Part shown: positions 1-64,000 of the stretch, piece by piece
Layout: every line of letters begins with the position of its first letter
Position numbering within the stretch: position 1 is the stretch's first letter
Assembly (NCBI GenBank): GCA_012932295.1
Contig: JAAONU010000009.1
Coordinates: 6,002,203 to 6,066,202 of the forward strand
From: Cyclina sinensis
Taxonomy: Eukaryota; Mollusca; Bivalvia; Venerida; Veneridae
Reading direction: 5' to 3'
DNA: 64,000 nt
Translations under genes and position numbers: made by a program
Notes under the pieces: generated by a model
Told to the model about the DNA's origin: nothing
The model's input: only the letters and a program-made list of their open reading frames with translations
Database searches by the model: none

Positions 1-143
1 ACACAAAAACCGGTGTCATCAGTGCAAGGCAATTTTTGCTCTGAATTCCGAGTTTTTTTTGGGCTGCATTCCTATGCAAAAGATTGCCGCAGACATGATG
101 TAGAAAATAACACTTTAGCAAAGAGGTATTACTACAATTTTAA

Positions 144-300
144 TTAACCTATTTATGCCTAATGGATAGTGCCATTTTTGTCAGTTGAACGAGTCCATTT
201 TCAGTTAAAAGGGTTTCTGGTATAAATTTTCAATGTTTTATATAGGGAAGAAAATTCTTTAAGCAAACAGTGTAGACCCTGCATATCGTCATGCAAATGT
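144..300 (-). mobile_element. Partial MITE, same family as 61781-62010
   Basis: Starts with TTAACC and an ATGCCTAATGGA segment. It continues with a stretch matching the reverse complement of the right half of the complete element at 61781-62010 (shared landmarks: ccattttcagttaaaaggg, ggtataaattttcaa, gcaaacagtgtagaccc). Only one end is recognisable; the other half has decayed or been lost. The exact inner limit is uncertain. Confidence 0.6.
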
Positions 301-945
301 AAATTTACATTAAACGTGTATGCGTTTGATTTTTTTTTTTTTTTTTTTTTTTTTGCAATAACTCAAAAAAAAAAGATTTTTTTTCTGAAAAATGATTAAA
401 TTTATTTACGGGCATTGTCTGCACATTTCTCTTTTTGCTAAATTAAATCTTTTACTGTTTACAATTATTTTCACTTTAATTTCACATGACTTGTGCAAAA
501 ATATAATTATAAAGACGTTATTTAGCAATGTAAAAAGTACACCTCAGCTATTAAACTTCCGTTTTGAACACTGGTAAAATTCCATTATGGTGGTTTTTGT
601 GAAGTGAAAATCGATTTCATAAGAAAACAGTGAATGCTTTAAACATGTAAATGTTTAAAATGAAATAACATAGTATATAACGCTTTGCAGTTTCTTGTAA
701 AAAGGTCAGCCTTAGTGTTTACACGTAAACATCTATGTAGAACAACTGCATCACAGATTGTTTACCTGAAGAGAATGGAATGTCTAGACGCAATATAACG
801 CGAGTCATTTATGTTACACACATCCAGGCACGTGCAAAATACATGTTAAAACACTTAACTTATCTGGTAATATGACATTACCATAATTAACATAAAACAC
901 TTCATACATACTAGAGTCTTAAATGCAAGCTATATTACTCTTTTC

Positions 946-1011
946 GATAAACGGCAAATTATAAACTGATAAATGGCAAATTATAAACTGATAAACGGCA
1001 AATTATATACT
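946..1011. repeat. 22-bp tandem repeat, three units
   Basis: Three consecutive 22-bp units of the form gataaacggcaaattataaa plus ct, differing from each other at one or two bases. This is a short minisatellite with no coding or known functional content. Confidence 0.85.
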
Positions 1012-2178
1012 GATGTATCAATTGTTTTCTGAAATATGCGTTATGATATACAGTGAAGCAAACATTGCCCGGTGTCCATACATTTTTTATTAAAACATAG
1101 CCAATCTTTGTTTAGTTGATCAATAAAAAATGTATCCACTCTGGTTAAAATACTGCCCACTTTAATCTTTCTGTTTGTTTCGTTTTATCTGAGATAAAAT
1201 TAAGTACACAGTTCAAACACAAAGGGTACATCTAATTAACCATATTTATACTGGTTTATGTACGGTTGTTTGATTTTTAATTTCTAGTTAATAAAGAGAA
1301 AAAATATACACATTACGTCAGTTAACAAAAAAATGTTCATTAAATGAAATAGTTTTCTAATCTATCCCTTTGTACAAATTGTAGTACGTTGACCTAGTGA
1401 GGTATCCCTGACACACGATACCCAGCAATGGGTTGTTATGAATCACTGTACATTTTTACCTGTCATCATTTACAATAACAGCCGACAATTAACTCACCTT
1501 AACCTTGGGTTATCCTTATAATTTGGAAAATAATCAGAATTTCCTCTTATCTTCTTCTGCAACTTGGTAAATAATAGCAACAAACATAACTGTGGGAATT
1601 TTTTCTTCATTCATCCGTTTGTCTAAAAATAGATTCGTTTGTACACAGTGTGGGGATTTTCCACTGTAATCTTCCACTGGCCTATATTATTGTGTACCGA
1701 TTCACTGCGAGTTTACCAATATCAATAGTTTACATGGCAAGGAACCAATAAAATGGCGGACAGACGGAGAAAATGGCGCGATTTTCGATTTTCTTTACCA
1801 TCTGTTGTATTTTAAGTGCATAATTTCCATGTAATTTTAATACAGATTAACTGTAATGAATTGGGGTATTGGATGGTATCTTTTATCATTTTATCTTCAA
1901 TATAAATTTACTTCACTGTATCGTATGTCAAATATGAAATTATATTTCCCGAAGAAATGTTCGATAAGACCAAGTATGTTTAAATTGATAGATCTTTGAC
2001 TCAGTAAATAAAAAAGTTATAAGAAACTTCTAAAGCTAGGAGATACAATGAGATAACAGTATCTGATATAAATACTGTATAACATTTATTTTTGCAAATT
2101 ACAGACATAAGTGCAAATCAAGATTTTTATATAACTATGATCGGCCGACATTCGTTTTTTTTTCTTTCCAAATCATAC

Positions 2179-2225
2179 ATATGTATGTATATATGTATGT
2201 ATGTATGTATGTCTGTCTGTCTGCC

Positions 2226-2308
<83 letters not shown>

Positions 2309-2365
2309 GTCTGTCTGTCTGTCTGACTGTCTCCGTCTCTGTCTCTCTCTCCCTGTCTCTCATGA
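2179..2365. repeat. Compound tetranucleotide microsatellite
   Basis: Runs of TATG, then GTCT, then ATCT, then GTCT again, ending in imperfect CTCT. The long repetitive open frames here (poly Tyr/Ile/Cys/Leu/Ser patterns) are by-products of the repeat and not genes. Confidence 0.97.
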
Positions 2366-2848
2366 CATTTACCGTTTAATAACTGGAATCACAAATACCC
2401 GATTTTCATCAATTTACCATGTTGAAAAGCTTTGTAACAATTAAATTATATATGCAAAACGAAAGAAATTGAATTTGAATTTTGCAAAAGTTACTGCTGT
2501 AAAACCAAAACAATGTAAAACTGCTAAAAACTGGAGAAAAAAAGAATGGCTTGAGTGGGGTTTGAACCCATGTCCTTCAGTGTAAATATCTCAATCCTAC
2601 ACAAATTAATGGAACTGAATACTCAGTCTCTTCAGAGTGGAGGTAGGGTATTAGGAGTCTTATACGTTTGAAGTTGTCTGTCTATACAATTTATGCTTCA
2701 GGAAGTTATCATAGACTTATTATGTCAGTCAAACAACTTGGGCAAATCATGATTACGTCGGGCATTGTCGAGCGATTGCTTTTGCTCTAGGCCACTCGAA
2801 AATAATTCACAGAAGCCCCAAGAGAGAAAGACCGTCCAAGGTTATTAC

Positions 2849-2856
2849 TTAAAGTC
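2849..2856. repeat. Left host TTAA and start of L terminal repeat
   Basis: TTAA at 2849-2852 is immediately followed by AGTCCCATTCATTCTC. It pairs with TTAA 50683-50686 at the other end of the complex as the target-site duplication of the outermost insertion. Confidence 0.88.
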
Positions 2857-3098
2857 CCATTCATTCTCAAAAACATTATTTTTCCGTTTCAAAAATGACA
2901 ACGGAAATTTTACAAATTGCTTCAAACATGAAATGATACAGAATGAACACGTCTCATTTTCCAATGCCTGTTACTTGTCTCGATATTACTTATTGAAAAA
3001 CCCAAATTGGTATTTCGGATGGATGTCAAAATACTGATTGTGTTTACAAAATTCATAAGCGAGAATTTCCGAAGTCAGTTCGTTAGACATCGGCACGC

Positions 3099-3116
3099 GT
3101 TTCCGTAGTCGGTCCG
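3099..3116 (+). promoter_or_regulatory. Candidate subterminal transposase-binding motif, L end
   Basis: gtttccgtagtcggtccg lies about 246 bp from the L terminus. A related gttttccgtagactctccg lies 217 bp from the R terminus (10974-10992) in the same orientation relative to the end. Shared subterminal motifs are common binding sites for transposases. This is a pattern-based suggestion only. Confidence 0.4.
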
Positions 3117-3183
3117 CGATACTCTGTAAACTTCGGAAGTACGCAGAACTAGATGACGTCATCTGAACGAGAATTCGAAGAAA

Positions 3184-6100
3184 ATGGATGTCAAAACACA
3201 AGCTACACCTGAAAAACGAAAACGAAGAGGGCCTGCTCTAACAGAATCGACCAGGAAAAGAAGGAAAGCTGAAAGAGTAAAGAAGTCGAATTTAAACAGA
3301 ATCTCTATTGGGACACAATTTGAGCGTTGGATGAAGTTCAAAAACGAATCTGGGTTAAAAACTCACGCTGATGTTGCCAAAACTCTCTTAGACAAGTAAG
3401 ACAACATTTTGTATTCGCTACAACTGTTAGTTTGTAATGTGTTTGTGTTGTCCAGTTTGTACTGTCGGTGAGGGATCTTAAGGTGTATAAAAATGCAAAC
3501 TGTAACAAACACGATAAATGAGATAAAACATGAATTTGTAGAAAGATGATTTATTAGGTTTCGTACTCAGATGTTTCGTAACAATGTACACCTATAAACA
3601 ATAGATAAAGCAATAGGGTTTGTGTAGATCATTTACAACTACAGGAATACTAGCTGTCATGACTGAAACCCTATTTCGAACTTTTTTCATTAAAAAAGCA
3701 ACAGGCAATTGAAGTCAGTCATATATTAGAATATCCTTTTCACATGGCTACACCTGCTTTTTGTCATGTAATATATTTTTAAAACTGTAACTTTCATGTT
3801 CTTTATTATTTAAGTACACATAAGAAGAAAATATAGGAATATGTTACACAATTTGTGTTACACATGCATTTGAAGAGTTTGTCAGTTTAAAATTTATTTC
3901 ATGAAAATATTTCTTCTTAATGAATCTACTCATACTTTTTATGATTTCTTATGAATTGTTTTACCCATGAACATTACATATTGAATCTACACAAACTTTA
4001 TATTATTTCTCATGATCTAAATGAGGTAGATGTAAGAGCATTGGACGTATCATGTCAAAACGGACCCAAGTTAAAAGGTCCTCATGTCATAAATGATGAT
4101 CATTACTTGTAATTTCGAAATATTATCATCATTTATTATTCCATTATTCTTACCAAATATGTTTTGAACCACATGTAATGTAGATTTAGTTGAAATAATT
4201 TTGATATTGATTTTATTCCTTAAAACCATAAGAAAAGGGAATCAAACTTGTGTAAGATTTTGCTAAGTATATGTAGCTGGAATAGTAAGAGCTCCCACTA
4301 ACTATCAGGACAGTTGCTGTTCAGTTTTTGAGAATAGATCACAGACATTTTGTACATTACATAGTTTGGACACAGAATATTTACAGCATTGTAATTCAGC
4401 TTATTTCTTGGAAAAGTCTTGGGTTAGGGCAGTTTCGACTAAAAGCCAGCACTAGATAATCCAAGACTTGTTGGTTCGATCTCCATAATGGACTAACGTT
4501 TCTTTGGGCAATTTGTCTTATGTATTGATTGTAGTGATAATTTGTCTCACACTTCTAATAAGATCAAATCATGTTAGATTCTGTCAAGTGCAAATTTATT
4601 CATTCATTCATTATATTCTTTTTAGTTTCTTGTCCAGACCTCAGCCTGCTGCACCACAACCTTCAAGTACTAGTAAGGTGACCTCAACTCCGTTTAAATT
4701 CCAATTTAAACAGAAGAAAATGGAAAGTCCAATGGTGTCAGAGATTTCTGTTGCCGAAACTACAGACAGGTACTAGAACAATTTTCTGTAAAAAAAAATT
4801 GGAATTATATTTCTAGAGAAATAAAAAGATTTTTTGCAAGAAAATTGTTTTGTAGTCATGAATGTAATGGATAATTTTGCAACTTTTTTATAGTTAAACT
4901 GTATTGATTTAAGTCATTGTTTTTGTTCATCTTATTCAATATCAATGTTTGATAACTCATTTATATGAAGATAATTTCAGGTAAGTGTACATGTACATAC
5001 AATCAAAGCATTGAAGCAGATGCGTGAATTTTAGAATTCTAGTGAGTGTTCTGTGCATATTTTACTTTAAAAAATTTTTTTTTAGTTCTTAAGTACCTAA
5101 AATGGAATTGATTCAGCATCTAAAGTTCTAACATTAAGCAGTGACAACAAGTCCTGTAACCTAAGTTTTATTGGTACCAGTTGCAGTGAATCAACTCTGT
5201 CAGCGGAAGAAATCAGAAAGGTAAAGGAAGTGAAAACCACTAGCACTGGACGTCAGATCTTCCAGAAAGCTTCATCATCTTTTGTTGATCCTATTAAGTA
5301 AGTTATATACCTATATTTACTCGCATTGCTGAGTTTTAATAGTTTGTTTACAAAACACCACAGTTTCCAAAGTAATCTTTTCCTGTGTATGTAACTATCT
5401 GTTAGTTCTAAGTGAAAACAATTATACATTGTAAATAAATTATTACTTGACCAGATTAGCCAAAAATATTTCTTTTATTACAGCTGTATTCAGTGGGAAC
5501 AAAACAATGTTGCAAGTTGATTATGTTGGTAAAAATATATTACATGTACATGTATTTTAACATTAGTTCATGAGATCACTGTCAGTTTCTTTAAATTGAA
5601 TTTTACTTTGATAGGCCATGTAACTCTATGATCCTTGTTGTTAACAGCTTGTCAATTGATGTGTCTCTGATGTCAGACATTGAAGATCCAGATGAAGATG
5701 ATCCGGATTATGTACCAGAATTTGAAATAACAGCTGTGCTGTGAGTAAAGCCATAATTTATTCCTGATAGGATTGCATAACTGGCAATAACATGCAAGAT
5801 TTCCCTTTGGAAATGCATTTGTGTCATTCAGTTGCAACCTTCACAGTCTTAATTTTTCCGAAATAAATTTTTAGCGATGTGGGCTCAGCATTTGAATTTG
5901 AAATTCCCATCTGCCACCTTCTTCCACAATGTTCAGAGATGTTACATTGTACCGACTGTAAATAGTTATTGGGAGGAACAGCAAACTGAGGTGCTGAACT
6001 CATTTAAGGATACAGATGTGATTGTGTTAGGTAAGCAAGATTGTAGTGTTTGTAAAGTCTAGTAAGCATATTAATAGATAGATATGCTTACCGGAAGACA

Positions 6101-9100
6101 GTACATATATGTACATGCAATCAGATATTGACATTTATGTAGGGGGATATCTGCCCAGTCTTTTCTTAGCTGCTTAAAAGAAAATTACATATTAGCTTCT
6201 TCTATTTTTAAAACAATAATTTCAGCTGTCTGTTCCCAATGATGCAATTTTATTATTTATAAATTTTATATGCAGAGTTAATTATACTCCCTGCAGAAGA
6301 GTTGTAATAGGCATGGACTTGATTCAGCTTAGTTACATACGATTTATAATTTACTTTTCAATCACAGGATATTACTTTATCTTGGTGTGTCTTATTATTT
6401 CAAGGTCATGTTCAGATATAGGTTATGTGAGAAGAAAGGTGAGTTTAGGGTTAACCCCCTCCCCCCCCCCCATTGTTTCAATGAGTTTTATATATTTAAA
6501 TCACAGGTGATGGGCGTAATGATTCACCTGGTCACTCAGCTCAGTACTGCTCATATACCTTGATGGAGGAAAACAGCAAAAAGATTCTAACAATTCAAAC
6601 GCTAGACAAGAGGACAACAGAGCTCAAGTCAACTAATATGGAAAAAATTGGTTTTACTAGAGCCATGCAAGAAATTCTTGATAAAGGAATCCCTGTCAAG
6701 GAAGTTGTGACAGATGCCCACTTAGGGATAGGAGCAGTCATGAGTAAGCTTTTACATTTAAATCATCTAAACATTGAACAATCTGGCCTTCAGTAAAACT
6801 TTCATTGAGAAATATGGCTGTCATTATTTCATATTGACAGCCCTACTGGAGCTATTCAGACTGTGGTATATATCTTTAATTATTTTATATGCCCCCATTG
6901 AAGATGAGGGGGCACTTCATTTCCGATCAATATCTAGAGAAAACCCTTGTACCAACCTTCCTCAAACTTGGTATGTAGGTTGGTCATGACCAGTAAATGA
7001 CCCCTGTAGTTTTTAACATCAAAGGTCATGGTCACAGTGACCTGGAAAAGCAAAACGGTTTCTGATCAATAACTATAGAACCATGGGTCCAAATTCTTCA
7101 AACTGAGTGTGTAGGTTGGTCATGGCCAGTACATGTCCCTTACAGTTTTCAGGTCTCCAGGTCAAAGGTCAAGGTCAAAGTGACCTTGAAAAGCAAAATT
7201 GTTTCTGTTGAATTACTGAGGAATTCTTAGGCCCATGTTCCTGAAACATGGTATATAGGTTGTTCCTGACCAGTACATGAGCCCTTTAGTTTTTCAGATC
7301 ATAAGGAGAAATGCCAAGGTCACAGTGATATTGAATGGCAAAATGGTTTCCGAACAATAACTATAGAATGATTGGTCCCAGCTCCTGAAAACTTCATAGC
7401 ACCCTCTAGGGATAAGGCACTAGGGGGGCACATATGCTTTAAAGACATCTCTTTTTTTTTAATTCTCAGACCAAGTTCGGAATTTATCTGATGTGATGTG
7501 TAAAAGAAGGATAACAAAGCTGTTGTGCAAACATTAACTTTATGAAAAACAGAAGAAAATAATATGCTGTCTCTTTCATTTTAGAAGTGTTACTTCCTGT
7601 CGACTGTTGATAGAAAATGATATGCCTTTCAGTATATTGTACTGTTGATATACCTCAAACCCAACATTGACAACTGCATAATCATTTGCATACAGATCTG
7701 TCTGTTACCAGGTTTAATGACAGTATCTCCTAAAATTTCCTTTTTTAATTTAACATGTATGTTTTATAAAACATCTTACAGACTGCCTTTAACCTAAAAA
7801 GCCAATGAGAAACCTTGTGTACTTTCATGCTGTTTTTGTACAGAATACTAGCATTATCCAGAATAAATTGGAAATTTACTATCAGTTGATTTATAATATA
7901 AATTTCTAAAAAAATTCTTGACACAGTAGTAGTTGTTGTAATAAATGGGTTTAGTTGTTTCATTTTCAGAGTCAACTTATGGACACATCAAACATTCACA
8001 TGACATTTGGCATGCAGCCAAAAACCTAGGGAAGAAAATAATGAAGGTATTTTTCTTGGTTTTCTCTATTTACAAGAATATATAAATATTAAACATGAAT
8101 TTTGGGATACTTGTGTTTTTACAATTATAAAAAGAAAATTGCTGGTTTTATCTCAACCCCTATTGAAGTGTTATCTACAAGATTTATGTGGATTATTAAT
8201 GTTCAGATGTAATGTGTTCCTTCTGCAGACATGCCACAACTTTTTCATTTTTTCATAAGAATGAAATGGGGTTAGTAAAGACATTGCCATATAAATCAGT
8301 ACACAATTAGATTGACCTGGTCTCAGAAAGAACATTTAGAACATATTCTATTGCTTCTGTATAGCTGTGATCTGATCATAGTCAACAGCTCAAAAGGTCC
8401 ATTCTAAATGCCAAGCATTAACCATAACTTAGTTAGTGTAAGAAGAAAAAAATGAAAAAGGCATCTCAGGAATAGCTACAGTCAGAAAACACAGCCTACC
8501 TACAAAGCCAAAAAGTACAGAGGAAATTAGAACATATATTTATATAATGAGTTATTGAAAAAGACACTTCAAACAGTCAACAAAAATGAGAACCTGAGGG
8601 GTTGTGAAATACTTTTTTCAGGTTGCCCAGAAAAAGGAGAACAGAATTCTGGTCAACTGGCAGCGTGATATTCTGAATCACTTCTGGTTCTCTTGCAGCA
8701 AGGCCACAAACTATCTAGAGTTCATGGTAGGTTATGTCTTTTTTTCAGTAAAAGTTCTATGAAAGCATGTTACACTTAGAAGCAAGTACTGTATCATTCA
8801 CTTCTTTTTACTTAAAACTACCATCCAGTGTTATTAAGTTTGTAAGTTAAATGGTAGTAAATATTTTTTACAAAATCAGGTGAATGAAATGTCAGTCACT
8901 GATGGGATTGTAACAACAAGTAGATCAAAGATCAATTTTTGTCAGGTGTTCATGGTAAATCATAAATAATGACTTGTTTACTAAGAAGCATATCCTTTTC
9001 AGTGCATATGGCGTAGTCTGCTTCATCACATTACCAACCAGCACGAATGGGTATTGTCACATGGTACTGGCATCAATCAGTGTTTACATGACCCACTTGA

Positions 9101-10028
9101 TCCAGAAGAAGAGAGAAGCAAACAGTGGTTATCCCCATCTGAGGACAAAAAGGTTCTGGAGAAACTTCAAGCAGTTATGCTTGATAAAAGATTACTTGGA
9201 AAGGTCCATTACTATTTGAACTTCAGGTATTTTTGCTCTTCAATTTAAAAAAATGAGAGAGAAGGGCCCAGTCTTTTTATTTGATGGATGTGTGAGCCTC
9301 CATAATATTTCTTAGTCATGACTCAAGGCCCTTGTTATCTGATTATTGGTTGCAATTTAAGTATCTTTCTTTCAGTCACTGGCTCAAATTATAACATCAA
9401 CAAATATGAATATACAATTGTGCAGTTATATGGATAGCTCCTGTTGTATAGAATCAACCCTATTTGTAAATCTTGTTTGTTTCATTACAGAATGTCTGTA
9501 TTTTTTATGCCCCCAAAGGGAGGCATATAGTTTTTGAACTGTCCGTCCGTCAGTATGTCCGAAAACTTTAACATTTGCAATAACTTTCTTATTAGTAAGT
9601 ACATTTACTTCATACTAGGACACCACACACCTTTGGACAAGGCCTTCCCACTGACCTATATTTATTTGAACTTGACCCCTGAATGACTGGTTCTCAGATG
9701 AAAGCACCACTTTCGGGGGAATTTTCATCTTACTGTGACAGTTCTTGTTTCTTTCTGATGAAAGTAGTACCGGAAGTAAAACTGGAAAAACAAATTTTAA
9801 TTCAGATGTTCTGATTTCTTTGATGCTCAGTAACATTACTGGTTTATTTTATACCACTTTCAGAAGTACTTCAGAACTTGAGGTTTTTCATCAGCTTATT
9901 CTGATGTATTGCGCAAAAAGATTTGCATATTCCCCACCCGTTTACAAGATACGAAATAGACTGGCTGCCATTGACCACAACTATCATGTAGACAGACCAC
10001 TGAAAAGAAACAAGGATGGAGAAATCAG
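3184..10028 (+). pseudogene. Kolobok transposase copy with exon 5 deleted
   Basis: Same gene as 16112-26642. Exons 1-4 are at 3184-3395, 4638-4769, 5139-5297 and 5648-5740; the 3' part of exon 6 ends at 6030; exons 7-11 are at 6507-6743, 7970-8046, 8622-8726, 9003-9226 and 9864-10028. An 825-bp deletion joins intron 4 to the middle of exon 6 near 5872. It removes exon 5 (acidic segment) and the start of exon 6. An acceptor-like TTTTTAG sits at the join, but splicing exon 4 to it would be out of frame. The terminal exon is separated from this copy by the nested insertions; candidates on the same strand lie at 28857 and 45076. It cannot make a complete transposase as it stands. Confidence 0.85.
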
Positions 10029-10752
10029 GTATATACAGAGAATATAGAAACCTTCCACGAATTCAGTTAATATATGTAATATATTTTCCCAAATTTTGGC
10101 ACAGCATTTGTTTTTATGCCCCCCATTGAAAATGAGGGGGCATATAGTTTGGCAAATTACGGTTGGTCGGTCAGACACTTTGGTTTATGATCAATATCTA
10201 CAGAACCCTTTGACCCACCTTCCTCAGTCTAGGTATGTAGGTTGGTCATGACCATCAGATGACCCCTGTTGTTTTTCAGGTGACCAGGTCAAAGGTCAAG
10301 GTCATATTGACCTTGAATAGCAAAACGGTTTCCAATCAATAACTACATAACCCTTGGATCCAGGTTGTTTGTTTAAACTTAGAAAGTAGGTTGGTCATGA
10401 CCAATAGATGACCCCTGTAGTTTATCACGTCACCAAGTCAAAGGTCACAGAGTCCTTGAAAAGCAAAAAAGTTTCCAATCAGTAACTATATAAACTGGGG
10501 TCCCAGGTTGTTATCCCCCCGCCAAAGGCGGAGGGGATATTAGAAATGCCCTTCGTCCGTCTGTGCGTCCGTGTGTCCGTGCATCTGTGCGTCCGTCCGT
10601 CCGAAACAATTTTGTCCGGAGCATAACTCCAAAACTACTTGAGGGATTTTATTCAAACTTCATACACTGACAGAGCACATTGGTAGGTAGTGCAGTGTGA
10701 AAGTGCAATAACTCTACCTTGCCTTTTTTTAGAGTTATTCCGCTTTATCAAA

Positions 10753-10780
10753 TTAAAGTCCCATTAAGCCTCAGCAACAT
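10753..10780 (+). repeat. TTAA plus R terminal inverted repeat (insertion junction)
   Basis: The inner L sequence ctttatcaaa is followed by TTAA (10753-10756), then AGTCCCATTAAGCCTCAGC. Aligned with the L terminus, the first nine bases are identical, then CTCA and AACAT recur at the same spacing (about 19 of 24). The same junction recurs inverted at 34441-34468. Confidence 0.88.
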
Positions 10781-10945
10781 CAATATTTGTTTTCGAAAGG
10801 AAAGTCAAGTATGTGTAACAGATTTATGTAATTATGTATTATGCATATTATCACGAGGGAAAAACGTTCAAAAACGCCATGGATGCGAAAGAATTATTGG
10901 TAAACTTCTCATCATTGTTTACAAAACAACACGCTCATGTATATT

Positions 10946-10961
10946 CCGAATGTACATTCGG
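10946..10961. promoter_or_regulatory. Perfect 16-bp palindrome CCGAATGTACATTCGG
   Basis: An uninterrupted inverted repeat 190 bp inside the R terminus and about 105 bp upstream of the ballast-gene ATG, conserved in all three R blocks. It could be an operator-like protein site or part of the transposition end. The length makes chance possible but unlikely. Confidence 0.5.
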
Positions 10962-10973
10962 CATTTTTACGGA

Positions 10974-10992
10974 GTTTTCCGTAGACTCTCCG
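10974..10992 (+). promoter_or_regulatory. Candidate subterminal transposase-binding motif, R end
   Basis: Counterpart of the L-end motif at 3099-3116. It shares TTTCCGTAG and a downstream TCCG, and is flanked by further TCCGTA/ACGGA pairs (10970-10996). Confidence 0.4.
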
Positions 10993-11028
10993 TATGTTTT
11001 CGCTATCGGATTAAACCGCAGGAAATGA

Positions 11029-11036
11029 TGACGTCA
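11029..11036. promoter_or_regulatory. CRE palindrome upstream of ballast-domain gene
   Basis: TGACGTCA ends 29 bp before the ATG at 11066. It recurs at 34185-34192 and at the equivalent place near 50403-50410. It occupies almost the same position relative to the start codon as the CRE of the transposase gene, suggesting shared control of both genes. Confidence 0.6.
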
Positions 11037-11065
11037 AACTACACACTTTCTGAAACAACAACAAA

Positions 11066-13263
11066 ATGTCTACCACTGCGTCGGTAAGAAATTTTACAGA
11101 TATGTTTCTCAGTCATTTAATTGAAGTATGGTTTGTGTAAGTTATTACAAAGTCGATGAATTAACAGACATGAGGGCATAACGCAACGAGAGGTAATTGC
11201 GTTGACAATTTCAGAAAAACTGAAGCTGCGCAAATTACCTCACCATCTGTCAAATAATTTCTTCTTCAAATTCAAGGTATAACGTACAGTAGTCAGTACA
11301 CGACAAGTGTTCGGAATAACACAGAGTGACACTTTTCGATATGAAGGATATGAAGCTGAACTTTCAAAAATAAATCTGTTTTTATTCATTTTTTTAAAGA
11401 ATGACGAAATTTGACTGAGAGCAGGGTTTTTCTTTGGTCTTTCAAAGAAAGACCCTGCTGAGAGTTGACCTGGTGATGCAACTTTGCATTGTGTATCAAC
11501 TGTCAACAGTAGTCAATGCTGATATGTCATAACTTTACTTGTCCAATGTGCAGTTCTTAAGTTAAAGTGCCTAAACAGTCGGAAACATTTAAAAAAATGG
11601 TATCAATAGAAACTATTCTGAAGCAATTGGTGAAAGCTGAACAAGTAAGTATTGAATAAAAATAGTGCAGCCCTTTAGTCTTCATTGACATTTTATCATA
11701 ATATGGTTACTGGGAATAATGTGCAGTTGAATAGTATTTTTTGTCTTAAAATGACTGTTCACATGCTGCACATAAGTAAAGTTAGAAGCATTTTACTGGT
11801 TTCTAGATATTGTGTACAATACTTCCAAATTACTAAAAGAATGTTTTTTCTTCAGTCTTCACCTTCATCAGATATCTCTAGTCTGCCAGCCAGAGGGTCT
11901 CCCAGTCCAAGAGGAAGGGGTTACAGAGGTAGAGGCAAGGGGAGAGCATCAAGTCAGGCAAGAGGTAGAGGTCAAGGAAAGGGGAAAGGAAGGGCTAGAG
12001 GCAGAGGACGTGGGCAGTTAGGAGTGGGGGGAAAGAATAGGGCGGATGAGGCCCTTCATATTCTAGAGACAAGAAAGGAACGTTTCAGGGTAATTTTTTC
12101 TAATAGAGTAAAGTAATCATAGATACAAAGTTTCTTTCGTATGTAACACATTATTTCTGTGAAATCAATCCCACTCACAGTTTGTTTAATCCGTGATCCT
12201 GTGAAATGCCAGAACTAGACTGACATCTTTAGAAACTGCCAACTTTGATACATAAATTGTAATGTTTTACACACATAATTCACACAATCATTTTTTTTTC
12301 AGAATGCTTTGGAAGACATGTCAGTAGACAGGATGAGGGATTTGCTTGTCGAGGCAATGGAGAAAAGCCCTTCCTTAATTCTTGATGTTTTTGAGCCTCA
12401 AGAGATTCAATCAGGTGGTTTCCATCCACCAGCCGGGCAGGAGGCACCAGAGTGGTGCATCTGCAGTCACTGCAGAGAGATGCCAACACAGGCTGAGAGA
12501 CTTTGTTGTGGCATGATGCCAGAGCACTGTGTCTCATTATTACCAGTAAGTATTTTATATTATTCCCAGTGGTACTTTTGTTGTAAGGCAATACCAACTA
12601 ACAACACTGCAAAAGCTATTATGTTTTCATTCAAATGATTTTCTTTGTATGATCATTAATATCAGTTAACTTAGTTTGTGGCCACATGTAGGGAGGTTGC
12701 ATGTTATACTCTACCTCATTGATATTTAAAAAGTGAAGAACAAGTAAATCTCAACACTGAAGAATGTTTAATTCAGACAGCTGAACAGAGGTAAATGGAC
12801 TAAATATTTAGCTTATCAGATGCCCTTTCCAAAAGCAGCTTTGCAGTTGTTTAGGTTGTTGAGTTTTTTGATAGTAATAAAACTAGACATTAATAAAAAG
12901 AGAACCCATTACTTGAAAGGTGTCAAGTCAATGACAAAAATTAAATTTATGATAAGGGGGTGTTTGCCTATCAACAAAATTATGTATTGTTCCTTCCAGG
13001 ATTTCCGAGTTCTCATTCTGGATGAGGCTGTGCTGGCTCTCCAGAGAATGTATAGGAAAGACATTCTCGTTTTTGATGACGAAGCTGACTTTAAGAAAGC
13101 CAACAGACATGCTGCTTACAGACAGTTTGTGTTGTGGCAACATGGACGCCTGAGTGTGGGTGACAGGAGGGTTATTCCCTCCTGCAGTGTTTGGAAGATA
13201 AGGGACAAGTACCCAGATGCTTTCGGGCAATACACTGGTTTTGTACCTTCAAGATTAGTTTAA
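11066..13263 (+). CDS. Transposon-borne P2X7 ballast-domain protein, 5 exons
   Basis: Exons 11066-11083, 11579-11644, 11856-12089, 12303-12545 and 13000-13263 join in frame to 274 residues. Residues 42-80 are Arg/Gly/Lys-rich (RGRGKGR-type), suggesting nucleic-acid binding. Residues 155-274 match the intracellular ballast domain of vertebrate P2X7 receptors, also found in many stand-alone invertebrate proteins. The visible hallmarks are WCICSHC (Cys158, 160, 163), CC (174-175), Cys182, AAYRQFVLWQHGRL, IPSC (246-249) with a following Trp, and GQYTGF (263-268). In P2X7 this domain holds zinc ions and a guanine nucleotide. There is no channel or transmembrane part here. A CRE lies 29 bp upstream of the ATG and AATAAA is at 13312-13317, about 50 bp after the stop. 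The function in transposition is unknown. The first two small exons are the least certain; the last three are firm. Confidence 0.8.
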
Positions 13264-13311
13264 AAAGTTTACAAGTGATTTGGTTACTGCCCTCCAGATA
13301 GTGCACATATT

Positions 13312-13317
13312 AATAAA
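13312..13317 (+). terminator. AATAAA poly(A) signal of ballast-domain gene
   Basis: Canonical AATAAA about 50 bp after the stop codon at 13261-13263. It is conserved in the two other R blocks. Confidence 0.6.
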
Positions 13318-16035
13318 AATAAGTTTTATGTATTTTGACATTCTTGTTGTTTTAGTTTAGAGGGCATTGAAACTTAGACATTGACATTTCTTGTCATTGA
13401 AAGGCACCAGAATAATAAGACATTCCTATCAAAACATTTACCCCCTCAATTTCATTTTACTACATGTAATTGTCCATTATTTGAACCCCAGTTAAAGTTT
13501 TTTCAGCTTTTCTTTAAGCCTGGTAGAAACATATGTAGTTTTTGAAATTAAACTAAGAAAAATTTCCAAATTAAAATGAAAATACCTTTAGCATATCTGG
13601 AGTGCAGTAACTAGGTCAATTGATACCATAGAAAAATGTCATTGTTTTCTGAAAGGCACATATTTGCCCAACTTAATAAAAAAAATACTAGAGCATATGT
13701 CTTAATGTTATCTGTGTCATGTTTAAAGTGGGTCATCTAGCAGGGTCAAAAAGTAGGTCACCAGTGTAAAAGCATCAGTGTGACCCTATTGTTTATATAG
13801 TCTTTACCAGATTTTATATCTGTTCTGTGAGAGAAGTGGAAAAGTATCTTGATTGAAAGAAAAGTCTTTTTTGTGTTAGGGGAAAGTTTTGTTAAAGTTC
13901 TAGTAATTCAAATGAAGGTCATCAGCACAATGATCAGGTAGACAAGAAAATTATCACACCGAAAGTGAGTCACACAATGTCAAACATGGATATAGGTTTA
14001 GTTTTGTTCACTACCAGAGTTGTTTTCTGTTTTCGTGCGAGTTTGTAACGTTGCATTACATGACATTTATGTTAAAAATATGCCTGTCAGAAAGCTAACT
14101 TATTTTTATCTATGATCTATCAAAAATTATTACATTGAAAGCTAGTCGCTTATATAAAAATGTTTATTTTGTTCATTGTTCACCAAAATTATTTTGTTTT
14201 GATGCAGTACTTTCTTTCATGCAGATCAAGTAGAAAATGTGCCTTTCACAAAGCTAAATTTAACTATGATGTCAGGAATATTATAACAATTCCTTAAAGA
14301 GCTATTTTTTTATTTTTAGCTCCACATTTTGCAGAAAAAAGTGAAATTATTGCCATTGCTCTCTCGGCATTGGTTACCTTTTTGTTAAGGTCCATTTTCT
14401 CACCTTTCATAATTAACAAAGCCAAATTTTGCATATAATCTTTTATATTTTTAGTTGATATGTTTATTTTGATCAGTTTCAGGTTATGTTCAAGTATTAG
14501 CAATCTGGGTTCAGAATAAGCTCACAGGACCAAGTCATAAAAAGCAACTGTATTGTACAATGGTGCCAATCTTCTGCATCCAACCTTTGTTTAAATTATA
14601 TAGAATGTTCTTCTTAGTGCTTTTAGGTCATGGTCAAATATGGGCGTTTTCAATAAACAAAGGTCAAATGAATAATCTTGTAAACACAATATAAACATTT
14701 GAGTACTGGGGTTAGTAATATTTTATTGAACAAATATGAACACATCAATTTATGCTAAGAACAACATTATATTATGACATCATGACCCTTTTGTATTTTA
14801 TTAGATGCCATACTACAGCATGATGTTCAGTTACAGAGAACTGCCACTTTTTATATTTCTATCTGTTTAGTTGTCATTTAAAACTGTTAATTGAAGTCAC
14901 ACAGAAAAATAAATTCATGCAATTTGCTTTCATGTAATCTTGATGATATATATGTATGGCTTTGTAAAGTAAGCAGGTTTGCTAAACTAAATGATTTTAA
15001 TCAGAATCATCTTTTCTCTTTCAAACATTCAGTAAAGCACATATAATAATAATCACTATATCAATAAAAGGTTCATTTTCATATAAGTGGGTAATTGATC
15101 TTATTAACAACGACACAAAAGTAAAACATAAATAGCTTATACATAGTTATTTTGTATGAGAAAAAGAAGATGCATAATAAAGAAAACTTAATTATTTAAC
15201 TTTTCATTTGTTTTTAATTCCATCCCAAGCTAAAGTACATGTATTTTATTTCTCTCAAATAATTTTGTTCATGTATTTTTACCAGTGCTTGGAAGTAAAT
15301 AGAGGGTCTTGGATTTAATCTGGCAAGATGATTCTAACCTGCTGCCTTTGAGCATGGAACCTCTGCCCCTACATCAGCATCAAAGTGTACTAAATATCAG
15401 TCAACAGTGTATATCACTTCTACCATGACAGTCTCCTTTGCAAAGGCACCGTTTTTGGGAAATGTCCTCACAGTGAATATAATGTCATTTTATTAAGGGT
15501 ATTTTGTACAATTACAGATTTCAGAATGAACAGTTGTGGTTAAAAATTCGTCCTAATAAACCCCCGAGTAAAATGGTACTAAAGTTTTCAACAAACCAAT
15601 ACCGTAGTTATACTCAGCAGTGTCAATCCCTTAAGCTACCTGATGGCAGGAGAAATAATCTAAACAAAAGTTAAAACCATGGATAATTGCAAGTGAAACA
15701 TTCTGGAGGTGCACTAAGCCAAGATATGCCACAAAGCGGTCAGACAACATTGTGATCTTGGCCCCCAGAAATAAGAACTTGACGTTTTTTGTTGTCAAAC
15801 CTATGTTGCACCACAATAGAGAATAAAGCCATGGAAAATTAAAGGGGACATGTACTCAGCGAAGTTAACCAAATAAAATTTAAAAACTGGGTCATGTATT
15901 TTTCAAGTTGCAGACTGCAACCCGTGTTCAACTTTAAAGTAATGATGACCTTGAACAATTAACTAAGAGGCCTATCATGATATAGGTTTAAAGGTCTTAT
16001 TAAAATAGCACACAAGTTACTCATCGAAAATTCTC
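13318..16035. other. AT-rich spacer between the two convergent transposon genes
   Basis: About 2.7 kb between the 3' ends of the ballast-domain gene and the transposase gene. Only short open frames occur, with no recognisable protein or RNA gene. Equivalent spacers are at roughly 29190-31900 and 45410-48120. Some short GGTCA-type motifs occur but no clear repeat unit. Confidence 0.6.
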
Positions 16036-16111
16036 TTTAATGTCTATATAAAGGTGACATTGACCTTTACAACTATGAAGTATCAGTCATTCTAATCTTT
16101 ACAAGGAAAGC

Positions 16112-19100
16112 TCATTTAGTCTCAAATCTGGACTTCTTCTCTTCAACCAGCTGTTTTGTTGAAATGGGCTCTACAGGGGCAAGATGGGTTGCTATTCTTC
16201 TAGGGTCATCTGCCTCCAGTTCTCTCCTTTTCATTCCAATCTTGTCCTCCAATCTCAATATTAATGCTCTCCTTTTCAGATGCTTCACATATCCATAGTC
16301 TTTCTTCTCTTTTTCTGGAAAGACTGACCATCTGTTGCTTTTCTTCACAAAGCATCTATGGTACCTGTAAGAAAAAATATCATTGCTTACTAATATATTA
16401 AAAGTACATGATGGTTGATATTCCCCTCAGTCCGTGATTTCCTTTAGTACTCTTTATCCCAAACAAACTGAATAGTTGCTGCTATAAAATCTAGGTTGTC
16501 TGATTAGGACAACAAAGGTTTCCAACAAAATTTGCCTTGAAAACTGTAAACATGTTCCACAGCTCATTCTTCTACACATGTAGCTTCAAAAGTCTGTCAA
16601 AATATTATGGCCATGGACTGTAGAGGCACAATGCAAATGTTAGAAGATTTTGAGTGTTGACAAATGTTCCTGTGTACTTGAGTAATACTTCCATCTGGTA
16701 GTGTTACAAAGATCATACATTTAGTTCAAGCAACAATAGTTGTTCAAAATTTGTGAAGAAAGGAACAAAGCGAACAAGAGATGTCTGTCCCTAGAGACAG
16801 CCATCAAGTTTTGAGAAGCTGGGACCAAGCGTTCAATTGTTGTTAATCTGAAACCATTTTGCTATTCAAGGACCATGAACTTTGACCTGGTGACCCGAAA
16901 AACTTAAGAATTCATGTACAAGTCATGAACAACTTAAATACAAAGTTTGAGGAACATGGGCCAAAGCGTTTTACATTTATTCATTCTAAACCATTTTGCT
17001 TTTCAAAGTCGCTGTGACCATTGACCTTTTAACCAAATGACCTGAAAAACAGCAGTTGTCATCTACTGACCTTTGACCTTACAACCTTAAGAACTACGGG
17101 GTCATCTAGTTATGACCAACCTACTTATGAAGTTTTGAGGAGCTGGACCCGAGCTTTCTATAATAATTGTTTGGACACTGTTTTGCTGTACAAGGTCACC
17201 GTTACCTAAATCTTTGACATGAGAAGCTATTGGGGTCATCTACTGGTTATGGCCAACCTTCACACTAAGTCTGAAGAACATGGGACCAAAGGTTGTATAG
17301 TTATTGATTGGAAACCTTTTGCTGTTCAAGGTCACTCTGACCTTGAACTTTGACCTGGTAAAAAAAATATAAGGGTCATGTACTAGTCTTGACCAACTTA
17401 CATATTAAGTTTGAACAAGAGCCATGTTACACATGGTTAATCCCCCCGCCGGGACGAAGCTACCTGAGGGTTGTACTTTCAAACACTCAATGCAATAATG
17501 TTTGAAGAAAATCCCACAAAAAATAGGCAAGGTAGAGCTATTGTTCTTGCAAACTGCACTTCCTACCAATGTGCTATGTCAGTGTATTAAGTTTGAAGAA
17601 AATCGCTCAAGCACTTTTGGAGTTATGCTTCGGACAAAGTTTTTCAATTAAATCTGATGAAGGGGAATAATTCTAAAAGTAGGCAAGGTAGAGTTATTAT
17701 TCTTTCACACTGCACCTCCTCCAAATGTGCTCTTTCAGTATATGAAGTTTGAAGAAAATCACTCAAGTACTTTGGGAGTTATGCTCCGGACAAAACTGGA
17801 ACGGACGGACGCACGGACGGACAGAGACCTTTTCTTATATCCCCTCCACCTTTGGCGGGGGGATAATAAGTTCAAGAATTCAAGAATTAGATATATATGT
17901 AAATGCTGGGATTTTTAAAATGTAAACAAGTAAATCTGATAAAGGGGAATAACTCTAAAAAATAGGCAAGGTAGAGTTATTGGACTTGCACACTGCACTA
18001 CCTACCAATGTGCTCTGTCAGTGTATGAAATTTGAATAAAATCCCTCAAGTAGTTTTGGAGTTATACTCCGGACAAAATTTATCAAGTAATTCTGATAAA
18101 GGGGAATAACTCTAAAAATAGGCAAGGTAGAGTTATTGCTCTTGCACACTGCACTACCTACCAATGTGCTCTGTCAGTGTATGAAGTTTGAATAAAATCC
18201 CTCAAGTAGTTTTGGAGTTATGCTCCGGACAAAATTTATCAAGTTAATTTGATAAAGCGGAATAACTCTAAAAAAAGGCAAGGTAGAGTTATTGCACTTT
18301 CACACTGCACTACCTACCAATGTGCTCTGTCAGTGTATGAAGTTTGAATAAAATCCCTCAAGTAGTTTTGGAGTTATGCTCCGGACAAAATTGTTTCGGA
18401 CGGACGGACGCACAGATGCACGGACACACGGACGCACAGACGGACGAAGGGCATTTCTAATATCCCCTCCGCCTTTGGCGGGGGGATAACAACCTGGGAC
18501 CCCAGTTTATATAGTTACTGATTGGAAACTTTTTTGCTTTTCAAGGACTCTGTGACCTTTGACTTGGTGACGTGATAAACTACAGGGGTCATCTATTGGT
18601 CATGACCAACCTACTTTCTAAGTTTAAACAAACAACCTGGATCCAAGGGTTATGTAGTTATTGATTGGAAACCGTTTTGCTATTCAAGGTCAATATGACC
18701 TTGACCTTTGACCTGGTCACCTGAAAAACAACAGGGGTCATCTGATGGTCATGACCAACCTACATACCTAGACTGAGGAAGGTGGGTCAAAGGGTTCTGT
18801 AGATATTGATCATAAACCAAAGTGTCTGACCGACCAACCGTAATTTGCCAAACTATATGCCCCCTCATTTTCAATGGGGGGCATAAAAACAAATGCTGTG
18901 CCAAAATTTGGGAAAATATATTACATATATTAACTGAATTCGTGGAAGGTTTCTATATTCTCTGTATATACCTGATTTCTCCATCCTTGTTTCTTTTCAG
19001 TGGTCTGTCTACATGATAGTTGTGGTCAATGGCAGCCAGTCTATTTCGTATCTTGTAAACGGGTGGGGAATATGCAAATCTTTTTGCGCAATACATCAGA

Positions 19101-22100
19101 ATAAGCTGATGAAAAACCTCAAGTTCTGAAGTACTTCTGAAAGTGGTATAAAATAAACCAGTAATGTTACTGAGCATCAAAGAAATCAGAACATCTGAAT
19201 TAAAATTTGTTTTTCCAGTTTTACTTCCGGTACTACTTTCATCAGAAAGAAACAAGAACTGTCACAGTAAGATGAAAATTCCCCCGAAAGTGGTGCTTTC
19301 ATCTGAGAACCAGTCATTCAGGGGTCAAGTTCAAATAAATATAGGTCAGTGGGAAGGCCTTGTCCAAAGGTGTGTGGTGTCCTAGTATGAAGTAAATGTA
19401 CTTACTAATAAGAAAGTTATTGCAAATGTTAAAGTTTTCGGACATACTGACGGACGGACAGTTCAAAAACTATATGCCTCCCTTTGGGGGCATAAAAATA
19501 CAGACATTCTGTAATGAAACAAACAAGATTTACAAATAGGGTTGATTCTATACAACAGGAGCTATCCATATAACTGCACAATTGTATATTCATATTTGTT
19601 GATGTTATAATTTGAGCCAGTGACTGAAAGAAAGATACTTAAATTGCAACCAATAATCAGATAACAAGGGCCTTGAGTCATGACTAAGAAATATTATGGA
19701 GGCTCACACATCCATCAAATAAAAAGACTGGGCCCTTCTCTCTCATTTTTTTAAATTGAAGAGCAAAAATACCTGAAGTTCAAATAGTAATGGACCTTTC
19801 CAAGTAATCTTTTATCAAGCATAACTGCTTGAAGTTTCTCCAGAACCTTTTTGTCCTCAGATGGGGATAACCACTGTTTGCTTCTCTCTTCTTCTGGATC
19901 AAGTGGGTCATGTAAACACTGATTGATGCCAGTACCATGTGACAATACCCATTCGTGCTGGTTGGTAATGTGATGAAGCAGACTACGCCATATGCACTGA
20001 AAAGGATATGCTTCTTAGTAAACAAGTCATTATTTATGATTTACCATGAACACCTGACAAAAATTGATCTTTGATCTACTTGTTGTTACAATCCCATCAG
20101 TGACTGACATTTCATTCACCTGATTTTGTAAAAAATATTTACTACCATTTAACTTACAAACTTAATAACACTGGATGGTAGTTTTAAGTAAAAAGAAGTG
20201 AATGATACAGTACTTGCTTCTAAGTGTAACATGCTTTCATAGAACTTTTACTGAAAAAAAGACATAACCTACCATGAACTCTAGATAGTTTGTGGCCTTG
20301 CTGCAAGAGAACCAGAAGTGATTCAGAATATCACGCTGCCAGTTGACCAGAATTCTGTTCTCCTTTTTCTGGGCAACCTGAAAAAAGTATTTCACAACCC
20401 CTCAGGTTCTCATTTTTGTTGACTGTTTGAAGTGTCTTTTTCAATAACTCATTATATAAATATATGTTCTAATTTCCTCTGTACTTTTTGGCTTTGTAGG
20501 TAGGCTGTGTTTTCTGACTGTAGCTATTCCTGAGATGCCTTTTTCATTTTTTTCTTCTTACACTAACTAAGTTATGGTTAATGCTTGGCATTTAGAATGG
20601 ACCTTTTGAGCTGTTGACTATGATCAGATCACAGCTATACAGAAGCAATAGAATATGTTCTAAATGTTCTTTCTGAGACCAGGTCAATCTAATTGTGTAC
20701 TGATTGATATGGCAATGTCTTTACTAACCCCATTTCATTCTTATGAAAAAATGAAAAAGTTGTGGCATGTCTGCAGAAGGAACACATTACATCTGAACAT
20801 TAATAATCCACATAAATCTTGTAGATAACACTTCAATAGGGGTTGAGATAAAACCAGCAATTTTCTTTTTATAATTGTAAAAACACAAGTATCCCAAAAT
20901 TCATGTTTAATATTTATATATTCTTGTAAATAGAGAAAACCAAGAAAAATACCTTCATTATTTTCTTCCCTAGGTTTTTGGCTGCATGCCAAATGTCATG
21001 TGAATGTTTGATGTGTCCATAAGTTGACTCTGAAAATGAAACAACTAAACCCATTTATTACAACAACTACTACTGTGTCAAGAATTTTTTTAGAAATTTA
21101 TATTATAAATCAACTGATAGTAAATTTCCAATTTATTCTGGATAATGCTAGTATTCTGTACAAAAACAGCATGAAAGTACACAAGGTTTCTCATTGGCTT
21201 TTTAGGTTAAAGGCAGTCTGTAAGATGTTTTATAAAACATACATGTTAAATTAAAAAAGGAAATTTTAGGAGATACTGTCATTAAACCTGGTAACAGACA
21301 GATCTGTATGCAAATGATTATGCAGTTGTCAATATTGGGTTTGAGGTATATCAACAGTACAATATACTGAAAGGCATATCATTTTCTATCAACAGTCGAC
21401 AGGAAGTAACACTTCTAAAATGAAAGAGACAGCATATTATTTTCTTCTGTTTTTCATAAAGTTAATGTTTGCACAACAGCTTTGTTATCCTTCTTTTACA
21501 AATCACATCAGATAAATTCCGAACTTGGTCTGAGAATTAAAAAAAAAGAGATGTCTTTAAAGCATATGTGCCCCCCTAGTGCCTTATCCCTAGAGGGTGC
21601 TATGAAGTTTTCAGGAGCTGGGACCAATCATTCTATAGTTATTGTTCGGAAACCATTTTGCCATTCAATATCACTGTGACCTTGGCATTTCTCCTTATGA
21701 TCTGAAAAACTAAAGGGCTCATGTACTGGTCAGGAACAACCTATATACCATGTTTCAGGAACATGGGCCTAAGAATTCCTCAGTAATTCAACAGAAACAA
21801 TTTTGCTTTTCAAGGTCACTTTGACCTTGACCTTTGACCTGGAGACCTGAAAACTGTAAGGGACATGTACTGGCCATGACCAACCTACACACTCAGTTTG
21901 AAGAATTTGGACCCATGGTTCTATAGTTATTGATCAGAAACCGTTTTGCTTTTCCAGGTCACTGTGACCATGACCTTTGATGTTAAAAACTACAGGGGTC
22001 ATTTACTGGTCATGACCAACCTACATACCAAGATTGAGGAAGGTTGGTACAAGGGTTTTCTCTAGATATTGATCGGAAATGAAGTGCCCCCTCATCTTCA

Positions 22101-25100
22101 ATGGGGGCATATAAAATAATTAAAGATATATACCACAGTCTGAATAGCTCCAGTAGGGCTGTCAATATGAAATAATGACAGCCATATTTCTCAATGAAAG
22201 TTTAACTGAAGGCCAGATTGTTCAATGTTTAGATGATTTAAATGTAAAAGCTTACTCATGACTGCTCCTATCCCTAAGTGGGCATCTGTCACAACTTCCT
22301 TGACAGGGATTCCTTTATCAAGAATTTCTTGCATGGCTCTAGTAAAACCATTTTTTTCCATATTAGTTGACTTGAGCTCTGTTGTCCTCTTGTCTAGCGT
22401 TTGAATTGTTAGAATCTTTTTGCTGTTTTCCTCCATCAAGGTATATGAGCAGTACTGAGCTGAGTGACCAGGTGAATCATTACGCCCATCACCTGTGATT
22501 TAAATATATAAAACTCATTGAAACATTGGAGGGGGGGGGAAGGGGGTTAACCCTAAACTCACCTTTCTTCTCACATAACCTATATCTGAACATGACCTTG
22601 AAATAATAAGACACACCAAGATAAAGTAATATCCTGTGATTGAAAAGTAAATTATAAATCGTATGTAACTAAGCTGAATCAAGTCCATGCCTATTACAAC
22701 TCTTCTGCAGGGAGCATAATTAACTCTGCATATAAAATTTATAAATAATAAAATTGCATCATTGGGAACAGACAGCTGAAATTATTGTTTTAAAAATAGA
22801 AGAAGCTAATATGTAATTTTCTTTTAAGCAGCTAAGAAAAGACTGGGCAGATATCCCCCTACATAAATGTCAATATCTGATTGCATGTACATATATGTAC
22901 TGTCTTCCGGTAAGCATATCTATCTATTAATATGCTTACTAGACTTTACAAACACTACAATCTTGCTTACCTAACACAATCACATCTGTATCCTTAAATG
23001 AGTTCAGCACCTCAGTTTGCTGTTCCTCCCAATAACTATTTACAGTCGGTACAATGTAACATCTCTGAACATTGTGGAAGAAGGTGGCAGATGGGAATTT
23101 CAAATTCAAATGCTGAGCCCACATCGCTAACTTGCCGAAATTGTTCCCTGATGTCAAAATTGACACACATGTCAGAAAGTCTCCACTGTGGACACGTCTG
23201 TTTAAAACTGCCTGAGAGCACCAAGAATGTAGGATGTGACCAGACTCACATACCTGAAAATGATTTCAAAAATTAGATCCAATATAAAATTTACTGTACC
23301 TAACAAAGCAAATTCAAAATAACTTCCTATATCCATTAAAAAGGTACCAAACTAGTGTTTTTCAAGTTTGTCTGAGCTGGTTTTTTGCTTTTTGGATTTA
23401 TGCCAATTCAACATCATTATCATTATTAACATAGTACCAACAGTTTAAGACTGGGGACAGTAGTATGATTTAGTATGAATCTGAGGTGCATGCAAAAAGT
23501 GTATTTTTTGCAAATGGACTGTACCATATGCAGCAAATTCTACATAACTTACCCATCTTAGGTATACAGCAGACCCTACATATTCTTCTTTGACCGTTAT
23601 TATTGATGGGGTCTCACATTTTTCTCTCACACACTTGGTGACATTAGTCTTTGCCAGAACTTTTAGCTGCTCAACAAATGACAGGCATATGATGGAATCT
23701 GCTAATGAATCACACTCATTTATGTCTTTAACTTTTCTAACACCCTCCATAACATCTTCTTCTGTTCCTTCAACATCTTCATCTTCTTCCTGCTCCATAT
23801 TAAATTCTACTTCCTCAAATGCCAACTCCTCCAAACCCTCTGCTGCCTCACCCCTGAACAAGGAAAGAATTTGTTTGAAAAATAATTAACTTTATGACCA
23901 TTTCTTTTCAATTTGTGAGCCAACAACTTAACAGATTATCTGTGTAAAAAGCATCAAAAATTTATTTCGGAAAAATTAAGACTGTGAAGGTTGCAACTGA
24001 ATGACACAAATGCATTTCCAAAGGGAAATCTTGCATGTTATTGCCAGTTATGCAATCCTATCAGGAATAAATTATGGCTTTACTCACAGCACAGCTGTTA
24101 TTTCAAATTCTGGTACATAATCCGGATCATCTTCATCTGGATCTTCAATGTCTGACATCAGAGACACATCAATTGACAAGCTGTTAACAACAAGGATCAT
24201 AGAGTTACATGGCCTATCAAAGTAAAATTCAATTTAAAGAAACTGACAGTGATCTCATGAACTAATGTTAAAATACATGTACATGTAATATATTTTTACC
24301 AACATAATCAACTTGCAACATTGTTTTGTTCCCACTGAATACAGCTGTAATAAAAGAAATATTTTTGGCTAATCTGGTCAAGTAATAATTTATTTACAAT
24401 GTATAATTGTTTTCACTTAGAACTAACAGATAGTTACATACACAGGAAAAGATTACTTTGGAAACTGTGGTGTTTTGTAAACAAACTATTAAAACTCAGC
24501 AATGCGAGTAAATATAGGTATATAACTTACTTAATTGGATCAACAAAAGATGATGAAGCTTTCTGGAAGATCTGACGTCCAGTGCTAGTGGTTTTCACTT
24601 CCTTTACCTTTCTGATTTCTTCCGCTGACAGAGTTGATTCACTGCAACTGGTACCAATAAAACTTAGGTTACAGGACTTGTTGTCACTGCTTAATGTTAG
24701 AACTTTAGATGCTGAATCAATTCCATTTTAGGTACTTAAGAACTAAAAAAAAATTTTTTAAAGTAAAATATGCACAGAACACTCACTAGAATTCTAAAAT
24801 TCACGCATCTGCTTCAATGCTTTGATTGTATGTACATGTACACTTACCTGAAATTATCTTCATATAAATGAGTTATCAAACATTGATATTGAATAAGATG
24901 AACAAAAACAATGACTTAAATCAATACAGTTTAACTATAAAAAAGTTGCAAAATTATCCATTACATTCATGACTACAAAACAATTTTCTTGCAAAAAATC
25001 TTTTTATTTCTCTAGAAATATAATTCCAATTTTTTTACAGAAAATTGTTCTAGTACCTGTCTGTAGTTTCGGCAACAGAAATCTCTGACACCATTGGACT

Positions 25101-26642
25101 TTCCATTTTCTTCTGTTTAAATTGGAATTTAAACGGAGTTGAGGTCACCTTACTAGTACTTGAAGGTTGTGGTGCAGCAGGCTGAGGTCTGGACAAGAAA
25201 CTAAAAAGAATATAATGAATGAATGAATAAATTTGCACTTGACAGAATCTAACATGATTTGATCTTATTAGAAGTGTGAGACAAATTATCACTACAATCA
25301 ATACATAAGACAAATTGCCCAAAGAAACGTTAGTCCATTATGGAGATCGAACCAACAAGTCTTGGATTATCTAGTGCTGGCTTTTAGTCGAAACTGCCCT
25401 AACCCAAGACTTTTCCAAGAAATAAGCTGAATTACAATGCTGTAAATATTCTGTGTCCAAACTATGTAATGTACAAAATGTCTGTGATCTATTCTCAAAA
25501 ACTGAACAGCAACTGTCCTGATAGTTAGTGGGAGCTCTTACTATTCCAGCTACATATACTTAGCAAAATCTTACACAAGTTTGATTCCCTTTTCTTATGG
25601 TTTTAAGGAATAAAATCAATATCAAAATTATTTCAACTAAATCTACATTACATGTGGTTCAAAACATATTTGGTAAGAATAATGGAATAATAAATGATGA
25701 TAATATTTCGAAATTACAAGTAATGATCATCATTTATGACATGAGGACCTTTTAACTTGGGTCCGTTTTGACATGATACGTCCAATGCTCTTACATCTAC
25801 CTCATTTAGATCATGAGAAATAATATAAAGTTTGTGTAGATTCAATATGTAATGTTCATGGGTAAAACAATTCATAAGAAATCATAAAAAGTATGAGTAG
25901 ATTCATTAAGAAGAAATATTTTCATGAAATAAATTTTAAACTGACAAACTCTTCAAATGCATGTGTAACACAAATTGTGTAACATATTCCTATATTTTCT
26001 TCTTATGTGTACTTAAATAATAAAGAACATGAAAGTTACAGTTTTAAAAATATATTACATGACAAAAAGCAGGTGTAGCCATGTGAAAAGGATATTCTAA
26101 TATATGACTGACTTCAATTGCCTGTTGCTTTTTTAATGAAAAAAGTTCGAAATAGGGTTTCAGTCATGACAGCTAGTATTCCTGTAGTTGTAAATGATCT
26201 ACACAAACCCTATTGCTTTATCTATTGTTTATAGGTGTACATTGTTACGAAACATCTGAGTACGAAACCTAATAAATCATCTTTCTACAAATTCATGTTT
26301 TATCTCATTTATCGTGTTTGTTACAGTTTGCATTTTTATACACCTTAAGATCCCTCACCGACAGTACAAACTGGACAACACAAACACATTACAAACTAAC
26401 AGTTGTAGCGAATACAAAATGTTGTCTTACTTGTCTAAGAGAGTTTTGGCAACATCAGCGTGAGTTTTTAACCCAGATTCGTTTTTGAACTTCATCCAAC
26501 GCTCAAATTGTGTCCCAATAGAGATTCTGTTTAAATTCGACTTCTTTACTCTTTCAGCTTTCCTTCTTTTCCTGGTCGATTCTGTTAGAGCAGGCCCTCT
26601 TCGTTTTCGTTTTTCAGGTGTAGCTTGTGTTTTGACATCCAT
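16112..26642 (-). CDS. Kolobok-superfamily transposase, intact 12-exon gene
   Basis: Catalyses cut-and-paste movement of the element. I place 12 exons on the minus strand: 26431-26642, 25057-25188, 24531-24689, 24088-24180, 23553-23853, 22971-23253, 22256-22492, 20953-21029, 20273-20377, 19773-19996, 18972-19136, 16112-16364. All have GT-AG borders and compatible phases, giving 2241 nt (746 residues plus stop). Residues 1-71 are very basic and end in IGTQFERWMKFKNESGLK; I see no THAP finger. An acidic stretch follows, with VCESGH at the exon 6 start. The catalytic region resembles Kolobok: GDGRNDSPG (Asp395), VVTDAH (Asp463), a HDIWHAAKNLGKK block (484-494) and NQHEW (Glu548) as probable third acid. 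The tail has YHRCFVKKSNRW. This copy has Asn441 where the others have Ile. The last intron is 2.6 kb, holds repeats, and contains the TTAA used for nested insertion. A CRE lies 22 bp before the ATG; an ATTAAA signal is at 16036-16041. Exon borders are my reading, not cDNA. Confidence 0.85.
16750..17420. repeat. AGGTCA-rich dispersed repeat in R inner region
   Basis: Four or more decayed units of about 120-130 bp. Each contains variants of 'ggaccaagcg', 'gaaaccattttgctgttcaaggtcac' split by changes, 'tgacctttgacctgg' and 'aggggtcatctactgg'. The units are oriented opposite to those in the L blocks. This type of unit is dispersed in bivalve genomes. Copies are at about 27800-28470 and 44020-44690. 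Confidence 0.65.
17430..17875. repeat. TCCG-rich hairpin repeat, inner R region
   Basis: Two diverged units of the tccggagcataactcc family, read on the minus strand, end in a (TCCG)n-like tract and a hairpin cccctccacctttggcgggg near 17840-17862. This is a dispersed repeat and not coding. Confidence 0.65.
17938..18410. repeat. 156-bp tandem repeat, three units spanning the insertion target
   Basis: Units start gataaaggggaataactct at 17938 and 18095 and gataaagcgg at 18251 (periods 157 and 156). Each runs through ggcaaggtagagttatt, cactgcactacctaccaatg and tagttttggagttat to ctccggacaaaatt. The TTAA used for nested insertion is at the unit 2/3 border, where only this border reads aagTTAAttt. 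Confidence 0.85.
18234..18257. other. Uninterrupted internal TTAA, the self-insertion target
   Basis: Sequence around 18244-18247 reads tttatcaagTTAAtttgata. The 20 bases centred on TTAA differ from their own reverse complement at only two positions. It is intact here, whereas at 10753/26974 and 34465/43193 the equivalent site is interrupted by a terminal repeat. It lies inside a 156-bp tandem repeat unit and inside the last transposase intron. Confidence 0.85.
18411..18890. repeat. Hairpin plus AGGTCA-rich dispersed repeats, inner L region
   Basis: A CGGACGGACGCACAG-type tract, a strong hairpin cccctccgcctttggcgggg (18464-18484), then AGGTCA-type units ending in atgccccctcattttcaat and its inverted partner near 18855-18888. 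Counterparts are at 10110-10620 (plus orientation) and 34630-35110. All of it is intronic to the transposase. Confidence 0.65.
19430..19495. repeat. Short TCCG/TATGCCCCC repeat fragment in a transposase intron
   Basis: Contains ggacatactgacggacgg and ctatatgcctccctttgg followed by gggcataaa, the end of the same bivalve-type dispersed repeat family. Counterparts are at 9503-9570 and 35650-35718. Confidence 0.6.
21545..22113. repeat. AGGTCA-rich dispersed repeat inside a transposase intron
   Basis: Between exons 7 and 8. It is bounded by gcatatgtgccccccta on one side and tgaagtgccccctcatct with gggggcatata on the other, with four internal units each carrying a tgaccttgacctttgacctg-like block. 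Counterparts are at 6886-7450 and 37767-38335. It is probably an older dispersed element captured by the ancestor of all copies, since every L block has it at the same place. Confidence 0.65.
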
Positions 26643-26664
26643 TTTCTTCGAATTCTCGTTCAGA

Positions 26665-26672
26665 TGACGTCA
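26665..26672. promoter_or_regulatory. CRE palindrome upstream of transposase
   Basis: TGACGTCA, within the longer palindrome AGATGACGTCATCT, ends 22 bp before the transposase ATG at 26642. The same site is at 3154-3161 and 42884-42891 in the other L blocks. It is the full consensus for CREB/ATF factors. Promoter activity is inferred from position. Confidence 0.6.
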
Positions 26673-26949
26673 TCTAGTTCTGCGTACTTCCGAAGTTTAC
26701 AGAGTATCGCGGACCGACTACGGAAACGCGTGCCGATGTCTAACGAACTGACTTCGGAAATTCTCGCTTATGAATTTTGTAAACACAATCAGTATTTTGA
26801 CATCCATCCGAAATACCAATTTGGGTTTTTCAATAAGTAATATCGAGACAAGTAACAGGCATTGGAAAATGAGACGTGTTCATTCTGTATCATTTCATGT
26901 TTGAAGCAATTTGTAAAATTTCCGTTGTCATTTTTGAAACGGAAAAATA

Positions 26950-26977
26950 ATGTTTTTGAGAATGAATGGGACTTTAA
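26950..26977 (-). repeat. L terminal inverted repeat plus TTAA (insertion junction)
   Basis: gaatgaatgggact ends at 26973, then TTAA 26974-26977, then the inner R sequence cttgataaattttgtccgg. Together with the junction at 10753 this gives a clean TTAA duplication around 10757-26973. Confidence 0.88.
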
Positions 26978-28856
26978 CTTGATAAATTTTGTCCGGAGCA
27001 TAACTCCAAAACTACTTGAGGGATTTTATTCAAACTTCATACACTGACAGAGCACATTGGTAGGTAGTGCAGTGTGCAAGAGCAATAACTCTACCTTGCC
27101 TATTTTTAGAGTTATTCCCCTTTATCAGAATTACTTGATAAATTTTGTCCGGAGTATAACTCCAAAACTACTTGAGGGATTTTATTCAAATTTCATACAC
27201 TGACAGAGCACATTGGTAGGTAGTGCAGTGTGCAAGTCCAATAACTCTACCTTGCCTATTTTTTAGAGTTATTCCCCTTTATCAGATTTACTTGTTTACA
27301 TTTTAAAAATCCCAGCATTTACATATATATCTAATTCTTGAATTCTTGAACTTATTATCCCCCCGCCAAAGGTGGAGGGGATATAAGAAAAGGTCTCTGT
27401 CCGTCCGTGCGTCCGTCCGTTCCAGTTTTGTCCGGAGCATAACTCCCAAAGTACTTGAGTGATTTTCTTCAAACTTCATATACTGAAAGAGCACATTTGG
27501 AGGAGGTGCAGTGTGAAAGAATAATAACTCTACCTTGCCTACTTTTAGAATTATTCCCCTTCATCAGATTTAATTGAAAAACTTTGTCCGAAGCATAACT
27601 CCAAAAGTGCTTGAGCGATTTTCTTCAAACTTAATACACTGACATAGCACATTGGTAGGAAGTGCAGTTTGCAAGAACAATAACTCTACCTTGCCTATTT
27701 TTTGTGGGATTTTCTTCAAACATTATTACATTGAGTGTTTGAAAGTACAACCCTCAGGTAGCTTCGTCCCGGCGGGGGGATTAACCATGTGTAACATGGC
27801 TCTTGTTCAAACTTAATATGTAAGTTGGTCAAGACTAGTACATGACCCTTATATTCTTTTTACCAGGTCAAAGTTCAAGGTCAGAGTGACCTTGAACAGC
27901 AAAAGGTTTCCAATCAATAACTATACAACCTTTGGTCCCATGTTCTTCAGACTTAGTGTGAAGGTTGGCCATAACCAGTAGATGACCCCAATAGCTTCTC
28001 ATGTCAAAGATTTAGGTAACGGTGACCTTGTACAGCAAAACAGTGTCCAAACAATTATTATAGAAAGCTCGGGTCCAGCTCCTCAAAACTTCATAAGTAG
28101 GTTGGTCATAACTAGATGACCCCGTAGTTCTTAAGGTTGTAAGGTCAAAGGTCAGTAGATGACAACTGCTGTTTTTCAGGTCATTTGGTTAAAAGGTCAA
28201 TGGTCACAGCGACTTTGAAAAGCAAAATGGTTTAGAATGAATAAATGTAAAACGCTTTGGCCCATGTTCCTCAAACTTTGTATTTAAGTTGTTCATGACT
28301 TGTACATGAATTCTTAAGTTTTTCGGGTCACCAGGTCAAAGTTCATGGTCCTTGAATAGCAAAATGGTTTCAGATTAACAACAATTGAACGCTTGGTCCC
28401 AGCTTCTCAAAACTTGATGGCTGTCTCTAGGGACAGACATCTCTTGTTCGCTTTGTTCCTTTCTTCACAAATTTTGAACAACTATTGTTGCTTGAACTAA
28501 ATGTATGATCTTTGTAACACTACCAGATGGAAGTATTACTCAAGTACACAGGAACATTTGTCAACACTCAAAATCTTCTAACATTTGCATTGTGCCTCTA
28601 CAGTCCATGGCCATAATATTTTGACAGACTTTTGAAGCTACATGTGTAGAAGAATGAGCTGTGGAACATGTTTACAGTTTTCAAGGCAAATTTTGTTGGA
28701 AACCTTTGTTGTCCTAATCAGACAACCTAGATTTTATAGCAGCAACTATTCAGTTTGTTTGGGATAAAGAGTACTAAAGGAAATCACGGACTGAGGGGAA
28801 TATCAACCATCATGTACTTTTAATATATTAGTAAGCAATGATATTTTTTCTTACAG

Positions 28857-29109
28857 GTACAATAGATGCTTTGTGAAGAAAAGCAACAGATGGTCAGTCT
28901 TTCCAGAAAAAGAGAAGAAAGACTATGGATATGTGAAGCATCTGAAAAGGAGAGCATTAATATTGAGATTGGAGGACAAGATTGGAATGAAAAGGAGAGA
29001 ACTGGAGGCAGATGACCCTAGAAGAATAGCAACCCATCTTGCCCCTGTAGAGCCCATTTCAACAAAACAGCTGGTTGAAGAGAAGAAGTCCAGATTTGAG
29101 ACTAAATGA
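28857..29109 (+). pseudogene. Orphan terminal exon of transposase (block 4)
   Basis: Equivalent to exon 12 of the intact gene: cttacag acceptor, then a frame ending FETK and stop. It has one private change, YNRC where the other copies have YHRC. The exons that should precede it are not adjacent: the nearest upstream sequence is the outer end of an L block in the opposite orientation. It could only be used by very long splicing from block 1 (exon 11 at 10028). Confidence 0.8.
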
Positions 29110-31957
29110 GCTTTCCTTGTAAAGATTAGAATGACTGATACTTCATAGTTGTAAAGGTCAATGTCACCTTTATATAGACATTAAAGAGAATTTTCGATGA
29201 GTAACTTGTGTGCTATTTTAATAAGACCTTTAAACCTATATCATGATAGGCCTCTTAGTTAATTGTTCAAGGTCATCATTACTTTAAAGTTGAACACGGG
29301 TTGCAGTCTGCAACTTGAAAAATACATGACCCAGTTTTTAAATTTTATTTGGTTAACTTCGCTGAGTACATGTCCCCTTTAATTTTCCATGGCTTTATTC
29401 TCTATTGTGGTGCAACATAGGTTTGACAACAAAAAACGTCAAGTTCTTATTTCTGGGGGCCAAGATCACAATGTTGTCTGACCGCTTTGTGGCATATCTT
29501 GGCTTAGTGCACCTCCAGAATGTTTCACTTGCAATTATCCATGGTTTTAACTTTTGTTTAGATTATTTCTCCTGCCATCAGGTAGCTTAAGGGATTGACA
29601 CTGCTGAGTATAACTACGGTATTGGTTTGTTGAAAACTTTAGTACCATTTTACTCGGGGGTTTATTAGGACGAATTTTTAACCACAACTGTTCATTCTGA
29701 AATCTGTAATTGTACAAAATACCCTTAATAAAATGACATTATATTCACTGTGAGGACATTTCCCAAAAACGGTGCCTTTGCAAAGGAGACTGTCATGGTA
29801 GAAGTGATATACACTGTTGACTGATATTTAGTACACTTTGATGCTGATGTAGGGGCAGAGGTTCCATGCTCAAAGGCAGCAGGTTAGAATCATCTTGCCA
29901 GATTAAATCCAAGACCCTCTATTTACTTCCAAGCACTGGTAAAAATACATGAACAAAATTATTTGAGAGAAATAAAATACATGTACTTTAGCTTGGGATG
30001 GAATTAAAAACAAATGAAAAGTTAAATAATTAAGTTTTCTTTATTATGCATCTTCTTTTTCTCATACAAAATAACTATGTATAAGCTATTTATGTTTTAC
30101 TTTTGTGTCGTTGTTAATAAGATCAATTACCCACTTATATGAAAATGAACCTTTTATTGATATAGTGATTATTATTATATGTGCTTTACTGAATGTTTGA
30201 AAGAGAAAAGATGATTCTGATTAAAATCATTTAGTTTAGCAAACCTGCTTACTTTACAAAGCCATACATATATATCATCAAGATTACATGAAAGCAAATT
30301 GCATGAATTTATTTTTCTGTGTGACTTCAATTAACAGTTTTAAATGACAACTAAACAGATAGAAATATAAAAAGTGGCAGTTCTCTGTAACTGAACATCA
30401 TGCTGTAGTATGGCATCTAATAAAATACAAAAGGGTCATGATGTCATAATATAATGTTGTTCTTAGCATAAATTGATGTGTTCATATTTGTTCAATAAAA
30501 TATTACTAACCCCAGTACTCAAATGTTTATATTGTGTTTACAAGATTATTCATTTGACCTTTGTTTATTGAAAACGCCCATATTTGACCATGACCTAAAA
30601 GCACTAAGAAGAACATTCTATATAATTTAAACAAAGGTTGGATGCAGAAGATTGGCACCATTGTACAATACAGTTGCTTTTTATGACTTGGTCCTGTGAG
30701 CTTATTCTGAACCCAGATTGCTAATACTTGAACATAACCTGAAACTGATCAAAATAAACATATCAACTAAAAATATAAAAGATTATATGCAAAATTTGGC
30801 TTTGTTAATTATGAAAGGTGAGAAAATGGACCTTAACAAAAAGGTAACCAATGCCGAGAGAGCAATGGCAATAATTTCACTTTTTTCTGCAAAATGTGGA
30901 GCTAAAAATAAAAAAATAGCTCTTTAAGGAATTGTTATAATATTCCTGACATCATAGTTAAATTTAGCTTTGTGAAAGGCACATTTTCTACTTGATCTGC
31001 ATGAAAGAAAGTACTGCATCAAAACAAAATAATTTTGGTGAACAATGAACAAAATAAACATTTTTATATAAGCGACTAGCTTTCAATGTAATAATTTTTG
31101 ATAGATCATAGATAAAAATAAGTTAGCTTTCTGACAGGCATATTTTTAACATAAATGTCATGTAATGCAACGTTACAAACTCGCATGAAAACAGAAAACA
31201 ACTCTGGTAGTGAACAAAACTAAACCTATATCCATGTTCGACATTGTGTGACTCACTTTCGGTGTGATAATTTTCTTGTCTACCTGATCATTGTGCTGAT
31301 GACCTTCATTTGAATTACTAGAACTTTAACAAAACTTTCCCCTAACACAAAAAAGACTTTTCTTTCAATCAAGATACTTTTCCACTTCTCTCACAGAACA
31401 GATATAAAATCTGGTAAAGACTATATAAACAATAGGGTCACACTGATGCTTTTACACTGGTGACCTACTTTTTGACCCTGCTAGATGACCCACTTTAAAC
31501 ATGACACAGATAACATTAAGACATATGCTCTAGTATTTTTTTTATTAAGTTGGGCAAATATGTGCCTTTCAGAAAATAATGACATTTTTCTATGGTATCA
31601 ATTGACCTAGTTACTGCACTCCAGATATGCTAAAGGTATTTTCATTTTAATTTGGAAATTTTTCTTAGTTTAATTTCAAAAACTACATATGTTTCTACCA
31701 GGCTTAAAGAAAAGCTGAAAAAACTTTAACTGGGGTTCAAATAATGGACAATTACATGTAGTAAAATGAAATTGAGGGGGTAAATGTTTTGATAGGAATG
31801 TCTTATTATTCTGGTGCCTTTCAATGACAAGAAATGTCAATGTCTAAGTTTCAATGCCCTCTAAACTAAAACAACAAGAATGTCAAAATACATAAAACTT
31901 ATTTTTATTAATATGTGCACTATCTGGAGGGCAGTAACCAAATCACTTGTAAACTTT

Positions 31958-34155
31958 TTAAACTAATCTTGAAGGTACAAAACCAGTGTATTGCCCGAAA
32001 GCATCTGGGTACTTGTCCCTTATCTTCCAAACACTGCAGGAGGGAATAACCCTCCTGTCACCCACACTCAGGCGTCCATGTTGCCACAACACAAACTGTC
32101 TGTAAGCAGCATGTCTGTTGGCTTTCTTAAAGTCAGCTTCGTCATCAAAAACGAGAATGTCTTTCCTATACATTCTCTGGAGAGCCAGCACAGCCTCATC
32201 CAGAATGAGAACTCGGAAATCCTGGAAGGAACAATACATAATTTTGTTGATAGGCAAACACCCCCTTATCATAAATTTAATTTTTGTCATTGACTTGACA
32301 CCTTTCAAGTAATGGGTTCTCTTTTTATTAATGTCTAGTTTTATTACTATCAAAAAACTCAACAACCTAAACAACTGCAAAGCTGCTTTTGGAAAGGGCA
32401 TCTGATAAGCTAAATATTTAGTCCATTTACCTCTGTTCAGCTGTCTGAATTAAACATTCTTCAGTGTTGAGATTTACTTGTTCTTCACTTTTTAAATATC
32501 AATGAGGTAGAGTATAACATGCAACCTCCCTACATGTGGCCACAAACTAAGTTAACTGATATTAATGATCATACAAAGAAAATCATTTGAATGAAAACAT
32601 AATAGCTTTTGCAGTGTTGTTAGTTGGTATTGCCTTACAACAAAAGTACCACTGGGAATAATATAAAATACTTACTGGTAATAATGAGACACAGTGCTCT
32701 GGCATCATGCCACAACAAAGTCTCTCAGCCTGTGTTGGCATCTCTCTGCAGTGACTGCAGATGCACCACTCTGGTGCCTCCTGCCCGGCTGGTGGATGGA
32801 AACCACCTGATTGAATCTCTTGAGGCTCAAAAACATCAAGAATTAAGGAAGGGCTTTTCTCCATTGCCTCGACAAGCAAATCCCTCATCCTGTCTACTGA
32901 CATGTCTTCCAAAGCATTCTGAAAAAAAAATGATTGTGTGAATTATGTGTGTAAAACATTACAATTTATGTATCAAAGTTGGCAGTTTCTAAAGATGTCA
33001 GTCTAGTTCTGGCATTTCACAGGATCACGGATTAAACAAACTGTGAGTGGGATTGATTTCACAGAAATAATGTGTTACATATGAAAGAAACTTTGTATCT
33101 ATGATTACTTTACTCTATTAGAAAAAATTACCCTGAAACGTTCCTTTCTTGTCTCTAGAATATGAAGGGCCTCATCCGCCCTATTCTTTCCCCCCACTCC
33201 TAACTGCCCACGTCCTCTGCCTCTAGCCCTTCCTTTCCCCTTTCCTTGACCTCTACCTCTTGCCTGACTTGATGCTCTCCCCTTGCCTCTACCTCTGTAA
33301 CCCCTTCCTCTTGGACTGGGAGACCCTCTGGCTGGCAGACTAGAGATATCTGATGAAGGTGAAGACTGAAGAAAAAACATTCTTTTAGTAATTTGGAAGT
33401 ATTGTACACAATATCTAGAAACCAGTAAAATGCTTCTAACTTTACTTATGTGCAGCATGTGAACAGTCATTTTAAGACAAAAAATACTATTCAACTGCAC
33501 ATTATTCCCAGTAACCATATTATGATAAAATGTCAATGAAGACTAAAGGGCTGCACTATTTTTATTCAATACTTACTTGTTCAGCTTTCACCAATTGCTT
33601 CAGAATAGTTTCTATTGATACCATTTTTTTAAATGTTTCCGACTGTTTAGGCACTTTAACTTAAGAACTGCACATTGGACAAGTAAAGCTATGACATATC
33701 AGCATTGACTACTGTTGACAGTTGATACACAATGCAAAGTTGCATCACCAGGTCAACTCTCAGCAGGGTCTTTCTTTGAAAGACCAAAGAAAAACCCTGC
33801 TCTCAGTCAAATTTCGTCATTCTTTAAAAAAATGAATAAAAACAGATTTATTTTTGAAAGTTCAGCTTCATATCCTTCATATCGAAAAGTGTCACTCTGT
33901 GTTATTCCGAACACTTGTCGTGTACTGACTACTGTACGTTATACCTTGAATTTGAAGAAGAAATTATTTGACAGATGGTGAGGTAATTTGCGCAGCTTCA
34001 GTTTTTCTGAAATTGTCAACGCAATTACCTCTCGTTGCGTTATGCCCTCATGTCTGTTAATTCATCGACTTTGTAATAACTTACACAAACCATACTTCAA
34101 TTAAATGACTGAGAAACATATCTGTAAAATTTCTTACCGACGCAGTGGTAGACAT
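31958..34155 (-). CDS. P2X7 ballast-domain protein, second copy
   Basis: Exons 34138-34155, 33577-33642, 33132-33365, 32676-32918 and 32221... to the stop at 31958 (last exon 31958-32221). The predicted protein reads the same as the 11066-13263 copy wherever I compared it, with all Cys and IPSC/GQYTGF motifs kept and no frame break. The CRE is at 34185-34192. Nothing in this copy looks disabled although its transposon unit is rearranged. Confidence 0.78.
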
Positions 34156-34468
34156 TTTGTTGTTGTTTCAGAAAGTGTGTAGTTTGACGTCATCATTTCC
34201 TGCGGTTTAATCCGATAGCGAAAACATACGGAGAGTCTACGGAAAACTCCGTAAAAATGCCGAATGTACATTCGGAATATACATGAGCGTGTTGTTTTGT
34301 AAACAATGATGAGAAGTTTACCAATAATTCTTTCGCATCCATGGCGTTTTTGAACGTTTTTCCCTCGTGATAATATGCATAATACATAATTACATAAATC
34401 TGTTACACATACTTGACTTTCCTTTCGAAAACAAATATTGATGTTGCTGAGGCTTAATGGGACTTTAA

Positions 34469-37400
34469 TTTGATAAAGCGGAATAACTCTAAAAAAAGGC
34501 AAGGTAGAGTTATTGCACTTTCACACTGCACTACCTACCAATGTGCTCTGTCAGTGTATGAAGTTTGAATAAAATCCCTCAAGTAGTTTTGGAGTTATGC
34601 TCCGGACAAAATTGTTTCGGACGGACGGACGCACAGATGCACGGACACACGGACGCACAGACGGACGAAGGGCATTTCTAATATCCCCTCCGCCTTTGGC
34701 GGGGGGATAACAACCTGGGACCCCAGTTTATATAGTTACTGATTGGAAACTTTTTTGCTTTTCAAGGACTCTGTGACCTTTGACTTGGTGACGTGATAAA
34801 CTACAGGGGTCATCTATTGGTCATGACCAACCTACTTTCTAAGTTTAAACAAACAACCTGGATCCAAGGGTTATGTAGTTTTTGATTGGAAACCGTTTTG
34901 CTATTCAAGGTCAATATGACCTTGACCTTTGACCTGGTCACCTGAAAAACAACAGGGGTCATCTGATGGTCATGACCAACCTACATACCTAGACTGAGGA
35001 AGGTGGGTCAAAGGGTTCTGTAGATATTGATCATAAACCAAAGTGTCTGACCGACCAACCGTAATTTGCCAAACTATATGCCCCCTCATTTTCAATGGGG
35101 GGCATAAAAACAAATGCTGTGCCAAAATTTGGGAAAATATATTACATATATTAACTGAATTCGTGGAAGGTTTCTATATTCTCTGTATATACCTGATTTC
35201 TCCATCCTTGTTTCTTTTCAGTGGTCTGTCTACATGATAGTTGTGGTCAATGGCAGCCAGTCTATTTCGTATCTTGTAAACGGGTGGGGAATATGCAAAT
35301 CTTTTTGCGCAATACATCAGAATAAGCTGATGAAAAACCTCAAGTTCTGAAGTACTTCTGAAAGTGGTATAAAATAAACCAGTAATGTTACTGAGCATCA
35401 AAGAAATCAGAACATCTGAATTAAAATTTGTTTTTCCAGTTTTACTTCCGGTACTACTTTCATCAGAAAGAAACAAGAACTGTCACAGTAAGATGAAAAT
35501 TCCCCCGAAAGTGGTGCTTTCATCTGAGAACCAGTCATTCAGGGGTCAAGTTCAAATAAATATAGGTCAGTGGGAAGGCCTTGTCCAAAGGTGTGTGGTG
35601 TCCTAGTATGAAGTAAATGTACTTACTAATAAGAAAGTTATTGCAAATGTTAAAGTTTTCGGACATACTGACGGACGGACAGTTCAAAAACTATATGCCT
35701 CCCTTTGGGGGCATAAAAAATACAGACATTCTGTAATGAAACAAACAAGATTTACAAATAGGGTTGATTCTATACAACAGGAGCTATCCATATAACTGCA
35801 CAATTGTATATTCATATTTGTTGATGTTATAATTTGAGCCAGTGACTGAAAGAAAGATACTTAAATTGCAACCAATAATCAGATAACAAGGGCCTTGAGT
35901 CATGACTAAGAAATATTATGGAGGCTCACACATCCATCAAATAAAAAGACTGGGCCCTTCTCTCTCATTTTTTTAAATTGAAGAGCAAAAATACCTGAAG
36001 TTCAAATAGTAATGGACCTTTCCAAGTAATCTTTTATCAAGCATAACTGCTTGAAGTTTCTCCAGAACCTTTTTGTCCTCAGATGGGGATAACCACTGTT
36101 TGCTTCTCTCTTCTTCTGGATCAAGTGGGTCATGTAAACACTGATTGATGCCAGTACCATGTGACAATACCCATTCGTGCTGGTTGGTAATGTGATGAAG
36201 CAGACTACGCCATATGCACTGAAAAGGATATGCTTCTTAGTAAACAAGTCATTATTTATGATTTACCATGAACACCTGACAAAAATTGATCTTTGATCTA
36301 CTTGTTGTTACAATCCCATCAGTGACTGACATTTCATTCACCTGATTTTGTAAAAAATATTTACTACCATTTAACTTACAAACTTAATAACACTGGATGG
36401 TAGTTTTAAGTAAAAAGAAGTGAATGATACAGTACTTGCTTCTAAGTGTAACATGCTTTCATAGAACTTTTACTGAAAAAAAGACATAACCTACCATGAA
36501 CTCTAGATAGTTTGTGGCCTTGCTGCAAGAGAACCAGAAGTGATTCAGAATATCACGCTGCCAGTTGACCAGAATTCTGTTCTCCTTTTTCTGGGCAACC
36601 TGAAAAAAGTATTTCACAACCCCTCAGGTTCTCATTTTTGTTGACTGTTTGAAGTGTCTTTTTCAATAACTCATTATATAAATATATGTTCTAATTTCCT
36701 CTGTACTTTTTGGCTTTGTAGGTAGGCTGTGTTTTCTGACTGTAGCTATTCCTGAGATGCCTTTTTCATTTTTTTCTTCTTACACTAACTAAGTTATGGT
36801 TAATGCTTGGCATTTAGAATGGACCTTTTGAGCTGTTGACTATGATCAGATCACAGCTATACAGAAGCAATAGAATATGTTCTAAATGTTCTTTCTGAGA
36901 CCAGGTCAATCTAATTGTGTACTGATTTATATGGCAATGTCTTTACTAACCCCATTTCATTCTTATGAAAAAATGAAAAAGTTGTGGCATGTCTGCAGAA
37001 GAAACACATTACATCTGAACATTAATAATCCACATAAATCTTGTAGATAACACTTCAATAGGGGTTGAGATAAAACCAGCAATTTTCTTTTTATAATTGT
37101 AAAAACACAAGTATCCCAAAATTCATGTTTAATATTTATATATTCTTGTAAATAGAGAAAACCAAGAAAAATACCTTCATTATTTTCTTCCCTAGGTTTT
37201 TGGCTGCATGCCAAATGTCATGTGAATGTTTGATGTGTCCATAAGTTGACTCTGAAAATGAAACAACTAAACCCATTTATTACAACAACTACTACTGTGT
37301 CAAGAATTTTTTTAGAAATTTATATTATAAATCAACTGATAGTAAATTTCCAATTTATTCTGGATAATGCTAGTATTCTGTACAAAAACAGCATGAAAGT

Positions 37401-40400
37401 ACACAAGGTTTCTCATTGGCTTTTTAGGTTAAAGGCAGTCTGTAAGATGTTTTATAAAACATACATGTTAAATTAAAAAAGGAAATTTTAGGAGATACTG
37501 TCATTAAACCTGGTAACAGACAGATCTGTATGCAAATGATTATGCAGTTGTCAATGTTGGGTTTGAGGTATATCAACAGTACAATATACTGAAAGGCATA
37601 TCATTTTCTATCAACAGTCGACAGGAAGTAACACTTCTAAAATGAAAGAGACAGCATATTATTTTCTTCTGTTTTTCATAAAGTTAATGTTTGCACAACA
37701 GCTTTGTTATCCTTCTTTTACACATCACATCAGATAAATTCCGAACTTGGTCTGAGAATTAAAAAAAAAGAGATGTCTTTAAAGCATATGTGCCCCCCTA
37801 GTGCCTTATCCCTAGAGGGTGCTATGAAGTTTTCAGGAGCTGGGACCAATCATTCTATAGTTATTGTTCGGAAACCATTTTGCCATTCAATATCACTGTG
37901 ACCTTGGCATTTCTCCTTATGATCTGAAAAACTAAAGGGCTCATGTACTGGTCAGGAACAACCTATATACCATGTTTCAGGAACATGGGCCTAAGAATTC
38001 CTCAGTAATTCAACAGAAACAATTTTGCTTTTCAAGGTCACTTTGACCTTGACCTTTGACCTGGAGACCTGAAAACTGTAAGGGACATGTACTGGCCATG
38101 ACCAACCTACACACTCAGTTTGAAGAATTTGGACCCATGGTTCTATAGTTATTGATCAGAAACCGTTTTGCTTTTCCAGGTCACTGTGACCATGACCTTT
38201 GATGTTAAAAACTACAGGGGTCATTTACTGGTCATGACCAACCTACATACCAAGTTTGAGGAAGGTTGGTACAAGGGTTTTCTCTAGATATTGATCGGAA
38301 ATGAAGTGCCCCCTCATCTTCAATGGGGGCATATAAAATAATTAAAGATATATACCACAGTCTGAATAGCTCCAGTAGGGCTGTCAATATGAAATAATGA
38401 CAGCCATATTTCTCAATGAAAGTTTTACTGAAGGCCAGATTGTTCAATGTTTAGATGATTTAAATGTAAAAGCTTACTCATGACTGCTCCTATCCCTAAG
38501 TGGGCATCTGTCACAACTTCCTTGACAGGGATTCCTTTATCAAGAATTTCTTGCATGGCTCTAGTAAAACCAATTTTTTCCATATTAGTTGACTTGAGCT
38601 CTGTTGTCCTCTTGTCTAGCGTTTGAATTGTTAGAATCTTTTTGCTGTTTTCCTCCATCAAGGTATATGAGCAGTACTGAGCTGAGTGACCAGGTGAATC
38701 ATTACGCCCATCACCTGTGATTTAAATATATAAAACTCATTGAAACAATGGGGGGGGGAGGGGGTTAACCCTAAACTCACCTTTCTTCTCACATAACCTA
38801 TATCTGAACATGACCTTGAAATAATAAGACACACCAAGATAAAGTAATATCCTGTGATTGAAAAGTAAATTATAAATCGTATGTAACTAAGCTGAATAAA
38901 GTCCATGCCTATTACAACTCTTCTGCAGGGAGTATAATTAACTCTGCATATAAAATTTATAAATAATAAAATTGCATCATTGGGAACAGACAGCTGAAAT
39001 TATTGTTTTAAAAATAGAAGAAGCTAATATGTAATTTTCTTTTAAGCAGCTAAGAAAAGACTGGGCAGATATCCCCCTACATAAATGTCAATATCTGATT
39101 GCATGTACATATATGTACTGTCTTCCGGTAAGCATATCTATCTATTAATATGCTTACTAGACTTTACAAACACTACAATCTTGCTTACCTAACACAATCA
39201 CATCTGTATCCTTAAATGAGTTCAGCACCTCAGTTTGCTGTTCCTCCCAATAACTATTTACAGTCGGTACAATGTAACATCTCTGAACATTGTGGAAGAA
39301 GGTGGCAGATGGGAATTTCAAATTCAAATGCTGAGCCCACATCGCTAACTTGCCGAAATTGTTCCCTGATGTCAAAATTGACACACATGTCAGAAAGTCT
39401 CCACTGTGGACACGTCTGTTTAAAACTGCCTGAGAGCACCAAGAATGTAGGATGTGACCAGACTCACATACCTGAAAATGATTTCAAAAATTAGATCCAA
39501 TATAAAATTTACTGTACCTAACAAAGCAAATTCAAAATAACTTCCTATATCCATTAAAAAGGTACCAAACTAGTGTTTTTCAAGTTTGTCTGAGCTGGTT
39601 TTTTGCTTTTTGGATTTATGCCAATTCAACATCATTATCATTATTAACATAGTACCAACAGTTTAAGACTGGGGACAGTAGTATGATTTAGTATGAATCT
39701 GAGGTGCATGCAAAAAGTGTATTTTTTGCAAATGGACTGTACCATATGCAGCAAATTCTACATAACTTACCCATCTTAGGTATACAGCAGACCCTACATA
39801 TTCTTCTTTGACCGTCATTATTGATGGGGTCTCACATTTTTCTCTCACACACTTGGTGACATTAGTCTTTGCCAGAACTTTTAGCTGCTCAACAAATGAC
39901 AGGCATATGATGGAATCTGCTAATGAATCACACTCATTTATGTCTTTAACTTTTCTAACACCCTCCATAACATCTTCTTCTGTTCCTTCAACATCTTCAT
40001 CTTCTTCCTGCTCCATATTAAATTCTACTTCCTCAAATGCCAACTCCTCCAAACCCTCTGCTGCCTCACCCCTGAACAAGGAAAGAATTTGTTTGAAAAA
40101 TAATTAACTTTATGACCATTTCTTTTCAATTTGTGAGCCAACAACTTAACAGATTATCTGTGTAAAAAGCATCAAAAATTTATTTCGGAAAAATTAAGAC
40201 TGTGAAGGTTGCAACTGAATGACACAAATGCATTTCCAAAGGGAAATCTTGCATGTTATTGCCAGTTATGCAATCCTATCAGGAATAAATTATGGCTTTA
40301 CTCACAGCACAGCTGTTATTTCAAATTCTGGTACATAATCCGGATCATCTTCATCTGGATCTTCAATGTCTGACATCAGAGACACATCAATTGACAAGCT

Positions 40401-43192
40401 GTTAACAACAAGGATCATAGAGTTACATGGCCTATCAAAGTAAAATTCAATTTAAAGAAACTGACAGTGATCTCATGAACTAATGTTAAAATACATGTAC
40501 ATGTAATATATTTTTACCAACATAATCAACTTGCAACATTGTTTTGTTCCCACTGAATACAGCTGTAATAAAAGAAATATTTTTGGCTAATCTGGTCAAG
40601 TAATAATTTATTTACAATGTATAATTGTTTTCACTTAGAACTAACAGATAGTTACATACACAGGAAAAGATTACTTTGGAAACTGTGGTGTTTTGTAAAC
40701 AAACTATTAAAACTCAGCAATGCGAGTAAATATAGGTATATAACTTACTTAATAGGATCAACAAAAGATGATGAAGCTTTCTGGAAGATCTGACGTCCAG
40801 TGCTAGTGGTTTTCACTTCCTTTACCTTTCTGATTTCTTCCGCTGACAGAGTTGATTCACTGCAACTGGTACCAATAAAACTTAGGTTACAGGACTTGTT
40901 GTCACTGCTTAATGTTAGAACTTTAGATGCTGAATCAATTCCATTTTAGGTACTTAAGAACTAAAAAAAAATTTTTTAAAGTAAAATATGCACAGAACAC
41001 TCACTAGAATTCTAAAATTCACGCATCTGCTTCAATGCTTTGATTGTATGTACATGTACACTTACCTGAAATTATCTTCATATAAATGAGTTATCAAACA
41101 TTGATATTGAATAAGATGAACAAAAACAATGACTTAAATCAATACAGTTTAACTATAAAAAAGTTGCAAAATTATCCATTACATTCATGACTACAAAACA
41201 ATTTTCTTGCAAAAAATCTTTTTATTTCTCTAGAAATATAATTCCAATTTTTTTTACAGAAAATTGTTCTAGTACCTGTCTGTAGTTTCGGCAACAGAAA
41301 TCTCTGACACCATTGGACTTTCCATTTTCTTCTGTTTAAATTGGAATTTAAACGGAGTTGAGGTCACCTTACTAGTACTTGAAGGTTGTGGTGCAGCAGG
41401 CTGAGGTCTGGACAAGAAACTAAAAAGAATATAATGAATGAATGAATAAATTTGCACTTGACAGAATCTAACATGATTTGATCTTATTAGAAGTGTGAGA
41501 CAAATTATCACTACAATCAATACATAAGACAAATTGCCCAAAGAAACGTTAGTCCATTATGGAGATCGAACCAACAAGTCTTGGATTATCTAGTGCTGGC
41601 TTTTAGTCGAAACTGCCCTAACCCAAGACTTTTCCAAGAAATAAGCTGAATTACAATGCTGTAAATATTCTGTGTCCAAACTATGTAATGTACAAAATGT
41701 CTGTGATCTATTCTCAAAAACTGAACAGCAACTGTCCTGATAGTTAGTGGGAGCTCTTACTATTCCAGCTACATATACTTAGCAAAATCTTACACAAGTT
41801 TGATTCCCTTTTCTTATGGTTTTAAGGAATAAAATCAATATCAAAATTATTTCAACTAAATCTACATTACATGTGGTTCAAAACATATTTGGTTAGAATA
41901 ATGGAATAATAAATGATGATAATATTTCGAAATTACAAGTAATGATCATCATTTATGACATGAGGACCTTTTAACTTGGGTCCGTTTTGACATGATACGT
42001 CCAATGCTCTTACATCTACCTCATTTAGATCATGAGAAATAATATAAAGTTTGTGTAGATTCAATATGTAATGTTCATGGGTAAAACAATTCATAAGAAA
42101 TCATAAAAAGTATGAGTAGATTCATTAAGAAGAAATATTTTCATGAAATAAATTTTAAACTGACAAACTCTTCAAATGCATGTGTAACACAAATTGTGTA
42201 ACATATTCCTATATTTTCTTCTTATGTGTACTTAAATAATAAAGAACATGAAAGTTACAGTTTTAAAAATATATTACATGACAAAAAGCAGGTGTAGCCA
42301 TGTGAAAAGGATATTCTAATATATGACTGACTTCAATTGCCTGTTGCTTTTTTAATGAAAAAAGTTCGAAATAGGGTTTCAGTCATGACAGCTAGTATTC
42401 CTGTAGTTGTAAATGATCTACACAAACCCTATTGCTTTATCTATTGTTTATAGGTGTACATTGTTACGAAACATCTGAGTACGAAACCTAATAAATCATC
42501 TTTCTACAAATTCATGTTTTATCTCATTTATCGTTTTTGTTACAGTTTGCATTTTTATACACCTTAAGATCCCTCACCGACAGTACAAACTGGACAACAC
42601 AAACACATTACAAACTAACAGTTGTAGCGAATACAAAATGTTGTCTTACTTGTCTAAGAGAGTTTTGGCAACATCAGCGTGAGTTTTTAACCCAGATTCG
42701 TTTTTGAACTTCATCCAACGCTCAAATTGTGTCCCAATAGAGATTCTGTTTAAATTCGACTTCTTTACTCTTTCAGCTTTCCTTCTTTTCCTGGTCGATT
42801 CTGTTAGAGCAGGCCCTCTTCGTTTTCGTTTTTCATGTGTAGCTTGTGTTTTGACATCCATTTTCTTCGAATTCTCGTTCAGATGACGTCATCTAGTTCT
42901 GCGTACTTCCGAAGTTTACAGAGTATCGCGGACCGACTACGGAAACGCGTGCCGATGTCTAACGAACTGACTTCGGAAATTCTCGCTTATGAATTTTGTA
43001 AACACAATCAGTATTTTGACATCCATCCGAAATACCAATTTGGGTTTTTCAATAAGTAATATCGAGACAAGTAACAGGCATTGGAAAATGAGACGTGTTC
43101 ATTCTGTATCATTTCATGTTTGAAGCAATTTGTAAAATTTCCGTTGTCATTTTTGAAACGGAAAAATAATGTTTTTGAGAATGAATGGGACT
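34469..43192 (-). mobile_element. L half of Kolobok (block 5), minus orientation
   Basis: Inner end directly after TTAA 34465-34468, outer terminal repeat ending at 43192. The next four bases are TAAA instead of TTAA: one T-to-A change compared with the same junction at 26974-26977. It is full length, with no 825-bp deletion. Confidence 0.88.
35193..42861 (-). pseudogene. Transposase copy lacking its terminal exon (block 5)
   Basis: Exons 1-11 are present and open (ATG at 42861; exon 11 ends at 35193). The sequence next downstream on this strand is the outer end of an R block, so exon 12 is missing in its normal place. All catalytic motifs are intact: GDGRNDSPG, VVTDAH, HDIWH, NQHEW. Private changes are Pro to His near residue 9 and Ile to Met in the exon 5 segment PSIMTV. 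A transcript would either read into the neighbouring R block or splice over about 18 kb to the exon at 16364. I call it a broken gene, with the caveat that the protein core could still be made without its last 83 residues. Confidence 0.75.
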
Positions 43193-45075
43193 TAAACTTG
43201 ATAAATTTTGTCCGGAGCATAACTCCAAAACTACTTGAGGGATTTTATTCAAACTTCATACACTGACAGAGCACATTGGTAGGTAGTGCAGTGTGCAAGA
43301 GCAATAACTCTACCTTGCCTATTTTTAGAGTTATTCCCCTTTATCAGAATTACTTGATAAATTTTGTCCGGAGTATAACTCCAAAACTACTTGAGGGATT
43401 TTATTCAAATTTCATACACTGACAGAGCACATTGGTAGGTAGTGCAGTGTGCAAGTCCAATAACTCTACCTTGCCTATTTTTTATAGTTATTCCCCTTTA
43501 TCAGATTTACTTGTTTACATTTTAAAAATCCCAGCATTTACATATATATCTAATTCTTGAATTCTTGAACTTATTATCCCCCCGCCAAAGGTGGAGGGGA
43601 TATAAGAAAAGGTCTCTGTCCGTCCGTGCGTCCGTCCGTTCCAGTTTTGTCCGGAGCATAACTCCCAAAGTACTTGAGTGATTTTCTTCAAACTTCATAT
43701 ACTGAAAGAGCACATTTGGAGGAGGTGCAGTGTGAAAGAATAATAACTCTACCTTGCCTACTTTTAGAATTATTCCCCTTCATCAGATTTAATTGAAAAA
43801 CTTTGTCCGAAGCATAACTCCAAAAGTGCTTGAGCGATTTTCTTCAAACTTAATACACTGACATAGCACATTGGTAAGAAGTGCAGTTTGCAAGAACAAT
43901 AACTCTACCTTGCCTATTTTTTGTGGGATTTTCTTCAAACATTATTACATTGAGTGTTTGAAAGTACAACCCTCAGGTAGCTTCGTCCCGGCGGGGGGAT
44001 TAACCATGTGTAACATGGCTCTTGTTCAAACTTAATATGTAAGTTGGTCAAGACTAGTACATGACCCTTATATTTTTTTTACCAGGTCAAAGTTCAAGGT
44101 CAGAGTGACCTTGAACAGCAAAAGGTTTCCAATCAATAACTATACAACCTTTGGTCCCATGTTCTTCAGACTTAGTGTGAAGGTTGGCCATAACCAGTAG
44201 ATGACCCCAATAGCTTCTCATGTCAAAGATTTAGGTAACGGTGACCTTGTACAGCAAAACAGTGTCCAAACAATTATTATAGAAAGCTCGGGTCCAGCTC
44301 CTCAAAACTTCATAAGTAGGTTGGTCATAACTAGATGACCCCGTAGTTCTTAAGGTTGTAAGGTCAAAGGTCAGTAGATGACAACTGCTGTTTTTCAGGT
44401 CATTTGGTTAAAAGGTCAATGGTCACAGCGACTTTGAAAAGCAAAATGGTTTAGAATGAATAAATGTAAAACGCTTTGGCCCATGTTCCTCAAACTTTGT
44501 ATTTAAGTTGTTCATGACTTGTACATGAATTCTTAAGTTTTTCGGGTCACCAGGTCAAAGTTCATGGTCCTTGAATAGCAAAATGGTTTCAGATTAACAA
44601 CAATTGAACGCTTGGTCCCAGCTTCTCAAAACTTGATGGCTGTCTCTAGGGACAGACATCTCTTGTTCGCTTTGTTCCTTTCTTCACAAATTTTGAACAA
44701 CTATTGTTGCTTGAACTAAATGTATGATCTTTGTAACACTACCAGATGGAAGTATTACTCAAGTACACAGGAACATTTGTCAACACTCAAAATCTTCTAA
44801 CATTTGCATTGTGCCTCTACAGTCCATGGCCATAATATTTTGACAGACTTTTGAAGCTACATGTGTAGAAGAATGAGCTGTGGAACATGTTTACAGTTTT
44901 CAAGGCAAATTTTGTTGGAAACCTTTGTTGTCCTAATCAGACAACCTAGATTTTATAGCAGCAACTATTCAGTTTGTTTGGGATAAAGAGTACTAAAGGA
45001 AATCACGGACTGAGGGGAATATCAACCATCATGTACTTTTAATATATTAGTAAGCAATGATATTTTTTCTTACAG

Positions 45076-45328
45076 GTACCATAGATGCTTTGTGAAGAAA
45101 AGCAACAGATGGTCAGTCTTTCCAGAAAAAGAGAAGAAAGACTATGGATATGTGAAGCATCTGAAAAGGAGAGCATTAATATTGAGATTGGAGGACAAGA
45201 TTGGAATGAAAAGGAGAGAACTGGAGGCAGATGACCCTAGAAGAATAGCAACCCATCTTGCCCCTGTAGAGCCCATTTCAACAAAACAGCTGGTTGAAGA
45301 GAAGAAGTCCAGATTTGAGACTAAATGA
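45076..45328 (+). pseudogene. Orphan terminal exon of transposase (block 6)
   Basis: Same exon 12 as in the intact gene (YHRCFVKK start, FETK stop). It lies on the plus strand, with its acceptor cttacag intact. No transposase exons precede it on this strand until block 1, 35 kb upstream, which is consistent with block 1 and block 6 being the two ends of one original element. Confidence 0.8.
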
Positions 45329-48176
45329 GCTTTCCTTGTAAAGATTAGAATGACTGATACTTCATAGTTGTAAAGGTCAATGTCACCTTTATATAGACAT
45401 TAAAGAGAATTTTCGATGAGTAACTTGTGTGCTATTTTAATAAGACCTTTAAACCTATATCATGATAGGCCTCTTAGTTAATTGTTCAAGGTCATCATTA
45501 CTTTAAAGTTGAACACGGGTTGCAGTCTGCAACTTGAAAAATACATGACCCAGTTTTTAAATTTTATTTGGTTAACTTCGCTGAGTACATGTCCCCTTTA
45601 ATTTTCCATGGCTTTATTCTCTATTGTGGTGCAACATAGGTTTGACAACAAAAAACGTCAAGTTCTTATTTCTGGGGGCCAAGATCACAATGTTGTCTGA
45701 CCGCTTTGTGGCATATCTTGGCTTAGTGCACCTCCAGAATGTTTCACTTGCAATTATCCATGGTTTTAACTTTTGTTTAGATTATTTCTCCTGCCATCAG
45801 GTAGCTTAAGGGATTGACACTGCTGAGTATAACTACGGTATTGGTTTGTTGAAAACTTTAGTACCATTTTACTCGGGGGTTTATTAGGACGAATTTTTAA
45901 CCACAACTGTTCATTCTGAAATCTGTAATTGTACAAAATACCCTTAATAAAATGACATTATATTCACTGTGAGGACATTTCCCAAAAACGGTGCCTTTGC
46001 AAAGGAGACTGTCATGGTAGAAGTGATATACACTGTTGACTGATATTTAGTACACTTTGATGCTGATGTAGGGGCAGAGGTTCCATGCTCAAAGGCAGCA
46101 GGTTAGAATCATCTTGCCAGATTAAATCCAAGACCCTCTATTTACTTCCAAGCACTGGTAAAAATACATGAACAAAATTATTTGAGAGAAATAAAATACA
46201 TGTACTTTAGCTTGGGATGGAATTAAAAACAAATGAAAAGTTAAATAATTAAGTTTTCTTTATTATGCATCTTCTTTTTCTCATACAAAATAACTATGTA
46301 TAAGCTATTTATGTTTTACTTTTGTGTCGTTGTTAATAAGATCAATTACCCACTTATATGAAAATGAACCTTTTATTGATATAGTGATTATTATTATATG
46401 TGCTTTACTGAATGTTTGAAAGAGAAAAGATGATTCTGATTAAAATCATTTAGTTTAGCAAACCTGCTTACTTTACAAAGCCATACATATATATCATCAA
46501 GATTACATGAAAGCAAATTGCATGAATTTATTTTTCTGTGTGACTTCAATTAACAGTTTTAAATGACAACTAAACAGATAGAAATATAAAAAGTGGCAGT
46601 TCTCTGTAACTGAACATCATGCTGTAGTATGGCATCTAATAAAATACAAAAGGGTCATGATGTCATAATATAATGTTGTTCTTAGCATAAATTGATGTGT
46701 TCATATTTGTTCAATAAAATATTACTAACCCCAGTACTCAAATGTTTATATTGTGTTTACAAGATTATTCATTTGACCTTTGTTTATTGAAAACGCCCAT
46801 ATTTGACCATGACCTAAAAGCACTGAGAAGAACATTCTATATAATTTAAACAAAGGTTGGATGCAGAAGATTGGCACCATTGTACAATACAGTTGCTTTT
46901 TATGACTTGGTCCTGTGAGCTTATTCTGAACCCAGATTGCTAATACTTGAACATAACCTGAAACTGATCAAAATAAACATATCAACTAAAAATATAAAAG
47001 ATTATATGCAAAATTTGGCTTTGTTAATTATGAAAGGTGAGAAAATGGACCTTAACAAAAAGGTAACCAATGCCGAGAGAGCAATGGCAATAATTTCACT
47101 TTTTTCTGCAAAATGTGGAGCTAAAAATAAAAAAATAGCTCTTTAAGGAATTGTTATAATATTCCTGACATCATAGTTAAATTTAGCTTTGTGAAAGGCA
47201 CATTTTCTACTTGATCTGCATGAAAGAAAGTACTGCATCAAAACAAAATAATTTTGGTGAACAATGAACAAAATAAACATTTTTATATAAGCGACTAGCT
47301 TTCAATGTAATAATTTTTGATAGATCATAGATAAAAATAAGTTAGCTTTCTGACAGGCATATTTTTAACATAAATGTCATGTAATGCAACGTTACAAACT
47401 CGCATGAAAACAGAAAACAACTCTGGTAGTGAACAAAACTAAACCTATATCCATGTTTGACATTGTGTGACTCACTTTCGGTGTGATAATTTTCTTGTCT
47501 ACCTGATCATTGTGCTGATGACCTTCATTTGAATTACTAGAACTTTAACAAAACTTTCCCCTAACACAAAAAAGACTTTTCTTTCAATCAAGATACTTTT
47601 CCACTTCTCTCACAGAACAGATATAAAATCTGGTAAAGACTATATAAACAATAGGGTCACACTGATGCTTTTACACTGGTGACCTACTTTTTGACCCTGC
47701 TAGATGACCCACTTTAAACATGACACAGATAACATTAAGACATATGCTCTAGTATTTTTTTTATTAAGTTGGGCAAATATGTGCCTTTCAGAAAACAATG
47801 ACATTTTTCTATGGTATCAATTGACCTAGTTACTGCACTCCAGATATGCTAAAGGTATTTTCATTTTAATTTGGAAATTTTTCTTAGTTTAATTTCAAAA
47901 ACTACATATGTTTCTACCAGGCTTAAAGAAAAGCTGAAAAAACTTTAACTGGGGTTCAAATAATGGACAATTACATGTAGTAAAATGAAATTGAGGGGGT
48001 AAATGTTTTGATAGGAATGTCTTATTATTCTGGTGCCTTTCAATGACAAGAAATGTCAATGTCTAAGTTTCAATGCCCTCTAAACTAAAACAACAAGAAT
48101 GTCAAAATACATAAAACTTATTTTTATTAATATGTGCACTATCTGGAGGGCAGTAACCAAATCACTTGTAAACTTT

Positions 48177-50373
48177 TTAAACTAATCTTGAAGGTACAAA
48201 ACCAGTGTATTGCCCGAAAGCATCTGGGTACTTGTCCCTTATCTTCCAAACACTGCAGGAGGGAATAACCCTCCTGTCACCCACACTCAGGCGTCCATGT
48301 TGCCACAACACAAACTGTCTGTAAGCAGCATGTCTGTTGGCTTTCTTAAAGTCAGCTTCGTCATCAAAAACGAGAATGTCTTTCCTATACATTCTCTGGA
48401 GAGCCAGCACAGCCTCATCCAGAATGAGAACTCGGAAATCCTGGAAGGAACAATACATAATTTTGTTGATAGGCAAACACCCCCTTATCATAAATTTAAT
48501 TTTTGTCATTGACTTGACACCTTTCAAGTAATGGGTTCTCTTTTTATTAATGTCTAGTTTTATTACTATCAAAAAACTCAACAACCTAAACAACTGCAAA
48601 GCTGCTTTTGGAAAGGGCATCTGATAAGCTAAATATTTAGTCCATTTACCTCTGTTCAGCAGTCTGAATTAAACATTCTTCAGTGTTGAGATTTACTTGT
48701 TCTTCACTTTTTAAATATCAATGAGGTAGAGTATAACATGCAACCTCCCTACATGTGGCCACAAACTAAGTTAACTGATATTAATGATCATACAAAGAAA
48801 ATCATTTGAATGAAAACATAATAGCTTTTGCAGTGTTGTTAGTTGGTATTGCCTTACAACAAAAGTACCACTGGGAATAATATAAAATACTTACTGGTAA
48901 TAATGAGACACAGTGCTCTGGCATCATGCCACAACAAAGTCTCTCAGCCTGTGTTGGCATCTCTCTGCAGTGACTGCAGATGCACCACTCTGGTGCCTCC
49001 TGCCCGGCTGGTGGATGGAAACCACCTGATTGAATCTCTTGAGGCTCAAAAACATCAAGAATTAAGGAAGGGCTTTTCTCCATTGCCTCGACAAGCAAAT
49101 CCCTCATCCTGTCTACTGACATGTCTTCCAAAGCATTCTGAAAAAAAATGATTGTGTGAATTATGTGTGTAAAACATTACAATTTATGTATCAAAGTTGG
49201 CAGTTTCTAAAGATGTCAGTCTAGTTCTGGCATTTCACAGGATCACGGATTAAACAAACTGTGAGTGGGATTGATTTCACAGAAATAATGTGTTACATAC
49301 GAAAGAAACTTTGTATCTATGATTACTTTACTCTATTAGAAAAAATTACCCTGAAACGTTCCTTTCTTGTCTCTAGAATATGAAGGGCCTCATCCGCCCT
49401 ATTCTTTCCCCCCACTCCTAACTGCCCACGTCCTCTGCCTCTAGCCCTTCCTTTCCCCTTTCCTTGACCTCTACCTCTTGCCTGACTTGATGCTCTCCCC
49501 TTGCCTCTACCTCTGTAACCCCTTCCTCTTGGACTGGGAGACCCTCTGGCTGGCAGACTAGAGATATCTGATGAAGGTGAAGACTGAAGAAAAAACATTC
49601 TTTTAGTAATTTGGAAGTATTGTACACAATATCTAGAAACCAGTAAAATGCTTCTAACTTTACTTATGTGCAGCATGTGAACAGTCATTTTAAGACAAAA
49701 AATACTATTCAACTGCACATTATTCCCAGTAACCATATTATGATAAAATGTCAATGAAGACTAAAGGGCTGCACTATTTTTATTCAATACTTACTTGTTC
49801 AGCTTTCACCAATTGCTTCAGAATAGTTTCTATTGATACCATTTTTTTAAATGTTTCCGACTGTTTAGGCACTTTAACTTAAGAACTGCACATTGGACAA
49901 GTAAAGCTATGACATATCAGCATTGACTACTGTTGACAGTTGATACACAATGCAAAGTTGCATCACCAGGTCAACTCTCAGCAGGGTCTTTCTTTGAAAG
50001 ACCAAAGAAAAACCCTACTCTCAGTCAAATTTCGTCATTCTTTAAAAAAATGAATAAAAACAGATTTATTTTTGAAAGTTCAGCTTCATATCCTTCATAT
50101 CGAAAAGTGTCACTCTGTGTTATTCCGAACACTTGTCGTGTACTGACTACTGTACGTTATACCTTGAATTTGAAGAAGAAATTATTTGACAGATGGTGAG
50201 GTAATTTGCGCAGCTTCAGTTTTTCTGAAATTGTCAACGCAATTACCTCTCGTTGCGTTATGCCCTCATGTCTGTTAATTCATCGACTTTGTAATAACTT
50301 ACACAAACCATACTTCAATTAAATGACTGAGAAACATATCTGTAAAATTTCTTACCGACGCAGTGGTAGACAT
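48177..50373 (-). CDS. P2X7 ballast-domain protein, third copy
   Basis: Exons 50356-50373, 49795-49860, 49350-49583, 48895-49137 and 48177-48440 give the same 274-residue product as the other two copies. The cysteine cluster and C-terminal motifs are unchanged. It lies at the right edge of the complex, with its start codon about 310 bp inside the terminal repeat. Its promoter therefore faces the host DNA that carries the TMEM45-like gene, which is transcribed in the opposite (divergent) direction. Confidence 0.78.
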
Positions 50374-50686
50374 TTTGTTGTTGTTTCAGAAAGTGTGTAG
50401 TTTGACGTCATCATTTCCTGCGGTTTAATCCGATAGCGAAAACATACGGAGAGTCTACGGAAAACTCCGTAAAAATGCCGAATGTACATTCGGAATATAC
50501 ATGAGCGTGTTGTTTTGTAAACAATGATGAGAAGTTTACCAATAATTCTTTCGCATCCATGGCGTTTTTGAACGTTTTTCCCTCGTGATAATATGCATAA
50601 TACATAATTACATAAATCTGTTACACATACTTGACTTTCCTTTCGAAAACAAATATTGATGTTGCTGAGGCTTAATGGGACTTTAA

Positions 50687-53300
50687 AACGAGATTTTGTG
50701 CTTTGCTCAAGACGTTCTATCAGGTAAGTGATATAGTGCCGCCATCTTTTTTTTTTCTTCGATGGTACAATAAATTTAAGACAATATTTAAACTTCTGAT
50801 AAAAGTGGTTTCGTTTTGATATCTTTATGGCTGGACATATTTGTAAATCTAAACATTAGTCTTGTAAATTCTTGTTTGTATTAACATCTCAAGTATCTCC
50901 TAATATTTGTATTTTGTAAGTTTGTATATTACAGGAAAACGAAACACCAAAGAATTTTGTACATGTTATCAATTTCATGCGTAATGAAGTACAGTAAACA
51001 GATTTTAAATCCATTTTAAAGTGAAGTATACTAGGAGATCGCAACATTTTTTTCCGTAACATATATTACATTTAATGGTTCGGGCGTAGCTTTTATAGCT
51101 CACTTTAATATGAAGGTATATTTTGTTTGAGCGTTTCATCGACTTTTCAAATTTTAAATGAGATGTACGCCTAGGCCTAAAATACAATGTAAGAAACCTT
51201 TGGTGACATCGTTTTATTTATCGCCGAAAGTCTTTAGAACCCCAAATCAAAATCAGGCATTGAGGGACACGTCAATTTCAACATTGATATAATAATGCGC
51301 CCGAGCTGGCATTTCCACATATTCGGACAAATATACAAGTGTAATATCTTAATTCGTCGAACATGCTTACCGAAAGCAGATATCGCCTGATGGCTGCCTT
51401 CATACATTGTCTTTGTGTTAACTGTACAATATAAATGCTGAATAATACTTTTAGATTCTAAAATACTAAGCAAGGCAATCGAAATTCCACTGCGTATATG
51501 ACACCACCGCGTTGTGCGGAAAAAGTAGTACAGTCATAAAAAAACAATCTAGAACGTAATTAGCTAAAAAATGAAGAAATGGAAGAATGCTTATATTAAG
51601 CTAATTAGCAAAAGCTTTTCCATAAAGTTATTCAGCTTTGTCCTTACACATATGCTCTACATATATCCACGGTAAAACAGAATTCGAATTTGATTTGATT
51701 CGTTTTCTTTTATTATCGTTTATGTTATTTATGTCTTGATTCTCACGACTGTTTGTTTCAACTTTATATCCTGATAACCCAGGAGTCGAAGGTCAGATCC
51801 CCGCCCCATCGCTTATTTTACAAATTTCATTTCGCATGAGACCTTAACTGAAAACTATCTAATGCCGTTAGACAGTGAATATGAAATTAGTACCAGAAGT
51901 GTCAAGAGGTAGGGACTCTGGGACTAAGCTACTTTATTCATGCTGTAACTATTACGATTGTAATCACTTACCCCAACCCCTACCCCTCCGCCAAGGAAAA
52001 AAAACTAAAACAAAATGAAGATTTTAATCAGTAGAAAAGTTTGATCTATATCAACGAGTACAGAGATACACATGTATAGTCTGTAAGCTCTAGCAAAGGC
52101 TTCCGATTGCGTCAACATTTAAGCCAAATAGCTTCTTCACCTCTCCCTGTTGAAATGTCCCTCCATCATTTTGTCTGTACTATGACAGAACGTAAAGTGA
52201 CCACAGAACGCAGGTAAGTTGCAAAACTATCAGTAGCTAATGTGTTTAATTTGTAATATTCAAGACTTGCAAAAAGTTGAAAAAAGGGTTAACGAATTAC
52301 ACTAACCATTCTGCTTTTGATGATGTTATTTTTTTGCAAGAAATTTAGCCTTGACGACCTTTTTTTATCATTTACTTGTATTATTAAGAAAAGAGAAACT
52401 AGAAAACTTTTGAGGGTACCTTATGTTATATGCTTAAGTTATATGTACCGTCTCCGTTGTCTAGTGGTTTAGGTGTCTGCCTCTTTGTGGACTCGGGAGG
52501 ATAAGTTGGTAGGGGCTTGTAGGGGCCGCCAGCTAGTGAAAGAATGGTGACGGTCTACGTGTCCGTCTATATCACCTGGCATAAAGGGCAAGGGACCGGG
52601 AAGTCAGTGTGTACATGTACAGATGTCTCTAATAAGCCCATTAGGCTGGAGCTGTAAGCAGGGATGAATAATAAACAAGCACTGCACTTCACTTAAATTT
52701 ACTTCACTTTAAACTAATGAACGCATTCTATAGAACTGAGACAATACAAAAAAACACAAGGTATTTTATAAACTCTAACCCGAAACCGTTGTTTAGATGG
52801 CATGATTGATCAATTTTATTGGAAACAATCAAAGGCGGACTGTCTGTAAATGTTTGCTAGCTTGTTTTGTAGTGTTTGGCCAAACAATAAAAACAATGAA
52901 TTTGCTTTTAAAAGTTTGTTTAATGCCAACATGATTGTGTAAAGTATCTAACAGGCACGTGTACGAGTAAACAGACAAGATTTAACGCGACGATATTGCA
53001 CTTTTTTTCCGCAAAGCGTGCGTTAGTTTGAATAAGATTGGAAATATTGAATGATAATGCCATTAAAATTGAATTATTTCTCTACAGAATGAAAATAGTA
53101 TAACATTTGTTTTCAAGAACAATGCTTGAATGAATATTTTACCGTTTTAAGAATAATTGTGAAACATAAAAAAAGACAACCTGTGCCACAGCGAAGGTTC
53201 TAAAAACACTCAGATTTTATTCAGTTCAATTTGACGTTTTCGAAATAGTAGTTGTTCCGTAACAGTTTTTTTGCGTGTGTTTCGAGAAGTTCCGAGAAGG
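50687..53300. other. Host flank upstream of the TMEM45-like gene
   Basis: Mostly AT-rich non-coding. Two strong splice donors (CAG followed by GTAAGT-type sequence) follow short stretches ending at 50723 and 52213; either could close a 5' untranslated exon of the downstream gene. A GCCGCCATCTT motif (reverse of the YY1-type AAGATGGCGGC) lies at 50739-50749. A tRNA-like short repeat is at 52448-52705. No other coding sequence is recognised. Confidence 0.5.
52448..52705 (+). mobile_element. tRNA-derived SINE-like repeat
   Basis: The head, cgttgtctagtggtttagg, resembles a tRNA A box region (compare tRNA-Glu type TCTAGTGGTTAGG). It is followed by about 170 bp of unrelated body, with a tail of cacttcactt-type repeats near 52685-52710. 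A clear B box is not seen, so polymerase III origin is probable rather than proven. Confidence 0.5.
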
Positions 53301-53307
53301 CAGTGGT

Positions 53308-56300
53308 ATGGGGTCATTCGCAGGACACATTGATGAAGGACTAGCGTTCATTTTCCTGGCTCTCTGGTGGATGGTGAATATATTTCGAGAATACATAAAG
53401 GTATGCTGTTGTTGCTGTTTTGTTGTTGTTGTTGTTGTTGTCGTTGTTGTTTTCTCCTAAGAGCTCATAATTATTAACTGTTATATAAAATCAACATTTC
53501 TTGAACACAAACGAATAATCGTTGAGCTAGTTTCATGGAAACTGAGGGAAGATATATAGCAAGGATTAACGAGGAATCAGTTAAAAAAAATTGAAACGCA
53601 CATAACTTGTATCCAAGCGTTTAATCCAGTGTTCCTCCACTGAAATTTGTAAGTATATTTCGAATGAGGGAGTTGACCGATTTTCTAAAACAGACGATGT
53701 AAAAGAACCAGAGTTGTCTCTGGAAAACGATTTCTGTGCTTCATGCACTTTCATCTTCAGTATAAGATCAAAATTTCTAGGGGGGTGTCGTCTCCGAAGA
53801 CAGATTGATAACTTAAACAGAGAAAGCAACGATTTAGTAAACAAGAAATGAAACGCCAGAGAACATTTACACCCCCCTCCGCCCCCCCCCCCCACACCCT
53901 CCCTAAAGTCGCTTTACTTATGCACCTTTTTACAGAATGAGAGACACTTAGAAGAATACGAATCCAAAATATCCTACCCTGTTACAATCAAAGGCAAGAA
54001 AATCCCACTTGAAATATGTTTGAAAATTTTATTTCCTTTAGGAGGTAAGTGATTGATTGATGTTTGTAAAGGAACTTATTTTCAAATAAGCAATGAATTA
54101 TAGAAAAAAATCAACAAAGTACTAACAGGTTCTCAATGTCTTAAGATGAAATCTCGCTGTGACTAGAATGTTAAACGAGCGGATGAATTCAAATGAAAGT
54201 TTTATTCAGAGCTTCATATGTTAAGAAAACATGCAGTAACCATTAAAGCAATGACAATTAAAACCAGTATACAATCAAGTCTTACAATTGATATGCTGAA
54301 AGAATTGCATTAATCTTAAAACTGTTTGCTATGACTTTGGTAACGTGTAAAATATCGAAGTATTCAAGGCGGTAATGCGTCTAAAATGTTTATAGCTCAT
54401 TTTGTTGATCTCAGTCAGAAATGAGACGTTTTGAAATAAGTCGTGAGGGTTTCGAAATAAAACTGGAAATAAGAGTAAAAGAACTGATTAAAAAAAAGAA
54501 ACATGAAATACACCCGACAGTTTTAAACTTTTTATTTCCTTTCAGGTTTCGTAGCTGAAATAATTGATGCAGGGAGCTTCGTTAACAAAGATGGACAATT
54601 TTCGAATCTCTCCGATCTACAGCATACGACAATATACTTCCTGTTTGTCATTCATGGCGTCGCGGACCTACTGAAATATTGTCGTCTGCCGCTTATGAAA
54701 AATGTGGAATATTTTACAATGTCGCTTGCATTCTTCTGGTGAGGTTTTGGGTGTATGTTTGTGAGGAAAAGAATATAATGAAATCATGTCTTTTGTTTAC
54801 TTTAGTTTCTGTAGAAACCATACAACAAATCGATACGGCACCTTATTCAAATTATTTTCAAAGAAAGCAAATGATTAATTAAATGAAATTCAATATCTTC
54901 CATCTATTCTGTTCAGCTCCACACTTTGGTCTAGGTATGGTCTAGTGTTTTAATAAACTAAGAATGCTTTATTAATATTTAGTGGTTGAAAATATATTTT
55001 GTCCAATCGCATTCCTGCATATTTCAAAAATTCATGACATTTTACAGGTTAATCAGTGTCGCATTCTGGTTCCGTTTCTCGGGTTGCAAAAAAAATTTCA
55101 ACCATTAAACCGTTTAGTGTTTATTAAAGCGACTTACTCACAAAATTAAGATGAAAATTTGTTTCTTTAAAATTTAAGAGAAGTTAATATACTATGGAAA
55201 AACACCAATAATATTATGCTTCAATACACAATGAAAACTGAAAAAAAAAGTTTTGATTTCACCAGGATTCGAACCCATGACCTTTCGGTCAGTAAAATAT
55301 AGAGTTACACCACAGAGCCACAGAGACTAGTCATCACGATTAGTCAAAACTAATGATATAAGTTAAGTATCTACCACGTGACTAACGGAGTAAATTTTTT
55401 ACCGATAAAAGTGTGCAAAAACTTTATATTGTGAAACATATAATCTGTAACAGAAATGAGTCAGTATAAGTTAGATATGTTCTTTACAATTACAGCTAGA
55501 ATTTTTAGATGTATCAACATTTTCTTTTTCTTTTTTTTTTTCATCGTCAGCCCATCTGTGAGTCAGTCGCTTTAATACGTATAGATGAAATGAAATTCGC
55601 TTCGACTGCACCCCGCCAGTCTAATTTGATTTCAATAATATGTACTGATGAAAACTAACCTATACATAACAGTAAATAAATTTGAAAAAAAAAAAGATAC
55701 TGAAGTGCGATAGAACAAGGTATGATTTTAACAATTGTTTTATTTTTATCATCTTAATGACGAGAGGTTTGCTAGTTTTAGATATAATCAATGTGTTTTT
55801 ACCCATATAAACCATTACTATACATGTATTTAAAAACTTTCCATTCATTTCTAGGTACGGCACAGCATTTTACTTTCACAGTGCACCAGGGATGGAAAAG
55901 CCGCCTCTGGAAAATCAAATCCACAGGTTAGACGAACTCAAACGCTCCACTGGGTTGAATGTTGAATTTCTGCGTATTTTTTTTATCAGTTAAAAAAAAA
56001 AGATTTTTAAAAGATATGCATATGGTAAAAAATCTTCTTACTCAAGTACCTGTTGTTTGCTGGTTTGCTCCCTTGTTTCCGACAATTATTTTGTACATTC
56101 TGTTTAATAAAGAGTATTTATTTCCTTTTTCAGGTTGCCAATTCCTTTGACGCTCTTGGTTGGTGTAGCATCCATCGTTGAACTTAACCTAAGAAATGCG
56201 GTACTACCACAGTTACTAAGATGTTACTGTGTCCTCACATTAGGAACCTGGTTCACATACGCATCTTTCGTTCTTTTCCTTCCATACCCTTTTCCAGGTG

Positions 56301-57364
56301 TGTATTCAATCAAAAAAGCCATCCTGTTCAAAGCCGCTCTTTGTGTATGAGTGTTTTCTGGTAGTTCAGAATACACAGGTGAACCAGAAACGTTGGGGTT
56401 GTTTTATACGAGAGATCCAGTAATTATGATTTCTTTTCGCGAACAAAATTTCAGTTCGATATGTTGCCACAGTTTAAGTTATGAAGCATACGGCGTTCAT
56501 TCTTAGCTTGTAATGAATTTTTACCAGAACTTTCAATCATCGAATACAATAGCCAATCATGTCAGTCATTTACACTAAATATAGCATTATTTAGAAAGCT
56601 CAAGTCATAAGTGCTTTAGAATAGTGCGTCACATTCCTTCCAAGTTTGCAATTTTAACCAATGAAACTGTTATAAATATCCATTCGGGGTGTTTCCTCAT
56701 TTTCGGTCACAAATTTGATTTGTCCATTTAGTAGGTCAAAAACAGATACCCCGAGAAAAACTTTTTGAGAGCCAGGTGTTTAACTGTTATTATTTGTTGT
56801 TGTAGTTTTTCTTTCTTTCTTTTTTGTAACTAAAATTTTAATAACCCTTTAATCAGTTCAAGTATAACTACATCAAGAAATGAAAAAAAAAATGTTCACG
56901 TTAATCGTATTAAAAATGTATGGATTTGACAAACGAAAGATAGAAAAAAATGCACGTAGGTCCTACGTCATTTGAGGCAACTGGCAGATTTTGTAGTCTA
57001 TTTGTAACATAAGCTGTCAGAACTTTCCTTATCTCTGTGTTACTTTTTTCTACTATAGAACACCGTATATATACCTGAGATTGAAATTTTACATTCTATT
57101 GTAGGGAGTCATCACAATCCAGCTTGGGACCAGTCAGACGAAACAAATGTTCATTTCATCACGGCGGCGTTTGGAATACACCTGATTATCAATATGACGT
57201 TTATAATGACGTCATATACCGTTTGGATTGTGTACCGGAAGTTTAAAATGAGATCTAGTTCTGCAAACATTGAAGATTCAAAGTACAAATACAGTAAACT
57301 AAACAATCTGACTGACCTACAATATTCAGATGATAATTTGAAATATACAGATGACTCCGTTTAG
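53308..57364 (+). CDS. TMEM45: TMEM45-like (DUF716) multipass membrane protein, 6 exons
   Basis: Exons 53308-53400, 53936-54044, 54546-54738, 55855-55926, 56134-56297 and 57105-57364 splice in frame to 296 residues, close to the roughly 275 of vertebrate TMEM45A/B. The start MGSFAGHIDEGLAFIFLALWW matches the family's M-x-x-F-x-GH-x-x-x-G opening, so I prefer this Met over one 11 codons upstream. Further family marks are an HTTIYFLFVIHGVADLL helix, YGTAFYFHSAPGMEKPPLE (like the FYYHVHNRPPLD loop), a GTWF motif in a late helix, and HHNPAWDQ before the last helix. About seven hydrophobic segments are visible. The polar cytosolic tail ends near LKYTDDSV. TMEM45 proteins sit in endosomal or Golgi-type membranes, function largely unknown. 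AATAAA is at 57565-57570. A TTAA-flanked repeat sits in intron 3. The first untranslated exon is not settled. Confidence 0.85.
55124..55575 (+). mobile_element. TTAA-flanked MITE carrying a tRNA-like segment (intron 3 of TMEM45-like gene)
   Basis: Ends are TTAAAGCGACTTACTCAC and GTGAGTCAGTCGCTTTAA, inverted repeats with TTAA outermost. On the minus strand, 55262-55340 looks like a degenerate tRNA: an A-box-like tggctctgtggtgtaac and a B box ggttcgaatcc. A second copy in the opposite orientation lies at 63172-63601. It is non-coding. Confidence 0.75.
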
Positions 57365-60300
57365 ACAAAAGATTCATTTTCGAAAAACAAACAATCCAGG
57401 ATATTGGCAATCCTGTAATCTCTTATTCATATAAAAGCTGTTATCTGTTTGTTTCACAAGGATAAACCTCGAACACTATAACTTGCTTGTAACATATTAA
57501 AAGCGTTTTAGAAAAGCAAATAATGCGTCATGAATTGTCGCCATTATTCGAAGATATAAAAGTGAATAAAGTAAGGATTACAAACATTGACCTATACAAA
57601 GGGTGTAGCTCGGAGATTTTTCAGCTGTTCTCCTGAAGCAAAGTGGTTACTGAAGCTGTGGTCCCCCTCCCTACAGTAATTTTCTTAATGAGAAAAGTAA
57701 AATCACGCATCCTGCAAACTTTGAGTGCATGTAACAATCAGAAACATGTCGTGCAAACACAAATAATAGTCAACAACGTGTATTATTCAATCATAATCAT
57801 TTGTAATTCTTCTTTCTCTGACCCCACAGACTTTCACCGTTTAAGCTTGTTTTCTACTCCATAGCCTTTTTTCTTTTTTAAGAATCGAGTTGTACTCTCG
57901 GCCAAACTGGAGTAAGGTTGGCTAAATCCCTTGTTAATGCACGAGTTTGTAAATGCCATAACACGTATCTTTCTGATGAGCTGAAGTTTTAGAGCAAGAG
58001 ATGTTTACTTAGTATACACATAAATAGATTACTTTTCTAGAGAAATAAATATGATGAATAAATGGAAACATTTTTGTAATGTTACCATGTGTGCGTGTGT
58101 GCGTGTATATATATTTTTTGCCTTTTTGTAATGACATTTTAAATCCTAATAAACAAAAATGTAAGTCGGTCTCGAAACCAAGACTTTACAGTCAGATTAT
58201 GTTTTGCAATAAGCGAAAAAATGTGGTCGGTCATTTCCGAAGGCCCAGTCGTATAGCGTACTGATTTTTTTCCGTTTGAGGCCCTAGTTGGTAACCTAAT
58301 TTTTCCCCGGCCAAAAGTTCATTCACCCCCAATAATCTTGCAATAGTGTCATTTAAAAGTTATAATGAAATCCTGTCATTTCGGCGATAGCGCGCACCTT
58401 TTATCAGTTACGTCATTTTTCGTCAAGACGACAGTCTGAAAGACAATTCGTTTTCTACCCCAAGGTCTTCATCATCCTCAACGGTATTCCTTACGGCAGA
58501 TTGTGCCACTTGAAAACAAGTGCTCTGGGACATCATTATTTTCAATGTTTGTTTAGGTATATGTCCTAGATAACACAAAATGGCATGACTTCGCACTCTT
58601 CTGTCATCATCCGAAATTCCAACATGATGCCATGCATGTCTGTAAAATCCACCATCGGTGCTTCAAAATAAATCAGTGGAACAGCATCATTCGCGGTTAG
58701 AGTTTGCTCATGGCATGAAGATAGTAAAAGGCTTCTGATCCTATCAGTCCCCGAACAAACAACTCCACAAAAAAATAACATGAAACGTAGAAACCCACAG
58801 AAAATTCAATGGTTAATTCTTCGAAACTGTTGAATAAAAGTTAGTTGCTATCGTTACAACGTTAACAATGTATAATATACAAATATTTCAGAGCACTGCT
58901 ATACCGAGCCGACATCACACTTGCTAAGCATATTCTTGGAAATTTTGACTTTTCTCCCTTTCCTGTGCTGACGACATTAACAACAACAATAACAACTTCC
59001 CATTATGACATAGGTTAAGTAATGCTGAGAGTTACCTCACTTTCCTGTATTTACACCATGAGCAAAATAATGGGACATTACTCTTGCTGACTTAAATTTT
59101 GGACAGTTCGAGTTACCTCTGTTTTTTGTATGGATACCATATGCAATATCAAACGACTAGCCTATAACTCTGCAAATACTGGGCGCATAATGTCATATGG
59201 TGAGAAATATTCGTAAACAGTTTGACGAGTAGATACATACAACAGAAGTATTTGATAAATTTTACACACAATAAGATAAAATAAAAATAAGGGGAAATAA
59301 TCAAACAGGCGGATGACCAATTTTACATGCTGGTGGATATTTTCATTTTCGTTTTGGAATTTGCGACAATTTTTTTAAACAAAAACGCAAATTTTAACTA
59401 AATCAAGGGTCATAACTCTGCTAACACTAAATTATGTAGTTTAATAGGGGTTAAGATGTTAATCTTGGACAGTTTAATAAGTTGATTACATCAAAACATT
59501 TTGGACACTTGTGCAAAATTATCTATTCGTCAAATTTTGCATGTCCGGGCTTTTAAGTACGTCTGGGCTAAGGATACTAATATAATTGTGCGTAAAATCC
59601 TTACATTTATACAATACGCCCATCTGCATACATTTTTATAAAAACTGGACTCAAACTCAGAAGGGCAGATAGAGCGAGAGAATCCGTCAGGCCGAAAGTA
59701 GAGGAGAGTGGCCGTCAGGTCGAGATGGACTAGTCTTAGCAAGTATCTCGGTAATAAAAGACTATCAAATTGTATAAAAACATTTGCAAGTAACAGAAAC
59801 GTTAGAATAAAATAAAATAAAAACGTTTGAAAATTTATTTCATTTTTGTGTTACAACGTTACTATTAATCCATATCGAAATACAGAGATGTACAATTTAA
59901 TTAATGTAAGCTTTAGATTTGTGCCACAAACTGTATTCAGGGTAAATCTTATCTAACTCAAGGGTAATAACTAAGCAAATCGAGGGTGCTTACACTTGTC
60001 AAAAACAACAACTGGTAACTCACGTAATGTGTACTAACACTTCTTTGAATATTATGTACTATTTGTGTTTTACTTATAGAGAAATTTACACTATAGAGGA
60101 GGAGATAATGTATTAACTAAGGATCTAAAGTGAGAATTTATCTAGAATAACCCAGGGCACAACATTTCTGTGAACATATGGTGACTGAGGTTGTTATGAA
60201 TTTTTAGATACGCGTACGAACGCTTGGTCAACCTTATCAAAAATACCCCCACCCCAATCCCCAGCCTGGGACTCGGCTCTTGAGCTACATACTTAAATAG

Positions 60301-61780
60301 AATATTAATTCAAAATGATTCTTTTTTACATAGCTTGAAGTTTCGATAAGTCTTCTTTAACCCTTAATATATAACCATTTCCAAATGGCTATTGTTCAAA
60401 TAAAACTGTATTTACAAATTTTGATGAACCACAACGAGGACAAACAATTCGTCTTAACCGGGATTTCGAATAAAACGAAGAAAGGGAGTCAATAATATTA
60501 TATGTTTCATGAAAAGCGTCTAAGTTGTTTGACCTCTAATGTATACACAAGTGATTAAGACATTGATTTTAAAGCTGATGGGGCTTAAACCGCTGCAAAC
60601 TTTAGTACGAACGCGGTTGTTATATTTTTCTCTGTATTTTCATGTTTTCACATTTCTTTAAATGTTATAATGTAATTTTTATACGTAGAAAAATATACAT
60701 TATAGCTCAAAAAGACGCTTTTCTTGAAACATATAATATTTCTTTATACGTGTAACTGTCGAAAAAAAAAGAGAAAAAATCATGCAACTTTTATTCAGGA
60801 ATTACATTTTGGTAAAGACGTCTGAATAGTATATCATAGCCTTTTTATTTATTTTTTTTTTATTGAAATTTCAAAATCGCACAGTCCAACAACCGACAAA
60901 AAGGAACTATAGGAACCAAACAGATCATGTATTTATTTCTACTTCATTGTTCATCGTTAATAGCAATATAACATTAAATAATATTCTCTGTCACAGGATC
61001 AAAATTATGAATTTATCTACGCAAAGCACTTATTGTATTGGAAGTTAGAAATAGTAGAAGGCTGAAAAACTGTTCTGTCATTCCTTCGCATTAACTCATT
61101 GAGAGAACATAATAAGAATTACAAAACGAACAACAACAACAAAAGAATATGAAAGTAAGAAATTCTTTCAACAGAAGCTTATTGTCATAATTACCATTCA
61201 TATATTTTTTTATTTACTGTTTTGGTGTAAGAAGTCCAAAATATTATATCACCATCAGATTTTTTTTTAGAACGACCCATTGCCTTCTCATTATCTGCTG
61301 CTTGATCACTGCGCATGCGCTGATAAAAATCACACGAAACGATAAGTTATTTCTATTAATGCTTATTCATTCTATATAAATTATCATGTATCATAATAAA
61401 CATTTGGTGTAAGTTTTCCATACACGATCATACTTGAAAATCACAATTGAGAAAAAAAGACCTGAATATGTGGACGATTCTATTGGGCTTCAAGCCAATA
61501 TGAAAGTCTTACACCAAGTAAAAGGTTCAATATGATCTCGTGTGACCTACACTTAAATGTTTGTTTGCAAACAAATATTTGCTTGTGCAAAAATGCGTTT
61601 TAACTTTCTGGCTAAAGTAAATATACTGTGTTTGAAAGCAATTTTATTAGATGTTCGTTACAATTTTGGATGTATGAAGTTCAAAAATAGTTTTAAAAGA
61701 ACACAACAAAAGTTATCATCAGTTTTCAAAGAAGTCTAGTTTGACCTTTAAATTGCTTCATTGCTTTAAGTCTTGGCATC
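57365..61780. other. Host intergenic DNA, no gene recognised
   Basis: 3' UTR of the TMEM45-like gene to about 57590, then AT-rich sequence. Open frames are short and show no recognisable protein motif. No tRNA, rRNA or clear transposon was seen. There is a short GT-rich stretch at 58085-58110. Confidence 0.5.
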
Positions 61781-62010
61781 TTAACCCATTAATGCCTAAC
61801 GTCTACAAAATTAGACATAGGCAAACAGTGCAGACCTAGATCAGACGCCGCAATACGTCACGTCTGATCAGAGTCTACACTGTTTGCCTAAAGGACTGTC
61901 TTCCCTTAGTAGAATGAATTTGAAAATTTATACCAGAAAACCCTTTTAACTGAAAATGGACTCATCCAACTAAGAAGGATGGCACAATCCATTAGGCATT
62001 AATGGGTTAA
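61781..62010. mobile_element. Complete 230-bp TTAA MITE
   Basis: TTAACCCATTAATGCCTAA at one end and TTAGGCATTAATGGGTTAA at the other form a near-perfect terminal inverted repeat with TTAA outermost. A second inverted pair lies inside: gcaaacagtgcagacctaga with tcagagtctacactgtttgc (about 61822-61890). A partial relative is at 144-300. It has no coding capacity. Confidence 0.85.
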
Positions 62011-62086
62011 GAAGATTATATAATGCATTCAGTTTATACTAGAATTTGTAAACATTATTGTAACAATTTCTGTACCATTGGGTGAA

Positions 62087-62090
<4 letters not shown>

Positions 62091-62133
<43 letters not shown>
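62091..62133. repeat. (CT)n microsatellite
   Basis: About 43 bp of perfect CT dinucleotide repeat, followed by atgcatgcat. Confidence 0.97.
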
Positions 62134-62135
<2 letters not shown>

Positions 62136-62431
62136 GCATGCATGACCATGTTTCTGCTTACAGTTTGTGTTGCTTAATCTGTTTTGATAAATTTTCGAAA
62201 GCAATCATTATTACTTGATATGCCATAATAACTATATTTGTGCGTAAAACACTGTTCGCTCTCAGTATATCTCGTGTATTACAGCATTACTAAATCGATC
62301 AAGTTTGTAGTTCTACTTAAATACAAATTTCTACCTTCACATTCACAGACAAACAGCCTAAGAAAACAAAGCCAAAATCAAGCAGCAATATAAAAAAACA
62401 TAATGGAACATTTCATAAAGAGTCTATTCTT

Positions 62432-62590
62432 ATTGAATTTCTAAATATTCCAGCATCAATTGAAAAAAAAAGATTTCATTGTATTTCTAAATATTCCAGC
62501 ATCAATTAAAAAAAAAAAAAAAACATTTTATTGTATTTCTAAATATTCCAGCATCAATTTAAAAAAAAAGAAAGAAAGAAAGAAAAATTG
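62432..62590. repeat. Three-unit tandem repeat with growing A tract
   Basis: The segment atttctaaatattccagcat plus caatt occurs three times about 47-52 bp apart. Each unit is followed by an A run of different length, the last ending in (GAAA)n. Confidence 0.85.
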
Positions 62591-62749
62591 AAACATGCTG
62601 ACTTCAGTATTGACATGTTATAAGTAGTTGATATTGGCCTTCAGTTGTCATCATGTGGTTTAAATCTTACAATTCAGCAGCTTAGCCTGTCACAAAAGAG
62701 CCCATTTTGCAATTAATTCTAATCGTTAAATATAATATAATACATACAG

Positions 62750-62819
62750 TATTGACCATTCACTATTAACTGTTAAAATTTTAATACGTTTGAACGTATT
62801 GATATGAGAATGGTCAATA
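62750..62819. repeat. 70-bp inverted-repeat element
   Basis: Perfect 12-bp arms TATTGACCATTC and GAATGGTCAATA enclose about 46 bp. Those contain a second palindrome, AATACGTTTGAACGTATT, at 62783-62800. It could be a very short MITE or a cruciform-forming relic. Confidence 0.6.
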
Positions 62820-63171
62820 AGACATGAACATAGAATACACAACTGACCACAACGGGTCAAACTCGATCAACGGGTAACCAAAACATTATTACATTAGTTT
62901 ATACCAAACTGCATTTCAATGTTTCTATAAAACTCTAAAAGGCTAAAATGGAAAATAGAGTGGTTTAATAAAAGGAGAGCTATTCACATGATCGGGTATT
63001 TGGCTGTTCTGGAAGTACTGCTTAAAGTCCTAGGTAATGATTTTAGTCTTTGTTTACAGGAAAACTGAACTGTTTAACTTAAAGTTTAGTACAAGGCACT
63101 GAACGCGAAAGAATTCAAGCAAAGTGGCAGGATATTAAGCATTTGTTGAAACCGATGTATTGCTGGTAAGC

Positions 63172-63601
63172 TTAAAGCGACTGGCTCACAGATGGGCCAC
63201 CAATGCATAAAAAGAAAATGTTTATAAATATAGAAATTGTTGTTATTGTCGTGAAGAACATATCTAAACAATGTTATTGTCTCATTTTTAGTCAAAGAAA
63301 CTCATCACAATATAAAGTTTTACACACTTTTATCAGTAAAAAATTTACCCCGTTGGTCACGGGGTAGATACTTTACTTTTTATTATTAAATTTGACGAGC
63401 GATATTAATTTTCGTTTATGTTCTGTGGGTTTAGATCGCCGCTCTTAATTTATTTTACTGGCCGAAAGGGGTTCGAATCCAGGTGATTTCATTTTTTTAT
63501 TCTTCAGTTTTCACGGTGAATAGAAGCAAAATATTACGTTTTGTCCATAGTATATTAACTTCTCTTTGATTGTAAAGAAAAAAGTAAGCTAAACGCTTTA
63601 A
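63172..63601 (-). mobile_element. Second copy of the tRNA-bearing TTAA MITE
   Basis: Starts TTAAAGCGACTGGCTCACAG and ends in a decayed gtaagctaaacgctttaa. It shares with 55124-55575, in reverse complement, the blocks ccatagtatattaacttctct, ggttcgaatcca near 63474, and the aaactttatattgtga-type segment. It is more diverged than the first copy. Confidence 0.65.
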
Positions 63602-64000
63602 AACCATTTAGCTAAAAAAGGTTTTCTATAAAATAATATACCAAACTGTGCAAAAGACTTAAAAGTCTGTCTAAAAATAGCTTAGGAGTAACTATATGCA
63701 TGACCTCTTTTTAAAACAAAATTTCATATATGTGTGTCGTCTGCTTCAACTGCACCATTGAGAATTCAAGGTACACTTTCTTTAGCAGTACAAGTACGTA
63801 TATATGTAAAAGCTTATCTTTATAATAGAGATTCACATATATCAAACATACAATTTTGAAATGAAGACTGATCACGGCCATCGCCACAGAAAAGTCCTGA
63901 AATATATTACAGACAAGCTTGTAACTTAGTGTTGATACCGTGTTTATACAATATGATCACAAAATGGACTCGACATTGGCCTAGACATTCGACAGCAGCG
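63602..64000. other. Right edge of window, nothing recognised
   Basis: AT-rich sequence with no exon, RNA gene or repeat that I can identify. Confidence 0.5.

What the first reader, a model, noticed from the sequence alone, without database searches (positions are those of the whole stretch)
11066..13263. Kolobok transposon carrying a P2X7 ballast-domain gene
Seen: a second, spliced, intact reading frame lies between the R terminal repeat and the transposase 3' end and is present in all three R blocks, so it travels with the element. Its C-terminal 120 residues carry the cysteine cluster, IPSC and GQYTGF signature that I recognise from the intracellular ballast domain of vertebrate P2X7 receptors. 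Known: that domain is absent from other P2X receptors and occurs as many stand-alone copies in invertebrates. Inference: a mobile two-gene element could explain the spread of these invertebrate copies, and a related element could have supplied the exon captured by P2X7. The Arg/Gly-rich front part suggests a nucleic-acid-binding partner of the transposase.
Basis: partly seen in the sequence, partly recalled or inferred. Interest (0 to 1): 0.9.

Follow-up and report, generated by a model that had tools for sequence, protein, structure and literature searches.

The report
Kolobok transposon with P2X7 ballast-domain gene
A young jumping gene in a probably bivalve genome carries, beside its transposase, a second gene that ends in the zinc-binding domain known from the immune receptor P2X7; this link between the domain and such transposons is already published, and this is a well-preserved new example.

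Summary
A spliced gene (11066-13263, +) encodes 274 residues with an Arg/Gly-rich front and a C-terminal P2X7 ballast domain (Pfam P2RX7_C, E 5.7e-32; P2X7 structures, E about 1e-20). It lies inside a 16.2-kb Kolobok element (TTAA ends, inverted termini, convergent 12-exon DDE transposase), and its four tested exons are letter-identical in all three R blocks. In the window's own genome the 10 young transposase matches all lie in three clusters that also hold ballast exons. Between two element subfamilies the last three ballast exons show 5 silent and 0 replacement changes: purifying selection.

The idea is not new. Kojima and Bao (2022, PMC9587614) reported that KolX, the second protein of Kol0 Kolobok transposons, has the P2X7 ballast fold, and concluded that P2X7 arose by fusion with KolX. 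This is a new family of that kind. Less expected is the arrangement: a nest built through the element's own central TTAA (C18) and a head-to-tail trimer whose neighbours share single TTAA sites (C14). Best reading: KolX is a zinc-fold, RG-tailed accessory protein of Kolobok transposition; its biochemical role is untested.

The parts
10753..26977 (-). Uninterrupted Kolobok (Kol0-like) element, 16,225 bp including TTAA at both ends; halves R1 (10753-18247) and L2 (18244-26977)
   Evidence: TTAA at both ends, inverted termini AGTCCCATT...; transposase exons collinear here
11066..13263 (+). KolX / ballast-domain gene, 5 exons (11066-11083, 11579-11644, 11856-12089, 12303-12545, 13000-13263), 274 aa; exon 2 start uncertain
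   Evidence: PF20478 E 5.7e-32; P2X7 chains E 6.9e-21 to 2.6e-20; 274-aa model; Leu at codon 11597 in four other copies
16112..26642 (-). Kolobok DDE transposase, 12 exons (26642-26431, 25200-25057, 24686-24531, 24180-24088, 23853-23553, 23253-22971, 22492-22256, 21029-20953, 20377-20273, 19996-19773, 19136-18972, 16364-16112), 749 aa (745 with another acceptor of exon 2), convergent with KolX
   Evidence: Splice model; 93 homologues; conserved D394, D462, D483-x-x-H486, E613
10753..10781 (+). R-side terminus: TTAA + AGTCCCATTAAGCCTCAGCAACATC
   Evidence: 10 genome places at up to 3 mismatches, 0 in the reversed control
26949..26977 (-). L-side terminus: TTAA + AGTCCCATTCATTCTCAAAAACATT; 19 of 25 bases agree with the R terminus after TTAA
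   Evidence: 10 genome places at up to 3 mismatches, 0 in the reversed control; bases counted by eye
18244..18247 (.). Central TTAA between R1 and L2, the internal target at which nested copies join (context TTTATCAAG-TTAA-TTTGATAAAG)
   Evidence: Junctions at 10753, 26974, 34465 and 43193
2849..50686 (.). Composite nest L1+ R1+ L2- R2- L3- R3-, with TTAA and non-element sequence on both sides
   Evidence: Self-comparison, junctions
31958..33624 (-). KolX copy in R2, four tested exons letter-identical to R1
48177..49842 (-). KolX copy in R3, four tested exons letter-identical to R1

Best explanation
This is a recently active Kolobok DNA transposon of the Kol0 kind, coding for two proteins: a DDE transposase and KolX. 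Shown: KolX sits inside the TTAA-bounded unit, is copied with it, carries the P2X7 ballast domain, and is kept under purifying selection. Inferred: KolX works in trans with the transposase as an accessory protein. The RG-rich front, low-confidence in the model of a relative and so probably disordered, would hold nucleic acid (element DNA or transposase RNA); the compact seven-cysteine ballast domain, with the helices before it, would be a protein-interaction or ligand-sensing module that loads or licenses the transposase complex. Also inferred, and already published: P2X7 acquired its ballast exon from such an element.
Against: No expression, binding or transposition data. The selection result rests on essentially one independent comparison (C14 and C11 are near-identical) with few changes; if the short exon 2 is included there are also 2 replacement changes. 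Three of the 12 young copies have coding indels (C11b, C11c, C11d). Some relatives have no RG-rich front (P0037, P0066, P0085: 0 RG/GR steps). Kol0 placement was not tested by a tree with Repbase families. My P2X7 tree is weak at the key node. Kojima and Bao also report KolX-like proteins in a few piggyBac families, so the gene is not exclusive to Kolobok. A genome-wide count of ballast domains by distance to Kolobok could not be run.
Confidence: 0.8

Rival explanations
1. The ballast gene is an ordinary host gene that an element captured, or beside which copies happened to insert, and it has no part in transposition.
For: Rump 2020 describes ballast proteins as animal proteins and reports two conserved linked markers from sponge to molluscs, arthropods and echinoderms (passages). 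Diverged ballast loci of this genome showed no transposase within about 1.5 kb.
Against: It lies inside the termini in this family, with transposase remnants in older C12 relics, and on shared short contigs in Saccostrea; Kojima and Bao report KolX as part of Kol0 elements.
Confidence: 0.04
2. KolX acts on the host side: an RG-type RNA-binding protein that protects the element from silencing, or a regulator of copy number, rather than a subunit of the transposition complex.
For: RG-rich front; purifying selection fits any function that helps the element.
Against: No direct evidence either way; KolobokP carries a nuclease gene downstream on the opposite strand, the same layout (PMC9587614 passages), which suggests a DNA-processing niche.
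Confidence: 0.25
3. The multi-copy architecture (C18 nest, C14 trimer, C11 cluster) is an assembly artefact such as uncollapsed haplotypes or false joins.
For: Long near-identical repeats (0.1-0.2% apart in C18) are hard to assemble; a strict nesting history predicts eight half-units in C18 but six are seen (inference).
Against: In C18 and C14 every junction falls on a TTAA, one now mutated, at a terminus; the three loci differ in layout; C18 copies carry private differences.
Confidence: 0.25

Closest known systems
Kol0 lineage of Kolobok transposons with KolX (Kojima and Bao 2022, PMC9587614; Kolobok-1_XT)
   Same: TTAA target, 5'-RR...YY-3' ends, DDE transposase with DxxH, second protein with P2X7-like ballast domain
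   Different: Here about 16 kb with many introns and internal repeats, sitting in nests and a head-to-tail trimer; lineage placement by tree not tested; their list of Kol0 hosts (vertebrates, annelids, cnidarians, sponges, given as examples) does not name molluscs
P2X7 purinergic receptor (intracellular ballast domain, PF20478)
   Same: Ballast domain; seven zinc-site cysteines; equivalents of rat R546, H547, Y550 and R578
   Different: No ion-channel part; Arg/Gly-rich front instead; R574 and K583 equivalents are Val and Asp
KolobokP (multimeric Kolobok with long terminal direct repeats)
   Same: Multimers of the element at one site; second gene downstream on the opposite strand
   Different: No long terminal direct repeats; neighbouring C14 copies share only a TTAA; the second gene is KolX, not a His-Me finger nuclease
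Nanor / ZCD-containing proteins (Rump 2020, PMC7016195)
   Same: Short protein with C-terminal ballast domain
   Different: Nanor is a zebrafish gene, likely domesticated KolX according to PMC9587614; this copy is inside a transposon

Membership tests
Kolobok superfamily | TTAA target site on both sides | tested here: met
   C18 nest 2849-2852 / 50683-50686 and C14 array outer ends
Kolobok superfamily | Termini 5'-RR and YY-3' (distinguishes it from piggyBac) | tested here: met
   5'-AG ... CT-3'; criterion from PMC9587614
Kolobok superfamily | DDE transposase with C/DxxH between second D and last E | tested here: met
   D394 90/92, D462 92/92, D483 87/90, H486 86/89 (DIWH), E613 81/82 of rows with a letter, 94-row alignment; which residues are catalytic is inferred
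Kol0 lineage | Second protein KolX with ballast domain | tested here: met
   fold by a relative's model
Kol0 lineage | Transposase clusters with Kol0 in a superfamily tree | not tested
   Repbase families are not held
P2RX7_C ballast domain family (PF20478) | Score above the curated cut-off of 23.5 bits | tested here: met
   111.6 bits
P2RX7_C ballast domain family (PF20478) | Seven zinc-coordinating cysteines | tested here: met
   All seven in the window protein (alignment); 64 of 69 relatives keep all seven
P2X receptor | P2X channel domain | tested here: not met
   Of 3 Pfam rows at E<=1 only P2RX7_C passes its cut-off
KolobokP | Long terminal direct repeats of about 450 or 660 bp | tested here: not met
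   The two ends of a unit share a short inverted repeat; the direct-repeat listing of the window (min. 100 nt) pairs no unit end with the other end of the same unit
Guanine-nucleotide-binding ballast domain | R546, H547, R574, R578, K583 of rat P2X7 | tested here: inconclusive
   R216 67/69, H217 64/69, R248 67/69 kept; R574 and K583 equivalents absent in the window protein (alignment); binding not testable here

The most novel reading that the evidence does not exclude
KolX is a zinc-fold subunit that senses a (guanine) nucleotide or DNA phosphate through the pocket P2X7 later inherited, and licenses Kolobok transposition; P2X7's puzzling GDP/GTP site would then be a transposon leftover. The positions matching rat R546, H547, Y550 and R578 are kept in 67, 64, 69 and 67 of 69 KolX-type relatives, though R574 and K583 equivalents are missing in the window protein.
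Probability: 0.2. Interest if true: 0.75.

Novelty: new member of a known kind. Interest (0 to 1): 0.36.

Why it matters
It gives a well-preserved, recently active element in which KolX can be studied in its original setting. Kojima and Bao argued from homology that P2X7's ballast domain came from a transposon; the passages I read give KolX no function. A young two-gene element with measurable selection on KolX makes that question open to a simple transposition assay, and could say what the domain did before it became part of an immune receptor.

Tried and rejected
The viral and the bacterial/archaeal contig collections gave no relative of KolX by the pattern-plus-tblastn route: 26 and 25 pattern matches, none confirmed. 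Rfam: 0 matches at the gathering score. Literature: 'KolX' as a whole word occurs in 1 paper; 'Kolobok' with 'P2X7' in 2; P2RX7, transposon, domesticat, Kolobok, at least 3 of 4, in 36, of which the 10 listed hold no P2RX7; self-insertion, nested, TTAA and transposon together in 0; Kolobok, tandem, TTAA, head-to-tail, at least 3 of 4, in 28, 10 listed, of which I looked for passages in PMC6004289 and PMC9587614 only.

First selection run gave 3.9% noncoding divergence for C14a; it included window 11500-11599, which straddles the extra kilobase in C14, so I use the restricted run (2.1% for C14a, 2.0% for C14c, C11a, C11f). One search also includes exon 2, with 2 replacement changes (start Met to Leu, Glu to Lys) beside the 5 silent ones; one search leaves exon 2 out because its start is uncertain. 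The transposase rows were read in a wrong frame and are withdrawn; one search replaces them, and there the C18a row is dropped because its 826-bp deletion misaligns it (the C18a column of the second table is dropped for the same reason). In the tree two of the named proteins were dropped for lack of the search motif (P0010, P0118), and unnamed metagenome proteins were not entered. In one search the Dreissena pair (P0004, P0211, chromosome-scale contig, transposase fragment) was left out. The fold search hardly tests parts other than the ballast domain.

Pfam names no family for the transposase above cut-off (best DDE_Tnp_ISL3, E 0.13); some homologues carry a precomputed PF20700. The genome-wide ballast-family search, the transposase protein search and the central-junction pattern search did not complete, so the share of ballast genes lying by Kolobok, and the number of uninterrupted central sites, are not known. 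A look with both proteins at the 3-kb windows of the diverged KolX matches L045-L050 found KolX pieces and no transposase.

Full report
What is there. Six half-units fill 2849-50686: L1+, R1+, L2-, R2-, L3-, R3-. Copies differ by 0.1-0.2%. Each junction is a TTAA (one now mutated, at L3), and L and R outer ends both start AGTCCCATT in inverted orientation, 19 of 25 bases agreeing (counted by eye). L2 with R1 (10753-26977) is the place where all transposase exons are collinear: 12 exons, 749 residues.

Does it travel with the element? R-terminus pattern: 10 places in the genome; L-terminus pattern: 10 places (up to 3 mismatches, reversed control 0). The last KolX exon as DNA: 22 matches, of which 12 at 97-100% lie in clusters on C18 (3), C14 (3) and C11 (6), 2 at 92-95% on C12, and 8 are more diverged. 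Transposase exon 7 as DNA: 11 matches, 10 at 99-100% in the same three clusters (3, 3, 4) and one at 68%. The two C12 relics hold KolX and transposase remnants within a few kb of each other. So no transposase copy of this family away from the gene was found; the tool calls its counts lower bounds. For the diverged KolX matches no transposase was seen, but only about 1.5 kb on each side was looked at (L045-L050). In another species, three contigs of Saccostrea cucullata, recognised by identical length (169,089; 447,411; 30,772), carry both proteins, out of 15 'ncbi' KolX rows on contigs under 1 Mb that I counted by eye among the 120 listed. The transposase list holds 93 rows, so 3 of 15 is a floor. 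Over 8 same-contig pairs the protein distances of KolX and transposase correlate (r 0.48, permutation p 0.016); with two more chromosome-scale pairs r is 0.36, p 0.018. I chose the pairs by equal contig length; only three of them are on short contigs, one is the window, the rest are chromosome-scale.

Selection. Between the C18a and C14a copies the last three KolX exons (741 bases) have 5 silent and 0 replacement changes (164 and 574 sites; Fisher p 0.0005), against 50 of 2410 noncoding bases; C14c, C11a and C11f give the same coding counts. With the short exon 2 included there are 2 replacement changes as well. For transposase exons 5-8, C14a against C18b: 6 silent, 2 replacement (188 and 709 sites). 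Of the 12 young KolX copies, 9 have no coding gap in the measured exons and C11b, C11c and C11d have some. The C12 relics, with gaps or stops, still show dN/dS of 0.32-0.33 against C18a and coding change far below noncoding. KolX has been kept about as tightly as the transposase.

Relatives. The seven zinc-type cysteines are all kept in 64 of 69 aligned relatives. The front part before the first helix is RG-rich (7 or more RG/GR steps) in 28 of the 39 rows with at least 40 residues there, and has 0 in three. Positions matching rat P2X7 R546, H547, Y550 and R578 (numbered along the rat alignment) are kept in 67, 64, 69 and 67 of 69; R574 and K583 equivalents are Val and Asp in the window protein. 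Rump et al. report R546 and R578, but not H547, beyond deuterostomes (passages); with 64 of 69 rows keeping H here, most of the named molluscs must have it. In the 45-row tree of the ballast domain 14 of 42 inner branches are open, so deep order is unresolved; some supported groups cross phyla (sea urchins with a coral, 97/91) and oyster sequences fall in several groups. P2X7 joins next to a shark protein at 90/58 on a long branch, which is not strong.

What is known. Kojima and Bao 2022 (PMC9587614; [quoted passage not shown] nanor is likely domesticated KolX. Rump et al. 2020 (PMC7016195; passages) described the domain; 'transpos' occurs 0 times in its text.

What is less expected. In C18 an element lies inside another at its central TTAA, and the resulting composite is itself joined to further half-units at the same TTAA. 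A strict nesting history would give eight half-units; six are seen, so one tandem unit was lost by recombination or collapsed in assembly (inference). In C14 three 16.6-kb elements stand head to tail (4791607-4841416), each neighbour pair sharing one TTAA, with non-element flanks outside. In 3.2-kb windows around the last KolX exon, copies differ at 4-5 sites within C18 and 0-4 within C14, 0-26 within C11 (C11c is the outlier), 8-12 between C14 and C11 without C11c, and 96-120 between C18 and the other two (the last figure includes the poorly aligned stretch named under Tried and rejected). Around transposase exon 7 the figures are 12 (C18b-C18c), 0-1, 0-1, 2-3 and 47-54. The 10 L ends found all lie in these three clusters. 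Local re-insertion, end-joined circles or unequal exchange could each explain this; none is shown.

How it most likely works. Shown: a two-gene, TTAA-bounded Kolobok element with KolX under selection. Inferred: KolX assists the transposase, the RG-rich front binding nucleic acid and the zinc domain serving as a docking or sensing module. Not shown: any binding, expression or movement.

Noticed in passing
window 5871-5872 against 23130-23956: L1 lacks about 826 bp present in L2 and L3, which removes transposase exon 5 and part of exon 6; L1 is a defective copy.
   Followed up: partly
G000 C14:4791607-4841416 (L025-L027, L010-L012): Three 16.6-kb elements head to tail, neighbours sharing a single TTAA, non-element flanks outside.
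   Followed up: partly
L018 (G000 C11:47974588-47977616): Two R ends meet head to head as a palindrome with 11 bases of one terminus missing; C11 is a complex cluster with 4 L-end matches and 6 KolX copies.
   Followed up: partly
L067 (G000 C14:4806301-4808301), window 11563-11598; L022 and L023 (C11): A C14 copy holds about 1 kb of extra sequence at the 5' edge of KolX exon 2; in two C11 junctions the next element's L end starts at a TTAA about 0.5 kb beyond that point.
   Followed up: partly
window 10510-10545, 17838-17870, 18455-18490: Common repeat with palindromic CCCCGCC...GGCGGGG ends inside or beside the last transposase intron; a 35-base piece occurs 164 times exactly in the genome (85 + 79). 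The central TTAA appears to lie within such repeat sequence (by eye).
   Followed up: partly
window 43193-43196 (L3 outer end): The TTAA at the outer end of L3 has become TTTA (L3 orientation), one of 7 base changes private to L3.
   Followed up: yes
L009, L016, L017 (G000 C12): Three R ends share the same flank (TTAA followed by AGAAAGTGAAA), suggesting duplication of a segment with its element, or a derived unit.
   Followed up: no
L046-L049 (C16, C2, C14, C16), L064:1894-2534 and L065:216-482 (C12): More diverged KolX copies (62-74% identical at protein level over the last exon), probably other KolX families of the same genome.
   Followed up: partly
window 53300-57300: Spliced membrane-protein gene to the right of the nest, resembling TMEM45 (recalled, no search made).
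   Followed up: no
P0048 (Alosa sapidissima, 412 aa): Predicted protein with DUF5641 (found in retroelements, recalled) ahead of a ballast domain; probably a gene-model join of two mobile elements.
   Followed up: partly
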